Below the pieces are notes generated by a model, which made no database searches, was not told where the DNA came from, and was given only the letters and a program-made list of their open reading frames with translations. Below, in pieces: positions 1 through 46,776 of a DNA stretch of 46,776 nt; the first letter of the stretch is position 1, and every line of letters starts with the position of its first letter. The position numbers and the translations under genes were made by a program. Source of the DNA: a virus; the IMG/VR virus record IMGVR_UViG_3300036944_001100, positions 1-46,776 of that record. One strand, 5' to 3'.

Positions 1-3000
1 AGAATTGTTGTAGACTTAAAAGGTGGTTCAGCAAGCAGTTTAGCAACAGCTAACGGTTTCCCTACTACTAATACTTTTACAAATACTGCTTTTGCTACTA
101 TGTGTTTTCGTTTAAATAGAGATGACTACAATTATAATGGTTCTCCTAATGTAAACTTCTTTGTAGAAGGATTACGTCTTTCAGATATTCTATATGATAG
201 TGCTACTGATCAGTATTACGTTAGTACTGTAAAATCTTATACTAATAATCCTGCACTAGTTCTTTATGATTATTTAACTAATACTGTCTATGGTAAAGGT
301 TTAGATCCTAGCTTTATTGATTTAAAATCGTTTTTTATTGCTAAAGTTATTTGCGCTACAACAATAGCTACAACTAAGGCTCAAGATGGACGTGTCAATG
401 GTCGTAGACCAGATGTAGAAAATGAAGATGGTACTATAACAGTCCAACCTAGTATACCTGATAAAGATCTTTGCTTATACGAATGTAATACAGTATTAGA
501 TAGCGAACGTTCTATTAGAGAAAATATTGAACTTATTCTTGAATCTATGGAAGAAGCTGACCTAATTTGGTCTGGTGGTACTTATAAACTTTCACTTCAA
601 GCTCCAAGAACTCAAGAAGACTTAGAAGCTTTAGTAGTAGCTACTATTGATGAAGATGATATTATTCGTGGTAAAATGGAATTAGAATTTCCAGATTCTT
701 CTACACGCTACTCACAAGTAACAGCTCGTTTTATGAACGAATTTGAAAACTTTGTTGATGATACTGTTATTTGGCCTACTGCTTATTCTGATGTTTATAA
801 TCAGTATTTAACCGAAGATTCAGATCAGTTACTTAAAACAGAAATTTATTTACCTTGCACTTCTGACCCTTATCATGCTCTTGCTAAGGCAGAACAGATG
901 GTTCGTACTTCTAGACGAGAAATGAGAGCTAAGTTTATTGTAGGTAAGATAGGTTTACTATTAGAGCCTGGTGATGTTATTTCAGTTACTTCAGCTAGTA
1001 ATAATCTTACTAACGAAATAATGAAAGTAGAATCAATAAAACTTTCTTCAGACCTTTCAGCAGAAATTGAAGCTAGACAGTATAGTCAAGAAACCTTTGC
1101 TTGGAATGTTTCTGATGATGTTGCTTACTTCTCTCCAAAGATAGACTACTACTACTCAGTAGTTCCACCTAGTAATGTAGTATTCACTACTGTAAATCCT
1201 ACTGGTCTTTTTGGAGTAAACTCAGGTAAACTTACTTGGACCTACCCAGATACTATCTCTGTTAGCCAGTTCTTAGTTGAAGTGTCTTCAGATGCTGGTG
1301 TTACTTGGAAAACCTTGTCTACAACAGGTACAACTAGTTATGATATTACTGCTTTAAACAGTGGTACTTACCAGTTTTCTGTAAGATCAGTTAATCAACT
1401 TGGTAGATACTCTACAAGAGTTATTGCAAAAGATAGTACAGGGTTAATAACCTCTTTCACTATCCAAAGAGCAACAACAGATCAAGTAGCAGTTATCTAT
1501 GCTAATACCGATAATGCTGCAACTAATACACAGTCCTATACACTAGGTACTAACGGTTATGTTGCTTACTATGTCTACTCAGGTGACACTCCTACTCTGC
1601 CTGTAAGAGCTAACATTACTTTTGCTAAGTTTGTTGGTAATGATGGTGCTACAGGTGCTCCTGGTTATAGTACTGCAGTAGTCACTTTATATGCTAAAGG
1701 AGCTACAGCTCCAACAAATCTTGCAGGTAGTTTCACTTATACTTTTAGTACTAAAGCTCTAGCTCCAATATCAACAGCAAGTTTAGGCTCTTGGTCTCAA
1801 ACTATTCCAGCTTTAGTCTCAGGAGATTATTTATGGGTAAGACAAGCTGTAGCTTATTCTAACACAGCTACAGATGTTATAGACATTGGAGAATGGTCTA
1901 CCGCTGTTACTACTTCTTATCTTGGTACTAATGGTGGTCCAGGGGTTAATGGGCTAAATAGTAAACCTATATTCCTATACAGAAAAACCACTTCAACTAC
2001 TGCTCCGGCTAGTTTTACAGGAGAAGCTACTTATGATTTTTCTACGGATATTTTAAGTGGATTAGATCTATTGCTCTCTCCAAACACTTGGTCAAGAACA
2101 GCACCAAGCATAGGTAATGGAGAATATCTCTGGGTAAGACAAGCTATAGCTTCTTCTTCAACTACTACTGCTTCCATTACTATTACTGCTTGGTCTACTG
2201 CAGCTATTGTAGGAGTAGGTGGTAACAACGGAGCTAATGGCGGATCAACTACTGCTATTTATATTAGTTCAGCTAGCCAACCTACTACACCTACCGCTAG
2301 TTTAACTACTCCAGCAGGTTGGTCTTCTACAGTTCCTGTCAAATTAGAAAACATCTGGGTTAGTTTAGGTAAACAGACAGTAGGTGGAGGAAACTATACT
2401 TGGGATACACCTAGTATTTTCTCTGAAGCTACTTCAAATATCTTAGTAAATCAAAACAAATTACCTTGGACTGCAGGTACAGGCTCTGACCCCTTAGGTT
2501 GGTCAGCTAATGGTACTAATACAGAACAACTTCGTCAGACTGGTATTGATCCTTATGGTGGTTCTAGTATAATTTGGAAAGCTATTAATGGTGGTGTAGA
2601 CAACGATGCTGATGGAGGTTTTAACGGACCATTAGTTAGTATTGATCAAACTAAAACCTATAGATTTTCTTTGTTTATGAAACAGTTTTCAACTGCAGGT
2701 TATAAGTATTTAGGTTTGAGTGCTAATGGTACTGGAGTTCTCGACTTAGGTGGTACTACTAACACCAATGCTTACTTTTTTGCTAGCAATTTACCCGAAA
2801 ATAATAAATGGTATTTAGTAGTAGGCTACTTGAATCCCTTAAACTCAACAATCACCACTAAAAATCCTGAAAGTGGTATTTGGGACTTAGAAACTGGCAA
2901 TAAAGTTTCAGAGCTAACAGACTATAGAATGGCAACCGATACTACTCAAGTACTTATGAGATCTTACCAATACTATAACACTACAGCAAATCCTGACGAA

Positions 3001-5070
3001 GTGTGGATGTGGAATCCAAGAATTGATGTTGTTGCTACAGATACACCTTCAGTAACTGAGTTACTTAGAAAAACACCTGCAAGTTATAATACTGCGGTAG
3101 TGAGTCTTTATGCTAAAGGAACTACAGTTCCTACATCTTTCTCAGGTACAGCTACTTACACCTTTGCTACAAAAGCGTTAACTGGTTTAACCTTAGGCTC
3201 TTGGTCTACAACTCTTCCAACTGGAATGGTAGTAGGTGAATACCTTTGGACAAGGCAAGCCATAGCTTACTCTAACACAGCTACAGATACTATAGATATC
3301 GCAGAATGGTCTACGGCTGTTGCTACATCCTATCTTGGTACAAATGGTAATCCAGGAGCAGCAGGCGCTAATGGGCTAAATAGTAAGCCTATATTCTTGT
3401 ATAGAAAAACTACTTCAAGTACTACACCTGCTAGCTTTACAGGAAGTGCTCTTTATACCTTTGCTACGGATGATTTAAGTAGTCTTCCAAGTCCTAATCC
3501 ACCTTTTGATTTATTAACATCACCTGATACTTGGACAAGAAATCCTCCTAGCTTAGGAAAAGGAGAGTATCTCTGGGTAAGACAAGCTATAGCTTCTTCT
3601 TCAACTACTACAGCTACTATTCCTATTAGTGCTTGGTCTACTGCAGCTATTGTAGGCATCGGTGGTTCAGATGGGGTGGGCATTCAAGGAAACAGAGGTG
3701 CAGGATGGTGGCGTGCTAATGCTGGCTCTATCCAAGTTAATACTCTAACTCAGCTAGAAATAAACCAAAAGTTTGATGCAGCTACACAGTTGTCTCCAAT
3801 ATTCGGTGATCGCTTTATCCTAGCAACAACTCATGTGACAGGCACTACAGCCTACATTTACAATGCGTCTTCACTCTGGGAAATTCAAACAGCCTTTATC
3901 GACGGTAACTTACTTGTAAATGGTACTGTAACTTCTAACTCTATTGCTACAGGAGCTATCACTGCTACCAACATGGCGGCAAACTCTATTACTGCAGCTA
4001 ATGGTGCTATTGCAAATCTCTCTGTTGATAGAATTAAAGTTAAAGAAGGTGCTATTACTGTTACTACTAATGTAGTTACCTATCCAGACTCAGGTATGAT
4101 GCAAGCTAACTACAATCAAACCGCTAGTACTACTCTTTTTGTAACTAATTCTAGCTCTACTCTGGTTAATGCCACCTATACTCGTGTTGGGACTCTCGTT
4201 ACTGTTACTCTAAATACTCCACTCGTAGGTGGTTGGTATGCTAACTATAACTACAAGAAAGTAGGTTCTAGAATTCAAGTAACAGCTAGAACAGGTACTG
4301 CTAGTTTAGGTATGTTTACAATTGTTTCTATTTTAACTAGTAACACTCAATTAACTTACAATGATACAGTTAGCGGTACTACTAGTGGAACAATGACACT
4401 AGAGCTAGAAGATCATGGTTATGTAGCCGGACAAAAAGTATATTTTGGAGCTTTAAGTGGTACAGCAACAACTGGTATTCTTAAAGTAGCTTCTGTAACA
4501 AGTACAAGGGCGATTGTTCTTACAGCTAAAACATCTATCACAACTGTTGGTACTTGTATTATAGCTCCTGCTTCTACTTATTCTACTGACCCTAGTAATC
4601 CTGCACTTCCAGGAGCAGCTGTAAAAATTTTTGATTACATGCTTCAAGATACTTGGGCCACAGATAAAATTAGAATGTCTATTAATATAAAAAAAGACTT
4701 AATAGATGGAACTAGCTTCTTGTTAAACACAGCTGAGACTGCAGCATATGCTTGTGCAATTTGGGTTAATATAAAAGTTTGGAATATTGGAAACAATGGA
4801 ACCAAAAATGTTTTAATACTTAATGAAGCTCCTTATCTGTTAAACTCTCGTTTCGCTAAAGGTAATCTTGCTTCTGCTTATGAAGCTAATCAAGATATAA
4901 ATGTAACTACTTATATAGATACTACCATAGATACAACAATCGAAGATAATGATATGATAGTTGTGGAAATGATTCTAAGTAATTATGCGCAATCTAGTAC
5001 TAAATATAACTTTGATGATTTTTGGTATCAACAAACAACTCCTCTTGTAATTGAAAAGTTTTATAGGTAA
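1..5070 (+). CDS. Tail-tip / host-specificity protein (J-like), 5' truncated
   Basis: The reading frame is open from base 1, so the gene starts upstream of the window; the ATG at 100 is internal. About 1,689 residues are visible. The first kilobase reads like the J-type tail-tip hub of siphoviruses, followed by a fibronectin III-like domain (about 1150-1430). Two related copies of a segment rich in 'LYAKG', 'YLWVRQA' and 'SKPIFLYRKTT' lie at about 1678-2220 and 3098-3670. Between them is a domain (about 2450-3050) with 'YRFSLFMKQ', 'NKWYLVVGYL' and 'MWNPRIDV', which resembles carbohydrate-binding-type modules of phage fibres. The segment near 3900-4010 ('GTVTSNSIATGAITATNM') is typical of J C-terminal regions. 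The last kilobase is probably receptor-binding. Located at the end of the tail gene block, just before lysis genes. Confidence 0.85.
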   Translation, partial: RIVVDLKGGSASSLATANGFPTTNTFTNTAFATMCFRLNRDDYNYNGSPNVNFFVEGLRLSDILYDSATDQYYVSTVKSYTNNPALVLYDYLTNTVYGKGLDPSFIDLKSFFIAKVICATTIATTKAQDGRVNGRRPDVENEDGTITVQPSIPDKDLCLYECNTVLDSERSIRENIELILESMEEADLIWSGGTYKLSLQAPRTQEDLEALVVATIDEDDIIRGKMELEFPDSSTRYSQVTARFMNEFENFVDDTVIWPTAYSDVYNQYLTEDSDQLLKTEIYLPCTSDPYHALAKAEQMVRTSRREMRAKFIVGKIGLLLEPGDVISVTSASNNLTNEIMKVESIKLSSDLSAEIEARQYSQETFAWNVSDDVAYFSPKIDYYYSVVPPSNVVFTTVNPTGLFGVNSGKLTWTYPDTISVSQFLVEVSSDAGVTWKTLSTTGTTSYDITALNSGTYQFSVRSVNQLGRYSTRVIAKDSTGLITSFTIQRATTDQVAVIYANTDNAATNTQSYTLGTNGYVAYYVYSGDTPTLPVRANITFAKFVGNDGATGAPGYSTAVVTLYAKGATAPTNLAGSFTYTFSTKALAPISTASLGSWSQTIPALVSGDYLWVRQAVAYSNTATDVIDIGEWSTAVTTSYLGTNGGPGVNGLNSKPIFLYRKTTSTTAPASFTGEATYDFSTDILSGLDLLLSPNTWSRTAPSIGNGEYLWVRQAIASSSTTTASITITAWSTAAIVGVGGNNGANGGSTTAIYISSASQPTTPTASLTTPAGWSSTVPVKLENIWVSLGKQTVGGGNYTWDTPSIFSEATSNILVNQNKLPWTAGTGSDPLGWSANGTNTEQLRQTGIDPYGGSSIIWKAINGGVDNDADGGFNGPLVSIDQTKTYRFSLFMKQFSTAGYKYLGLSANGTGVLDLGGTTNTNAYFFASNLPENNKWYLVVGYLNPLNSTITTKNPESGIWDLETGNKVSELTDYRMATDTTQVLMRSYQYYNTTANPDEVWMWNPRIDVVATDTPSVTELLRKTPASYNTAVVSLYAKGTTVPTSFSGTATYTFATKALTGLTLGSWSTTLPTGMVVGEYLWTRQAIAYSNTATDTIDIAEWSTAVATSYLGTNGNPGAAGANGLNSKPIFLYRKTTSSTTPASFTGSALYTFATDDLSSLPSPNPPFDLLTSPDTWTRNPPSLGKGEYLWVRQAIASSSTTTATIPISAWSTAAIVGIGGSDGVGIQGNRGAGWWRANAGSIQVNTLTQLEINQKFDAATQLSPIFGDRFILATTHVTGTTAYIYNASSLWEIQTAFIDGNLLVNGTVTSNSIATGAITATNMAANSITAANGAIANLSVDRIKVKEGAITVTTNVVTYPDSGMMQANYNQTASTTLFVTNSSSTLVNATYTRVGTLVTVTLNTPLVGGWYANYNYKKVGSRIQVTARTGTASLGMFTIVSILTSNTQLTYNDTVSGTTSGTMTLELEDHGYVAGQKVYFGALSGTATTGILKVASVTSTRAIVLTAKTSITTVGTCIIAPASTYSTDPSNPALPGAAVKIFDYMLQDTWATDKIRMSINIKKDLIDGTSFLLNTAETAAYACAIWVNIKVWNIGNNGTKNVLILNEAPYLLNSRFAKGNLASAYEANQDINVTTYIDTTIDTTIEDNDMIVVEMILSNYAQSSTKYNFDDFWYQQTTPLVIEKFYR

Positions 5071-5073
5071 ACA

Positions 5074-5454
5074 ATGAAAAAAATAATTTTTAAAGATTCA
5101 GGAGAAATCACTGCAGTAATCTCAGGCTCAGAAGAAGATCTAATAAAATATAATATTAGTAGTAATTCTATTTATATTCTAGAAGATATTGATGTTGATG
5201 TGGTTTATGATAAGGTTATACAAGGTAAATTAGTTAAAGAAGAGGAATCAAACAAAAATGTTCTTGATAAGTTATTTTTAACTGAAAATAACAAAATTGA
5301 AAATATTCCTTTAAATACTGAGTTGTTTATTGATGAAGAACCTTATGGTAGAATTACAGATGGTTTTATAACAATAATAAAAGATTATCCTGAACAAATT
5401 ATAAAACTAACTTTCAAGTTGTGGCCTCATAAAACAAAGGTGATTTATGCCTGA
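5074..5454 (+). CDS. Hypothetical protein downstream of tail-tip gene
   Basis: 126 residues, acidic and Ile/Asn-rich, starting 3 bases after the tail-tip stop codon. No motif recognised; there is no signal peptide or membrane segment. The C-terminal part ('GRITDGFITIIKDYPEQI') looks like a small beta-strand domain. Its position between the tail-tip protein and the lysis genes, and its 8-base overlap with the next ORF, suggest a tail accessory or chaperone role, but this is inference from position only. Confidence 0.7.
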   Translation: MKKIIFKDSGEITAVISGSEEDLIKYNISSNSIYILEDIDVDVVYDKVIQGKLVKEEESNKNVLDKLFLTENNKIENIPLNTELFIDEEPYGRITDGFITIIKDYPEQIIKLTFKLWPHKTKVIYA

Positions 5455-5635
5455 AATTAAAATCAAAAACAACATTCCAGCATTGCGTATACAAAATTAC
5501 CCTGAAATTGGTAATCAACTAGATTCAATAATGAAAGGGTTAGATGCTTACTCAAAAGGTGAGCCTCTACCACAAGCAACTTTAGATTGGATTGAACAGT
5601 GTAAAGCTGTCAAATCTACTTATCCGAAAGAATAA
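5447..5635 (+). CDS. Small tail-associated protein (XkdW-like pattern)
   Basis: 62 residues. The pattern 'YPEIGNQLDSIMKGLDAY' followed by 'IEQCKAVKSTYPK' matches a very common class of small phage proteins (YPxxxxQLD...KYP) found next to tail fibre genes. Its biochemical role is not established. It starts inside the end of the preceding gene (8-base overlap) with AAAGGTG upstream, and its stop is 1 base before the endolysin ATG, so it is translationally coupled on both sides. Confidence 0.65.
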   Translation: MPEIKIKNNIPALRIQNYPEIGNQLDSIMKGLDAYSKGEPLPQATLDWIEQCKAVKSTYPKE

Positions 5636-5636
5636 A

Positions 5637-6098
5637 ATGTATCAACTAGGAAATAAATCTCTAGAGAAACTAAAGCTAGTTCACCCTGACTTAGCTAGAG
5701 TTGTTAAACGAGCTATTAACCTTACAGAACAAGACTTTACTGTCGTAGAGGGTCTTCGGACCCTTGAACGTCAAAAAGAACTTGTAGCTACAGGCAAGTC
5801 TCAAACTATGAAATCTAGGCATCTAGATGGTCATGCAGTAGATTTAGCTCCTTGGGTGAACGGAACTATCGATTGGAATACTACAAGTCATTTTGATGCA
5901 GTAGCAGAAGCTATGAGAAAAGCTGCTATTGCTGAAAAGGTAGAAGTGCTCTGGGGAGCTTCTTGGGATCTTGCATTAAATTACAGGGTCTCTAGTGCTG
6001 ATGCTCTAGAAGCCTATCTACATGACTGTAAAGTAAAAGGTAAAAAACCTTTCTTAGATCGTCCACACTTCCAGTTAACTTGGAAAGCTTATCCATGA
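5637..6098 (+). CDS. Endolysin, M15-family peptidase
   Basis: 153 residues from the ATG at 5637, one base after the previous stop with GAAAG upstream; a longer frame from 5592 overlaps the previous gene and is less likely. The zinc-site motifs of M15 peptidases are present: 'SRHLDGHAVDLAP' (SxHxxGxAxD) and 'RPHFQLTW' (HxxH-like second half). The family includes the T5 L-alanyl-D-glutamate endopeptidase and VanY-type carboxypeptidases, which cut peptidoglycan stem peptides. No signal peptide, so release would depend on a holin. It heads the lysis cassette. Confidence 0.9.
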   Translation: MYQLGNKSLEKLKLVHPDLARVVKRAINLTEQDFTVVEGLRTLERQKELVATGKSQTMKSRHLDGHAVDLAPWVNGTIDWNTTSHFDAVAEAMRKAAIAEKVEVLWGASWDLALNYRVSSADALEAYLHDCKVKGKKPFLDRPHFQLTWKAYP

Positions 6099-6301
6099 AA
6101 ACTTACAAGCGTGAGGCGGCTATCTTAGTGTTAGTTTACATAGCTTACATGGGTCTTTATGGACGTATTGAAGCTTTACAAGTACTAGCTTGGCCTCTCA
6201 TGCTTTTTGTAGGAGCGGCCTTTGGTATGGACTGGGCTAGAAAACAAACAGATTTAGTAACGAAGAAAGATTATTCTCGTGATGAACTTGATAACAAATA
6301 G
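6095..6301 (+). CDS. Putative holin (two membrane segments)
   Basis: 68 residues from the ATG at 6095, which overlaps the endolysin stop as ATGA. Two hydrophobic stretches, 'AAILVLVYIAYMGLYG' and 'LQVLAWPLMLFVGAAFG', are followed by a charged C-terminus. Size, topology and position directly after the endolysin fit a class II holin that forms the membrane lesion letting endolysin out. No sequence family recognised, so the call rests on topology and context. A second small membrane protein at 6638-6886 is the alternative holin candidate. Confidence 0.65.
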   Translation: MKTYKREAAILVLVYIAYMGLYGRIEALQVLAWPLMLFVGAAFGMDWARKQTDLVTKKDYSRDELDNK

Positions 6302-6524
6302 AATATTTATAGGCGTGGCTATTATTGTTTTTTCACTCAGTCTAGGACTAGGTTTCTTTATCTACAACAAAGGTAAAGAAGTAAAAGCACAAGAAGTAGT
6401 CATTAAACAACAGGAAACTTATATCGACACAAGGAAAAGAATAGATGCGGTCAGTCGCCAAAATACTTCTGTTGACGATGCTACTAAGCGGTTGCTTGAA
6501 CGGCAGTCTAAACGGAATAAATGA
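6282..6524 (+). CDS. i-spanin (Rz-like)
   Basis: 80 residues from ATG 6282 (a GTG one codon upstream is possible). One N-terminal membrane segment ('IFIGVAIIVFSLSLGLGFFI') is followed by a charged, likely coiled-coil periplasmic region ending in 'RLLERQSKRNK'. This is the architecture of Rz inner-membrane spanins, which join with Rz1 to fuse inner and outer membranes at the last step of lysis. The nested lipoprotein gene starting at 6445 strongly supports the call. Confidence 0.8.
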   Translation: MNLITNRIFIGVAIIVFSLSLGLGFFIYNKGKEVKAQEVVIKQQETYIDTRKRIDAVSRQNTSVDDATKRLLERQSKRNK

Positions 6525-6669
6525 CAAGGGTCTTTGTGATGGTCTATCTCCCAAGGTAGACAAACTCAATGATAGCCTTATTATAGACGGTGGACCACAA
6601 ACTATTCTAGCAGGTGACGATCTTATCAGAGGATTTGATGCTGGATGCTATGGAACACTGGATAAATGA
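6445..6669 (+). CDS. o-spanin lipoprotein (Rz1-like), starts inside Rz
   Basis: 74 residues in the +1 frame relative to Rz. It begins inside Rz and extends 145 bases beyond it. The N-terminus 'MRSVAKILLLTMLLSGC' is a textbook lipoprotein signal with the lipobox L-S-G-C and the modified cysteine at residue 17. Rz1 proteins sit in the outer membrane and bind the Rz C-terminus. The sequence after the cysteine is not proline-rich, unlike lambda Rz1. AAGGAAAAG precedes the start. Confidence 0.85.
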   Translation: MRSVAKILLLTMLLSGCLNGSLNGINDKGLCDGLSPKVDKLNDSLIIDGGPQTILAGDDLIRGFDAGCYGTLDK

Positions 6670-6886
6670 AATAATTACAGGCTTAGTTGCTTCTGTCTTT
6701 GCTTCTATTGCTTGGTTAGTTAGGACTGTTTTAACTAATAACAAGAAAATAGAGATGCTTCAACAAGACATTGCTAACAGAGATGCTAGAAGAGATGATG
6801 ATCGTAAAGTTGTTGACGAAATAAAATCAGAAATGAAAGATCTTCGCAATGAACTAAGAGAATACTTCTTCTCTAGAAAAGACTAA
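6638..6886 (+). CDS. Membrane-anchored coiled-coil protein, possible second holin
   Basis: About 82 residues from ATG 6638 (AGAGG five bases upstream); ATG 6650 is also possible. One membrane segment ('IITGLVASVFASIAWLVR') is followed by a long charged helix ('IANRDARRDDDRKVVDEIK', 'MKDLRNELREYFFSRKD') that looks like a coiled coil. It overlaps the end of Rz1 and closes the lysis cassette. Topology fits a single-span holin or a holin regulator; the sequence does not decide between them. Confidence 0.6.
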   Translation: MLDAMEHWINEIITGLVASVFASIAWLVRTVLTNNKKIEMLQQDIANRDARRDDDRKVVDEIKSEMKDLRNELREYFFSRKD

Positions 6887-6911
6887 AAGAAAAAAAAAAG
6901 AAAAGTTATAG

Positions 6912-6939
6912 CCCTGCTACCTCTTACGAGGCGGCAGGG
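6912..6939. terminator. Bidirectional intrinsic terminator between convergent operons
   Basis: A stem of about 12 pairs with one mismatch and one wobble, and the loop TTAC. On the plus side it is followed by TTGTTTTATTAT. On the minus side it is followed by a long U-rich run (complement of the A-rich stretch 6886-6905). It separates the rightward tail/lysis genes from the leftward gene block, so it can serve both transcripts. Confidence 0.85.
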
Positions 6940-6947
6940 TTGTTTTA

Positions 6948-7415
6948 TTATAATTTATTAAAGTTACCAAAATAAATTTTAGCTGCTTTTTGATAAACTG
7001 CAGAAGCTTCCTCCGAGTTATCAAAGTATCCTAAATGTTTCTTAACTCCATTTACACGGATATCACTTTGATACTTTTGTCTTTTCTTATTCCAGTAAAC
7101 TCCTTTAATTCCTAATATATTATTTTTTTGTGCACCCCTATTTTGTTGATTTTGTTTATTTGTTGCTAATCTAAGATTTTCAATTCGATTATCATCTTTA
7201 ATACCGTTGATATGATCTATTTGATAACCTTCAGGGATAGTTGCTATTAACATTTCATAAATAATTCTATGTATATAGTATTGCTTGCGGTTTAACCCAA
7301 CTCTTTTGTGGCCTTTAAGGTAACACCCGGCTATAGAGTCTATCTTAGCTGCTCCGGAATTAATTTTCCAGTATAATTCTCCATTTTTATAATAAAAGTA
7401 ATCTTTCCAAATCAT
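6948..7415 (-). CDS. HNH homing endonuclease with AP2 DNA-binding domain (copy 1)
   Basis: About 155 residues from ATG 7415 ('MIWKDYFYYKNGELYWK'); a TTG start at 7445 would add ten residues inside a hairpin and is less likely. The N-terminal NUMOD-like segment is followed by the HNH core ('VHRIIYEM' equivalent 'IHRIIYEM', 'YQIDHINGIKDDNRIENL', 'NKQNQQNRG'). The C-terminal AP2-type DNA-binding domain reads 'GIKGVYWNKKRQKYQSDI' and 'KHLGYFDNSEEASAVYQKAA'. Such genes are selfish nickases that spread between related phages. It is paralogous to the genes at 14273 and 21035 and sits at the junction of two convergent operons. Confidence 0.9.
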   Translation of the reverse strand: MIWKDYFYYKNGELYWKINSGAAKIDSIAGCYLKGHKRVGLNRKQYYIHRIIYEMLIATIPEGYQIDHINGIKDDNRIENLRLATNKQNQQNRGAQKNNILGIKGVYWNKKRQKYQSDIRVNGVKKHLGYFDNSEEASAVYQKAAKIYFGNFNKL

Positions 7416-7435
7416 TTTTCTTTCTTTCTTTGAAT

Positions 7436-7463
7436 GCCCCGCCAATATTTCTACCAGCGGGGC
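7436..7463 (+). terminator. Second rightward terminator hairpin
   Basis: A perfect 7-pair GC stem (GCCCCGC / GCGGGGC) with a 14-base loop, followed on the plus strand by TGTTTTATTT. On the minus strand no U-run follows, so it is directional for rightward transcription, although the flanking genes are leftward. It looks like a second terminator for the tail/lysis operon, now separated from the first by the HNH gene. Confidence 0.65.
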
Positions 7464-7471
7464 TGTTTTAT

Positions 7472-8293
7472 TTAAGGTCGAGTTGCTATCCTAAAAGGAT
7501 CAATACCCTTCTCTATATAATTCTTTGTAGCCAAAATCCTATCAAGAGTTGAATCCACTGTAGTATAATTCATTGGTCTAGCTAACTTTAGATTAGGATT
7601 TAGATCTTCTAAGTATTCATACACATAGAGACAAAAATTTTTCTTTTTGTTCAAGAATCTTTCTGCCCAATATTTGAAACCTTGATCTGATTTACTCCAA
7701 GGAAACAACTCACCAAAGCTACTACAAGACTCTACTAAAGCTTTTAGCTCTTCAGTATTAACAGGTAACTCTAGTCGTTCTAAAGCTGCTATATCAACGT
7801 CTTTCTTACCGATATTTTCTGCTATTTCAGCAAAGCAATAACAGAAAGTATTAATAATAGCGATTAGCTCTTCTTTAGAAACTCTATGGCTATAGATATT
7901 GGATGTAAGCTTTAAGATGTCTCCAAACATTCTATCTTCGAAGTTTTGAATACAACGTCTCAATCGAACGTAGTTAAAAAACTTTTTAGTATCAATTACA
8001 TTATAGTGATAGTTTTCTATTTCATTAAGCATAGCCTCTTTAAATATAGCTAAATCATTTTCGTATCCCTTGAAATCTTTTGTTGTGACACTACCTCTAG
8101 CGTTAAGATGAGTATTAAACTCTTTTAAAACAAGTTTAGCTAGAGCATCTCGCTCAGTTAGATAGTATCGTTTCCAATCGAGATTAATTGGTCTCCAAGA
8201 GTCTCGATTCTTCATAAACCAGCCTAGGTACTCTGGACTCCAAATGCTAGTTAAAGCTTGAATTAAAGCAGCTGTTCTTGGACTGTTATACAT
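7472..8293 (-). CDS. Unknown protein at the distal end of the amidoligase cluster
   Basis: 273 residues, mostly helical in appearance, with many aromatic and charged residues ('WSPEYLGWFMKNRDSW', 'FCYCFAEIAENIGKKDVD'). No catalytic motif, membrane segment or signal peptide was recognised. The start overlaps the stop of the ATP-grasp gene by 8 bases, indicating translational coupling, so it very likely belongs to the same pathway. It could be the acceptor protein, a substrate carrier or a new enzyme. Confidence 0.7.
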   Translation of the reverse strand: MYNSPRTAALIQALTSIWSPEYLGWFMKNRDSWRPINLDWKRYYLTERDALAKLVLKEFNTHLNARGSVTTKDFKGYENDLAIFKEAMLNEIENYHYNVIDTKKFFNYVRLRRCIQNFEDRMFGDILKLTSNIYSHRVSKEELIAIINTFCYCFAEIAENIGKKDVDIAALERLELPVNTEELKALVESCSSFGELFPWSKSDQGFKYWAERFLNKKKNFCLYVYEYLEDLNPNLKLARPMNYTTVDSTLDRILATKNYIEKGIDPFRIATRP

Positions 8294-9083
8294 CTTTCAA
8301 CCTTTTAAACATGTCAATGTAATCTTGGATAGTAGAGCCTTCCAAGCCTGGTGCAGTGTTTAACTCAAGAGCATAAGCTTTTTCTTGCCTTTCATTGTAA
8401 ATAACATCAACAGCTCCAAAGTCTAAGCCTGTGATAGCTAGAGCCTTTACTGCTTGTTCCCTGCATCCATCAGGAACATCGATATCTTGTTTAGCAAAGA
8501 TAAAGCCATTAGCATGATTACGGATTTGATAATCTACTTCTTCATTGGGTACTTCTTTCTTTTTTAGCTTTTCTTGAACACAGAAAACGCCTACTTGCTT
8601 GTCTACATGGAATCGAAACTCTCGTTTCTTTGGTACATAAACAACTAGCATAGTCCCCTCAGGAATAGGCTCAAGGTCTTCGAGAGTGTCCACCTTAATG
8701 ATACCTTCACCAGAGTGACCCGCGAGTACTGTACGAGCAAAAATCTTCTTAGGACGCTCCTCTGCTAGCCACTGGCGTGCTAACTCTTTAGAGAAGGTAA
8801 AGTCTGGGATATTAGGCCCAGCTTCACCTGCTTCTTTTGCTAACTCAAAGAAAGTTTTCTTATTACTAGCACGGTTAACTAAATCAGGAGAATTAATTAC
8901 CTTTACTGTATTTAAGATATCAGGGTCCATTACAGTAGAACCCCAGTTAATAACTACTTTCTTTGCATTAGGTTTAAACTTAGAGTTTTCTAGCTTAATA
9001 ACCTTCCCATCAATACCTTGTGCAAGAGCAATAGCACTGTGTGAACCTTGACGATAAGGATAAACGAAGTTTTCAGTAGCCAT
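8286..9083 (-). CDS. ATP-grasp ligase (RimK-like)
   Basis: 265 residues. ATP-grasp hallmarks are visible: a lysine-containing strand 'KKIFARTVLAGHSGEGI' with the glycine-rich flexible loop, the adenine-site region 'TMLVVYVPKKREFRFHV', and the metal-binding end 'DFGAVDVIYN' with 'AYALELNTAPGLEGST' (ExN). These enzymes join a carboxylate to an amine through an acyl-phosphate. It lies in an overlapping array with two amidoligases and two glutamine amidotransferases, so it probably performs one peptide or amide bond step in their pathway. The substrate is unknown. Confidence 0.88.
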   Translation of the reverse strand: MATENFVYPYRQGSHSAIALAQGIDGKVIKLENSKFKPNAKKVVINWGSTVMDPDILNTVKVINSPDLVNRASNKKTFFELAKEAGEAGPNIPDFTFSKELARQWLAEERPKKIFARTVLAGHSGEGIIKVDTLEDLEPIPEGTMLVVYVPKKREFRFHVDKQVGVFCVQEKLKKKEVPNEEVDYQIRNHANGFIFAKQDIDVPDGCREQAVKALAITGLDFGAVDVIYNERQEKAYALELNTAPGLEGSTIQDYIDMFKRLKDV

Positions 9084-9904
9084 TATTTTTTCTCCCAGTT
9101 TGTTAGAAAGACCCAGTGTTGAATTGAACGAATACTCTCATACAGAGAAGCTTCAAAGTTAGGTTTAGCAATTTGCTTATTAGCATACTTACCTAACAAC
9201 TTAGTAACAACTTCTTCACCACCATTAGCTGACATTGCGGTAAGTAGTTCCATAGGAGTCTTGAAGTGTTTTAGAGTGTTATCTTTCAATGTTTGCAGTG
9301 TATCTGCCCACTCGATAACCTTTTCTCCTTGCAATGGAGTTCTCAAAGCTCGGAACTCTAGTGAACCAAACTTAGAGATGCTAACTAGGTTCATAGCTGC
9401 ATAACGTAAGTTTTCGTTATAGAAAATCCCGTTGTTTCCAACCAGATCTTGTTGATACAAACAATTAAGGATACCAGTGTTAATATAGTCTGCATCACAT
9501 AGTCGTAGACAAAACAAGTTACCTTCTCGTTCTTCTCCTGCATCTTCTGTTAGAAGATTTTCAATACAGTAGTAAGCTGCCATAACTGTGAACAATTCAC
9601 GAACTGTTAAATGTAAACAGTTAAGGTGGACATGAACACCAGCTCGCATTGAGTTGTTAACTTTACCCTCTAAAGCTTTATAAAGGATATTGACTTGTTC
9701 ATAAGCTTCCTCTTGATTAAGTGGTTCTATGAATACATACTCTTTAGCTTCTCCTCGTAAAGAGCCATCAAGATGAACAGACCAGCTACCATTGATAACA
9801 TCAGGAAGATCCTTCCCTTCAACTTCAACTTCAATCCCTAACTGACCTTTTTTACTCCGTTTAGCAAAAATTTCAGAGATAGTCTTATCGAGAAAGTTTG
9901 TCAT
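9083..9904 (-). CDS. Amidoligase (glutamine synthetase-like COOH-NH2 ligase)
   Basis: 273 residues with the conserved amidoligase motifs in order: 'GQLGIEVEVEG' near the N-terminus, 'WSVHLDGSLRG', 'AGVHVHLN' and 'GSLEFRALRTP'. The family shares the glutamine synthetase fold and forms amide bonds with ATP. The stop overlaps the ATP-grasp start (TAATG). The best fit is the amidoligase_2 group, distinct from the type 2 protein at 10492. Two ligases of different subtypes in one operon suggest successive additions to one product. Confidence 0.88.
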   Translation of the reverse strand: MTNFLDKTISEIFAKRSKKGQLGIEVEVEGKDLPDVINGSWSVHLDGSLRGEAKEYVFIEPLNQEEAYEQVNILYKALEGKVNNSMRAGVHVHLNCLHLTVRELFTVMAAYYCIENLLTEDAGEEREGNLFCLRLCDADYINTGILNCLYQQDLVGNNGIFYNENLRYAAMNLVSISKFGSLEFRALRTPLQGEKVIEWADTLQTLKDNTLKHFKTPMELLTAMSANGGEEVVTKLLGKYANKQIAKPNFEASLYESIRSIQHWVFLTNWEKK

Positions 9905-10499
9905 TACCTAGTTCCTTTACTAGTTCTTCTTCAAGAAAGTTAAACTGAGTAGATAAGCTGAACTTATCTTTTTTGTTTAGAGAGCCTACTGAGAAACCCC
10001 TATATAACAACTTATACTTGTTACTCAAAGCAAAGTTTTTACTTAGAGGGGTATCTGAGTTTGTTTCTTCAGATAGTTCTAACACGGTATTAAAGTCTAG
10101 GTATTTATCTCGTAAACAGTTAGAGACTGACTTTACATTGTTTTCTAGCCAATGATCAGGTAAGCCATTAGAAGAACCGTTTCTAACAAAGCATAGTTGA
10201 GAAGAACGTAAGCCTTGTTTAAAATCTCTACGAATAGGCATTCTACTTAGATAGAAAGCTGCTCCCGTATAGCGGTCTGTAACATAACCTAACTTACCAA
10301 CGGAGAAAGATAGGTCTGAGATACTAAGTGATTTTTCTTCACCTTCTTCATCTATTGATAGGATTGTAGCTTTAGATAGATCATTGTTTTTTCGATTAAC
10401 AATGTCAGTGATCTTATACAATCCAGAGCCTACTTGATTACCTCTCATAAAGCTAGCGGTTATCTTTGAACGGGCATAGTCTGCATCGTTATTAAACAT
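9885..10499 (-). CDS. Unknown protein between the two amidoligases
   Basis: 204 residues, no motif recognised. The middle part ('GKLGYVTDRYTGAAFYLSRM', 'RRDFKQGLRSSQLCFV') looks like a compact mixed fold. It overlaps the amidoligase at 9083 by 20 bases and the one at 10492 by 8 bases, so it is locked into the cluster. A partner subunit, substrate or regulator of the ligases is plausible but not shown. Confidence 0.7.
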   Translation of the reverse strand: MFNNDADYARSKITASFMRGNQVGSGLYKITDIVNRKNNDLSKATILSIDEEGEEKSLSISDLSFSVGKLGYVTDRYTGAAFYLSRMPIRRDFKQGLRSSQLCFVRNGSSNGLPDHWLENNVKSVSNCLRDKYLDFNTVLELSEETNSDTPLSKNFALSNKYKLLYRGFSVGSLNKKDKFSLSTQFNFLEEELVKELGNDKLSR

Positions 10500-11334
10500 A
10501 TTGTGCCTTTAACTCATTGTAGATTGCTTCACCTAAGTAGGCCCAGTTACTGTCAATAATCTCCTTTGAAGGAATGTTGAGTGCTCCTTTAAAGAAAGAT
10601 TTATTCTTTACACTGTTGCGTAGTTTATCATCCATGGTACTCTTAATAGCTCGAATAGTAGTATCATAGACAAAACCGATTAGCTCGTCAGACTTTAACC
10701 ATTGATTAGAGCCTGATCGATATTCCATACCATAAGGTTTAGGACGGAAAGCTCCAGCACCTCCATAGATAGAACGACGAAGAGCGTCTCGGTCCCAAGC
10801 AAGAGAAGCTGCACCAAGATAATAGTCCATCTCTGCAGCTAGAGCAGCACAAGCAGCAATGTGCTTTGGATCACGATGAGGGAAACCTGTACCCCAACCG
10901 ATATGGACATGTCCTCCTGCGCTACGTAGGTTAGGGTTAGGTAGATTTGGTCGTGGATTCTTATCAAGTGTATAGGCACTGTAGTCTGGATCACAACCTA
11001 GCTCTAAGGCTTCTTCTGGTTGGGCTTTCATAACCTCATCAGAGAAAGAAGCAATAGAAGAAATAGACAGACTGTAACCTTCTGGCAACATTTCTTTTAG
11101 TTGTGATAAAACATCATTAACACGATATACAAATTCTTCTTTTGTAGCGGCAGGATCGATACCAAATTCGAGAGCCATACCGTCAACCTGAACCATGCCA
11201 TTACGTACTTTTAGAGGTTCTGTTTTTGTGCCTGGAATCATACCATGAGCACTAACAAACTCTCCTTTAGCATTTTTAACAAAGACTTCAGGGTCACAGC
11301 CAAGAAGAAACTCATAACCATTGATGGTAGCCAT
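10492..11334 (-). CDS. phiEco32-like amidoligase, type 2 (COOH-NH2 ligase)
   Basis: 280 residues. Motifs of the phiEco32-like COOH-NH2 ligase type 2 family are clear: 'LLGCDPEVFV' near residue 10, 'VQVDGMALEFGIDPA', 'SAGGHVHIGWG' and 'GMEYRSGSNQWL'. These correspond to metal- and ATP-binding residues of the glutamine synthetase-like fold. Reaction: ATP-dependent amide formation; substrate unknown. It starts 16 bases after the class II amidotransferase with TAGGAGTT upstream. Confidence 0.9.
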   Translation of the reverse strand: MATINGYEFLLGCDPEVFVKNAKGEFVSAHGMIPGTKTEPLKVRNGMVQVDGMALEFGIDPAATKEEFVYRVNDVLSQLKEMLPEGYSLSISSIASFSDEVMKAQPEEALELGCDPDYSAYTLDKNPRPNLPNPNLRSAGGHVHIGWGTGFPHRDPKHIAACAALAAEMDYYLGAASLAWDRDALRRSIYGGAGAFRPKPYGMEYRSGSNQWLKSDELIGFVYDTTIRAIKSTMDDKLRNSVKNKSFFKGALNIPSKEIIDSNWAYLGEAIYNELKAQYV

Positions 11335-11350
11335 TTTTAACTCCTATGGA

Positions 11351-12415
11351 TTAGTTAGAGTATTTGAATTCGTTAGCACAAGACTTGCAAACTGGTGTAT
11401 CGGGTTGTAACCATTTTACAAATCCTTGTGTGTAGTCTTCGTAGTCAAGATCGATTGAACAGTGTGAGCAACCAAACTTAGCCAAGTTGTTAAACTCTTT
11501 CTTTTCAAGGTCTTTGATATCGAGCCAACCGGAGTCGGTACGAAAGGTTTCAGTAGTCTTAACCTCCTTTAGATAAGTAGGTAGTTTATGGTTACGTAGC
11601 TTATCTGCACTACGATTAGACTTGTAATAGTCATTACCATAGTTAGTTACAGCTGGTGGTTTGTAAGTATAGGGCTCAACATTAGTCCAATGAGCACTAA
11701 CTACTTTATTTTCTTCTAGTGCAATTTCAAGGTGTTGATCTACAGGAAACTCCTTAATATTCTTAATGTACTCAGGTAGTTTACCTTTAGTCAAGGCTAG
11801 TCTAAGAATCCAATCTTCACTAGCATAAGCAAAGACAGTATTAGCATCATTATGAGTATAAAATAACGGCCTTTCTTTATTTCGATAAAGGTTGAAAGTT
11901 TTAACAGAAGAATCCCACCAGGTTAAGGCTGCTGCTCCTGTTACAGTATCCATGATTTTCTTGATAGTCCAGCCTTTAGACAGAGCATAGATTACTTTTT
12001 CAGAGTCAGTATTACCAATGATCTCCTCTCCTTTAGGCAAAGAGAGCAACCCTACGTGAATAGTTCCATTATGACAACCAGTGATATCACCATGATGGAA
12101 AGGGTGAGCATTAGTTGAGTTGACTACACCAATAGTAGCTGATCGATTATGACCCATTAGAAAGTCAAAACGTTCATCAGTCTTTGAATGGAGTACACCC
12201 TTGTCATTAAACAACTCTGGAAACTTACGAGAGAGGTTATAAGGATGACCTTCAACTTTTGCAATAATAACTGAAGCTCTGTTTTTTGTTGTCTTACGTA
12301 GAGCTACGCCAGTAGAATCTTCTCCTCTTGTTACATCAAAGTGTAGCATCCAACGAAAAGTGTCTAAGTGTAGAGGATTCAGATTAGCCCCAACAATTCC
12401 TACTAGACCACACAT
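11351..12415 (-). CDS. Class II glutamine amidotransferase with C-terminal zinc ribbon
   Basis: 354 residues. It begins 'MCGLVGIVG', so Met removal exposes the catalytic N-terminal Cys of Ntn-type glutaminases. The glutamine-binding region is conserved: 'GHNRSATIG', 'NAHPFHHGDI', 'CHNGTI', 'GNTDSE'. The C-terminus carries two CxxC pairs ('FGCSHCSIDL' and 'PVCKSCANEF'), a likely zinc ribbon not usual in this family. It would release ammonia from glutamine or use gamma-glutamyl transfer. Start and the preceding stop coincide at 12415. Confidence 0.88.
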   Translation of the reverse strand: MCGLVGIVGANLNPLHLDTFRWMLHFDVTRGEDSTGVALRKTTKNRASVIIAKVEGHPYNLSRKFPELFNDKGVLHSKTDERFDFLMGHNRSATIGVVNSTNAHPFHHGDITGCHNGTIHVGLLSLPKGEEIIGNTDSEKVIYALSKGWTIKKIMDTVTGAAALTWWDSSVKTFNLYRNKERPLFYTHNDANTVFAYASEDWILRLALTKGKLPEYIKNIKEFPVDQHLEIALEENKVVSAHWTNVEPYTYKPPAVTNYGNDYYKSNRSADKLRNHKLPTYLKEVKTTETFRTDSGWLDIKDLEKKEFNNLAKFGCSHCSIDLDYEDYTQGFVKWLQPDTPVCKSCANEFKYSN

Positions 12416-13008
12416 TATAGGATTCCTTCAAGTTTATGTTTCAACAACTCAGTAAAGAACTCAACACCTTCTTCAGGGCAGTTAGCAAACTCAGGATGGT
12501 ACTGAACACCGACAAACCCTTTCTTTAAGGCTACTACTCCTTCTGTTACACTGTCTCCTCCTGTGTAAACTTCTTCTGCATAGTGAGTCTCTTCAACAGG
12601 AACACTCTGATGATGAGTAGAATTAACAGATAGGTCTTCCCATCCAGGAATTTTCTTACCACCTCTGGTTAACATACGATGAATAGTCCCAGCATGGTTG
12701 TCGATATGCTGTATTAGAGTTCCTCCATTAGCTACATGAAGCAACTGTAAACCTCTGCAAATTCCTAGCATTGGAATCTGTTTTAGCTTAGAGGCAATTA
12801 CTGTACAAAAGTCTTGATAGTCATTATCTTGACTTGCAAAAGTACCTACTTTAGGTTGCTGGTTATAGAGGTAAGGAGTTACATCACTACCTCCACCAAA
12901 AACCATAAAATCAGGTATCTTACCATCAGCTGCTTCACTGTAGCCTAGTTTTTTAAGCAACTTAGAGATACTGTAATCTGAGCGGCTCATCATGAAGGTA
13001 TAAGTCAT
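12415..13008 (-). CDS. Class I glutamine amidotransferase (gamma-glutamyl hydrolase-like, C26)
   Basis: 197 residues. The class I triad is visible: nucleophile in 'MLGICRGLQLLHVANGG', and His-Glu in 'GVQYHPEFANCPEEG'. The N-terminal 'FGGGSDVTPYLY' and 'LIQHI' resemble PuuD-type gamma-glutamyl-GABA hydrolases, which split gamma-glutamyl amides. So it may either supply ammonia or cleave a gamma-glutamyl intermediate made by the neighbouring ligases. It overlaps the next gene by one base. Confidence 0.87.
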   Translation of the reverse strand: MTYTFMMSRSDYSISKLLKKLGYSEAADGKIPDFMVFGGGSDVTPYLYNQQPKVGTFASQDNDYQDFCTVIASKLKQIPMLGICRGLQLLHVANGGTLIQHIDNHAGTIHRMLTRGGKKIPGWEDLSVNSTHHQSVPVEETHYAEEVYTGGDSVTEGVVALKKGFVGVQYHPEFANCPEEGVEFFTELLKHKLEGIL

Positions 13009-13010
13009 TA

Positions 13011-14012
13011 TTAGGCTCCTAGGTTTAGTTTTTTAGAAAAGAGTTCAATACCTGTTAAGTTGATAGGTACTCCTTCTCCATTGGTACCATTACTAGAGTT
13101 TGAGTAAACATAACTTTTTAGTTCAGTGATAGCTGATTCCCAGATAGACTGGTAAGGTACTTCTAGCATAGCTTCAGTTAAGTTAAATAGCATAGAAGGA
13201 TTACCCTTAGTTAGAGATTTTAAAGCTTCTGAAATCTCTAAAGAATTTTGAATTAGATTAGTGCTTATTGTTTCTTTTGTAAGAATACCATTGCTGTTAT
13301 TAGGCCAACGTCCTTCTCTAAAAGTACCTTGATATTTAGCTTCAATTGGTTTTGTAGGATCATCTTTACAGATATCTTTTAGAATTTTTTCATGATTTAC
13401 ATAAGCTAATGGTAGATGAGAACTATTAGCACAGTAAAAATTACCAGCAATACTTTGTAGCTTTGAAGCCCCCCTTGTTGCTTTGATTACTTTTTTATCA
13501 GTAGTCAAACATAGTTCTGTAGCCAAAATAACAAGTAACATTGGATGAATATCAAAATCAGAAGCCAAGATGTCATAAACAGCATGCATCCAGACTTTAA
13601 ATTCACTTGTGCTTAGACGACACAATTGAGCAGCACCTAGCCACTTAGCTGCAGAGACGTCAATCTGTTTTACAAAACCATATTTCAAACTTAGTACTGG
13701 ATCTTTGCAAAGAAAGACATCTGAGAAGAAACTTTTATTGATTAACCAGTCATAGAACTTTATTGCGCCCTCGTTATTCACTAGAGTGTTATCTGCCATG
13801 GTAATAACAGCTAAAGCCTTTTCACGGTTAATAGATGTATTTACAGCGGCATGACAAGCACCATGTACTAACTTAGACTTAACGTAGCCTTGTTCAGGAT
13901 CTGTATCATGTACAATATACCCTGTCATGCAGCTTGCTGAACCACGTGAGTTCTGAAAAGCACATTCAAAACCACCAGCTGCATGTTTTACGAGTAGTGT
14001 TTGGATATCCAT
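13011..14012 (-). CDS. Unknown first gene of the amidoligase cluster
   Basis: 333 residues, no domain recognised. Several Cys and His residues are scattered in the first 60 residues ('GGFECAFQNSRGSASCMTG', 'LVHGACHAAVN'), which could bind metal. There is no membrane segment. AAGAGG lies before the ATG, and a terminator (14043-14061) upstream isolates the cluster from the nrd genes. The next gene starts 2 bases after its stop, so it is part of the same operon. Confidence 0.7.
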   Translation of the reverse strand: MDIQTLLVKHAAGGFECAFQNSRGSASCMTGYIVHDTDPEQGYVKSKLVHGACHAAVNTSINREKALAVITMADNTLVNNEGAIKFYDWLINKSFFSDVFLCKDPVLSLKYGFVKQIDVSAAKWLGAAQLCRLSTSEFKVWMHAVYDILASDFDIHPMLLVILATELCLTTDKKVIKATRGASKLQSIAGNFYCANSSHLPLAYVNHEKILKDICKDDPTKPIEAKYQGTFREGRWPNNSNGILTKETISTNLIQNSLEISEALKSLTKGNPSMLFNLTEAMLEVPYQSIWESAITELKSYVYSNSSNGTNGEGVPINLTGIELFSKKLNLGA

Positions 14013-14042
14013 TTTTTACCTCTTAGCTTGTTTAAGTAAAAA

Positions 14043-14061
14043 GCCCAGCTTTTGACTGGGC
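14043..14061 (-). terminator. Leftward intrinsic terminator upstream of amidoligase cluster
   Basis: Perfect 6-pair stem GCCCAG / CTGGGC with a 7-base loop, followed on the minus strand by CTTTTTACTT. It sits between the glutaredoxin stop and the start of the 13011-14012 gene, so it would end leftward transcripts coming from the nrd genes. Confidence 0.75.
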
Positions 14062-14067
14062 AGTTAT

Positions 14068-14298
14068 TTAGTTAGAGTAGACGTGTTTTTGAAACTCAGT
14101 GTGTCCACCGATATAGTGGCTCATTGAGATCTGATCTTTGAATACAAGAGGGATTGTTTTTAATCCATTATCTTTCATAAAGTCTAACATTGTTTCTATA
14201 GGAACGATTGTATACTCTAAACCTGCTTTGTTAGCAAGGTTCTTTGCCATTTCACAGTATACACACCGTGGTTCATTTCGAGTTACGATATAGTACAT
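14068..14298 (-). CDS. Glutaredoxin-like protein
   Basis: 76 residues, the usual size for NrdH-type redoxins. The dithiol active site 'CVYC' is at residues 12-15, the cis-proline motif is 'LKTIPLVF', and the C-terminal 'YIGGHTEFQKH' supplies the GG turn. It most likely reduces the phage ribonucleotide reductase encoded just upstream. AAGGAG precedes the ATG. An HNH gene separates it from nrdA. Confidence 0.88.
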   Translation of the reverse strand: MYYIVTRNEPRCVYCEMAKNLANKAGLEYTIVPIETMLDFMKDNGLKTIPLVFKDQISMSHYIGGHTEFQKHVYSN

Positions 14299-14770
14299 TA
14301 AACTCTCCTTGAAGATCCTTAGCAGCTTTGTTGTATGCTTCAGAAGCTAACTCTGCGCTAGAGTATACTCCTAAGTGTTTTTGTTTACCATTTAGCATTA
14401 TTTGAGCATAGTAACCACCATAAGTATTAGAGTATCTTACTCCTTTGAAACCTGTTTTATTTCTACTAGTTGCTAGACTATTAAACAAGTTTTGAGAAGG
14501 AGTAGCCAGTCTTAGATTCTCAATAGTATTGTTACTTTTGTCTCCATCTTTATGGTCTACAATAAAATTTTCAGAGATAACCCCAAAGTGCATTTCGTAC
14601 ACTATCCTATGAACTTTGTAACTCTTCTTGTTCACTTGAACATGTATATAACCTGAGTTATGTTTATGCCCTGCTTGTTTATCCTTTTTAGCTCTATTAT
14701 TTAGGGTTATTCTCCAAAAAAGATTACCCTCTTTATAATAGAAATACTCCTCCCAATTTAAGCTTCGCAT
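14273..14770 (-). CDS. HNH homing endonuclease with AP2 domain (copy 2)
   Basis: About 165 residues from ATG 14770 ('MRSLNWEEYFYYKEGNLFW'). HNH core: 'YKVHRIVYEMHFG', 'FIVDHKDGDKSNNTIENLR', 'SQNLFNS'. AP2 domain: 'KTGFKGVRYSNTYGGYYAQI', 'KHLGVYSSAELASEAY'. The start overlaps the last codons of nrdA and the stop overlaps the glutaredoxin start. It has therefore inserted exactly between two genes of one pathway without breaking either, as is common for free-standing homing endonucleases near phage nrd genes. Confidence 0.9.
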   Translation of the reverse strand: MRSLNWEEYFYYKEGNLFWRITLNNRAKKDKQAGHKHNSGYIHVQVNKKSYKVHRIVYEMHFGVISENFIVDHKDGDKSNNTIENLRLATPSQNLFNSLATSRNKTGFKGVRYSNTYGGYYAQIMLNGKQKHLGVYSSAELASEAYNKAAKDLQGEFNVLYRNSK

Positions 14771-16434
14771 GCTGAACATGTGAGTAAGTTACGAACCAAC
14801 TCTTGAGCAGGATTAGTTGACCGTTGGTAGTACATAGTCTTAATTCCAATACGCCAAGCAGTTACTAGAAGCTCATGAACATCACCAGCAGGGGTACTTG
14901 GGTGAACTGTAATATTCAAAGACTGAGATTGATCAATAAATGCTTGACGATCTGCAGCTTGAACTATAATTTCTAACTGAGAAATCTCACCAAAGGTTTT
15001 AAATACTTCTTTCTCATGCTTTGATAAGAACTCAAGATGCTGTACAGAACCTCCACGAATTAAAATCGAGCGCCAGACTTCTTCAGTAGACTGATTGTGT
15101 CCTTGCAAGACTTTTTCGAGGTAAGGGTTTTTGTAAGTGTATTTTCCTTTAGCAAGATCTTTAGTAAAATAGTTACTAGCCAAAGGCTCAATGCTAGGGC
15201 TAACAGCCCCCAGAATAAAGCTAGAACTAGTGGTAGGAGCAATTGCCATAAGAGTAACATTACGACGACCATAACCTTTCAGTAACTCAGGTTCACCGAA
15301 TAGTCGTGCCATTGCTTGCGAAGCTTCTAAACTCTTTTCTTGAATGAACTTATGAATAGACTCATTAAGTTCTCTTGCTTCTCTTGATTCAAAAGGAAGC
15401 ATTTTAGACTGTAGAAGGCTATGATATCCTAGTGTACCGATGCCAAGAGCACGTTGCTTAATAGCAAAATTACGAGCCGCTTCCATAAACTTAATACCTG
15501 CAGTTTTTTCGATGTACTCTTCCATAACGGTATCAAGGAAGAAAGCAAGTACTTCTACTGCATCTGTATCTTTCCAGTCGTCCCAACGAGCCATGTTCAT
15601 TGAAGATAAATCACAAACGAAAGACTCATCTTCTGTACTAGATAGAGCAATCTCTGAACAAAGATTACTTGAATAAATACGACGCCCTAGATCTTTATAG
15701 ACATCTGGGGCTGAGTTATTTACAGTATCTGTCCAGAAGATATAAGGATAACCTGATTCATAGCGCTTACGGATAATAGACATCCATACTCTACGTTTAT
15801 CCTCATTACCAGCCAACATGTCTTCCATCCAAGCATCTGTGATACAAACGCCTACGCTAACGTCTTGAATTGGAGAACCTTCTTCTCGCATTGATAACCA
15901 TTCTAGGATATCTAGATGCTCAACATCGTTGTATACTGCTACAGCACCTCGACGAGTAGTTCCTTGACTAATAACACTCGTGTTGGTTTGAAACATCTCT
16001 ACAAAATGAGTCGGACCATCAGCGGTACCACCAGACTTAATAGGAGTGCCACGAGGACGAATGTGGCCAAGATAAGCACTGGTTCCCGCTCCATGTTTTG
16101 TTTGCATCCCTACTTCTGCTGCTTTTTGAAGAATACCACCGATGTCGTCTGGTACATAAACATTGTTACAACTAATTGGTAAACCTTCACGACCAAAGTT
16201 AGACCATACAGGACTCGCTAGACTGTAGTAACCTTTAGACATGTAGTCGTAAAACTTATCTTCTTTCTCTTGAGCTAAATCAGAATTACTTCCCATTTTC
16301 ATTAGAATAGCAGCAAAGCGATTAGAAATATCTGCTACACGTCCTTGAACAGTTTCTCCATCACGAAGATAACTACCTCCTTTAGACATAAAGTCTTCTG
16401 TGTCTTTAGTTACCCAGTACCAAGGTTGACTCAT
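14758..16434 (-). CDS. nrdA: Ribonucleotide reductase class I, large subunit (no ATP-cone)
   Basis: 558 residues, well short of the roughly 750 of E. coli NrdA. It starts directly in the helical N-domain without an ATP-cone. Key residues remain: 'LPISCNN' (first redox Cys), 'SNLCSEIALSS' (radical Cys between Asn and Glu), 'SFVCDLSSMN' (second redox Cys), 'TMYYQRST' (double Tyr of the radical path) and a C-terminal 'CSACEA' swinging pair. It makes deoxynucleotides with NrdB. Without the cone, on/off control by dATP would be lost, though effector binding at the specificity site may persist. It starts within the nrdB stop (ATGA). Confidence 0.95.
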   Translation of the reverse strand: MSQPWYWVTKDTEDFMSKGGSYLRDGETVQGRVADISNRFAAILMKMGSNSDLAQEKEDKFYDYMSKGYYSLASPVWSNFGREGLPISCNNVYVPDDIGGILQKAAEVGMQTKHGAGTSAYLGHIRPRGTPIKSGGTADGPTHFVEMFQTNTSVISQGTTRRGAVAVYNDVEHLDILEWLSMREEGSPIQDVSVGVCITDAWMEDMLAGNEDKRRVWMSIIRKRYESGYPYIFWTDTVNNSAPDVYKDLGRRIYSSNLCSEIALSSTEDESFVCDLSSMNMARWDDWKDTDAVEVLAFFLDTVMEEYIEKTAGIKFMEAARNFAIKQRALGIGTLGYHSLLQSKMLPFESREARELNESIHKFIQEKSLEASQAMARLFGEPELLKGYGRRNVTLMAIAPTTSSSFILGAVSPSIEPLASNYFTKDLAKGKYTYKNPYLEKVLQGHNQSTEEVWRSILIRGGSVQHLEFLSKHEKEVFKTFGEISQLEIIVQAADRQAFIDQSQSLNITVHPSTPAGDVHELLVTAWRIGIKTMYYQRSTNPAQELVRNLLTCSACEA

Positions 16435-17414
16435 TTAAAAATATCTCCTAGATCAAAACTTTTATTATTTTTAGCATATTCTACTGGACGTTTATGGAAG
16501 AAGTCAGTCATATTAGAACCAAGTGTTTCTTCTTCCATCCAAAGTGTTTGTTTTAACAATTCTTTTTCCTGTGCTGTTTCTTCTAATTTAGGAAAACCAA
16601 TTTGATCCATAGAATCGTTGATCCTACGTTTGATATAAGCCTTTAGTATGTCTTGTGATAAGTGTTTACTAGTATAACCTTGTAGAATCCAGTCAATAAC
16701 TTTTGATTCAGCTTCAAAGGCAGCTTGACATTCTTGTACAATTTTTTCTTTTAGTTCTTCGTCGAATAGGTCTGGATACTCTTCTTTCAACTTGTTAATA
16801 AGATAGATACCCACTTGAGCATGAAGCATCTCTTCATTGCGTGTGTATTGAATTTGTTGAGCTACATCTTTTAGAACATTATCAAAACGATTAAAGTGCA
16901 TCATTGTATAGAATTGACTAAACAGCGATACATTCTCAACAAACAAGGTAAACAAACAAATAGCATAAACATACTGTTTACGATCATCTTTGTACTTCTT
17001 TTCTAAATACTTTTGCAAGTACTTAACACGGTTAGCAACTACGTCTTTCTTTAAGTTCTCTTCAAAAGCACCTTCTAGCCCAAGAACGGTTAGCAGTTTC
17101 TCATAAGCAATATTATGAATAACTTCAGAATTAGCCATAACATAACCTAAGTCTTTGATAGAGGGGTGAGGTAGATGGTCACCTAACTTAGCCCAGAAGG
17201 TCTTTACAGCTACTTCAATTTGGCCAATAGCTGATAGCGTACGAACAACTACCTCTTTTTCTTGTTCTGTTAAAACTGTTTTAAATTGAGCATAATCGGA
17301 TTTAAATGAGAACTCATTACTAGTCCAAAAGCCAGCCCACATTGCATCAATAAATTGTTGTGTTTCAGGATAGTTATTAGGTTTCCTGCTGACCTGTGTT
17401 TCGAATAGTCCCAT
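16431..17414 (-). CDS. nrdB: Ribonucleotide reductase class I, small subunit
   Basis: 327 residues with the ferritin-like di-iron ligands: 'TLSAIGQIEVAVKTFW' (Glu), 'NSEVIHNIAYEKLL' (Glu, His and the probable radical Tyr) and 'YTRNEEMLHAQVGIYL' (Glu-Glu-x-x-His). It forms the tyrosyl radical used by NrdA. AAGAGG lies before the ATG, and a phage-type promoter is 33 bases upstream (17447-17467), making nrdB the first gene of that transcript. Confidence 0.95.
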   Translation of the reverse strand: MGLFETQVSRKPNNYPETQQFIDAMWAGFWTSNEFSFKSDYAQFKTVLTEQEKEVVVRTLSAIGQIEVAVKTFWAKLGDHLPHPSIKDLGYVMANSEVIHNIAYEKLLTVLGLEGAFEENLKKDVVANRVKYLQKYLEKKYKDDRKQYVYAICLFTLFVENVSLFSQFYTMMHFNRFDNVLKDVAQQIQYTRNEEMLHAQVGIYLINKLKEEYPDLFDEELKEKIVQECQAAFEAESKVIDWILQGYTSKHLSQDILKAYIKRRINDSMDQIGFPKLEETAQEKELLKQTLWMEEETLGSNMTDFFHKRPVEYAKNNKSFDLGDIFK

Positions 17415-17446
17415 AGTGCCCTCTTAGTTTCTTATTATTAGTTGTT

Positions 17447-17467
17447 TCTGCTTTATAGCTAAGAGGT
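17447..17467 (-). promoter_or_regulatory. Phage RNA polymerase promoter, upstream of nrdB
   Basis: Minus strand reads ACCTCTTAGCTATAAAGCAG, one of six near-identical copies in the window. The TATA core followed by AAG resembles the initiation region of T7-type promoters (CTATAGGG). It sits in a short intergenic gap and points at nrdB, glutaredoxin being further downstream. Start of RNA is predicted just after TATA. Confidence 0.75.
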
Positions 17468-17479
17468 AATCTCTTAAAA

Positions 17480-17776
17480 TTAATCATGGCTCATACCGTT
17501 CCCTACAGAGATTTTACGATACTTTTCGATTTTAGTATATTTCATATCTAGTAGATCTACATTGCTATCATATTGAAAACGATCATCTTCTCCTTCTACT
17601 AGGATAGCACAAGCAAGAACATCATTCCACTCCTTGATAAGAGCTTCGTAGTTCTTCTCTAGTGTATTAGGATGGACTTCGTCAAATCCAAATTGAGCAC
17701 ACTTAATAGCTACTTGAGCTAACTCTGCTGCTTCTTCTGCTAGCTTTAGGAGGTAGTACTGTTGCTTATTCATCAT
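17480..17776 (-). CDS. MazG-like nucleotide pyrophosphohydrolase
   Basis: 98 residues from ATG 17776 (an ATG at 17791 and one at 17773 are alternatives). Metal-binding signature: 'LAEEAAELAQVAIK' (ExxE) and 'LIKEWNDVLACAIL' (ExxD), separated by about 30 residues, as in all-alpha NTP pyrophosphohydrolases. These remove non-canonical or excess NTPs; phage copies may also lower alarmone levels. The start overlaps the end of the small zinc-ribbon gene. It belongs with the nucleotide-supply genes next to it. Confidence 0.8.
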   Translation of the reverse strand: MMNKQQYYLLKLAEEAAELAQVAIKCAQFGFDEVHPNTLEKNYEALIKEWNDVLACAILVEGEDDRFQYDSNVDLLDMKYTKIEKYRKISVGNGMSHD

Positions 17777-17945
17777 TTTTAAAACACTCATTCTGGGTTG
17801 ATAATGTTGGAACTAACTCATAACTTTTAACTAAGACTTTATGTTTACAGACTCTACATTGATAAAAGCTATCACCTAGTGGTCCTGCAAGACAATAGAA
17901 ATCCCAATTACAGTTTTTTACTGTATGTGTATTCTGCTTGTTCAT
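17766..17945 (-). CDS. Small zinc-ribbon-like protein
   Basis: 59 residues starting with ATG 17945, inside the 3' end of the GNAT gene, and ending inside the MazG start. Cysteines at 12, 18, 30 and 33 ('KNCNWDFYC', 'YQCRVC') could make one zinc site. It was identified by reading the gap between two genes; its frame fills the gap exactly with overlaps at both ends, which supports it being real. Function unknown. Confidence 0.6.
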   Translation of the reverse strand: MNKQNTHTVKNCNWDFYCLAGPLGDSFYQCRVCKHKVLVKSYELVPTLSTQNECFKNDE

Positions 17946-18354
17946 AGCCTAGTCCTTTGTATAGCCTACTTAAGTCTGACATCTTACTTGTGTACATCAT
18001 TGAAATGTAGTCTGCTTTTGCTTCTGTTTTAGCCCAAGTCTCAAAGTTTTTTAGCATCTTAATACTACAAAGCCCTCTATGCTTTTCTTGAACATACCAG
18101 CCTAGCTCAGAGGCAATACGTTCGTCAAAGAATAAACCTTCTGTACATAGCCCTACAAACAGACCTACTACTTTTGTTTCTTCTTTAAGAACAGAAGTAT
18201 AGTAAGTCTTATCATAAATTAAAGAAGCTTCTAAAATAGCTCTCATCTTTTTTCGATTGAATTTATCAGAAACTCCATAGACTTTATTAAACTCTTCAGC
18301 TAAACTTACAGTTTCTTCGATGTCAAATACTTGTAATCGTTCTAGTTTAAGCAT
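17908..18354 (-). CDS. GNAT-family N-acetyltransferase
   Basis: 148 residues. The acetyl-CoA-binding region is 'ELGWYVQEKHRGLCSIKMLK', and the C-terminal half ends in 'YKGLGYEQAEYTYSKKL', the usual last strand of the fold. Similar small GNAT proteins are common in phages; their targets are unknown. It starts inside the primase-helicase stop region (8-base overlap). Confidence 0.8.
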   Translation of the reverse strand: MLKLERLQVFDIEETVSLAEEFNKVYGVSDKFNRKKMRAILEASLIYDKTYYTSVLKEETKVVGLFVGLCTEGLFFDERIASELGWYVQEKHRGLCSIKMLKNFETWAKTEAKADYISMMYTSKMSDLSRLYKGLGYEQAEYTYSKKL

Positions 18355-20065
18355 TAGGTTTTTCCTCTGTATGAATTATTTCAAACTCATCTTCATCTTT
18401 CTTTTCAACTTCTTCGAGACGACCTGTAGCTGAGTTAAATCTATACGCACCTGCAGGACCTGTATTGCCAGTTTTCCTATCTTTGAGTAAGTAGATTTGA
18501 CTACGATTACGAACCACTTCGTTTTCAGCCAATTTGTTTCTTGAAATTGCAATCGTTTGGAAAGAGATTTGCTTAAGCGATCCAGAGCCTTTAAGGTCGT
18601 CTTCGCTAATCGGAGCACCAGACTCAAATGAGTCTTCCCCCGACCTAACTTTTCTAAGATGTGATACAACTCCAATCCAGATGTTATGCCTTTTGACGAT
18701 TTTAAGTAAATCGGACATGAACCTGTCGATAGCTTGATTAACATTTCCATCCTCTGTATCTGAGACTGCGATTGTGATATGATCTAGATAGACATACTTA
18801 CAACCATTCAATGCCATGTACTCAATTTTATCTATAAGCCCGTTATCGGAAACAGAACCCTGGTGATCAAGAAGGATAACACGATTAGGCTGACCAACAG
18901 TAGCTTCCCAAGCTTTACGTTCTTCCTCTTCAGTTGTTTCTACTCCTGGCAAACCTAGTCGTTTGTTTAGATACAACCCCATAATACCACCAACAGTTTC
19001 GCCTACATCTTCTTCAAGGAAGATACAGCCGATTTTTTCTGTTGTTGTTTTAAGAAGATGAAAGATATCTTCTCGTAGCATTGTAGACTTACCAATAGAA
19101 GTACCTGCAGCAATCATAGTGATAGTGCTAAGAGCACGACCATGAGTTAACTCGTTTAATCGATTTAAGAAGGGTGGCCAAGGAACAAACTCTAAGTTTT
19201 TAAACTCATTATAACGTTCCCAAGTCTCTTCTCCTGGAAGGATACCAGAAGGACTATAAGCTTTAGCATCCCAAATGTAAGACCAAGCTTTTTTAGTTCC
19301 ATCTACTAGCCCATGATTTTTAAGAGTATCACAAGCATCTTTTTCATTTGATTTGACAATTTTTACTTTGTCAGCACCAAGTATCTTTGCAGCTTCTTTA
19401 GAAGCCTTTTGACCCTGCTCATCAGCATCAAACCAAATAACGATCTCTTCAAACTTACGGAGAGTATCTCGATTACTTAGCAAGTAAGTTAGCTGACTAA
19501 CACCACCCATAGAAACTACAGGATAGATAGCGTCATACTTCTGTAGAGAAGTTTGTGCTACTGCCATAGCATCTTCTTCACCTTCTGTAATAACGATACG
19601 CTTACCACCATTCATAAAGTGTTCGATACCAAAGAGATTTTTGACCTCTCCTATACAGTACTGATCAGACTTATCTTTAGGATTCTTAGTTTTATAGCCT
19701 GTTGTTACATTCCCTTCTAAATTTGCAATAGGAAAATAATAACGATCAATGTCCCCTGTCTCATTATAGCTTACTTTGACATTGAAGAATTCAGCTACTT
19801 TCTTAGTAATAAGACGATCGGAAATACCACGAGTAGGCAAAATAAGAATGTCGTCAAGATTAATCTCCTGCTTATAATGACTTCTACGGTAGCTATCTGT
19901 AACATAAGTTACTTCTGCTGTACCATGTTTTTTAGCATACTCTTTCTTGTAATCATAGGCAGCTTTACAAGAGAAACACTTTGCAGGACCTTCTTCATAA
20001 ATTTGAACAGCATCACTTGACTTACAACGTAAGCAAGGTTGATTACGTACTAAAATCTTTCCCAT
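18347..20065 (-). CDS. Bifunctional primase-helicase (T7 gp4-like)
   Basis: 572 residues. Order: N-terminal zinc ribbon ('PCLRCKSSD', 'AKCFSCKAAYD'); TOPRIM primase core ('IVITEGEEDAMAVAQ', 'IVIWFDADEQGQKASKEAA'); DnaB-type helicase with Walker A-like 'AAGTSIGKSTMLREDIF', Walker B 'CKYVYLDHITIAV' and a C-terminal acidic tail ('EKKDEDEFEIIHTEEKPNA'). It unwinds the fork and lays lagging-strand primers. Size and layout match T7 gp4. TAAGGAG precedes the ATG. Confidence 0.95.
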   Translation of the reverse strand: MGKILVRNQPCLRCKSSDAVQIYEEGPAKCFSCKAAYDYKKEYAKKHGTAEVTYVTDSYRRSHYKQEINLDDILILPTRGISDRLITKKVAEFFNVKVSYNETGDIDRYYFPIANLEGNVTTGYKTKNPKDKSDQYCIGEVKNLFGIEHFMNGGKRIVITEGEEDAMAVAQTSLQKYDAIYPVVSMGGVSQLTYLLSNRDTLRKFEEIVIWFDADEQGQKASKEAAKILGADKVKIVKSNEKDACDTLKNHGLVDGTKKAWSYIWDAKAYSPSGILPGEETWERYNEFKNLEFVPWPPFLNRLNELTHGRALSTITMIAAGTSIGKSTMLREDIFHLLKTTTEKIGCIFLEEDVGETVGGIMGLYLNKRLGLPGVETTEEEERKAWEATVGQPNRVILLDHQGSVSDNGLIDKIEYMALNGCKYVYLDHITIAVSDTEDGNVNQAIDRFMSDLLKIVKRHNIWIGVVSHLRKVRSGEDSFESGAPISEDDLKGSGSLKQISFQTIAISRNKLAENEVVRNRSQIYLLKDRKTGNTGPAGAYRFNSATGRLEEVEKKDEDEFEIIHTEEKPNA

Positions 20066-20073
20066 GAGTCTCC

Positions 20074-20262
20074 TTAACTAGTTACATCTAATGGTTCTTC
20101 TTCATTAGGTACAATGTCTTTTCTTCGAAATTCTAGCAAGCTTATAACAGTTCTCATGATACCTACAGGCAAAACTGCTTGAGCTTGGTCTAGCAGAGGA
20201 TAACCCTCTGGATCGATAGTTTTAGTTTTTAAATAACCAATCAACTCTTTACTCGGTTTCAT
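20074..20262 (-). CDS. Hypothetical small protein
   Basis: 62 residues ending 8 bases upstream of the primase-helicase. The centre 'LPVGIMRTVISLLEFRRKD' is amphipathic. No motif recognised. The start overlaps the stop of the preceding membrane-protein gene by 14 bases. Confidence 0.6.
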   Translation of the reverse strand: MKPSKELIGYLKTKTIDPEGYPLLDQAQAVLPVGIMRTVISLLEFRRKDIVPNEEEPLDVTS

Positions 20263-20500
20263 AGTACCAAGACCTCCAATTCCAGTTTCCTCGAACTAAA
20301 CGAAACATATGAGTATTATAAGATACTTTTAGATAGTTATCCATCTTTTCAGAGTAGGAAGCATCCCAAACTCCATAGTTATCAAAAATCTCATTCAGTA
20401 ATTGGCTTCTATGTTTCCAAGTTGCATGATTACAGTATGCTATCCATAAGGCTAAGAAGGCTATACTAAGTGACAAGATAGATAATAAATCAGTTAACAT
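20249..20500 (-). CDS. Small membrane protein
   Basis: 83 residues with an N-terminal membrane anchor ('DLLSILSLSIAFLALWIAY') and an aromatic-rich cytoplasmic or periplasmic tail ('GNWNWRSWYYETE'). The leader GAGGAAATACAAGT before the ATG is almost identical to that of the micro-gene at 20517-20612. Function unknown. Confidence 0.65.
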   Translation of the reverse strand: MLTDLLSILSLSIAFLALWIAYCNHATWKHRSQLLNEIFDNYGVWDASYSEKMDNYLKVSYNTHMFRLVRGNWNWRSWYYETE

Positions 20501-20516
20501 ACTTGTATTTCCTCTT

Positions 20517-20612
20517 TTAAGATGCTAGGATTACAGCTAGGAATACGGCTATAAATACTACTGACCATAAAGCTATACAAAAGATAAGGATAGAGGCTAA
20601 GCTAATCACCAT
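20517..20612 (-). CDS. 31-residue transmembrane micro-protein
   Basis: 'MVISLASILIFCIALW...AVILAS': one continuous hydrophobic helix and nothing else. It starts within the stop region of the GIY-YIG-like gene and is preceded by GAGGAAACACAAGT, the same leader as the next gene. Too short for family recognition; reality is supported by the leader, the overlap and the consistent hydrophobic pattern. Confidence 0.5.
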   Translation of the reverse strand: MVISLASILIFCIALWSVVFIAVFLAVILAS

Positions 20613-21042
20613 ACTTGTGTTTCCTCATGTAGTGTTTCAATCGTCGTTTATGTTGATCTGTAACAGGCTCAGTTACCTTCCAAGTTACTTTGTCGATGAA
20701 TCTATTCATAAATTCATCATTCTTACTTGGTGTTTCAGAGAAAACTTGACTCCAAGTTTCGGCAAAACTGAGCCCGCCAGCTGTATAGTATTGATCTAGA
20801 ATGATAAACTCAAACTGATCTTTACCTTTTTCTTTAATCAGATCCACTAGGTACTTACTAGAACTAGTGTAGGACTTCCAATTAGATTCTTTGCCCTTGT
20901 TGAGCTTTCCTCTACCTTTGAAGTTCTTTTTACCAAGGTATTTCTGATTTGTTTCTCTGTAAATTATGAGATAGACAAAGCCGACCGCACTATCAGGATC
21001 TAATTTTAATCCTGTGTGGTCCCAATGGCCTGTTTTACTCAA
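20602..21042 (-). CDS. GIY-YIG-like (SegE-type) nuclease domain protein
   Basis: 146 residues. 'GFVYLIIYRETNQKYLGKK' has the spacing of a degenerate GIY-YIG pair (VYL...YLG), and 'WKSYTSSSKYLVDLIKEKG' plus 'ILDQYYTAGGLSFAETW' follow the usual order, with a catalytic-type Glu. It resembles the SegE-type phage GIY-YIG proteins. It could be a homing endonuclease; it abuts the HNH gene upstream with an 8-base overlap. Confidence 0.7.
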   Translation of the reverse strand: MSKTGHWDHTGLKLDPDSAVGFVYLIIYRETNQKYLGKKNFKGRGKLNKGKESNWKSYTSSSKYLVDLIKEKGKDQFEFIILDQYYTAGGLSFAETWSQVFSETPSKNDEFMNRFIDKVTWKVTEPVTDQHKRRLKHYMRKHKYGD

Positions 21043-21526
21043 CTAACTCCTTATTAGAATTCATATAAAATTCTCCGTGCAGTTCTTTTGCTGCCTTGTC
21101 GTATGCTTGTGAAGCTTCTTTTGCAGTGTCAAAGTAACCAAGGTTTTTTGTTACCCCATTTAATGTAGTCTGAGCGTGATATTTTTGCTTATCTTGATGC
21201 CAAGAAACTCCTTTAATCTTTGTTTTACTATTTTGATTAACTCCTCGGTTTCTTAGATTCTCCTGCCTAGTAGCTAAGCGAAGATTTTCAATTCGATTGT
21301 CGTCTTTGATACCGTTAACATGATCAATTTCGTATCCTTCAAGAATAGGACCTACTAACATCGCATATACTATTCGGTGAACAAAGTATTTTTTACCTTT
21401 CAGTTCGACTTTACGATAGCCCTTATCATAAAAACCAGCTATAGATCCTATTTTTGCTCTTGGGCTATTACTCACCTTCCAGTACAGGTTACCGTCGTTG
21501 TAAGTGAAATAATCATTGAAATTCAT
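21035..21526 (-). CDS. HNH homing endonuclease with AP2 domain (copy 3)
   Basis: 163 residues from ATG 21526 (AAAGAGGAG upstream), 'MNFNDYFTYNDGNLYWK'. HNH core: 'YFVHRIVYAMLVG', 'YEIDHVNGIKDDNRIENLRL', 'RQENLRNRG'. AP2 domain: 'KIKGVSWHQDKQKYHAQT', 'KNLGYFDTAKEASQAYDKAA'. It is closer to copy 1 than to copy 2 by eye. The ATG overlaps the stop of the gene at 21523. Confidence 0.9.
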   Translation of the reverse strand: MNFNDYFTYNDGNLYWKVSNSPRAKIGSIAGFYDKGYRKVELKGKKYFVHRIVYAMLVGPILEGYEIDHVNGIKDDNRIENLRLATRQENLRNRGVNQNSKTKIKGVSWHQDKQKYHAQTTLNGVTKNLGYFDTAKEASQAYDKAAKELHGEFYMNSNKELVE

Positions 21527-21717
21527 AAAAACTCCTCTTTCAATTTGTCCCAATAATGCTTTTCAGCCTTTTCAAAGCTTGGGAAAGACTTTGAATAGTA
21601 CCAATTTCTCTGTTCCCAGAGTTCTACTTTATAGCTAACAGGTTTGTTTTCAGTTGCAGGTATACGGTGTACTGCTGCATAGCATCCGTTTTTGTCGTCA
21701 TACTCTAGCACGATCAT
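21523..21717 (-). CDS. Hypothetical small protein
   Basis: 64 residues, rich in aromatic and charged residues ('ELWEQRNWYYSKSFPSFEKA'), with no membrane segment. The start overlaps the end of the exonuclease gene by 20 bases. No function recognised. Confidence 0.65.
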   Translation of the reverse strand: MIVLEYDDKNGCYAAVHRIPATENKPVSYKVELWEQRNWYYSKSFPSFEKAEKHYWDKLKEEFL

Positions 21718-22429
21718 CTAAGAATCTCTCCTTGAAGAGGTTTAGTGTGAACCAATCATAGTCTTTCCTTTGTAGGTATAGTAACTTACCATTAGCTACA
21801 AAGTAGTTTACCCAGTCATCTCCATAAACAAGAAAGTAATTGTCTAAGACTAGATTAACAGCTTCTTTAACAGTCTTAGCTGATTCTAGAATCTTCTCAG
21901 CTTTTCTATCACCTAGTCCTGGTAATCCTGGGATTTTATCCATAGGATCTCCCTTGAGTAGCTGTTCAAGAAAGAATCGATCAGCTTTATCTTTGTCTAC
22001 TATAGAGTATCGTTCCTTTCTAGGATTATAGTGGATACCTGGCAATTGAGCCATGTCTTTATCAACAGTAACAATAACGCAATTACCTTCTAACTGTTGA
22101 CTCCAAATACCAAGCAGGTCATCTGCTTCGATGTTATCAGCTACGATAACGTCTTTACGATTGTAGAGATATTCTTTTACTCTAGCAAAGTGGGCGGGAC
22201 GCTCTTTGCGCCCCTTAACCCTCATTGTTGTTTGCTTGTACATAGGATACAAGTCATCCCTATAGTTCTTACCATCATAAGGGCCTACAGCGATAACACA
22301 CTCTTCACAGAAAGCACCATCTGTGTACTCCTGAATATTGTACTCTAACTTTTCAATTGCAGCCTCTTCATTAGTTGTTTCCCAGAGAGTCGCATGAAGG
22401 AGTACATCCCCATCAATTAACGCTATCAA
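21698..22429 (-). CDS. 5'-3' exonuclease (flap endonuclease family, T7 gp6-like)
   Basis: 243 residues from the TTG at 22429, chosen because GGAGGA lies five bases upstream; an upstream TTG at 22444 lacks such a site. Acidic metal-site motifs: 'LIALIDGD', 'NIEADDLLG', 'IVTVDKDMAQLPG'. The helix-hairpin-helix is 'IPGLPGLGDRKAEKI' preceded by 'KGDPMD'. It removes RNA primers and can degrade host DNA. It is placed between DNA polymerase and primase-helicase, completing a T7-like replication set. Confidence 0.92.
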   Translation of the reverse strand: MIALIDGDVLLHATLWETTNEEAAIEKLEYNIQEYTDGAFCEECVIAVGPYDGKNYRDDLYPMYKQTTMRVKGRKERPAHFARVKEYLYNRKDVIVADNIEADDLLGIWSQQLEGNCVIVTVDKDMAQLPGIHYNPRKERYSIVDKDKADRFFLEQLLKGDPMDKIPGLPGLGDRKAEKILESAKTVKEAVNLVLDNYFLVYGDDWVNYFVANGKLLYLQRKDYDWFTLNLFKERFLDDRARV

Positions 22430-22823
22430 ACTCTTCCTCCACAACTTCTAAAGAGAAATCAATGTCAATATTGCTTTCTAGTTTTTCTAGTAAATTAGCA
22501 ATATTTGGAATAAAGTGAACACCCTTTACGAAGAAAGAAGGATCTTCTACAACTTTAAGATTACAGCTGTAAGTCATCACATCGTTGAGTACAACAAACT
22601 CTTGTAAAACTTGAGGTAAAGTATGAAGGTTATCTGCTAAGAAATCACAAAGTTCTTTGTATTTCTCTTCTGAGATAAAGTCTTCATTTCGTTCTAAGCA
22701 GTAATTAGCAAAGTGATAGAACAAAATAGCATGCTCTACACAACCTAAGGCTAGAGATTTATCTACTTCAATCTCATAGTCTTCTACAGTGAAGTACTCT
22801 GGATAGACTTCTTTACTTGACAT
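22413..22823 (-). CDS. Hypothetical acidic protein
   Basis: 136 residues from ATG 22823, which lies within the end of the preceding gene. Strongly acidic at the C-terminus ('SNIDIDFSLEVVEEEFDSVN') and helical. No motif recognised. It overlaps the exonuclease start by 17 bases and so is coupled to it. Confidence 0.65.
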   Translation of the reverse strand: MSSKEVYPEYFTVEDYEIEVDKSLALGCVEHAILFYHFANYCLERNEDFISEEKYKELCDFLADNLHTLPQVLQEFVVLNDVMTYSCNLKVVEDPSFFVKGVHFIPNIANLLEKLESNIDIDFSLEVVEEEFDSVN

Positions 22824-23151
22824 TTGCACGCACCATTGCTTGAAGGATTCTAGTTGTGTGTTCAGTGTTAGGAGATAGTTTGTATACTTTACTATGCATA
22901 AAATCGTATCTTGTTAAGCCTGATTTATTCCAGATAAAACCATTCTTTTTTGCTTTATGAGAAAGACCTTTTGTAGGGTACTTACCATTAGCATAAGCTG
23001 TTTTTAAAAACTCTCGAATAACTGGTAGATCCAGCTCTACTTTAACATTATATCGTTCAGTCTTTTCACCACTATACAGTGTTAAAATACCTTTAGCAAT
23101 ATTCAAACGAGAATCTTTATTTTTAAATTGAGTACGAAGTACGTTAGTCAT
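22813..23151 (-). CDS. Hypothetical basic protein
   Basis: 112 residues from ATG 23151, preceded by AAGGAGAG; the longer frame from 23241 runs into DNA polymerase and is not used. Basic, with 'KAYANGKYPTKGL'-like and 'HKAKKNGFIWNKSGLTRYD' segments that may bind nucleic acid. Located between DNA polymerase and exonuclease, so a replication accessory role is possible. Confidence 0.65.
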   Translation of the reverse strand: MTNVLRTQFKNKDSRLNIAKGILTLYSGEKTERYNVKVELDLPVIREFLKTAYANGKYPTKGLSHKAKKNGFIWNKSGLTRYDFMHSKVYKLSPNTEHTTRILQAMVRANVK

Positions 23152-23164
23152 CAGTCTCTCCTTA

Positions 23165-25039
23165 TTAATGAGTTTCATACCAGTTCTTACCGATAGAGGC
23201 AGAACCATCCATAATGTTAACACCAAAAGCTTTAGGAGCATCTCTAAAAGCCCTTAGCGCAATTTGTTTAGCTTCTTCTGCTTGATCTTCTCGAACAAGA
23301 AATTGACACTCATCATGATAAACAATAAGAGGTTGCCAATCAAAACCTTTTCGGTCTAGTTCTTCTTGTAGCTGATCAATAGCAGCAGAAACAGTGATCT
23401 TCTCAAAAGATTGTAGTAAGTAATTTAAAGCTAAACGTTTACCTTCCATGTAGATAGGTCGTCCGTCTAGTGCCATAATGTAACCCTTACCAGTCCTCTT
23501 TTCTGTTGCTTCAAACATTTTTTCTAAGCGAGAAACAGTTTCATTTAGCCCTGGAATCTTTCTTAGAAAAGCATCTTTGATTTCTACTCCTACTTCATTA
23601 TTTCGCCTTCCTGTTACGATAAGAGCTAGTTTGCCAGCACCACCAGCAAAGATAAGAGCATAGAAGAAAGCTTTAGCTCTCTTACGACCATCTGGTCCCA
23701 TTGGTCCAACAATAGATTCAAGAATCTTTCTGTTAAAGTCATGGATATCACCGGTACAGACAGCTGCAGTATACTCTTCGTTGTTTAGATAGTGAGCTAA
23801 GGCTCGGTTTTGGTTTCCTTTAGAATCAGCACCAACAATAACGTAGCCTTGTGGACTACTAAATAGACTACGAATTTCAGGACCAAAACTAGCATCAGCG
23901 CTAGGTATGTTAGCAATAACTGTATGACGACTTCTAGCAGTAGGGGTTCCAATAACGAAACAATCACCATGAATACGATTAGTTTCCTCATTTAGATTTT
24001 CTTCTAACCAAGTTTTAAGAATTGAATGCCTAGAACGAAGAGTATAGAACTGATTAATCATAGCACCAATTTCACCTAAAGGTTCTAAAGAAGCTTCAGT
24101 TAACTTTGGACTAGACTTTACAGGCGCTCCTCTTTCATTCTTGACATAATTCCACTCATCAGGCTCCCAACCAAGGCTATACAATAGATCTTTGACAGAT
24201 TCCATAGAACCAATATCAGGTTGAACAAGTTCTACTCTACAGTAGTCACCCCAAATAGGTCGATCATCTTCTAAACCTCTAGCTGGATTTATCTCAAACC
24301 AACCAGCAGTTCTAACTGCATAGTGGCCTGTTTTAATCCAAGCTGGAGACTTATATTCAGGATCCCTGTCTACTTGTGCTAACTTCATCTTTAACTGAGG
24401 ATTAATAGTATCCTCAATTTTCTTCATTTCTTCTTCTAGTTGTAACTTAACTTGTAAACCTTTTATTTTGTCAAAAGGCCAACCATGAAGAATAGAACGA
24501 CCTACGAAACGAGAGATACCGTGTTCAGCTTTAATACCGAGTTTAAGTGACTCTTTGTTCTTTCTTTCGTTCAATTCCTTTACAAGATAGTTGTAAACTT
24601 TAACATTTAACTTAACATCAACTACGCATCGATTACGCATCTCCGGACTATATTGTGACCAATCTTCATGTTCAACCTTTGGATAATCAAAGAATTCACC
24701 CCACTTAGCTAGACTATGCCCAAATCCAAAACGTTTATAGTTTTGAACCTGGGACATGATCATTGTGTCTACTAGTTTGTGGTGTTCTTTTGGCTTCCAA
24801 CCTAACAACTTTTCTAATACTAGGAGATCATACATCATAATATTATGACCTGATAGCAATCTACAAGAATCTAGAAAAGCTGGTAATTCTGAAAGAGGTT
24901 TATCAGTTGCTTCATAATCTGAGAAAACAACTTGTTCTCCCGTCACCAAGTCTTCTGCTACAAATAGCCAAATTGTAGTTGCCTCTTTTAAAAGACCGTT
25001 GGTCTCGAGGTCAAATACAACTTGTTTACTTGGCAACAT
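23165..25039 (-). CDS. DNA polymerase, family A, with 3'-5' exonuclease
   Basis: 624 residues, slightly shorter than T7 gp5. Exonuclease: 'VVFDLETNGLL' (ExoI) and the later 'NRCVVDVKLNVKVYNYL' (ExoIII-like, YxxxD). Polymerase motif A: 'VIVGADSKGNQNRALAHYL'; motif B: 'RKRAKAFFYALIFAGG'; motif C: 'IVYHDECQFLV'. By eye alignment to T7 gp5, the sugar-gate Glu of DASGLELR is Gln and the second motif B Tyr is Phe. Catalytic Asp residues in motifs A and C are kept. Replicates the phage genome. Confidence 0.95.
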   Translation of the reverse strand: MLPSKQVVFDLETNGLLKEATTIWLFVAEDLVTGEQVVFSDYEATDKPLSELPAFLDSCRLLSGHNIMMYDLLVLEKLLGWKPKEHHKLVDTMIMSQVQNYKRFGFGHSLAKWGEFFDYPKVEHEDWSQYSPEMRNRCVVDVKLNVKVYNYLVKELNERKNKESLKLGIKAEHGISRFVGRSILHGWPFDKIKGLQVKLQLEEEMKKIEDTINPQLKMKLAQVDRDPEYKSPAWIKTGHYAVRTAGWFEINPARGLEDDRPIWGDYCRVELVQPDIGSMESVKDLLYSLGWEPDEWNYVKNERGAPVKSSPKLTEASLEPLGEIGAMINQFYTLRSRHSILKTWLEENLNEETNRIHGDCFVIGTPTARSRHTVIANIPSADASFGPEIRSLFSSPQGYVIVGADSKGNQNRALAHYLNNEEYTAAVCTGDIHDFNRKILESIVGPMGPDGRKRAKAFFYALIFAGGAGKLALIVTGRRNNEVGVEIKDAFLRKIPGLNETVSRLEKMFEATEKRTGKGYIMALDGRPIYMEGKRLALNYLLQSFEKITVSAAIDQLQEELDRKGFDWQPLIVYHDECQFLVREDQAEEAKQIALRAFRDAPKAFGVNIMDGSASIGKNWYETH

Positions 25040-25217
25040 AATCTACAACCTTGAACCTTTCTTGGCTAATTGATTTCAACTGACGAATTAATATCTTTGC
25101 AGTGCCTTGGATGTAAGGCCCTTCAGGAAAACCTAGTTCGCGAAGCAAAGGTCCAGTATAACCTTTTCCTTCTGTATAGTTATCACGTTCACGAACTACT
25201 ACAAATTTTTCTAACAT
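25026..25217 (-). CDS. Hypothetical small protein
   Basis: 63 residues, overlapping the DNA polymerase start by 14 bases. 'GPLLRELGFPEGPYIQGTAK' is its most conserved-looking part. No motif recognised. Confidence 0.6.
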   Translation of the reverse strand: MLEKFVVVRERDNYTEGKGYTGPLLRELGFPEGPYIQGTAKILIRQLKSISQERFKVVDYVAK

Positions 25218-25220
25218 TTC

Positions 25221-26069
25221 TTATACTTCTCCGAGTATCTTTACAATTTTATCTAAATCAACTTTGTTATCAATAGAACACATATCTAAGATAGTGTTTA
25301 ATACTTTGTTATCAATACCATAGATACCTAACAACTCTTCTCTTAAGGCTTCTTTGTTATCCCAAGCAACCTTAGAGCTAGACAAAGCAATAGAAAGAAG
25401 AGAAGAAGGGGCAATACCCCAACCACGACTGATAAACTTATTCAAACGGCTAATTGCTGACAATACAAAGCGTGTATTACCAGTGTAAATTAGCTCGTTT
25501 CTCGATAAAGACTCTTGGCTTAATCCTTTAAAATAAGTTTTACCAAGAGTTAAACCTAGTGGCTCTGGTCGCCAGTATACTTTACAGTGTTCATAGTCAA
25601 AGGTTGTAAAAACTTCTTCTGGCTTACCTACAAATCGAAATACTATTTGTACTCCGTTTGAAAGCATTAGAGCATTTTTAGAAAGATATTGAGGTTTTAA
25701 AGGATTACTTGTTACTTTTCCAAAGGCTGAGTTAAAGTTCTCAATAGCTTGTTCTAAGTCTCTACCTCCTGCGTGAGATAGTTCTCCTCTCCAAAGATTA
25801 GGATTGACTGGATCTTTAACGAAGTTTAACTGTAGTCGGTTGTTTGGAAAGTAGCCTAAGTAGTACTCTACGATGTTTTTTAAACTTTCAGGATTCTCCC
25901 AAAATAAATCGAAGTCTTTAATTTTTTCTTGTTTAATTATTGAAGTAAACAGTCCACCTGCAAAATAACCATTCAATAAAATAGAACGATATTTTTCTGT
26001 TCCTAAGGATTCTTTTAACTCTAAGAGCCTTTGTTCACACTTGTAGTTTACTTCTCGATTAAAGCTCAT
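25221..26069 (-). CDS. Putative nucleotidyltransferase-fold protein
   Basis: 282 residues. 'NGYFAGGLFTSIIKQEKIKD' followed by 'FDLFW' matches the start of nucleotidyltransferase folds (GG...(16-20)...DxD), and 'TTFDYEHCKVYW' is placed where a third acidic strand would be. Similar phage proteins with this GG/DFDLF pattern exist, but their substrate is unknown. The second DxD acid is replaced (D-F-D kept, then LFW). The call is tentative. Confidence 0.5.
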   Translation of the reverse strand: MSFNREVNYKCEQRLLELKESLGTEKYRSILLNGYFAGGLFTSIIKQEKIKDFDLFWENPESLKNIVEYYLGYFPNNRLQLNFVKDPVNPNLWRGELSHAGGRDLEQAIENFNSAFGKVTSNPLKPQYLSKNALMLSNGVQIVFRFVGKPEEVFTTFDYEHCKVYWRPEPLGLTLGKTYFKGLSQESLSRNELIYTGNTRFVLSAISRLNKFISRGWGIAPSSLLSIALSSSKVAWDNKEALREELLGIYGIDNKVLNTILDMCSIDNKVDLDKIVKILGEV

Positions 26070-26347
26070 TTTGGTTTCCTTTTAAAGAATTCAATTAGCT
26101 TTTGACGATACCAAATAGACTTACCTAACTCTTGAATTGGATCGTCTTTTTTACCTAGCCGAAGATCATATTTCCAGCCTTGGCCTTTGAGATGACCGAC
26201 ATACTCTTCTTCTGTCATCATGTATTCCATGACTTCGATATACTGAAGACTAATGTTACCATCAGGGTCAGTGTGATGAGCTACACGATCAGCAGGAATA
26301 ACTAACACACTTTGATAGTGTTTAGGATTAATTGCATCAGTAGTCAT
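26066..26347 (-). CDS. DUF3310-family protein
   Basis: 93 residues. 'INPKHYQ', 'YIEVMEYMM', 'GWKYDLRLGKKDDPIQELGK' and 'SIWYRQKLIEF' follow the DUF3310 pattern (NPxHY ... iE ... KY..R.gkK ... Ka.wY). These are common in phages and sometimes labelled nucleotide kinase-like; no activity is established. It overlaps the next gene by 4 bases (ATGA). Confidence 0.8.
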   Translation of the reverse strand: MTTDAINPKHYQSVLVIPADRVAHHTDPDGNISLQYIEVMEYMMTEEEYVGHLKGQGWKYDLRLGKKDDPIQELGKSIWYRQKLIEFFKRKPK

Positions 26348-26618
26348 GTTTGAAACTTCCTGTTCTTGCTACTACATTATCAATAAAGTGACCTAGTTCT
26401 TCAGGGTCGTCTGTTTCCCAAAACAACCCAGTTTCAAGATGAGTTGCTCTAGCTAGCAAACTATCTTTATAGTGGTTTTTGATATCTAGCTTTTTGAAAA
26501 AATTAAAAGCTTTATCAGGATGATAAGTGACTCGATTAGGTCCTTTTGTTTCATTTAAATGTAGGCTAAACTTCCATTTAGCATTTTTTCTTGTTATCGT
26601 ACGATAGCCTATTGTCAT
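26337..26618 (-). CDS. Hypothetical protein
   Basis: 93 residues, basic N-terminus ('YRTITRKNAKWKFSLHL'). No motif recognised. It starts 3 bases after the deoxyribosyltransferase-like gene and overlaps the DUF3310 gene by 11 bases. Confidence 0.65.
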   Translation of the reverse strand: MTIGYRTITRKNAKWKFSLHLNETKGPNRVTYHPDKAFNFFKKLDIKNHYKDSLLARATHLETGLFWETDDPEELGHFIDNVVARTGSFKHDY

Positions 26619-26621
26619 AGT

Positions 26622-27032
26622 TTACCTATAGTAAGCTAGAGTTGCTTGAAGTGCGTCTTCAAGTGTATGATGAACTTCTGTAGCGAAGACATCAATAAAA
26701 GGATGTTGAAATCCTTCTTCAAGAACTACTACAATCGTTTTGCTATGACTCTGTGCGATAATTAGCTCACAGATAGTACCCCAAGCTTTTCCTTGACCTC
26801 GATCCTTAAGGTTCATAAGTACAACATTAGACTCTTGAATATCATTCATATCCATACGAACGATTTTCTTAGCTAAGTTAATAGAGTAGGGTTGATCGTG
26901 AAACTTTTTACGTCGTGTAGGATCTAGAGTGTTAATACCTCTATACTTAAGAAACGCAGTGGCAGTCGTCCGCCACTTTGTTGCTTCTTCTAGACTTACA
27001 CCTTCAATAGGCCCAGCCAGATAAACAGTCAT
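26622..27032 (-). CDS. Nucleoside 2-deoxyribosyltransferase-like protein
   Basis: 136 residues. 'MTVYLAGPIEG' at the N-terminus, 'IVRMDMNDIQESNVVLMNL' and 'GTICELIIAQ' (probable catalytic Glu) match the Rossmann-like deoxyribosyltransferase fold. Such enzymes move deoxyribose between bases or hydrolyse nucleoside monophosphates. A role in nucleotide salvage fits the neighbours. AAGAGG precedes the start. Confidence 0.8.
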   Translation of the reverse strand: MTVYLAGPIEGVSLEEATKWRTTATAFLKYRGINTLDPTRRKKFHDQPYSINLAKKIVRMDMNDIQESNVVLMNLKDRGQGKAWGTICELIIAQSHSKTIVVVLEEGFQHPFIDVFATEVHHTLEDALQATLAYYR

Positions 27033-27042
27033 TTTCTACCTC

Positions 27043-27552
27043 TTAGTAGGGATCATCATTTTTTTCAGCAGGAGGCTCAGCATCGATGATTTCAAAATCA
27101 TCTGTTAGATCAAACTCATCAGCATCACCACGTGGTTCAAACTTGATAAGCTTAGTAACTTGAATATTCTTTAGGGTACGACTAGATTTATCCTCTTTTA
27201 CATTGAAAGCAATGTTAGCAACAGAACCGTTGCCTACGGTATTCGGATCTAACAACTCACCATTAGCTAGAATAACACCAACTGGCTTGTTAGGTTTTGT
27301 AGGGTCTTCAACACCATTAGCATCAGAACCGAAAGCATAACGAGAAATAGAGGTTTTGTAAGTCAAACCTCCTTTTGGATCTTCCATAGGATTAAATTTG
27401 AAACCAAACTCTTTTTCTAAAGATTCCTTTGTTTTCTTGTCCTTAACTCGGATTTGCACCGTGAACTTAGCAGGACCTTTGCCCTGATAACGCTCTGGTT
27501 TAGTTGGATCGCACTTTACCCACCATAGTTCAATATTACGAATAATAGCCAT
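27043..27552 (-). CDS. Single-stranded DNA-binding protein (DUF2815-like)
   Basis: 169 residues. An OB-fold-like body with 'KFTVQIRVKDKKTKESLE' and 'GSVANIAFNVKEDK' matches the phage DUF2815/ssDNA-binding group. The C-terminus is strongly acidic ('DEFDLTDDFEIIDAEPP'), as in ssDNA-binding proteins that recruit partners. It is the first gene behind the phage promoter at 27603-27623. Confidence 0.8.
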   Translation of the reverse strand: MAIIRNIELWWVKCDPTKPERYQGKGPAKFTVQIRVKDKKTKESLEKEFGFKFNPMEDPKGGLTYKTSISRYAFGSDANGVEDPTKPNKPVGVILANGELLDPNTVGNGSVANIAFNVKEDKSSRTLKNIQVTKLIKFEPRGDADEFDLTDDFEIIDAEPPAEKNDDPY

Positions 27553-27602
27553 TAGACATTCCTTTTTTTCATTTTTGTTTATACAAATTGGTTTACAGCA
27601 TT

Positions 27603-27623
27603 TCTGCTTTATAGCTAAGAGGT
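27603..27623 (-). promoter_or_regulatory. Phage RNA polymerase promoter, upstream of ssDNA-binding gene
   Basis: Minus strand ACCTCTTAGCTATAAAGCAG, identical over 20 bases to the copy at 17447. It starts at the last base of the RNA polymerase stop codon (TGA CCTCTT), so the polymerase gene ends exactly where the next promoter begins. Confidence 0.78.
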
Positions 27624-29803
27624 CAACAGAAACAGAAGTCCGATTCTAGAACTTTCTTGATATCTAGTTTACCTCGTTTAGGCATCATCTCAACACAATT
27701 CAACTGTGTCAAAATATGTTTTAGAGGATCTTGTTGATACAATTCAACAAACTTCTCTCGTACTAGAGTAAATAGTTGGCTCATGTTACCAGCTGTAGTG
27801 CCCCAGGAATCATGAATAGCTGCTACTTCAAAGTCTGCAGCATGCACTACCATAGACATATGGACAGCATCTAGGCTATGAACAATATTTGGAGAAGCAC
27901 CTAGTTTTTGAGAGTCTTTATCTAAACTTGCATCTTCCCAATTCTCAACTACAACATGGAAACGAGTGTCCCCATATGATAACCAAGTACGGTTACTGGT
28001 TGGCTTACGATAGTTTTGAACAACAGGGAAGTTAGTCACAGGTGACTTCCAAGCCATGTACTCATGCTTCTCATTGTAAATCTCAGCTACTTGCTCGAAT
28101 AACTTCAACAGTCCACCTGGACCCTTTAAGTCTTCATAACAAGCAGCATGCAACTCACGACCTAGCATTGAAGCCCAAAGCTTTTCTTGTTGACCTAAGT
28201 AAGGAGTTAGAGTACGAGTATCGTCCCATACTTGTTGACCCATACCATAAGGAACAGCTCCATAGGCAGAAGTCATTACTGGACGCTTACAGATTTTTCT
28301 ACGAATTTTGAGGTCTTTAATACGATTCCAATAGACGGGGTATAAAGCTTCTCGTAGTTTACGATTATTGTTTCTCCAGGTTTGTACTGCAGTGTAGGCC
28401 AAGGCTTTTCGTTCCGAACCTGCTGGTGCATCATCATATTCCTTTTGAAGGCGTTCTGCTTCTTCTAGCACATAGTCTAGTTGTCCATAAATAGCACTAG
28501 GTATACGCATTTCTAAAGCTTCTAATCGAGTCCAAGCTTTTTCTGCTACTAAGGCATAGAGATCTCCTGGTATTTCGCTAGGTACTAAGTTAACATAAGG
28601 GGCTAGCTCCTCGTCCTTAGACATAGCAGTTAAGTGTTGTGAGCCATTATTTGACCCATCGATAAACAAAGGTAGATGAGATACAAAGGACTCTTGAGAG
28701 TTACCAGAATCACACCAACTTTGTAGTAGTTTCAACTCCATACAGAAGGCTAAGAAACTAAAGGGTTTATCTGCTTTCATCCAAGCAGTATTCTCTGTTG
28801 GATTTTCAGCGTACTCTAAAAATAGTGCATAGTTCTGTAAACAAAATTCAGCACGATCGTCTAGAGAACACTTATCATTACCCCAAGTATTAGAGCCATG
28901 AACTAACAGCCAATAGAAACCTTCTTCGCCGATAGGAGTTCCTTGAGCGAATAGCAATAAGCTTTTAGCGTTATCACTACTTTGCTCATGAAGGAAAGCA
29001 GTATTTGGATAAAGTCTTCCACGAAAGTCTGTGTTATACAAGTGATAGAACACTTTATCAATATTCTTTTTAGCTAGTCTCTGAATAGAAGACAATTCAA
29101 TATAGAGACTTTCTTTCTTTTCGAAGTCCTTCTCTTGTTTATATTTAAGAGGATTGCCTTCTTCTTCTGCTTCCATGTAGTATTCTATAACATCTAGCAG
29201 AGGTTTGTTGATAATCCAAGGAGTAGCACTTAGTTTATTTAGAACATCAAAGATCATCTGATGCTCTTCTTTGTTTATCTTACTAGTAATTTCAGGACTA
29301 GACTTCTTAATAATAGAGTAGCCTAGAGGATGCATTGCTGCTGTCCAAGGTTCTGGTTTAACATTCATAGGAAACAGATCAATATCATCTTCTACGTTTA
29401 GCTCATCCCATAGATCAAACAACATTTTCTTGTTTTTTACTTCTACAGTATAAGTTAAGTATTTTGATCGTTTACCTTTTTTGTCTGTTTTTACTAGTTT
29501 GTAGTTTAGTAAACCTACTTCAAAGAAAGATACTAGAACAAAGAAACCAACATGACAAGCCCCAGTGCTATTCCTAGCTAATCGAAGCTTTTGTCGTACT
29601 CGACGACCTAGCGTAACAGCTAAGTCTACTAGTGTTGCTTTTCGTTCTACTCCTTTGATAATATGGCCGAAAGAAAACAGAATAATCTTTTTACCCTCTT
29701 CTTCTTTTAAAAAGTGAGTATATTGATTTCTGTCAGCTCTAAGTGTGGACTTACGAAAATTGAAATCGTCAATAAGTGATTTTAAAATAGAGTTGTCTGA
29801 CAA
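27623..29803 (-). CDS. T7-type single-subunit RNA polymerase
   Basis: 726 residues against 883 for T7; the shortfall is mostly in the N-terminal domain. Motif A 'LFIDGSNNGSQHLTAMSKDE', motif B 'CKRPVMTSAYGAVPYGM' and motif C 'AIHDSWGT' hold the two catalytic Asp residues and the Lys/Tyr of the O helix. The C-terminus 'VLESDFCFC' parallels the T7 'ESDFAFA' foot. It should read the ACCTCTTARCTATAAAG promoters. A copy of that promoter is directly upstream, implying positive feedback. No host-type promoter is visible nearby. Confidence 0.96.
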   Translation of the reverse strand: MSDNSILKSLIDDFNFRKSTLRADRNQYTHFLKEEEGKKIILFSFGHIIKGVERKATLVDLAVTLGRRVRQKLRLARNSTGACHVGFFVLVSFFEVGLLNYKLVKTDKKGKRSKYLTYTVEVKNKKMLFDLWDELNVEDDIDLFPMNVKPEPWTAAMHPLGYSIIKKSSPEITSKINKEEHQMIFDVLNKLSATPWIINKPLLDVIEYYMEAEEEGNPLKYKQEKDFEKKESLYIELSSIQRLAKKNIDKVFYHLYNTDFRGRLYPNTAFLHEQSSDNAKSLLLFAQGTPIGEEGFYWLLVHGSNTWGNDKCSLDDRAEFCLQNYALFLEYAENPTENTAWMKADKPFSFLAFCMELKLLQSWCDSGNSQESFVSHLPLFIDGSNNGSQHLTAMSKDEELAPYVNLVPSEIPGDLYALVAEKAWTRLEALEMRIPSAIYGQLDYVLEEAERLQKEYDDAPAGSERKALAYTAVQTWRNNNRKLREALYPVYWNRIKDLKIRRKICKRPVMTSAYGAVPYGMGQQVWDDTRTLTPYLGQQEKLWASMLGRELHAACYEDLKGPGGLLKLFEQVAEIYNEKHEYMAWKSPVTNFPVVQNYRKPTSNRTWLSYGDTRFHVVVENWEDASLDKDSQKLGASPNIVHSLDAVHMSMVVHAADFEVAAIHDSWGTTAGNMSQLFTLVREKFVELYQQDPLKHILTQLNCVEMMPKRGKLDIKKVLESDFCFC

Positions 29804-29823
29804 GTTATTTCCTCTTTTTATTC

Positions 29824-30012
29824 TTATGCTTTATTGTTAAGAGGTAGCTCTTCTATAATTAGTGCTTTGTAGTTATCATCCCAACCAGCTTTTTCCGCTG
29901 CACTAAGTACTAGATCTTCTTCTTTTACGTCTTCATAGGTATGCCCCCATTTCTTATCAATAGCTCGAACAAGGTTAGAGAATGATGCAGCTTCTAGCTC
30001 TTTTTTAGTCAT
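29824..30012 (-). CDS. Hypothetical small acidic protein
   Basis: 62 residues, acidic ('GHTYEDVKEEDLVLSAAEKA'). Its last codons (PLNNKA-stop) are formed by the promoter sequence of the RNA polymerase gene, so protein end and promoter constrain each other. The start overlaps the preceding gene (ATGA). Function unknown. Confidence 0.65.
   Translation of the reverse strand: MTKKELEAASFSNLVRAIDKKWGHTYEDVKEEDLVLSAAEKAGWDDNYKALIIEELPLNNKA
29825..29845 (-). promoter_or_regulatory. Phage promoter driving the RNA polymerase gene
   Basis: Minus strand ACCTCTTAACAATAAAGCAT. It differs from consensus at two or three positions, including C-A-A-T-A for C-T-A-T-A, so it may be weaker. It lies wholly inside the last seven codons of the gene at 29824-30012 and 22 bases before the RNA polymerase ATG. 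Confidence 0.7.
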
Positions 30013-30518
30013 AGATCACACCAATCTGGCTTTATGCCTGTATTCCAAGTTGGAGGTTTTTTATCTTCCTTCCAACGATGATTTAGATATAGACGATAGG
30101 CTAAGTGTACGTCTTTAACATTCTTATAGCTTATACCTGCTCCTTCATTTGCAGCACAGTTTTGAAAGACTAGGATACCTGTGGTTGGTAACTTCCAGTA
30201 TTTTTCTTTTAACCAAGTAGAACAACTTGTAAAGGTAGCTCTAGACTTGTGAGTTTCTTTAGCTCTATCTAGTAAAGCTTTAGTGTGTTGTAACAACCAG
30301 ATAAAGTTTTCTTTTGATTGTTTAGTCCAAAGGCAACAAGGATGATTAGGGTTAAAAGATTTATATAGATTTTCATCCCAAATCGGATCTACCTCTCTAA
30401 TAACTGTTGACATCAATTGACAAGACTCTATGATCATTTTGTTAGCTCGAAGATCATCTAGCCATTGAGCAGAGATTGTAGCTGAAGGGTTACTTGCGAA
30501 GATATTCACGGATGCCAC
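30009..30518 (-). CDS. Conserved phage protein of unknown function
   Basis: 169 residues. 'VNIFASNPSATISAQWLDDL', 'MIIESCQLMSTV', 'NHPCCLWTKQSKENFIWLL' and 'THKSR' follow a pattern seen in a widespread phage protein family (NIF...P..A...L......M..E..Q.L....HP...W...S..N..WL). Conserved His and Cys residues suggest an enzyme or metal protein. I cannot assign a reaction. Confidence 0.7.
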   Translation of the reverse strand: MASVNIFASNPSATISAQWLDDLRANKMIIESCQLMSTVIREVDPIWDENLYKSFNPNHPCCLWTKQSKENFIWLLQHTKALLDRAKETHKSRATFTSCSTWLKEKYWKLPTTGILVFQNCAANEGAGISYKNVKDVHLAYRLYLNHRWKEDKKPPTWNTGIKPDWCDL

Positions 30519-30898
30519 TCATAAGCTTGCAGTTCTGTGTTAATAGGGCAGTAACCAGCTGCTCCAATTACTTTATCTGGCATTGCTTCATAGATCCAAG
30601 CTTCTACCTCATCATTAAAGAAGTTTGTTAGCTTAACTTTACGTTTAGCTCTTTTATAGAAAGAACCATTACCTTCTAAATGGTCTAGCTCCTGTATAGT
30701 ATGATCATCTTTCACATAATAAGCTTCTCCTAGTAGAGGCAACCCTTTGGGATTTAGAAAAGCTAAAGGGAACCAGTTAGCATAAACTTGGTACGTTGGT
30801 ACAGTAATAGCTTTTCCATAGTAAGTACTCTTTTCAAGAAGATAATGGTTATTGTAGCCTTTCTTCAAAGTACCGTAGACAAAGAACAACTCATTCAT
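30506..30898 (-). CDS. Gamma-glutamylcyclotransferase-like protein
   Basis: 130 residues. 'FFVYGTLKKGYNNHYLL' is the substrate-loop signature of the GGCT/AIG2 fold, and 'IQELDHLEGNGSFYKR' contains the Glu region used as acid/base. The family converts gamma-glutamyl amines or peptides to 5-oxoproline and free amine. Given the gamma-glutamyl-type enzymes of the amidoligase cluster, it may process the same class of compound; this link is inference. Confidence 0.82.
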   Translation of the reverse strand: MNELFFVYGTLKKGYNNHYLLEKSTYYGKAITVPTYQVYANWFPLAFLNPKGLPLLGEAYYVKDDHTIQELDHLEGNGSFYKRAKRKVKLTNFFNDEVEAWIYEAMPDKVIGAAGYCPINTELQAYEWHP

Positions 30899-31223
30899 AC
30901 TTTAGCCCCCATACAGAAAGTAGTTTTGTGCCTTCAGTCAACACCTCTGGTTTTTCAGTTAGCTCTTCATAACTGTCAGTATCCTTGATCACTAAATATT
31001 TGATAAGCTCAGGTTTACTTTTCGTGATAGATTCCTCATTGTAAAACTGAATACCTGCTTCTGTTTTTAGCAGATAACGATTTTTATTCAGTATTTCATC
31101 AAACAAACGGTATAATACTGTTCCTTTGATTTTTTTACTATGTTTTGCAGATCCTTCTAGCCAAATTCTTTTAGTACCAACAACATAGAGTTCTTCGTCT
31201 ATCTTATATTTATACTTAGCCAT
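30891..31223 (-). CDS. Hypothetical protein
   Basis: 110 residues, Lys-rich, beta-rich in appearance ('KYKYKIDEELYVVGTKRIWL', 'IKGTVLYRLFDEIL'). It looks like an SH3-like small barrel (KIDEELYVVG...G.VL), often found in phage accessory proteins. It overlaps the gamma-glutamylcyclotransferase gene by 8 bases. Function unknown. Confidence 0.62.
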   Translation of the reverse strand: MAKYKYKIDEELYVVGTKRIWLEGSAKHSKKIKGTVLYRLFDEILNKNRYLLKTEAGIQFYNEESITKSKPELIKYLVIKDTDSYEELTEKPEVLTEGTKLLSVWGLKYE

Positions 31224-31531
31224 TATGTTAGCTCCACTTCAACAGTTGTATTCAGCAAGACTTTCTGTTCTTCTGGTGGTTGTTGGTGTACTCCAAATAA
31301 AACGTCTAAAGTATTATCGTTTTTTAGTTTTACTTGTATTTGTAGTTTTTTCTTATAAGACCTCTTACTTGTTAAAACAGTTAGTCGAGCTAAGTCTTGT
31401 CTACCATAAGAATAAGAGGTAGGATCCGCATAAACAAAAGCTGCCCAAGTGTCTCCTTTTTCATACCAAATAGCTTTTAGTTGAACTTTATGATCACCAT
31501 AGTAATAGATCTCATCGATGTTGTAGATCAT
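31223..31531 (-). CDS. Hypothetical protein
   Basis: 102 residues, beta-rich ('YNIDEIYYYGDHKVQLKAIW', 'DTWAAFVYADP'). The stop and the next start share one base. No motif recognised. Possibly related in fold to the neighbouring 110-residue protein (both begin with a similar I-D-E strand), but similarity is slight. Confidence 0.62.
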   Translation of the reverse strand: MIYNIDEIYYYGDHKVQLKAIWYEKGDTWAAFVYADPTSYSYGRQDLARLTVLTSKRSYKKKLQIQVKLKNDNTLDVLFGVHQQPPEEQKVLLNTTVEVELT

Positions 31532-32082
31532 TTATTAAAACCTTTTCCAAAGAGCACACTACTAGGCTTCCAACGTTCACTTGTAGGCAAAGTCAACATG
31601 CACAAAGGTTTAAATCCTTGCTCATCAAAATGAGGTTCAAGAATATTCAACCCATAGCTATCTGTTCCATTGTAGAGGATATAGTTTACCTTGTCTAAAT
31701 CTGGAAACAGTTCTTTAAATTGAGTTTCATTCATACCTGCTTTTAAGTCATAGCTATAAGGCCTAAAAGTTTGAATAAACAAGGTATTATCCAGATTAAG
31801 CTTAAGTAGTTCTCTATATTTTAATACTCGTTTTACATCCTTAGATAACCAAAACCGTCTAGCTCCCCATGGTTTATCTTTAAAAACGATGCCTGTTTTT
31901 GTTTCTTCATTGTATAACCAATGATTATAACTATGGTTACTTAGAATTTGTTTTGTTATATTCTTCACCAAAAGAACACGAGATTTAGTAGCCTCAAAGT
32001 TTCTTAGGATTGAGAACCCAGAGTTAAGTGCTGCATCAGCTTCTACAGTATTTGGCAGTCCGATTGTATTTGATACTAGCAA
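31528..32082 (-). CDS. Hypothetical protein
   Basis: 184 residues. No domain recognised; 'TKTGIVFKDKPWGARRFWLS' and 'DSYGLNILEPHFDEQGFKP' are distinctive. It is the first gene of the leftward block that ends with RNA polymerase, and it is divergent from the small-terminase operon. No leftward promoter could be seen in the 39-base gap. Confidence 0.65.
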   Translation of the reverse strand: MLVSNTIGLPNTVEADAALNSGFSILRNFEATKSRVLLVKNITKQILSNHSYNHWLYNEETKTGIVFKDKPWGARRFWLSKDVKRVLKYRELLKLNLDNTLFIQTFRPYSYDLKAGMNETQFKELFPDLDKVNYILYNGTDSYGLNILEPHFDEQGFKPLCMLTLPTSERWKPSSVLFGKGFNK

Positions 32083-32087
32083 GATTC

Positions 32088-32107
32088 ACCTCTTTGCTAT
32101 AAAGAAG
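32088..32107 (+). promoter_or_regulatory. Phage RNA polymerase promoter for the small-terminase operon
   Basis: Plus strand ACCTCTTTGCTATAAAGAAG, one of two rightward copies. It is followed by AAAAGGAG and the ATG at 32122. It matches the consensus except T for A at position 8. Confidence 0.75.
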
Positions 32108-32121
32108 AAAAGGAGACTTAT

Positions 32122-32349
32122 ATGAACTATTCAACTTATTTTGAAAACAAAGTAGCTACAGTCCTTTCTAATAAAATTAATCTTACAGTTATTAAAATCC
32201 AAGCTAAAACTCATCTTGAATTTATTCAAAGCACTGGTCTTTTTGATACATTCAATGAAGTTTATGCGTTTGTTGCACATCTTGATCCTTTCAACTTTGA
32301 GATTAAAGGTAACAATGTTACTGTAAAGGTGATGGAGTATGGCGAGTAA
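32122..32349 (+). CDS. Hypothetical protein, first gene of small-terminase operon
   Basis: 75 residues. No motif recognised; amphipathic ('VYAFVAHLDPFNFEIKGNNV'). AAAGGAG is 8 bases before the ATG. Its end overlaps the next start by 11 bases. Confidence 0.7.
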   Translation: MNYSTYFENKVATVLSNKINLTVIKIQAKTHLEFIQSTGLFDTFNEVYAFVAHLDPFNFEIKGNNVTVKVMEYGE

Positions 32350-32833
32350 GAAAAAGTATAACCGTAAAAGACCTGGCCATTACAAAGCCGCAGAAGGTTT
32401 TACGGGTTACAAAAAAGGTTATGAACCTAAATTACAAGAGTTTAGGGAACCTTTTAAGGCATACAAAGTTAATGAAGGAGCTATCGCAATGTTAAAAGAC
32501 TATGACGAGGGCGGTAGCATGAAGTCTGGCACTGGAGCTAAGGCTCATCGTGCTGCTACCGACAAACTACGAGACTTAGATTTTGATCCACTAGAGCATC
32601 TAGTCAACCAATTAGGTGAAATTGATCAGTTACTCAAAAAAGAAAATGAGATGACTAATCCTAGGATCATGGTTATAAACAACCTGGTAAACTGCAAAAC
32701 ACGTATTCTAGAAAGCTTGCTACCTTACCGTTATGGTAAAGCGCCTACTCTTACAGTAGAGTCCGCGGATATTAGAGAACCTATTAGGATTGTTTTAGAG
32801 CATGATTTTACAGTTAATGATAAGAAGACCTGA
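32339..32833 (+). CDS. Probable terminase small subunit
   Basis: 164 residues: very basic N-terminus ('MASKKKYNRKRPGHYKAAEG'), a helical centre and 'LDFDPLEHLVNQLGEIDQLL' then 'CKTRILESLLPYRYGKAP'. The 'DP.e.l......ak.LLpY..gk.p' pattern is seen in several phage small terminases, where it precedes the C-terminal segment that contacts the large subunit. The large terminase lies 2 kb downstream on the same strand. The call is moderately supported. Confidence 0.55.
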   Translation: MASKKKYNRKRPGHYKAAEGFTGYKKGYEPKLQEFREPFKAYKVNEGAIAMLKDYDEGGSMKSGTGAKAHRAATDKLRDLDFDPLEHLVNQLGEIDQLLKKENEMTNPRIMVINNLVNCKTRILESLLPYRYGKAPTLTVESADIREPIRIVLEHDFTVNDKKT

Positions 32834-33053
32834 TGAGGAGTTGAAAGACTCTACTGTTATAGGTATTAACCTAACAGAACGGGATTGTGTTGATTCTATT
32901 GCTCTCCTTCTAAAAGATAAAGTTTCTAAGAAGATAGCTACAAGTTGTTTTAGTTACTATCCTTCTGGTTTTTTCATAGAAGGAGTAGCTTATGGGGAAC
33001 TTGAACAAGAGCCAATAGATGCTTATGATTTAGAATTGAGAGTATTACATTGA
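32802..33053 (+). CDS. Hypothetical protein
   Basis: 83 residues from ATG 32802 (ATG 32817 is an alternative). The stop is TGA overlapping the next ATG. Acidic C-terminus ('GELEQEPIDAYDLELRVLH'). No motif recognised. Confidence 0.62.
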   Translation: MILQLMIRRPDEELKDSTVIGINLTERDCVDSIALLLKDKVSKKIATSCFSYYPSGFFIEGVAYGELEQEPIDAYDLELRVLH

Positions 33054-33292
33054 TGACTTATGAAGTTGAAGTATGGTGGTTATCACCAAAGACAGCTAAA
33101 CTAGAAATGGTCTTTGCTAGAGATTTAGATAAAGACACTCAAGATAGACTTATCCATAAGATTTTTAACTATGGTGATTGGTCTGAGTTAAAATCTTATA
33201 TTGAAAAACATGAAGACAGACCAGTATCTTACATATGCAAGGGTGCTAGAACAGAACGATCTAAGTATAGTGTTGAACTTAGTGTTAAATAA
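33053..33292 (+). CDS. Hypothetical protein
   Basis: 79 residues, last gene of the small-terminase operon, starting within the preceding stop (TGATG). Small alpha/beta appearance ('YEVEVWWLSPKTAKLEMVFA', 'NYGDWSELKSYIEKH'). Followed after 4 bases by a strong terminator. Function unknown. Confidence 0.65.
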   Translation: MTYEVEVWWLSPKTAKLEMVFARDLDKDTQDRLIHKIFNYGDWSELKSYIEKHEDRPVSYICKGARTERSKYSVELSVK

Positions 33293-33296
33293 ATTT

Positions 33297-33315
33297 GGGG
33301 AGCATAGCGCTCCCC
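33297..33315 (+). terminator. Intrinsic terminator of small-terminase operon
   Basis: Perfect 7-pair stem GGGGAGC / GCTCCCC with a 5-base loop, followed by TTTTTTATTT. The stop codon of the leftward gene at 33320 lies in the T-run. Confidence 0.9.
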
Positions 33316-33319
33316 TTTT

Positions 33320-33466
33320 TTATTTCATAACACACAAAACCCAAGAGTGGTCACGATCTTCTTCTAAGATAATCAGATCTGCAGCTACAATACAAGTCTC
33401 TTTACTAGAGAAAGTTGTAGTTAAGAGTCCATTAAATAACGACGCTATTAGGATCCAGGTAGTCAT
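33320..33466 (-). CDS. Small secreted or membrane-anchored protein
   Basis: 48 residues from ATG 33466, preceded by TTGAGGTGAG. 'MTTWILIASLFNGLLTTTF' is a signal-peptide-like hydrophobic start without a lipobox. It is followed by 'SSKETCIVAADLI' and 'SWVLCVMK', giving two Cys that could form a disulphide in the periplasm. Small proteins with this layout occur in many phages; the role is unknown. Confidence 0.6.
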   Translation of the reverse strand: MTTWILIASLFNGLLTTTFSSKETCIVAADLIILEEDRDHSWVLCVMK

Positions 33467-33474
33467 AGCTCACC

Positions 33475-33654
33475 TCAATAGTTGCTTCTAGGTTTATAGT
33501 CTTCTAGATCTTTTTCCAGTCGTTCACTACGAAGTCTTTCTTTTAGATAAGCTTCATAGTAGTCACACTTAACTTCTTTTTGAAGTTTAGTATATTTTAC
33601 GAAAAGTTCTTCATATAGCTTTTTGTAGTCGGGGATTTCTGCCCACTTAGCCAT
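33475..33654 (-). CDS. Small coiled-coil protein
   Basis: 59 residues from ATG 33654 (AAAGGAG upstream). Charged helical sequence ('LYEELFVKYTKLQKEV', 'LKERLRSERLEKDLEDY') with heptad character. No family recognised. Confidence 0.6.
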   Translation of the reverse strand: MAKWAEIPDYKKLYEELFVKYTKLQKEVKCDYYEAYLKERLRSERLEKDLEDYKPRSNY

Positions 33655-33656
33655 GG

Positions 33657-33824
33657 TCACTCCTTTTTAATATAGTCTTCACAGTCAGTACTAAAGTCAG
33701 CTACAGCTAAAGGTAAGCCAAAGTTATGGGCGTCAACCCTTAAGCCTTTGTAGATAAAACGAAAGCACTTAGTATTAGCACAATTAGACTCACAGAAAGT
33801 TTGATCTTTATAGCACAGAGCCAT
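33657..33824 (-). CDS. Small Cys-rich protein, possible zinc binder
   Basis: 55 residues. 'MALCYKDQTFCESNCANTKC' places four of its five Cys within the first 20 residues, with a fifth at 48 ('FSTDCEDYIKKE'). The pattern C...TFC...C.N..C occurs in small phage proteins of unknown role. Start overlaps the end of the DUF1127 gene; stop TGA is 2 bases before the next ATG. Confidence 0.65.
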   Translation of the reverse strand: MALCYKDQTFCESNCANTKCFRFIYKGLRVDAHNFGLPLAVADFSTDCEDYIKKE

Positions 33825-34014
33825 CTGAACCTCGTTGTTGTTTATCTTCTTCTTTAAAAATCAACTCATCGATTTGCCAACGGTTAATACCCATGTCTAA
33901 CAAATCTCGATCAGTTAGTCGATTTAACTGCTTAATCGTTTCTCGATGTTTACGCCAAGTTCGCATGTATTTAAAGTATCTTACTACCACATTCTCAGTT
34001 AGAAGTTTTTTCAC
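33808..34014 (-). CDS. DUF1127-family protein
   Basis: 68 residues from a GTG start with AAAGGTG upstream. 'TIKQLNRLTDRDLLDMGINR' plus 'WQIDELI' is the DUF1127 signature (L..L.dr.L.DiGi.R..I). In bacteria such small proteins can bind RNA or regulators; a phage copy could modulate host RNA metabolism. The start lies within the preceding gene. Confidence 0.78.
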   Translation of the reverse strand: MKKLLTENVVVRYFKYMRTWRKHRETIKQLNRLTDRDLLDMGINRWQIDELIFKEEDKQQRGSDGSVL

Positions 34015-34225
34015 TGTACACCTTTTTAATTAAAGTAAAATCTGGTTCTCCGTAGGTTCCTGAAAGAACACCACTAATAGATCGACCAGTCACTAGATCG
34101 TCATAGACTTCATCAACAAGGAAGAAATGCTCTTCCCAACCTTCAAGCTCTGAAGCTAGGGGTGACTCTTTAAAGGCTTCATTATAACTTTTAATAACTA
34201 CAATGTCTCCTGGTTTTACTTTCAT
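33995..34225 (-). CDS. Hypothetical protein with KOW/SH3-like start
   Basis: 76 residues. 'MKVKPGDIVVIKSYNEAF' begins like an SH3-like barrel. The rest is acidic. It is coupled to its neighbours by overlaps at both ends (ATGA upstream, GTG downstream). Function unknown. Confidence 0.6.
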   Translation of the reverse strand: MKVKPGDIVVIKSYNEAFKESPLASELEGWEEHFFLVDEVYDDLVTGRSISGVLSGTYGEPDFTLIKKVYSEKTSN

Positions 34226-34362
34226 CGTCCTTGACCTCGATAAGGTTTAGTTGTACGACGCTTATGCTTGTTCATAGAACTTGTCTTCATAGCACCTGAG
34301 GTATCTGCTTGAGATGTGTGCTTATAAACAACCTTTTGATACTGTCCGCTTTTCTTGCTCAT
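34222..34362 (-). CDS. Small basic protein
   Basis: 46 residues, highly basic with no hydrophobic core ('MNKHKRRTTKPYRGQGR'). It may bind nucleic acid. It fills the gap between two genes with overlaps on both sides (34359-34362 and 34222-34225), supporting its being translated. Confidence 0.58.
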   Translation of the reverse strand: MSKKSGQYQKVVYKHTSQADTSGAMKTSSMNKHKRRTTKPYRGQGR

Positions 34363-34547
34363 TTTACTTTTCCTTTTGTTACAATATGAAATACAATAAT
34401 TGGAATACCTAGAAACGAGATAGCAATAGTACCAAGAAGAGCTTTCAGTTTATCTTTGTAAAGTGGTGAAGTTTCTAAAGCAAAACTTGCATAGAACAAC
34501 ACTGACATTAGGTTAATGGTAATAATCATTGGAAGATAATCAAACAT
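34359..34547 (-). CDS. Small membrane protein with two membrane segments
   Basis: 62 residues: 'MIITINLMSVLFYASFAL' and 'LLGTIAISFLGIPIIVFHIV' are separated by a short charged loop. It ends in 'TKGKVK'. Function unknown; it is co-transcribed with the HU-like gene. Confidence 0.62.
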   Translation of the reverse strand: MFDYLPMIITINLMSVLFYASFALETSPLYKDKLKALLGTIAISFLGIPIIVFHIVTKGKVK

Positions 34548-34824
34548 TTTTATTTACTCTTTCTGTTAAACTTTTTGATGGGGAGAATTTAACTTTAAAA
34601 TAAGTTTCTCCTCGATTATTGAGATTGAAAGTTTTAAAGTTTTCTTTGGGCATGATATGCTCTATTACTTCGAAAGTACCGAAGTCTCTAAAAATAACGT
34701 AGGAGCGATCAACAATAGCTTCTGTTATTGTTTCGAAAATAATTTTTACGGCATCTATCACAATTTTTTGTTTAAACTGTGGAAAGTCGTCGATTACTTT
34801 TTTATATAAATCAGTTGTTAACAT
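34540..34824 (-). CDS. HU/IHF-like DNA-binding protein
   Basis: 94 residues from ATG 34824 (ATG 34836 would overlap the terminase start; neither has a good Shine-Dalgarno). 'IIFETITEAIVDRSYVIFRD' with 'FGTFEVIEHI' carries the R-D-F-G-T-F motif of HU/IHF, and the end 'VKFSPSKSLTERVNK' matches the last helix. The DNA-binding arm is 'KTFNLNNRGETYFKV', lacking the usual RNP. It could bend DNA for packaging or replication. Divergent from the large terminase gene. Confidence 0.72.
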   Translation of the reverse strand: MLTTDLYKKVIDDFPQFKQKIVIDAVKIIFETITEAIVDRSYVIFRDFGTFEVIEHIMPKENFKTFNLNNRGETYFKVKFSPSKSLTERVNKNV

Positions 34825-34834
34825 AGGAAATACC

Positions 34835-36190
34835 ATGTCTATTATTAAGTTGCATCGTGGCCAGTCTGAGGTCATTCATCATTTATACAAACCTATAGAA
34901 GTAGGATCAGCCGAATGGAAAATGCGTTTTACTGTTGTTGTTGGTTCTCGTGGTTTTGGCAAGTCTTTTTGCTCCGGTAGTGCTGTTACTTTAGCAGCTG
35001 GTGAATTAGAAACTCTAAACGAATCTGTACCTAACAAAAACATTGCTCTTCTTTGCGGTAGTCATACGCAGGTAACAGATATCTACTGGCCAATGTTAGC
35101 TTACCAATTTGGATTAGAGAGTCGTTGCTGGAAGCATTCCAGAACTCTGGGTAAGTTTGTGTTTGCAAACGGCACAGAAATTCGTTGTTGGTCAGCAGAC
35201 GCTTATGAACGCTTACGTGGTTCTGGGCAGTACTTAGTAGTAGCTGACGAGTTACCATCTTGGAAGGTTCCTGGTGGTTCGCTTAAGGATGCTTGGGAGT
35301 CTGTTATTGAGCCTTGTATTGTTACACGTTGGTCTCCTAAACAAGCTGCTGCAGTTGGTGCACCTAGTCCAGGTAGAGCTTTGCTACCTTCAACGCCTCT
35401 AGGTAAAGACTATTTCTATGATTTAGCTCAACGAGAGCACATAGACTCTAGATGGAAAACCTTTAGTTATAGCTATAAAGATAGTCCTTTATTGTCTCAA
35501 GAAGAAATCGAGTTAGCTAAGAAGCACTCTGATCCTCTTAAGTTTGCTAGAGAATATGAAGCTAGTTTTGAAGAGTCTGGCTTAACCTTGTTTCATACCT
35601 TTCAACGTAAGTTACATGTTGATCCAGAGTTACCTGACTTTGACGAGTCTGAAACAGTACACTGCGCTATTGACTTTAACATCATGTTAAACTGCACTAG
35701 CTTTCATGCTATTCGTGGTGGACAAGTTCATACTCTTCATGAGTCTAAAGGCACGGCTAACACAGAAGAACTAGCTAAGCTGATCAGAGCTAAGTTTCCT
35801 AAAAACAGAATTGTCTGTTATCCAGATCCTTCTGGTAAATCTAGAAAGACTTCTGCTGCTGTAGGCGTAACTGATTTCAGCATACTTCGAGAGGCTGGTT
35901 TTACCGTTTTGGCTAAAGACAAGGCTCCTGCGATAGTTGATAGCGTTGCTGCTGTCAATCGTAAGTTACTTAACGCTAGTGGTGATGTTGACATGTTAGT
36001 CCATCCTCGTTGTACTGGTTTAATTAGTTCTTTGGAGCGTACTAGTTGGTTAGAGAACCGACCAGAAACAGCTACAATTGATAAGACACAGGGTGTAGAA
36101 CACTTTACGGACGGTATTCGTTATTTTGTCGACTATCTTTGGCCTATTATTCATTCTCGTCCTACTATCATTGCTTCTTCAAGCTTCTAA
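34835..36190 (+). CDS. terL: Terminase large subunit
   Basis: 451 residues. ATPase: Walker A 'TVVVGSRGFGKSFCSGSA' and Walker B 'YLVVADELPSW'. Nuclease: 'VHCAIDFNIMLNCTSF' (first Asp), 'IVCYPDPSG' (second Asp) and 'GVEHFTDGIRYFVDYL' (third Asp). It drives DNA packaging and cuts the concatemer. AGGAAATACC lies upstream. No promoter was found in the 10-base gap to the divergent HU-like gene, so it may rely on read-through past 33315. Its 3' end overlaps the convergent gene at 36179 by 12 bases. Confidence 0.95.
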   Translation: MSIIKLHRGQSEVIHHLYKPIEVGSAEWKMRFTVVVGSRGFGKSFCSGSAVTLAAGELETLNESVPNKNIALLCGSHTQVTDIYWPMLAYQFGLESRCWKHSRTLGKFVFANGTEIRCWSADAYERLRGSGQYLVVADELPSWKVPGGSLKDAWESVIEPCIVTRWSPKQAAAVGAPSPGRALLPSTPLGKDYFYDLAQREHIDSRWKTFSYSYKDSPLLSQEEIELAKKHSDPLKFAREYEASFEESGLTLFHTFQRKLHVDPELPDFDESETVHCAIDFNIMLNCTSFHAIRGGQVHTLHESKGTANTEELAKLIRAKFPKNRIVCYPDPSGKSRKTSAAVGVTDFSILREAGFTVLAKDKAPAIVDSVAAVNRKLLNASGDVDMLVHPRCTGLISSLERTSWLENRPETATIDKTQGVEHFTDGIRYFVDYLWPIIHSRPTIIASSSF

Positions 36191-36397
36191 AGCTTTTCTT
36201 ATCTCAAGAGACCGATGTTCTTTACCTAGGCGATACATTAGACTCATTGCACTCACGATGACCTGAGCTTCTTGCAAAGAGGCTTTAGATTCATCTCTCG
36301 GACGGAAGTAGTAATCTCTTGCTGCTTCCTGTTTGAGATAAGTGTTAGCTGGTACTTCTAGGTATACTTCGCCTGTATCGTGGTTAAATTGAATCAT
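36179..36397 (-). CDS. Hypothetical protein
   Basis: 72 residues from ATG 36397. 'MIQFNHDTGEVYLEVPA' then a helix ('KASLQEAQVIVSAMSLMYRL'). No motif recognised. Overlaps the terL 3' end tail-to-tail and the preceding gene head-to-tail. Confidence 0.6.
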   Translation of the reverse strand: MIQFNHDTGEVYLEVPANTYLKQEAARDYYFRPRDESKASLQEAQVIVSAMSLMYRLGKEHRSLEIRKALEA

Positions 36398-36692
36398 TAG
36401 TTGTCGCCATTGCAAAAGCTACGAACAATTCAAGAAGGAAAGGCACATTAAATTTATGTGGCACTTGTTCTAGGCTAGAAAAGGTCTTCCACTTGCCATG
36501 ATTGATTTTATAAGTCTGATTTGGACCAAAGACAATTGAATCATGACCAATAGTATATAACACGTTTAGTCCTGCTCGTTGATCGCGTACTAGTTGTTCT
36601 ACTAGAGTGTCGAAGGTAGTGTGTTTAGTTCCATTATGCCAGTAGCAGTGTAACAGTCGGTCGTAGTGAACGTTTACTAGTTTTGTAGTCAT
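36384..36692 (-). CDS. Hypothetical protein
   Basis: 102 residues: 'VHYDRLLHCYWHNGTKHTTF', then 'FNVPFLLELFVAFAMATTND', the latter hydrophobic. AAAGGAG upstream. First protein gene after the tRNA genes on the transcript from 36942. Function unknown. Confidence 0.62.
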   Translation of the reverse strand: MTTKLVNVHYDRLLHCYWHNGTKHTTFDTLVEQLVRDQRAGLNVLYTIGHDSIVFGPNQTYKINHGKWKTFSSLEQVPHKFNVPFLLELFVAFAMATTNDSI

Positions 36693-36712
36693 TTAAGACT
36701 CCTTTGTTGTTA

Positions 36713-36804
36713 TGGTAGAAGTGCCGAGTTTCGATCTCGGTCCAGAACAGTCATCTACTGCTAAAGGGTTTATAAGGCCCTCTTGTGTCCCAACACCCAC
36801 TTCC
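36713..36804 (-). tRNA. Atypical tRNA-like gene, long variable arm, anticodon position UAU
   Basis: The acceptor stem (GGAAGTG / CACTTCT) has a G-U first pair, and A73 and CCA are encoded. The T stem CCGAG / CTCGG is perfect. A long variable arm contains CAGT-AGATG-ACTG, so it is class II (Leu/Ser-like; A73 favours Leu). Oddities: very short D loop; anticodon arm is either a 9-base loop or has a C-A mismatch at 31-39, with UAU in the anticodon place; the T loop begins with A instead of T. It may be degenerate, or a special decoder. Placed 5 bases from tRNA-Arg. Confidence 0.6.
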
Positions 36805-36809
36805 ATACT

Positions 36810-36886
<77 letters not shown>

Positions 36887-36896
36887 TAGGAGTTTT

Positions 36897-36924
36897 AGAA
36901 GGCCAGTTGTTATACCAGCCTTCT
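36897..36924 (-). ncRNA. 5'-terminal stem-loop of the tRNA transcript
   Basis: Minus strand AGAAGGC / GCCTTCT, a 7-pair perfect stem with a 14-base loop. It begins about five bases after the predicted start site of the promoter at 36922-36942 and ends about 10 bases before tRNA-Arg. It could protect the 5' end or aid tRNA processing. Confidence 0.5.
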
Positions 36925-36942
36925 GCTTTATAGTTAAGAGGT
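36922..36942 (-). promoter_or_regulatory. Phage RNA polymerase promoter for tRNA genes
   Basis: Minus strand ACCTCTTAACTATAAAGCAG, one base from consensus. It contains the last codons and stop (ACC TCT TAA) of the upstream gene at 36934-37101. Confidence 0.75.
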
Positions 36943-37101
36943 AACCTCTACGATTTCAACTTCTTTCACTTGGGTATAGCTAATGAGCAAGTAGTGCATC
37001 ATCTTAGCATCACCTTGGTCCATAGCTCCTGTTGTACGTTCAACAAGTTCACCGGTACCATCGATGTTGTAGGGAACCATCCACTTAACACGATACTTCA
37101 T
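36934..37101 (-). CDS. Hypothetical small protein
   Basis: 55 residues ('MKYRVKWMVPYNIDGTGELV', 'MMHYLLISYTQVKEVEIVE'). AGGAGTCAACT precedes the ATG. The stop codon is part of the phage promoter for the tRNAs. No motif recognised. Confidence 0.65.
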   Translation of the reverse strand: MKYRVKWMVPYNIDGTGELVERTTGAMDQGDAKMMHYLLISYTQVKEVEIVEVTS

Positions 37102-37110
37102 AGTTGACTC

Positions 37111-37428
37111 CTATGCTTCTAGTTGATCTAATTGAAACCACCACATACGTAACTTGGTTTCTGGGTGCTGAGTTTTAGACATCCACTTAGTACGTTTAAA
37201 CCCTACTTCACGAAGCAACTTGTTTCCAGCATGCTGCTTGTTGTTAGTGAAACCCATAACTACAGCAAAACCTTTGCGTTTATTGTCTAACATTTCGTTA
37301 AGCAGAGCTTCTTTTGTCATAGGGATATCATCGTCGCCATAGTCTTCTGGATCCATAGCGGCAGTAGCTTTACCAAAACCAGAAAGAATACGAGCAGTGC
37401 AGCATGAGTCTACAGTTTCGATATTCAT
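37111..37428 (-). CDS. Conserved hypothetical phage protein, GNAT-like C-terminus
   Basis: 105 residues. 'RKGFAVVMGFTNNKQHAGNK' and 'LLREVGFKRTKWM' look like the last part of a GNAT fold (N-x-x-x...LL...GF), but the acetyl-CoA loop is absent. 'CCTARILSGFGKA' is at the N-terminus. ATG overlaps the preceding stop (TAATG). Function unknown. Confidence 0.6.
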   Translation of the reverse strand: MNIETVDSCCTARILSGFGKATAAMDPEDYGDDDIPMTKEALLNEMLDNKRKGFAVVMGFTNNKQHAGNKLLREVGFKRTKWMSKTQHPETKLRMWWFQLDQLEA

Positions 37429-37583
37429 TATAGTTCTTCCTCTTCTTCTTCAATATCAAAAAAGACATTCACATCTGTCATAGGTGCTTCTGTAGTTTGA
37501 AGGTAGAAGTCGTGCTGGTAGTCTTCGTCCTTCCAATGTTTAGAAGATACAACAGGCAACTTAGTTTGTGTAGGAGTATTCAT
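37428..37583 (-). CDS. Small acidic protein
   Basis: 51 residues with a run of six acidic residues at the end ('FFDIEEEEEEL'). Such acidic-tailed small early proteins often bind host enzymes or mimic DNA, but no family is recognised. GAGGTTACC is upstream. Confidence 0.6.
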   Translation of the reverse strand: MNTPTQTKLPVVSSKHWKDEDYQHDFYLQTTEAPMTDVNVFFDIEEEEEEL

Positions 37584-37590
37584 GGTAACC

Positions 37591-37950
37591 TCATTTGTAA
37601 AAGGTGTGATTTCCGACTTTTCCTAATCTGTATAACTCTTTAAAGTCATCAGGTTTAGGACCACTATGAAAGTATAAAGCTTCAGAGTTTGGTAGCTTTA
37701 CAGTTCCTAGTTGGATCTCTACAGCTAGTCTTAGTATTTCGCCCCATAGTTTAGGTTCCTCTATTGGAAGTTTTTCAGTAGTCCAAGAAAACTGACCTTC
37801 TTGATAGACTACCCCACACACTGTATTAGGGAAGTCTTCAGACTGAACACGATTAGCAACAACTTTTGCTACGAGCAATTGTGCTTTTACCGGTTCACTT
37901 CTAGCTTCAAAATATAGAGCCTGAGCTAGGCAGAATACTGCTGCCAGCAT
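37591..37950 (-). CDS. SleB-like cell wall hydrolase
   Basis: 119 residues. 'CLAQALYFEARSEPVKAQLL', 'VVANRVQSEDFPNTVCGVVY', 'EGQFSWT' and 'ALYFHSGPKPDDF' match the SleB/Hydrolase_2 family (FEAR..P..gq..Va.Vv.NRv...fP.tvC.Vvyq..QFsw). The catalytic Glu is in YFEAR. It cleaves glycan strands. The N-terminus is hydrophobic but no separate signal peptide is clear. It lies far from the lysis cassette, among early leftward genes. Confidence 0.85.
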   Translation of the reverse strand: MLAAVFCLAQALYFEARSEPVKAQLLVAKVVANRVQSEDFPNTVCGVVYQEGQFSWTTEKLPIEEPKLWGEILRLAVEIQLGTVKLPNSEALYFHSGPKPDDFKELYRLGKVGNHTFYK

Positions 37951-37961
37951 TAGTTACCTCT

Positions 37962-38144
37962 CTAAGGAACAACTAACTCCGAAACAAAGTCTAGATGATT
38001 TTCAGTCATCTCGGCTAAGTCTTCATCTGTTACTTCGTTCCAATTTAGTTTATCAGTAGAACGTTGTAGCGTGTCATGTACACGATAGTACCACGTTGTT
38101 CCCTTATAGTCTATATAGACTTGAACTGTGCAGTCAATACACAT
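37962..38144 (-). CDS. Hypothetical small protein
   Basis: 60 residues: 'VQVYIDYKGTTWYYRVHDTL' with an acidic C-terminal half. The start shares a base with the dCMP deaminase stop. No motif recognised. Confidence 0.6.
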   Translation of the reverse strand: MCIDCTVQVYIDYKGTTWYYRVHDTLQRSTDKLNWNEVTDEDLAEMTENHLDFVSELVVP

Positions 38145-38581
38145 CAGTTTATCCTTGGTAGATAGTAAATAGAAACATTAGCTTCATTTAGCATAGTTTT
38201 GGATTCTAGAAAATTTGAATACCAAGAACTTTCTTTTTCGATTGGTGGAGTTATAATCGCAGAGATTCCTTTCTGGATTATCAATCCTGAACATTTGCAA
38301 CAACAAAAAGTGGTACAATAAAGTATGTATCCTTCCATTGAGTCATCCTTGCAGTTAATAATAGCATTAGTTTCTGCATGAATAACTAGTTGATTTTTTA
38401 AATCATTGTTATTCCATCGTTCAGGCGTATCAGCTACTCCTCTTGGAAAACCATTGTAACCAATAGAAGCGACTGTATTGTCAGGTCGAGCAATGACACA
38501 ACCTACTTGTCTATTAGGATCTTTAGACCAAGAGGCTACTAGTTTTGCCATACTGAAAAAGCGATCAGGCCAAGTAGTCAT
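38144..38581 (-). CDS. dCMP deaminase
   Basis: 145 residues. The zinc site is 'VIHAETNAI' (HAE) and 'CTTFCCCKCSGLIIQ' (CxxC). 'WSKDPNRQVGCVIARPDN' and 'SIGYNGFPRGVADTPERW' are characteristic of dCMP/deoxycytidylate deaminases, the NGFP segment being the family mark. It makes dUMP for dTTP supply; no thymidylate synthase is seen in this window. Usual PCxxC is here FCCCKC. Confidence 0.92.
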   Translation of the reverse strand: MTTWPDRFFSMAKLVASWSKDPNRQVGCVIARPDNTVASIGYNGFPRGVADTPERWNNNDLKNQLVIHAETNAIINCKDDSMEGYILYCTTFCCCKCSGLIIQKGISAIITPPIEKESSWYSNFLESKTMLNEANVSIYYLPRIN

Positions 38582-38711
38582 TGTTGACTCTCCTAGTTAT
38601 TTGCATTTCATCAGAATACGAATGAAAAGATTTGTAAAATAAGTAGGATTAGTAAAAAAGAACTCATTATTATTATTTTTATTTTCTATTAAAAATTAAG
38701 GGTTATTCCAA

Positions 38712-38993
38712 TTAGTTCCATAAAGTTTTAAGCCAAACCAATCTTTTTTTAATTGGTCCTAACTCTGTTGTATGAGGTAGTATTGCTGCTGTTGTTAAGT
38801 CTTTTGCGGTAGTAATAGGATCGGTTACTACTACAGGTAAGACTTCTTCAATAGTAGATTCTCCATTAGAAACTTTTAAAGTTAGCACTAAGTTTTCTAA
38901 AGAGAAGCTAATATAGGCACCAAATAAAGCACCTAAAAAGCCAAAGAGTAAGTAAGTTAAGAGTTTATTTTTTAGGTTATTGTTTATTTCCAA
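38712..38993 (-). CDS. Hypothetical membrane protein
   Basis: 93 residues from TTG 38993, chosen because AAGGAGG lies 5-6 bases upstream. N-terminal membrane helix 'KLLTYLLFGFLGALFGAYIS', then a Thr/Val-rich likely periplasmic part. The 130 bases downstream (38582-38711) hold no convincing gene. Confidence 0.6.
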   Translation of the reverse strand: MEINNNLKNKLLTYLLFGFLGALFGAYISFSLENLVLTLKVSNGESTIEEVLPVVVTDPITTAKDLTTAAILPHTTELGPIKKRLVWLKTLWN

Positions 38994-39008
38994 CTTTTTC
39001 CTCCTTAT

Positions 39009-39074
39009 TTATTTCTTCCTCAATGGACAATCTCGTCCTTGGTTACAGTCGTGGTTACAAGGTGGACAGGTCAT
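39009..39074 (-). CDS. 21-residue Cys-rich peptide
   Basis: 'MTCPPCNHDCNQGRDCPLRK': four Cys in a C..C...C.....C layout. GGAGGGG is 2 bases before the ATG, and the ATG overlaps the Lar-like stop (ATGA). Peptides with 'CNQGRDCP' are recurrent in phage genomes, often unannotated; a single zinc site is likely. Ends 16 bases before the next gene. Confidence 0.6.
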   Translation of the reverse strand: MTCPPCNHDCNQGRDCPLRKK

Positions 39075-39568
39075 TTCCCCTCCAGTTCAGCCAGCACGGC
39101 GCGGGCATCCTCACAAATGCCATAGGCCGTAATGTGTAAATCTCTGTCCATGGCATCTTGGCAGTAACATATGTTATCACCAAGGTCTCCAGCATCTTCC
39201 ATCAGATTCCGCAGCGCCTCCACCGCTTTAGCGAGTTTGGCTTCTGCCGCTCCCCACTTTTTAATCCAAGCCATTGCCTCTGAATGCCATTGCTTTACTT
39301 CGCTTTCCAACTCTTCGATGCGGTCGGCTGGGTCAACCATTTTCCCGACATCAGGAATATGGTCGTTGGCTACAGTCACAGCGGGCAGGGCGCGGATGTT
39401 CCACGCAGCGATGGCTTGCTCTTTTCTATCTGATCCAACTTCTGGCATAGCGTGACAATCATAATTATTACATTCAATGACATAGCTTATTTGTCGATTT
39501 AAATCGTCATAGACTTGGATGAGAGGGTTGGTTCCACAAAACGGGCATGGTTTCAGATCGTCACTCAT
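39071..39568 (-). CDS. Lar-like restriction alleviation family protein
   Basis: 165 residues from ATG 39568 (GGAGGTC upstream). N-terminal zinc ribbon: 'LKPCPFCGTNPL' and 'IECNNYDCHAM', followed by 'KEQAIAAWNIRALP', the Lar-type ending (A...WN.R). The C-terminal half is a coiled coil ('IEELESEVKQWHSEAMAW'). Lar proteins modulate type I restriction. Base composition is visibly GC-richer than the neighbours, with CGG/GCG/CTG-type codons, indicating recent acquisition. Confidence 0.8.
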   Translation of the reverse strand: MSDDLKPCPFCGTNPLIQVYDDLNRQISYVIECNNYDCHAMPEVGSDRKEQAIAAWNIRALPAVTVANDHIPDVGKMVDPADRIEELESEVKQWHSEAMAWIKKWGAAEAKLAKAVEALRNLMEDAGDLGDNICYCQDAMDRDLHITAYGICEDARAVLAELEGK

Positions 39569-40055
39569 CTTTGACCTCCACATACTTCACTGCAATGCGG
39601 GTGGCGGAAAGTTTGGCCCATGCTATTGCATCTGCTTTTTCTTTATAAGCATGGCAAATACCGTCTTTATACTCATTCATCCAGATCACCTTGGGTTCGG
39701 CATAGGGTGTGATCACTTGGAAAGCGATAATATCATAAGATCCAGTGAGGTGTAGCCAAGACCGTCTCCAGCCGATTGCAAGATCAGTAAATGATCCAGT
39801 AGTACCACGACACCACACTTGAACTTTAGTATTAGGATGCACAGGGCAGTCGCCACCGTTCCAGCCGTGGATTTCACCGTTGTTATAGTCAGTCATTTTT
39901 GGCTCCATACCTTCTGCATAGCGTTTCATCTGTGCCTTTGCCTCCTCAAGGTAGTTACTAGCACCACCAACACCACCTGTCTCATCAAACCATACAAACA
40001 CATTTTCACCATATTGGTAGATGTCTGGTTCTACTCTAATAGGATAGGTTGTCAT
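39561..40055 (-). CDS. Conserved protein, cargo of the same GC-rich segment
   Basis: 164 residues from ATG 40055. 'EIHGWNGGDCPVHPNTKVQV' is a recognisable motif of phage and prophage proteins of unknown role (GWnGG.cPv.p.t.V). The start end of the gene is AT-rich while the stop end is GC-rich, so a composition border runs through it. It overlaps Lar by 8 bases. Confidence 0.7.
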   Translation of the reverse strand: MTTYPIRVEPDIYQYGENVFVWFDETGGVGGASNYLEEAKAQMKRYAEGMEPKMTDYNNGEIHGWNGGDCPVHPNTKVQVWCRGTTGSFTDLAIGWRRSWLHLTGSYDIIAFQVITPYAEPKVIWMNEYKDGICHAYKEKADAIAWAKLSATRIAVKYVEVKDE

Positions 40056-40348
40056 TTCCAAACCCTCGCTTCTACGTTGTAACCTTCAAACCGATGTACA
40101 AGTACCACTTCATAGCCTTGTAGTTGGGCTGCATGTTTTCGAAGATGACGTCTGAAAGCCTTGTAGCTTCGACAGTGACAACAAGTAGAAGAACCCTCAG
40201 GGAAAGGGCCTTCTGTCTTCCACTGTCTAGTTTTGTGGCACCACCACAAAGTGTCATACTCTGCGTTTCCAAAGGTTGTTATCCAAAGGAAACGACTAGA
40301 AAGAATACGTTTACGTAGACCAGCTTCAAAGGTTGTTATTGTTTTCAT
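40052..40348 (-). CDS. Hypothetical protein with CxxC
   Basis: 98 residues. 'GSSTCCHCRSYKAFRRHLRK' has a Cys/His cluster that may bind zinc. 'YDTLWWCHKTRQWKTEGPFP' is distinctive. It starts in the preceding stop (ATGA). No function recognised. Confidence 0.62.
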   Translation of the reverse strand: MKTITTFEAGLRKRILSSRFLWITTFGNAEYDTLWWCHKTRQWKTEGPFPEGSSTCCHCRSYKAFRRHLRKHAAQLQGYEVVLVHRFEGYNVEARVWK

Positions 40349-40512
40349 TCTAGTGATTCCATGAGATTACTGTCTGACCAAGCCTCTTCATAAGCTTGAT
40401 CGGCTAGCGCTTCCCAACGACCATAGACTTGTGGGTTAAAAGCTGTTGCAATAACACCAACAAGTATAAGATAAGTCAAGAGAGAGTTAATAAGTTTCAT
40501 AGCATTTAACAT
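40345..40512 (-). CDS. Small membrane protein
   Basis: 55 residues from ATG 40512 with AGAGGTG upstream. One membrane segment 'LINSLLTYLILVGVIATAF' and an acidic tail ('YEEAWSDSNLMESLE'). The Shine-Dalgarno is read from the opposite strand of the first bases of the rightward promoter at 40520. Confidence 0.6.
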   Translation of the reverse strand: MLNAMKLINSLLTYLILVGVIATAFNPQVYGRWEALADQAYEEAWSDSNLMESLE

Positions 40513-40519
40513 AGTTTTC

Positions 40520-40539
40520 ACCTCTTAGCGATAAAGAAG
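40520..40539 (+). promoter_or_regulatory. Solitary rightward phage promoter
   Basis: Plus strand ACCTCTTAGCGATAAAGAAG, one base from the consensus in the TATA region (CGATA for CTATA). It lies opposite to all genes for several kilobases and therefore does not serve a coding operon. Confidence 0.68.
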
Positions 40540-40553
40540 AATGAGAGTTCTTT

Positions 40554-40583
40554 GGGGGTTGTCAGTAGGTTCAGTTAGAAGAT
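40554..40583 (+). repeat. G-rich direct repeat, copy A
   Basis: GGGGGTTGTCAGTAGG followed by TTCAGTTAGAAGAT. It matches copy B (40612-40639) over its whole length apart from two single-base C insertions. Copy spacing is 58 bases. Confidence 0.8.
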
Positions 40584-40611
40584 TTCTAGCTATATTTCTC
40601 TTTAGGGGGAG

Positions 40612-40639
40612 GGGGGTTGTAGTAGGTTAGTTAGAAGAT
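40612..40639 (+). repeat. G-rich direct repeat, copy B
   Basis: GGGGGTTGTAGTAGG followed by TTAGTTAGAAGAT. It is preceded by GGGGGAG, so the whole G-tract is G5-A-G6 (40605-40616). Copies A and B together bring three G-runs of five or more, enough for a quadruplex in RNA or RNA-DNA form. Confidence 0.8.
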
Positions 40640-40658
40640 AAAGATTATTATTCTTCTT

Positions 40659-40889
40659 TTATTTAAAAGGAGTATCTTCTTTAGCACAAGGTATCCATAC
40701 ACGTTTATGTAAACCAACTAAGTTTTCTCTGTTACTATAACGATAATGCTTTTTAGTATTAACAGCAACAATTGTCATTAAACCTTCTTTGTTAACTGCA
40801 AAACGATTATCAGCACGATAGTAACCTTCAGCTGTATGAAAGTTATCATTTGCTACTTCTAGTTTCTGTACATCTGCTACTTTAGTCAT
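40659..40889 (-). CDS. Hypothetical protein
   Basis: 76 residues from ATG 40889 (AAAGGA upstream, inside the preceding gene's end). 'ANDNFHTAEGYYRADNRFAV' and 'YSNRENLVGLHKRVWIPCA' suggest a small beta-rich protein. No motif recognised. Confidence 0.6.
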   Translation of the reverse strand: MTKVADVQKLEVANDNFHTAEGYYRADNRFAVNKEGLMTIVAVNTKKHYRYSNRENLVGLHKRVWIPCAKEDTPFK

Positions 40890-41256
40890 TCCATCCATCC
40901 TTTGTTGTGTAAGACACTTTACGAATTCCAAACGCTTCTATGGCTCGTTGACAACCTGTACAAGGACAACTAGCAGCCAACGACCCATCTTTTAACACTC
41001 TTGCCACGTAGAGCTCACAGTCACTCAGTACTGCTGCTCCGTGTCTATGTATAACCTTTACTATGCAGTCTAACTCTGCATGCAACCAAACTGCTTCAGG
41101 GTGCTTACAGAAACGACCAGCTAGAGGGTGAGTCTTTTCTTTGTTGACTCCTGTAGCTAACACACGGCCTTTATAGACTAGAGCAGCTGCATGCTTTGCT
41201 CTGAACACTGGTTGGCTTGCAAACGCTAACCTCAGGACTCTTTCTTTTGGTTCCAC
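40882..41256 (-). CDS. Deaminase-like zinc protein
   Basis: 124 residues from a GTG start; a downstream start cannot be excluded. 'WLHAELDCIVKVI' (HAE) and 'ASCPCTGCQRAIEAFGI' (PCxxC) form a complete cytidine/deoxycytidylate deaminase zinc site. 'HAAALVYKGRVLATGVNK' is the first strand pair. It is a second deaminase-fold protein beside the dCMP deaminase at 38144 and more divergent; its substrate could be a free nucleoside or nucleotide or something else. Confidence 0.78.
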   Translation of the reverse strand: MEPKERVLRLAFASQPVFRAKHAAALVYKGRVLATGVNKEKTHPLAGRFCKHPEAVWLHAELDCIVKVIHRHGAAVLSDCELYVARVLKDGSLAASCPCTGCQRAIEAFGIRKVSYTTKDGWND

Positions 41257-41540
41257 GATCGGCCTAACTCGAAAATTTCTTTGAAGTCTTCTTTACTAGG
41301 ACGGAACATTCTAGTACCTATTTTTTTGTAAGCCTCTTCCCAAGGCTCTTGCTTATTATAAACAGTATACTCAATATGACCATTAGGAGTGTAAACTTTA
41401 TGTTTACCAGTAAGTCTATCTACTCTAAGAACACCAAGGTTAGGATGTTCTACAATGACCTTACCTGACTCCCAGTAACTATCACTAATGTAGTAGACTT
41501 CTTTGTTATTTAAATATACAGGCTTTGACCAGTCAATCAT
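41232..41540 (-). CDS. Hypothetical protein
   Basis: 102 residues. The first part is beta-rich ('YYISDSYWESGKVIVEHPNL'), the second helical and basic. It overlaps both neighbours (4 and 25 bases). No motif recognised. Confidence 0.62.
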   Translation of the reverse strand: MIDWSKPVYLNNKEVYYISDSYWESGKVIVEHPNLGVLRVDRLTGKHKVYTPNGHIEYTVYNKQEPWEEAYKKIGTRMFRPSKEDFKEIFELGRSWNQKKES

Positions 41541-41758
41541 ACTACATACATTCCTTCAGGTAGCCCTAAGGCGGTTAACAGTTCTTTAAACTGATTGTTT
41601 GTAAACTCGACTACTTCATAGCGATCGAGGTCCTCATTCCATTGACGCACAAAGACTCCTTCGCTGTCTAGTAGTACTTCAACATCTTCTAGTTGACCAC
41701 TCTGATCTAGAAGAGTTACTACTGTTTCTCGAAACTGATGCTCTACTGTAAAACTCAA
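41537..41758 (-). CDS. Hypothetical acidic protein
   Basis: 73 residues from TTG 41758, chosen because it overlaps the preceding stop as TTGA, the same coupling used by neighbours; the longer frame from 41818 runs inside the upstream gene. Acidic ('GQLEDVEVLLDSEGVFV', 'WNEDLDRYEVVEF'). Function unknown. Confidence 0.55.
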   Translation of the reverse strand: MSFTVEHQFRETVVTLLDQSGQLEDVEVLLDSEGVFVRQWNEDLDRYEVVEFTNNQFKELLTALGLPEGMYVV

Positions 41759-41892
41759 CGAGTCACCGCTTGATACCAGTACAGCCCTTCTTTGTAAGTT
41801 GATCCTACTAGGCTCCAACCTAGAAGAATCATACGCTGACAGTCTTTTAACAGAGTAGCTTGTGACGCTGCTCTTAACATTGTTTGTGTCAT
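41755..41892 (-). CDS. Small hypothetical protein
   Basis: 45 residues, 'MTQTMLRAASQATLLKDCQR' followed by a Trp/Tyr-rich stretch ending in 'GLYWYQAVTR'. TGGAGTC is 5 bases before the ATG. Small proteins of this 'L..GW.....gglyW' type are seen in other phages, function unknown. Confidence 0.6.
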   Translation of the reverse strand: MTQTMLRAASQATLLKDCQRMILLGWSLVGSTYKEGLYWYQAVTR

Positions 41893-41922
41893 GTCGACTC
41901 CAGTTTGAAAAAAAAAAATGTA

Positions 41923-41943
41923 ACTAAACCCCAAAGGATTTAG
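41923..41943 (-). terminator. Leftward terminator with U11 tract
   Basis: On the minus strand CTAAATCC-TTTG-GGGTTTAG folds as an 8-pair stem with one U-G wobble, which on the other strand would be a C-A mismatch. The run T11 follows after TTACA. The stop codon of the micro-ORF at 41940 is inside the stem. Confidence 0.7.
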
Positions 41944-42041
41944 AAAAGAGCTTTATGTAAGAAGAAAAAAGCTCGAATTGTTAGACGAAATAGGAAGTAG
42001 ATACCACAAATAAATATTAGTGTATATGCATCTGTAAACAT
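41940..42041 (-). CDS. 33-residue transmembrane micro-protein between two terminators
   Basis: 'MFTDAYTLIFICGIYFLF' plus 'RLTIRAFFFLHKALF': one hydrophobic helix and a basic aromatic tail. AAAGGT is 7 bases upstream. It is flanked by terminators at 42067-42096 and 41923-41943. Whether it is translated is not certain. Confidence 0.5.
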   Translation of the reverse strand: MFTDAYTLIFICGIYFLFRLTIRAFFFLHKALF

Positions 42042-42066
42042 TAATTTTACCTTTCGAAAAAAAAAA

Positions 42067-42096
42067 AATAGCACAACCTGTTAGGGTCATGCTATT
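42067..42096 (-). terminator. Leftward terminator with U12 tract
   Basis: Minus strand AATAGCA / TGCTATT outer stem plus an inner ACC/GGT-type stem, then T12. It separates the first ten or so leftward early genes from those downstream. Confidence 0.85.
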
Positions 42097-42102
42097 TCTT
42101 TG

Positions 42103-42276
42103 TTAAACACCAAGTTTTACACGGTCTTCAGTTCCCTGAAGAGTAGACTCAACCAGCCTACCATAGGCCAATCGTTGTTCTTTGGTCATAAGCTCAAGTA
42201 ACTTCTGAGTTGGTCGTAACCAAGTCTGGTTAACTTGAACTTCAGCATGACCATCTTTATTAGTACGATAGTTCAT
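42103..42276 (-). CDS. Hypothetical small protein
   Basis: 57 residues ('MNYRTNKDGHAEVQVNQTWL', 'KEQRLAYGRLVESTLQGTED'). Its ATG overlaps the preceding stop (TAATG). The stop is 6 bases before the terminator at 42067-42096. No motif recognised. Confidence 0.62.
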   Translation of the reverse strand: MNYRTNKDGHAEVQVNQTWLRPTQKLLELMTKEQRLAYGRLVESTLQGTEDRVKLGV

Positions 42277-42455
42277 TACAAGAACTCCTTCCAGTTCATA
42301 GTTACAGTTAACTCAGTTGAAACATAGAAGATCCAATCAGGTTGATCAGAAACCTTATGATCTTTCACTACCATCTTCACTTCGGCTTCAGACTCAACAA
42401 TTTGAGATCTGTAGTTGTGATTACTAGTAGCGTCCCAGACAAGTATGTAGAACAT
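42276..42455 (-). CDS. Hypothetical small protein
   Basis: 59 residues from ATG 42455 (GGAGGCTGAA upstream). Alternating beta pattern: 'MFYILVWDATSNHNYRS', 'EVKMVVKDHKV', 'PDWIFYVSTELTVTMNW'. Function unknown. Confidence 0.62.
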   Translation of the reverse strand: MFYILVWDATSNHNYRSQIVESEAEVKMVVKDHKVSDQPDWIFYVSTELTVTMNWKEFL

Positions 42456-42456
42456 T

Positions 42457-42549
42457 TCAGCCTCCAAAGCCATAAGCTACCCAACCAAGTACAAACGGTA
42501 CTGCAAACACCAACACAGCTCCGATGATATCTTCTAGATGTTCTTTCAT
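42457..42549 (-). CDS. 30-residue transmembrane micro-protein
   Basis: 'MKEHLEDIIGAVLVFAVPFV' then 'LGWVAYGFGG'. A single membrane helix with a GG end. GGAG precedes the ATG within the repeated CAACAATGGAG leader. Confidence 0.55.
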   Translation of the reverse strand: MKEHLEDIIGAVLVFAVPFVLGWVAYGFGG

Positions 42550-42614
42550 TTTCAACTCCATTGTTGAGGTTTTGTTTGCGATGCAGTTTAAAGACTTGCA
42601 TCAGGTCTTAGGCT

Positions 42615-42881
42615 TTATTGACCTTGACGCATGTAGTAATCGCCAAGATCTTTGTAGGCATTGCTAAGATTCTCCAAAGCTCTACCATAAGCTTCTTCAA
42701 ACTCATAGTCTTCAGGTGCAGTATGTAGAGTTCCCACTACATTCTTCAACCCTTCTTTTGCAATGTCTACTTTAGTCTGAGCATGATCTACACACTCCTT
42801 CAACCAAAACCTTTCATACATATCGCAAGCTTTTTCAAGCTCTTGATTTCTACGAAAGAACTTAAGTAGCTTAGTCAACAT
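42615..42881 (-). CDS. Hypothetical helical protein
   Basis: 88 residues from ATG 42881, after the CAACAATGGAG leader; the ATG in the leader itself (at 42893) is less likely. Helical, charged ('MLTKLLKFFRRNQELEKACD', 'AYKDLGDYYMRQGQ'). No motif recognised. Confidence 0.62.
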   Translation of the reverse strand: MLTKLLKFFRRNQELEKACDMYERFWLKECVDHAQTKVDIAKEGLKNVVGTLHTAPEDYEFEEAYGRALENLSNAYKDLGDYYMRQGQ

Positions 42882-42931
42882 TTTCGGCTCCATTGTTGGG
42901 AATTTACTAACGTCAGTTATGAGCAGTTTAT

Positions 42932-42947
42932 ACACCTACTCAGGTGT
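42932..42947. repeat. Perfect inverted repeat in gene gap
   Basis: ACACCT-ACTC-AGGTGT, 6-pair stem and 4-base loop. There is no U-run on either side, so it is not a standard terminator. It may be an RNA processing or operator site. Confidence 0.5.
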
Positions 42948-42952
42948 TAGCA

Positions 42953-43147
42953 CTACCAGGAGGGATCTTTAAGATCCTCCCAGTCCGTAGTGGCAATTGA
43001 AGTTTTCACTTCAACCTTACCACGGCAGAAACTGCAAATCCTTGCGGATTTAACAGTCTTGTCAAACACCAAGTAATCCTTGGTATCGACCTGAACACGA
43101 TTCTTACAGATATAGCATCTGCAAGACACGCGGTAGTAAACTCCCAT
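42953..43147 (-). CDS. Small zinc-ribbon protein
   Basis: 64 residues from ATG 43147 (GGAGGTTACC upstream). 'RVSCRCYICKNRVQVDTKDY' and 'ARICSFCRGKVEV' give two CxxC pairs 25-30 residues apart, a typical zinc ribbon. Likely an early host-takeover or nucleic acid-binding protein; no exact family recognised. Confidence 0.68.
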   Translation of the reverse strand: MGVYYRVSCRCYICKNRVQVDTKDYLVFDKTVKSARICSFCRGKVEVKTSIATTDWEDLKDPSW

Positions 43148-43174
43148 GGTAACCTCCATTGTTGGGAATTGAAC

Positions 43175-43297
43175 CTATGTAAGCACAGCTGAAACTGCTG
43201 TCATGTTTTTAGCTAGAAGATAGACTCCGTAAACAACCAAGGCTGTGTAAACAGAATGAATCAACAGTTCTTTTGCAGCTTCGATAAGTAGCTTCAT
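43175..43297 (-). CDS. 40-residue membrane protein
   Basis: 'MKLLIEAAKELLIHSVYTAL' then 'VVYGVYLLAKNMTAVSAVLT'. It has an amphipathic N-terminal helix and one membrane helix. It follows the CAACAATGGAG leader. Confidence 0.55.
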   Translation of the reverse strand: MKLLIEAAKELLIHSVYTALVVYGVYLLAKNMTAVSAVLT

Positions 43298-43331
43298 TTC
43301 TGACTCCATTGTTGAAAGATGATAGTCTGTC

Positions 43332-43559
43332 TTACGCCGTTTCCCTCACTTTTTTACCAGTGAAACGACCTTCTTCTAGCAACTGCAAAAGAATTTCGAA
43401 AGCATCTTCCGACTTTGCATAGAAGCACTCAGCCCAAGTATAACCAGGTTTTAACTTCCGGTCACACACGTATTGTCCGAAACGTAGTCGACGAAGGTCT
43501 AAGTCTTTAGACCAAGTTGACCATAGTTCACGCAATTCGTTTAGTGTCAACTCCATCAT
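43332..43559 (-). CDS. Hypothetical protein
   Basis: 75 residues, helical ('LNELRELWSTWSKDLDLRRL'). ATG overlaps the preceding stop (ATGA), GAGGG upstream. No motif recognised. Confidence 0.62.
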   Translation of the reverse strand: MMELTLNELRELWSTWSKDLDLRRLRFGQYVCDRKLKPGYTWAECFYAKSEDAFEILLQLLEEGRFTGKKVRETA

Positions 43560-43753
43560 GCTACCCTCGTTACCTTTATCTGGTTATCGATTGTAGTGCT
43601 TTTAAACTTACGTTTAAACATCTTGGAGTAGTAATCCATCCGAGAGCTAAAGGTTTTCTTATCCGCGTTTGTTGGACATTTTACAAACGCACTCTCTCCT
43701 ACCTTCAATTCAATGAAGAAGTCATTCCACTTACCATGATAACCACTGCTCAT
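43556..43753 (-). CDS. Hypothetical protein, DNA-binding-like basic tail
   Basis: 65 residues. 'GKWNDFFIELKVGESAFVKC' and 'MDYYSKMFKRKFKSTTIDNQ' plus 'IKVTRVA' match a pattern in small phage proteins where a short basic helix precedes 'i.v.R'. This could be a small DNA-contacting protein. AAGGAG upstream. Confidence 0.62.
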   Translation of the reverse strand: MSSGYHGKWNDFFIELKVGESAFVKCPTNADKKTFSSRMDYYSKMFKRKFKSTTIDNQIKVTRVA

Positions 43754-43799
43754 TTGACGCTCCTTGTTGTCGGGTTAAGTAGTTAGATGCATGCTTAGC

Positions 43800-44030
43800 T
43801 TAGAACGCCAAAACTAGACTGTAAACTAAGGCACCTGCAAAAGGTGTTTTAGTATCAGAGTACTTTAGCAACGCTTTAGTTACTGCAGCTTCTTTCGAGT
43901 CAGCATCTACTCGAAGAGTTTTACTGTAACCACTTTCTCCATCTTCAGAAACAAAATGAAGATCAACAATGTACTGCAAAGCAGAAACACCATCTTTGAT
44001 TTCCACAGTCTCATGCTTCGTAGTCTTCAT
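43800..44030 (-). CDS. Hypothetical early protein
   Basis: 76 residues, first leftward gene after the host-type -10 box at 44059. 'ALQYIVDLHFVSEDGESGYS' and 'VDADSKEAAVTKALLKYSDT' suggest a small alpha/beta fold. AAGGAG upstream. Function unknown. Confidence 0.65.
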   Translation of the reverse strand: MKTTKHETVEIKDGVSALQYIVDLHFVSEDGESGYSKTLRVDADSKEAAVTKALLKYSDTKTPFAGALVYSLVLAF

Positions 44031-44058
44031 CGTGACACTCCTTGTCTTTGATTATCTC

Positions 44059-44064
44059 ATTATA
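44059..44064 (-). promoter_or_regulatory. Probable host sigma-70 -10 box for leftward early genes
   Basis: Minus strand TATAAT, perfect -10 hexamer, about 30 bases before the ATG at 44030. No good -35 is found at 16-18 bases (the region is A-rich), so it may need an activator or be UP-element-driven. It lies in the only large divergent gap between leftward early genes and the PhoH/portal block. Confidence 0.5.
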
Positions 44065-44101
44065 GATACACACTTTTCCTCACTTTTTTTAAGGATTTTT
44101 T

Positions 44102-44800
44102 ATGACTAAAAGAACTCGTCTTCGCCCTTCTAAAACAGAAGTCCAACCACGACCTTTAGTTCAGAAAGCTGTTCACATACAGCCTAAGACAGCCAATCAA
44201 GATCGACTACTTAGAGCTATTGAACAAGCTCAGTTGATCGTTACTATCGGCCCAGCCGGTGTAGGAAAGACTTGGTGTGCAGTTAACGCTGCTGTTAACC
44301 TATTAGTACAAGGAAAAGCAAAGTCAATTATTCTAACAAGAGCAAATATTCCAACAGGTCCTACTTTAGGTTCATTTCCTGGAGACATCGGAGACAAGTT
44401 AGGTCCTTGGTTAGCTCCAATGGTTAACGTTATTAAACAAAGACTAGGTTCTGGAGACTACGATGCTAAGAAACATTCAGGACAAATTCAATTTCAACCT
44501 CTAGAAACTATTCGTGGTGCTTCTTACGAGAATGCTATTATTCTTGTTGACGAGGCTCAGAATCTAAGTTATGAAGAAGTGAAAGCAGTTACTACTCGCA
44601 TCGGTGAGAACTCTAAAATGGTTCTTATGGGTGATCCTATGCAAAGAGACACACGAGACTCTGGTCTTGTTGAGTTTAAAAAGATTATTAACAAATATGA
44701 CTTAGAAATTCCTATTGTTGAGTTCACAGTTGATGACATTGTGCGCTCAGACATTGTAGCTGTGCTTGTTAAGGCCTTCATAAAGCACGAAAAAATCTAA
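44102..44800 (+). CDS. PhoH-like ATPase
   Basis: 232 residues. Walker A 'IVTIGPAGVGKTWCAVNAA', Walker B 'AIILVDEAQNLSYEEVKAV' and 'SKMVLMGDPMQRDTRDSGLV' (sensor) are the PhoH core. PhoH-like proteins are P-loop NTPases, possibly RNA helicases, common in marine and T7/T4-like phages. It leads the rightward late block with the portal gene. TAAGGATT upstream. Confidence 0.9.
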   Translation: MTKRTRLRPSKTEVQPRPLVQKAVHIQPKTANQDRLLRAIEQAQLIVTIGPAGVGKTWCAVNAAVNLLVQGKAKSIILTRANIPTGPTLGSFPGDIGDKLGPWLAPMVNVIKQRLGSGDYDAKKHSGQIQFQPLETIRGASYENAIILVDEAQNLSYEEVKAVTTRIGENSKMVLMGDPMQRDTRDSGLVEFKKIINKYDLEIPIVEFTVDDIVRSDIVAVLVKAFIKHEKI

Positions 44801-44883
44801 CATCTACACAACCCGTTGTTTTTAAGTCTTAAATTTAAGGTCTTTTAAACTTTCTGAAATTACAAAATTAAAGGGAAACAAAA

Positions 44884-45192
44884 ATGGCTAGAAATCAAGC
44901 TATTATTACTGTCACAAAAGCTGACTGGGTTCAGCTCACTAATGCCGACGCTACTCAAATCTCGTTCCAGCTACTATCACCAGAAGAAGCTCCTAGTGGT
45001 ATCTACTTGTTAGTTACAGATGATGCAACCAAACCCACAGCAGCAGCTGGCTGGCGTTATGAAGGCGAAACTGATCTAGATTTTAACCGTACCACTCTCA
45101 GCTATCGTGCTGGTGCAGGTGCACCTAAGCGTGTTTGGGCTAAAGCTATCACTCGTGATCTAGATGTGATTTATTCAGATAACAGTCTATAA
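44884..45192 (+). CDS. Hypothetical protein upstream of portal, possible virion component
   Basis: 102 residues, beta-rich ('TQISFQLLSPEEAPSGIYLL', 'TLSYRAGAGAPKRVWAKAIT'). AAAGGGAAAC lies upstream. It is directly before the portal (11-base gap). The Ig-like look fits a decoration or minor head protein; not proven. Confidence 0.65.
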   Translation: MARNQAIITVTKADWVQLTNADATQISFQLLSPEEAPSGIYLLVTDDATKPTAAAGWRYEGETDLDFNRTTLSYRAGAGAPKRVWAKAITRDLDVIYSDNSL

Positions 45193-45203
45193 GGAGTAGC
45201 CTC

Positions 45204-46772
45204 ATGGCTCAGATACCTACTACATCGACTAAGACAAGTGTCGGAACAGCTACCTACGAGTATGAGTCTATGACACGTATCTGGAAGCGTTGCCGAGCTA
45301 TTCTTAATGGTGAACTTTATACTAAAGAGCATGATCGCTACATCGACACTATTAACTACACTAACCTTTTAGTTCCTTTCAGCACTCGTATGAGCCAAGA
45401 GCAATATCGTTGGTATGTTGCTGAAGCAGAGTTACCAGGGCTAACCTCTCAGTATGCTAAGATCCTTACTGGTGGTTTGCTACGTAAGCCTCCTCAGATT
45501 GACTTTCCTGATACTGTTCCAGAAGAAGCAGAATATTGGATTCGTAATCACTTTACAGAAGATGGCAGAGCTATTATTGCTTTTCTTGACTCTGCTATTT
45601 GGGAAGAGCTTTCTACTAGCCGTGGTTGGGTTTCAGTAGACTTTCCTATTGTTGAAAACTATGCTAACCTTGATACAGATCAAAAGAAGATGATTGCACC
45701 TTATCCTGTTCTTTGGAGAGCAGAAGATGTTATCAACTGGCAAACAGGCTTAGATGCTGCTTCAGGGCGTCCTATTCTTACTAGAGTAGTGTTTCGTTAC
45801 ATTGACCGTACTTATAGAGAGTCTGCTTGGCATCCTGATCTCGAAGTAGTTGCTGTAGATCATTATCTTGATGACGCTGGTGTTTATAGGGTGCAATATT
45901 ACAAGAAAGAAGGAGCTACAACTGTAGATCTGATTAACGGTGATTTACGCATGACTCAGATCTTTGGAACTGAAATCTTTGCTAATGATCACTGGATTCC
46001 TGCTGGTGACCCTATCACTCCAATGATGTGGGGTGAACCTATGAGACGACTACCTATTTTCCCACTAAATGGTGAAGTAGGTCTTGAAGCTCCTATGTTG
46101 ACTCCTTTGATCGACAAAGAAATCGCTCTCTACAATAAAGTCTCTCGTCGTAACCACTTAATGTATGGTGCTTCAACCTTTACTCCTGTTGTATTCTCTG
46201 ACATGGGTCAAGAAGACTTTGCTTCAGTTGTTAACGCAGGTCTAGGTTCTTGGATCAAACTAGGGGCTAATGACAAGATCGATGCCTTCAAGACTCCAAC
46301 AGATGCTCTTGTAGATATGGATCGTGCTATTGAATCTTCTCTTGCAGAGATGACTCGTATGGGTGTTCGTATTCTTGCTCCTGAAGGTGATCAATCTGGT
46401 ATTGCTCTAGAAATCCGTAACTCAAGCTTAACTGCACAGCTAGGTCTACTAAATAACAAGCTTTCTGCTACTATGAAAGAAGTTATTAAGCTAATGCTTC
46501 GTTGGCGTTATGGTAAAGATCTTGATGTCAATGATCTTGAATTTAAGCTATCAGCAGACTTCAACCCAACACCTCTTGGCTCTGAGTGGGCACGTCTAGT
46601 TACTGAATGGTATCAAAATCGGTTGATTCCTCGTTCTGTATGGCTATCTGTTGCTAAACAGCATGATATTCTTCCTTCTGACTATAATGATGAACAAGGT
46701 ATGGAAGAAATCGGTCAAGATCCTCTTATTCAAGATAACAGTAGCTTTAGTATTGATGAACAGGCTATGTGA
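45204..46772 (+). CDS. Portal protein (DUF4055-like)
   Basis: 522 residues. The N-terminal part 'YESMTRIWKRCRAILNGEL' and 'YAKILTGGLLRKPPQIDF' with a later 'TRMGVRILAPEGDQSGIALE' match portal proteins of the DUF4055 group in siphoviruses. The portal ring is the DNA entry channel and head-tail connector. AAGGAG precedes the start. Capsid and tail genes are expected just to the right of the window. Confidence 0.85.
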   Translation: MAQIPTTSTKTSVGTATYEYESMTRIWKRCRAILNGELYTKEHDRYIDTINYTNLLVPFSTRMSQEQYRWYVAEAELPGLTSQYAKILTGGLLRKPPQIDFPDTVPEEAEYWIRNHFTEDGRAIIAFLDSAIWEELSTSRGWVSVDFPIVENYANLDTDQKKMIAPYPVLWRAEDVINWQTGLDAASGRPILTRVVFRYIDRTYRESAWHPDLEVVAVDHYLDDAGVYRVQYYKKEGATTVDLINGDLRMTQIFGTEIFANDHWIPAGDPITPMMWGEPMRRLPIFPLNGEVGLEAPMLTPLIDKEIALYNKVSRRNHLMYGASTFTPVVFSDMGQEDFASVVNAGLGSWIKLGANDKIDAFKTPTDALVDMDRAIESSLAEMTRMGVRILAPEGDQSGIALEIRNSSLTAQLGLLNNKLSATMKEVIKLMLRWRYGKDLDVNDLEFKLSADFNPTPLGSEWARLVTEWYQNRLIPRSVWLSVAKQHDILPSDYNDEQGMEEIGQDPLIQDNSSFSIDEQAM

Positions 46773-46776
46773 TGCC

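Follow-up and report, generated by a model that had tools for sequence, protein, structure and literature searches.

What is served by a phage promoter that reads away from every gene around it? The question is posed by position 40520 of the window, by which we mean the whole 46,776-base stretch of viral DNA analysed here, and the initial annotation answered it by proposing an RNA-primed replication origin. The record is part of a larger phage genome: the portal gene ends at its right edge, at the left edge the gene for a tail-type protein runs off the sequence, and the same genome plan is found in viral contigs of up to 73.8 kb. Its nearest named phages, DSS3_VP1 and DSS3_PM1 (Naomviridae, Noahvirus), share with it a T7-like RNA polymerase (44% identity), a portal (42%) and a related promoter core, CGTTAAAGA; no nucleotide matches to the window were found among named phages. 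Alongside ribonucleotide reductase, terminase, PhoH and portal, the window does encode the T7-like polymerase and replisome on which the origin proposal leaned:

18347 to 20065, minus strand: T7-like primase-helicase (phrog_239, E=1e-139), whose N-terminus on inspection has zinc-finger-like CxxC motifs
23165 to 25039, minus strand: T7-like (family A) DNA polymerase (phrog_17, E=2e-95)
27623 to 29803, minus strand: T7-like single-subunit RNA polymerase (phrog_414, E=3e-133)

Other parts of the gene content deserve mention in their own right. Genes for an amidoligase, a COOH-NH2 ligase, a RimK-like S6 glutaminyl transferase and two glutamine amidotransferases cluster at 7472-14012 (minus strand), an uncommon gene set for a phage; the block also aligns in contigs G001, G002 and G010, and it perhaps represents a peptide- or DNA-modifying pathway. 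A nucleoside deoxyribosyltransferase-like gene and two dCMP-deaminase-like genes occupy 26622-27032, 38144-38581 and 40882-41256 (minus strand), and since the relative DSS3_VP1 has been studied for uracil-containing DNA (PMC12697855), base substitution is possible in the window phage as well. The tail-type protein (1689 residues) carries long internal duplications (1664-3683) that are 61-83% identical and offset by about 1.4 kb.

With a promoter matrix derived from the motif that recurs in the window, ACCTCTTAGCTATAAAGNAGAA, seven strong copies scoring 28-38 bits are identified, the top score in 20 shuffled sequences being 22 bits:

17446, 21622, 27602, 29824 and 36921, minus strand: leftward promoter copies
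32088 and 40520, plus strand: rightward promoter copies

Those at 17446, 27602, 29824 and 32088 each stand shortly upstream of a gene on the same strand, that at 36921 feeds a tRNA, and that at 21622 falls within a reading frame (21523-21717). Only the copy at 40520-40541 (ACCTCTTAGCGATAAAGAAGAA, 34 bits) faces away from every neighbouring gene, the next gene on the plus strand being PhoH at 44102; about 3.5 kb thus passes without a plus-strand gene, and the original description of a rightward promoter with no rightward gene behind it was correct. In sequenced bacterial genomes the promoter motif has two matches only, both taken as chance because the hosts are unrelated, and from which no phage host is therefore proposed. 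As a separate observation, the leftward copy at 36921 directly feeds tRNA-Arg(TCT) (36810-36886), beyond which about 110 nt of gene-free DNA (36700-36810, minus strand) ranks among the window's best conserved gaps (94% identical in G001, 89% in G007); an Rfam search found the tRNA alone, and the gap is possibly an unknown structured RNA.

Transcription from 40520 would begin near 40534 and proceed into a gene-free gap of 137 nt (40522-40658), flanked by leftward reading frames at 40345-40521 and 40659-40931. The relevant features are as follows:

40534 to 40558, plus strand: first transcribed bases, with a possible 5' hairpin (arms AAAGAA and TTCTTT around gaatgagag) and then GGGGG; identical in the window and seven related contigs
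40554 to 40583, plus strand: first copy of a G-headed repeat, GGGGGTTGTCAGTAGGTTCAGTTAGAAGAT, with GGGGG at 40554 and containing TTGTC, a T7-primase-type site
40605 to 40616, plus strand: CSB II-like double G-tract GGGGGAGGGGGG, carried by the non-template strand and heading the second repeat copy
40612 to 40639, plus strand: second copy of the G-headed repeat, GGGGGTTGTAGTAGGTTAGTTAGAAGAT
40617 to 40676, plus strand: AT-rich stretch (77% AT) that begins behind the G-tract and overlaps a leftward gene at its 3' end

Both repeat copies terminate in ...AGTTAGAAGA(T), which places the two G-rich repeats reported earlier correctly to within a few bases. The G-tract that had been noticed at the second copy is the sole G5-N(1-2)-G5 of the contig on either strand, as well as its top G4Hunter site, and 3 Mb of Markov sequence contained none. 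It lies 71 nt from the putative start at 40534, in agreement with the spacing of about 70-80 bases given at first, and the chance of a random site falling within 100 nt 3' of a same-strand promoter is 0.9% in the window and 0.6% in the distant contig L115 (see below). The AT-rich tract is likewise real, but only moderate, since the 60 nt past the G-tract are 77% AT against a mean of 62.5% and 1.7% of all 60-nt segments are equally AT-rich.

Exact and gapped pattern scans recovered relatives on seven contigs, which together with the window form three lineages: the window and G008; G001, G002 and G006; and G004, G005 and G007. The promoter, the transcript start, both repeats and the double G-tract are kept in all three, and the gap aligns at 80-91% between them though the flanking genes largely differ. 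The promoter is invariant but for one position, the first 25 transcribed nucleotides, including the possible hairpin and GGGGG, are invariant throughout, and so is the repeat end AGTTAGAAGA in both copies. The double tract reads G5AG6 in two lineages and G5TAG5 in one, with start-to-tract distances of 71, 95 and 82 nt, and the DNA behind it in G001 is 67% AT (top 20% of segments). The initial annotation had asked for a search of related genomes for the promoter together with G5AG6 and had counted absence of the tract from close relatives against an origin; the double tract proved to be present in each of the three lineages, and the pairing recurs farther afield, in a case that looks still more like an RNA-primed origin.

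This distant counterpart is L115 (G012), whose portal is just 43% identical to that of the window. Its longest gene-free gap holds two identical tandem promoters, TTACACCTGTCGACGTTAAAGAAGAG, 125 nt apart, with GGGGGAGGGGGG (G5AG6) 41 nt past the start of the second; 180 nt of gene-free DNA at 87% AT (top 0.02% of that contig's segments) follow, and then comes the first late gene. When the gaps of 2.9 million viral contigs were scanned for the promoter core with a G-tract, only the window group, L115 and chance or coding matches emerged; those in L144-L149 and L151-L164 were rejected as coding or unrelated, the upstream promoter half being missing. G009 (portal 62%) has a double G-tract between two tandem promoters, but on the opposite strand; in DSS3_VP1, DSS3_PM1 and the G026 group, long gene-free gaps carry tandem promoters with no non-template double tract. 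Tandem promoters in a gene-free gap thus look common in this phage group; by sequence, the CSB II-like tract is a trait of only part of it, most of the distant relatives, including DSS3_VP1 and DSS3_PM1, having no double G-tract. The double G-tracts of the G026 group were set aside, as they belong to a terminator hairpin, a tRNA and short inverted repeats and do not represent the window element. Like the window group, DSS3_VP1 has phage promoters in a gene-free gap, there in tandem and in its longest gap (2143-2534); unlike in the window, the genes of DSS3_VP1 and DSS3_PM1 all run in one direction and their promoters are without a non-template double G-tract.

Two further kinds of site were seen in these relatives. 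In L132 (G026; 4050-4970, contig 24050-24970) and L051 (DSS3_VP1; 2143-2534), two or three tandem promoters stand behind a terminator-like hairpin, and these long gaps may be regarded as candidate origins themselves. In L040 (G002; 2640-2730, contig 22640-22730) and L045 (G009; 16449-16540), a GC-rich hairpin with a T-run lies directly behind two rightward promoters, a passage from promoter to terminator-like element that is found just upstream of capsid genes.

How is the conserved element of the window to be read? The invariance of the first 25 transcribed nucleotides, and their complementarity to the leftward transcript in the stretch that separates two early genes, would suit a small non-coding or antisense RNA, or else a leader peptide (MRVLWG...), made from 40534 and regulating the early leftward mRNA. 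We consider this very improbable. Rfam 15 covariance models gave zero matches at the element, its plus-strand transcript folds no better than shuffles (z -0.49; the minus strand, at z -1.8, is not convincing either), and no terminator-like site was found directly downstream. The peptide itself, from a 29-codon rightward frame beginning at 40542, was rejected because the frame is not conserved among relatives, its length being 29, 16 or 8 codons depending on the lineage.

A second possibility is that the repeats act at the level of DNA as binding sites for a phage protein (an initiator, repressor, packaging or partition factor), the promoter being merely adjacent to them or regulated thereby. 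The two copies are indeed more alike within one genome (27 of 29 positions in G000, 27 of 31 in G001) than between the G000 and G001 lineages (24-27 of 30-32), and both copies of a genome share lineage-specific changes (AGTAGG versus CATMAGTGG), which would fit one binding partner or gene conversion. Also in favour of this reading, the place of packaging cannot be read from where the contigs end; the terminal overlaps of 123-127 nt in G022, VP1 and PM1 resemble k-mer overlaps left by assembly, and terminal repeats were rejected as a packaging marker. However, the repeats are missing from L115, which retains the promoter and the G-tract, and since every element-bearing contig continues through the element, nothing points to a genome end at this site. 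We hold DNA-level binding to be an improbable account of the element.

More weight has to be given to what lies downstream:

44041 to 44089, minus strand: conserved gap between divergent genes, whose leftward TATAAT box is probably an early promoter for the host RNA polymerase; no rightward phage promoter
44102 to 46772, plus strand: rightward late block (PhoH-like, small ORF, portal), the first rightward genes downstream of the element

Because no other phage promoter lies between the element and these same-orientation genes, the intervening 3.5 kb being occupied by antisense genes, the 40520 copy may be there to transcribe the late genes, and the G-tract may attenuate that transcription. Taken by itself, this would make 40520 a late promoter for the PhoH-portal block, furnished with a regulated leader and devoid of any replication role; its RNA would run antisense over the early genes at 40659-44030, perhaps silencing them, and the hairpin, G-tracts and repeats would constitute a 5' leader or attenuator setting the amount of transcription that passes. 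Such an exclusively transcriptional role, the main rival to an origin, is possible, if somewhat doubtful. It is consistent with the finding of no phage promoter ahead of PhoH-portal other than 40520, and of the next rightward one only about 20 kb farther on, before the capsid genes in G002, with the tandem phage promoters directly ahead of late genes in G009, L115 and DSS3_VP1, and with the hairpins that often occur immediately behind phage promoters in this group. Yet a late promoter has no need to sit 3.5 kb inside the opposite early cluster in all three lineages, the PhoH-portal block may have host-type promoters, and a plain leader needs neither the double G-tract nor the 180 nt of very AT-rich DNA seen in L115.

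The element could fill both the late-promoter and the origin role, as happens at the mitochondrial light-strand promoter (LSP), and we tentatively prefer to see in it a replication origin primed by transcription and working also as a late promoter, read-through feeding the late genes. The phage RNA polymerase would start near 40534, and once the G-tract is reached, the nascent transcript would form an RNA-DNA hybrid with the displaced G-rich strand (an R-loop, possibly a hybrid quadruplex), such that a fraction of transcripts would pause or end at about 85-150 nt. This primer RNA could then be extended rightward by the phage DNA polymerase together with the primase-helicase, the displaced plus strand would present a T7-primase-type site after the first G-tract from which the primase could start the opposite fork, and polymerases that read through would run antisense across the early genes into the PhoH-portal late genes. 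Origin function is a plausible candidate role in that all three T7-like enzymes, RNA polymerase, DNA polymerase and primase-helicase, are encoded and a phage-polymerase promoter reads into gene-free DNA; in T7, DNA polymerase and helicase can displace a stalled RNA polymerase and prime from its transcript (PMC5997990). The T7 primase site is (G/T)2GTC (PMC12839067), and a site of this form follows the first G-tract in all three lineages despite changed letters (TTGTC, GTGTC and GGGTC). It would suit priming on the displaced strand, but it is suggestive only, since G/T-rich DNA raises its chance occurrence and the window phage primase's own site is not established. Against an origin, late transcription would by itself account for the promoter, and the GC-skew check proposed at the outset yielded no origin signal, strand skew being confounded by gene direction; on passing the element, leftward genes change their third-position GC skew in two genomes, contrary to the expected direction, and hardly at all in two others. 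The lack of a double tract in most of the distant relatives, its opposite strand in G009, RNA folding no better than in shuffles, the weak effect of tracts this short on human mitochondrial RNA polymerase (POLRMT) and the distance to the first T-rich stretch (both below) also tell against this role. To our knowledge no earlier candidate origin is known for this phage group, in which the element would be the first.

The primary origin of T7 consists of the promoters phi1.1A and phi1.1B followed by an AT-rich region. The AT-rich cluster spans 3761-3821, about 61 bp (PMC12839067). In common with this origin, the window group has a phage-polymerase promoter reading into DNA that is AT-rich to a varying degree, and the T7-like RNA polymerase, DNA polymerase and primase-helicase; L115 additionally has the two tandem promoters, and its arrangement resembles a T7 primary origin plus a CSB II-like block. 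The window group, a candidate origin only, differs in its single promoter, its moderate AT-richness, and its extra G-tract and repeats. T7 also carries phage promoters with no adjacent gene, phiOR and phiOL, at its genome ends; the 40520 promoter is like them in having no adjacent gene and unlike them in that no genome end is seen.

In mitochondria, LSP and the G-rich CSB II are about 100 nt apart, and POLRMT can be halted at this block by a mechanism proposed to involve an RNA-DNA quadruplex (PMC11346463). The phage element shares with LSP-CSB II a promoter for a single-subunit T7-like polymerase and, within about 100 nt of it, an interrupted G-tract on the non-template strand: a GnAGn+1 tract stands 41-95 nt downstream (about 100 in human), its adenine one place ahead of the middle as in most human CSB II variants. 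To this extent the CSB II-like designation was justified; it does not extend to the G count or the T-run. The phage tract has 10-11 G, compared with the usual 12-15 in vertebrate CSB II, and with 8-11 guanines in total human POLRMT shows almost no termination above background (PMC5027508); the human stop length of at least 12 G is thus not reached, although a third G5 run lies upstream and this threshold does not derive from the phage enzyme. The strongest POLRMT stops also rely on a T-run about 20 nt downstream, and termination by T7 RNA polymerase likewise rises with longer G-tracts (PMC5027508). No strong T-run follows right after the phage tract, the first T-rich stretch being about 40 nt downstream, and no TEFM-like factor was identified. 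Since two functional features of the class, the G count and the T-run, were tested on the sequence and not found, we do not assign the element to the CSB II class; it is, judged from its letters, a variant of a polymerase-primed origin or promoter module.

A mitochondria-style switch proper in a lytic phage, in which an RNA-DNA G-quadruplex at the CSB II-like tract would make primers and read-through would express the late genes, is in our estimation unlikely. If it existed, one G-tract would set the balance between replication and late transcription, in an independent phage counterpart of LSP-CSB II, of which the open-access literature yielded no example, and it would offer a simple, manipulable system where a short G-tract governs whether the polymerase makes a primer or a transcript. 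In mitochondria, the RNA polymerase, Twinkle and DNA polymerase gamma are similar to T7-type phage enzymes, and the likeness between the phage and mitochondrial arrangements is one of convergence, not of descent.
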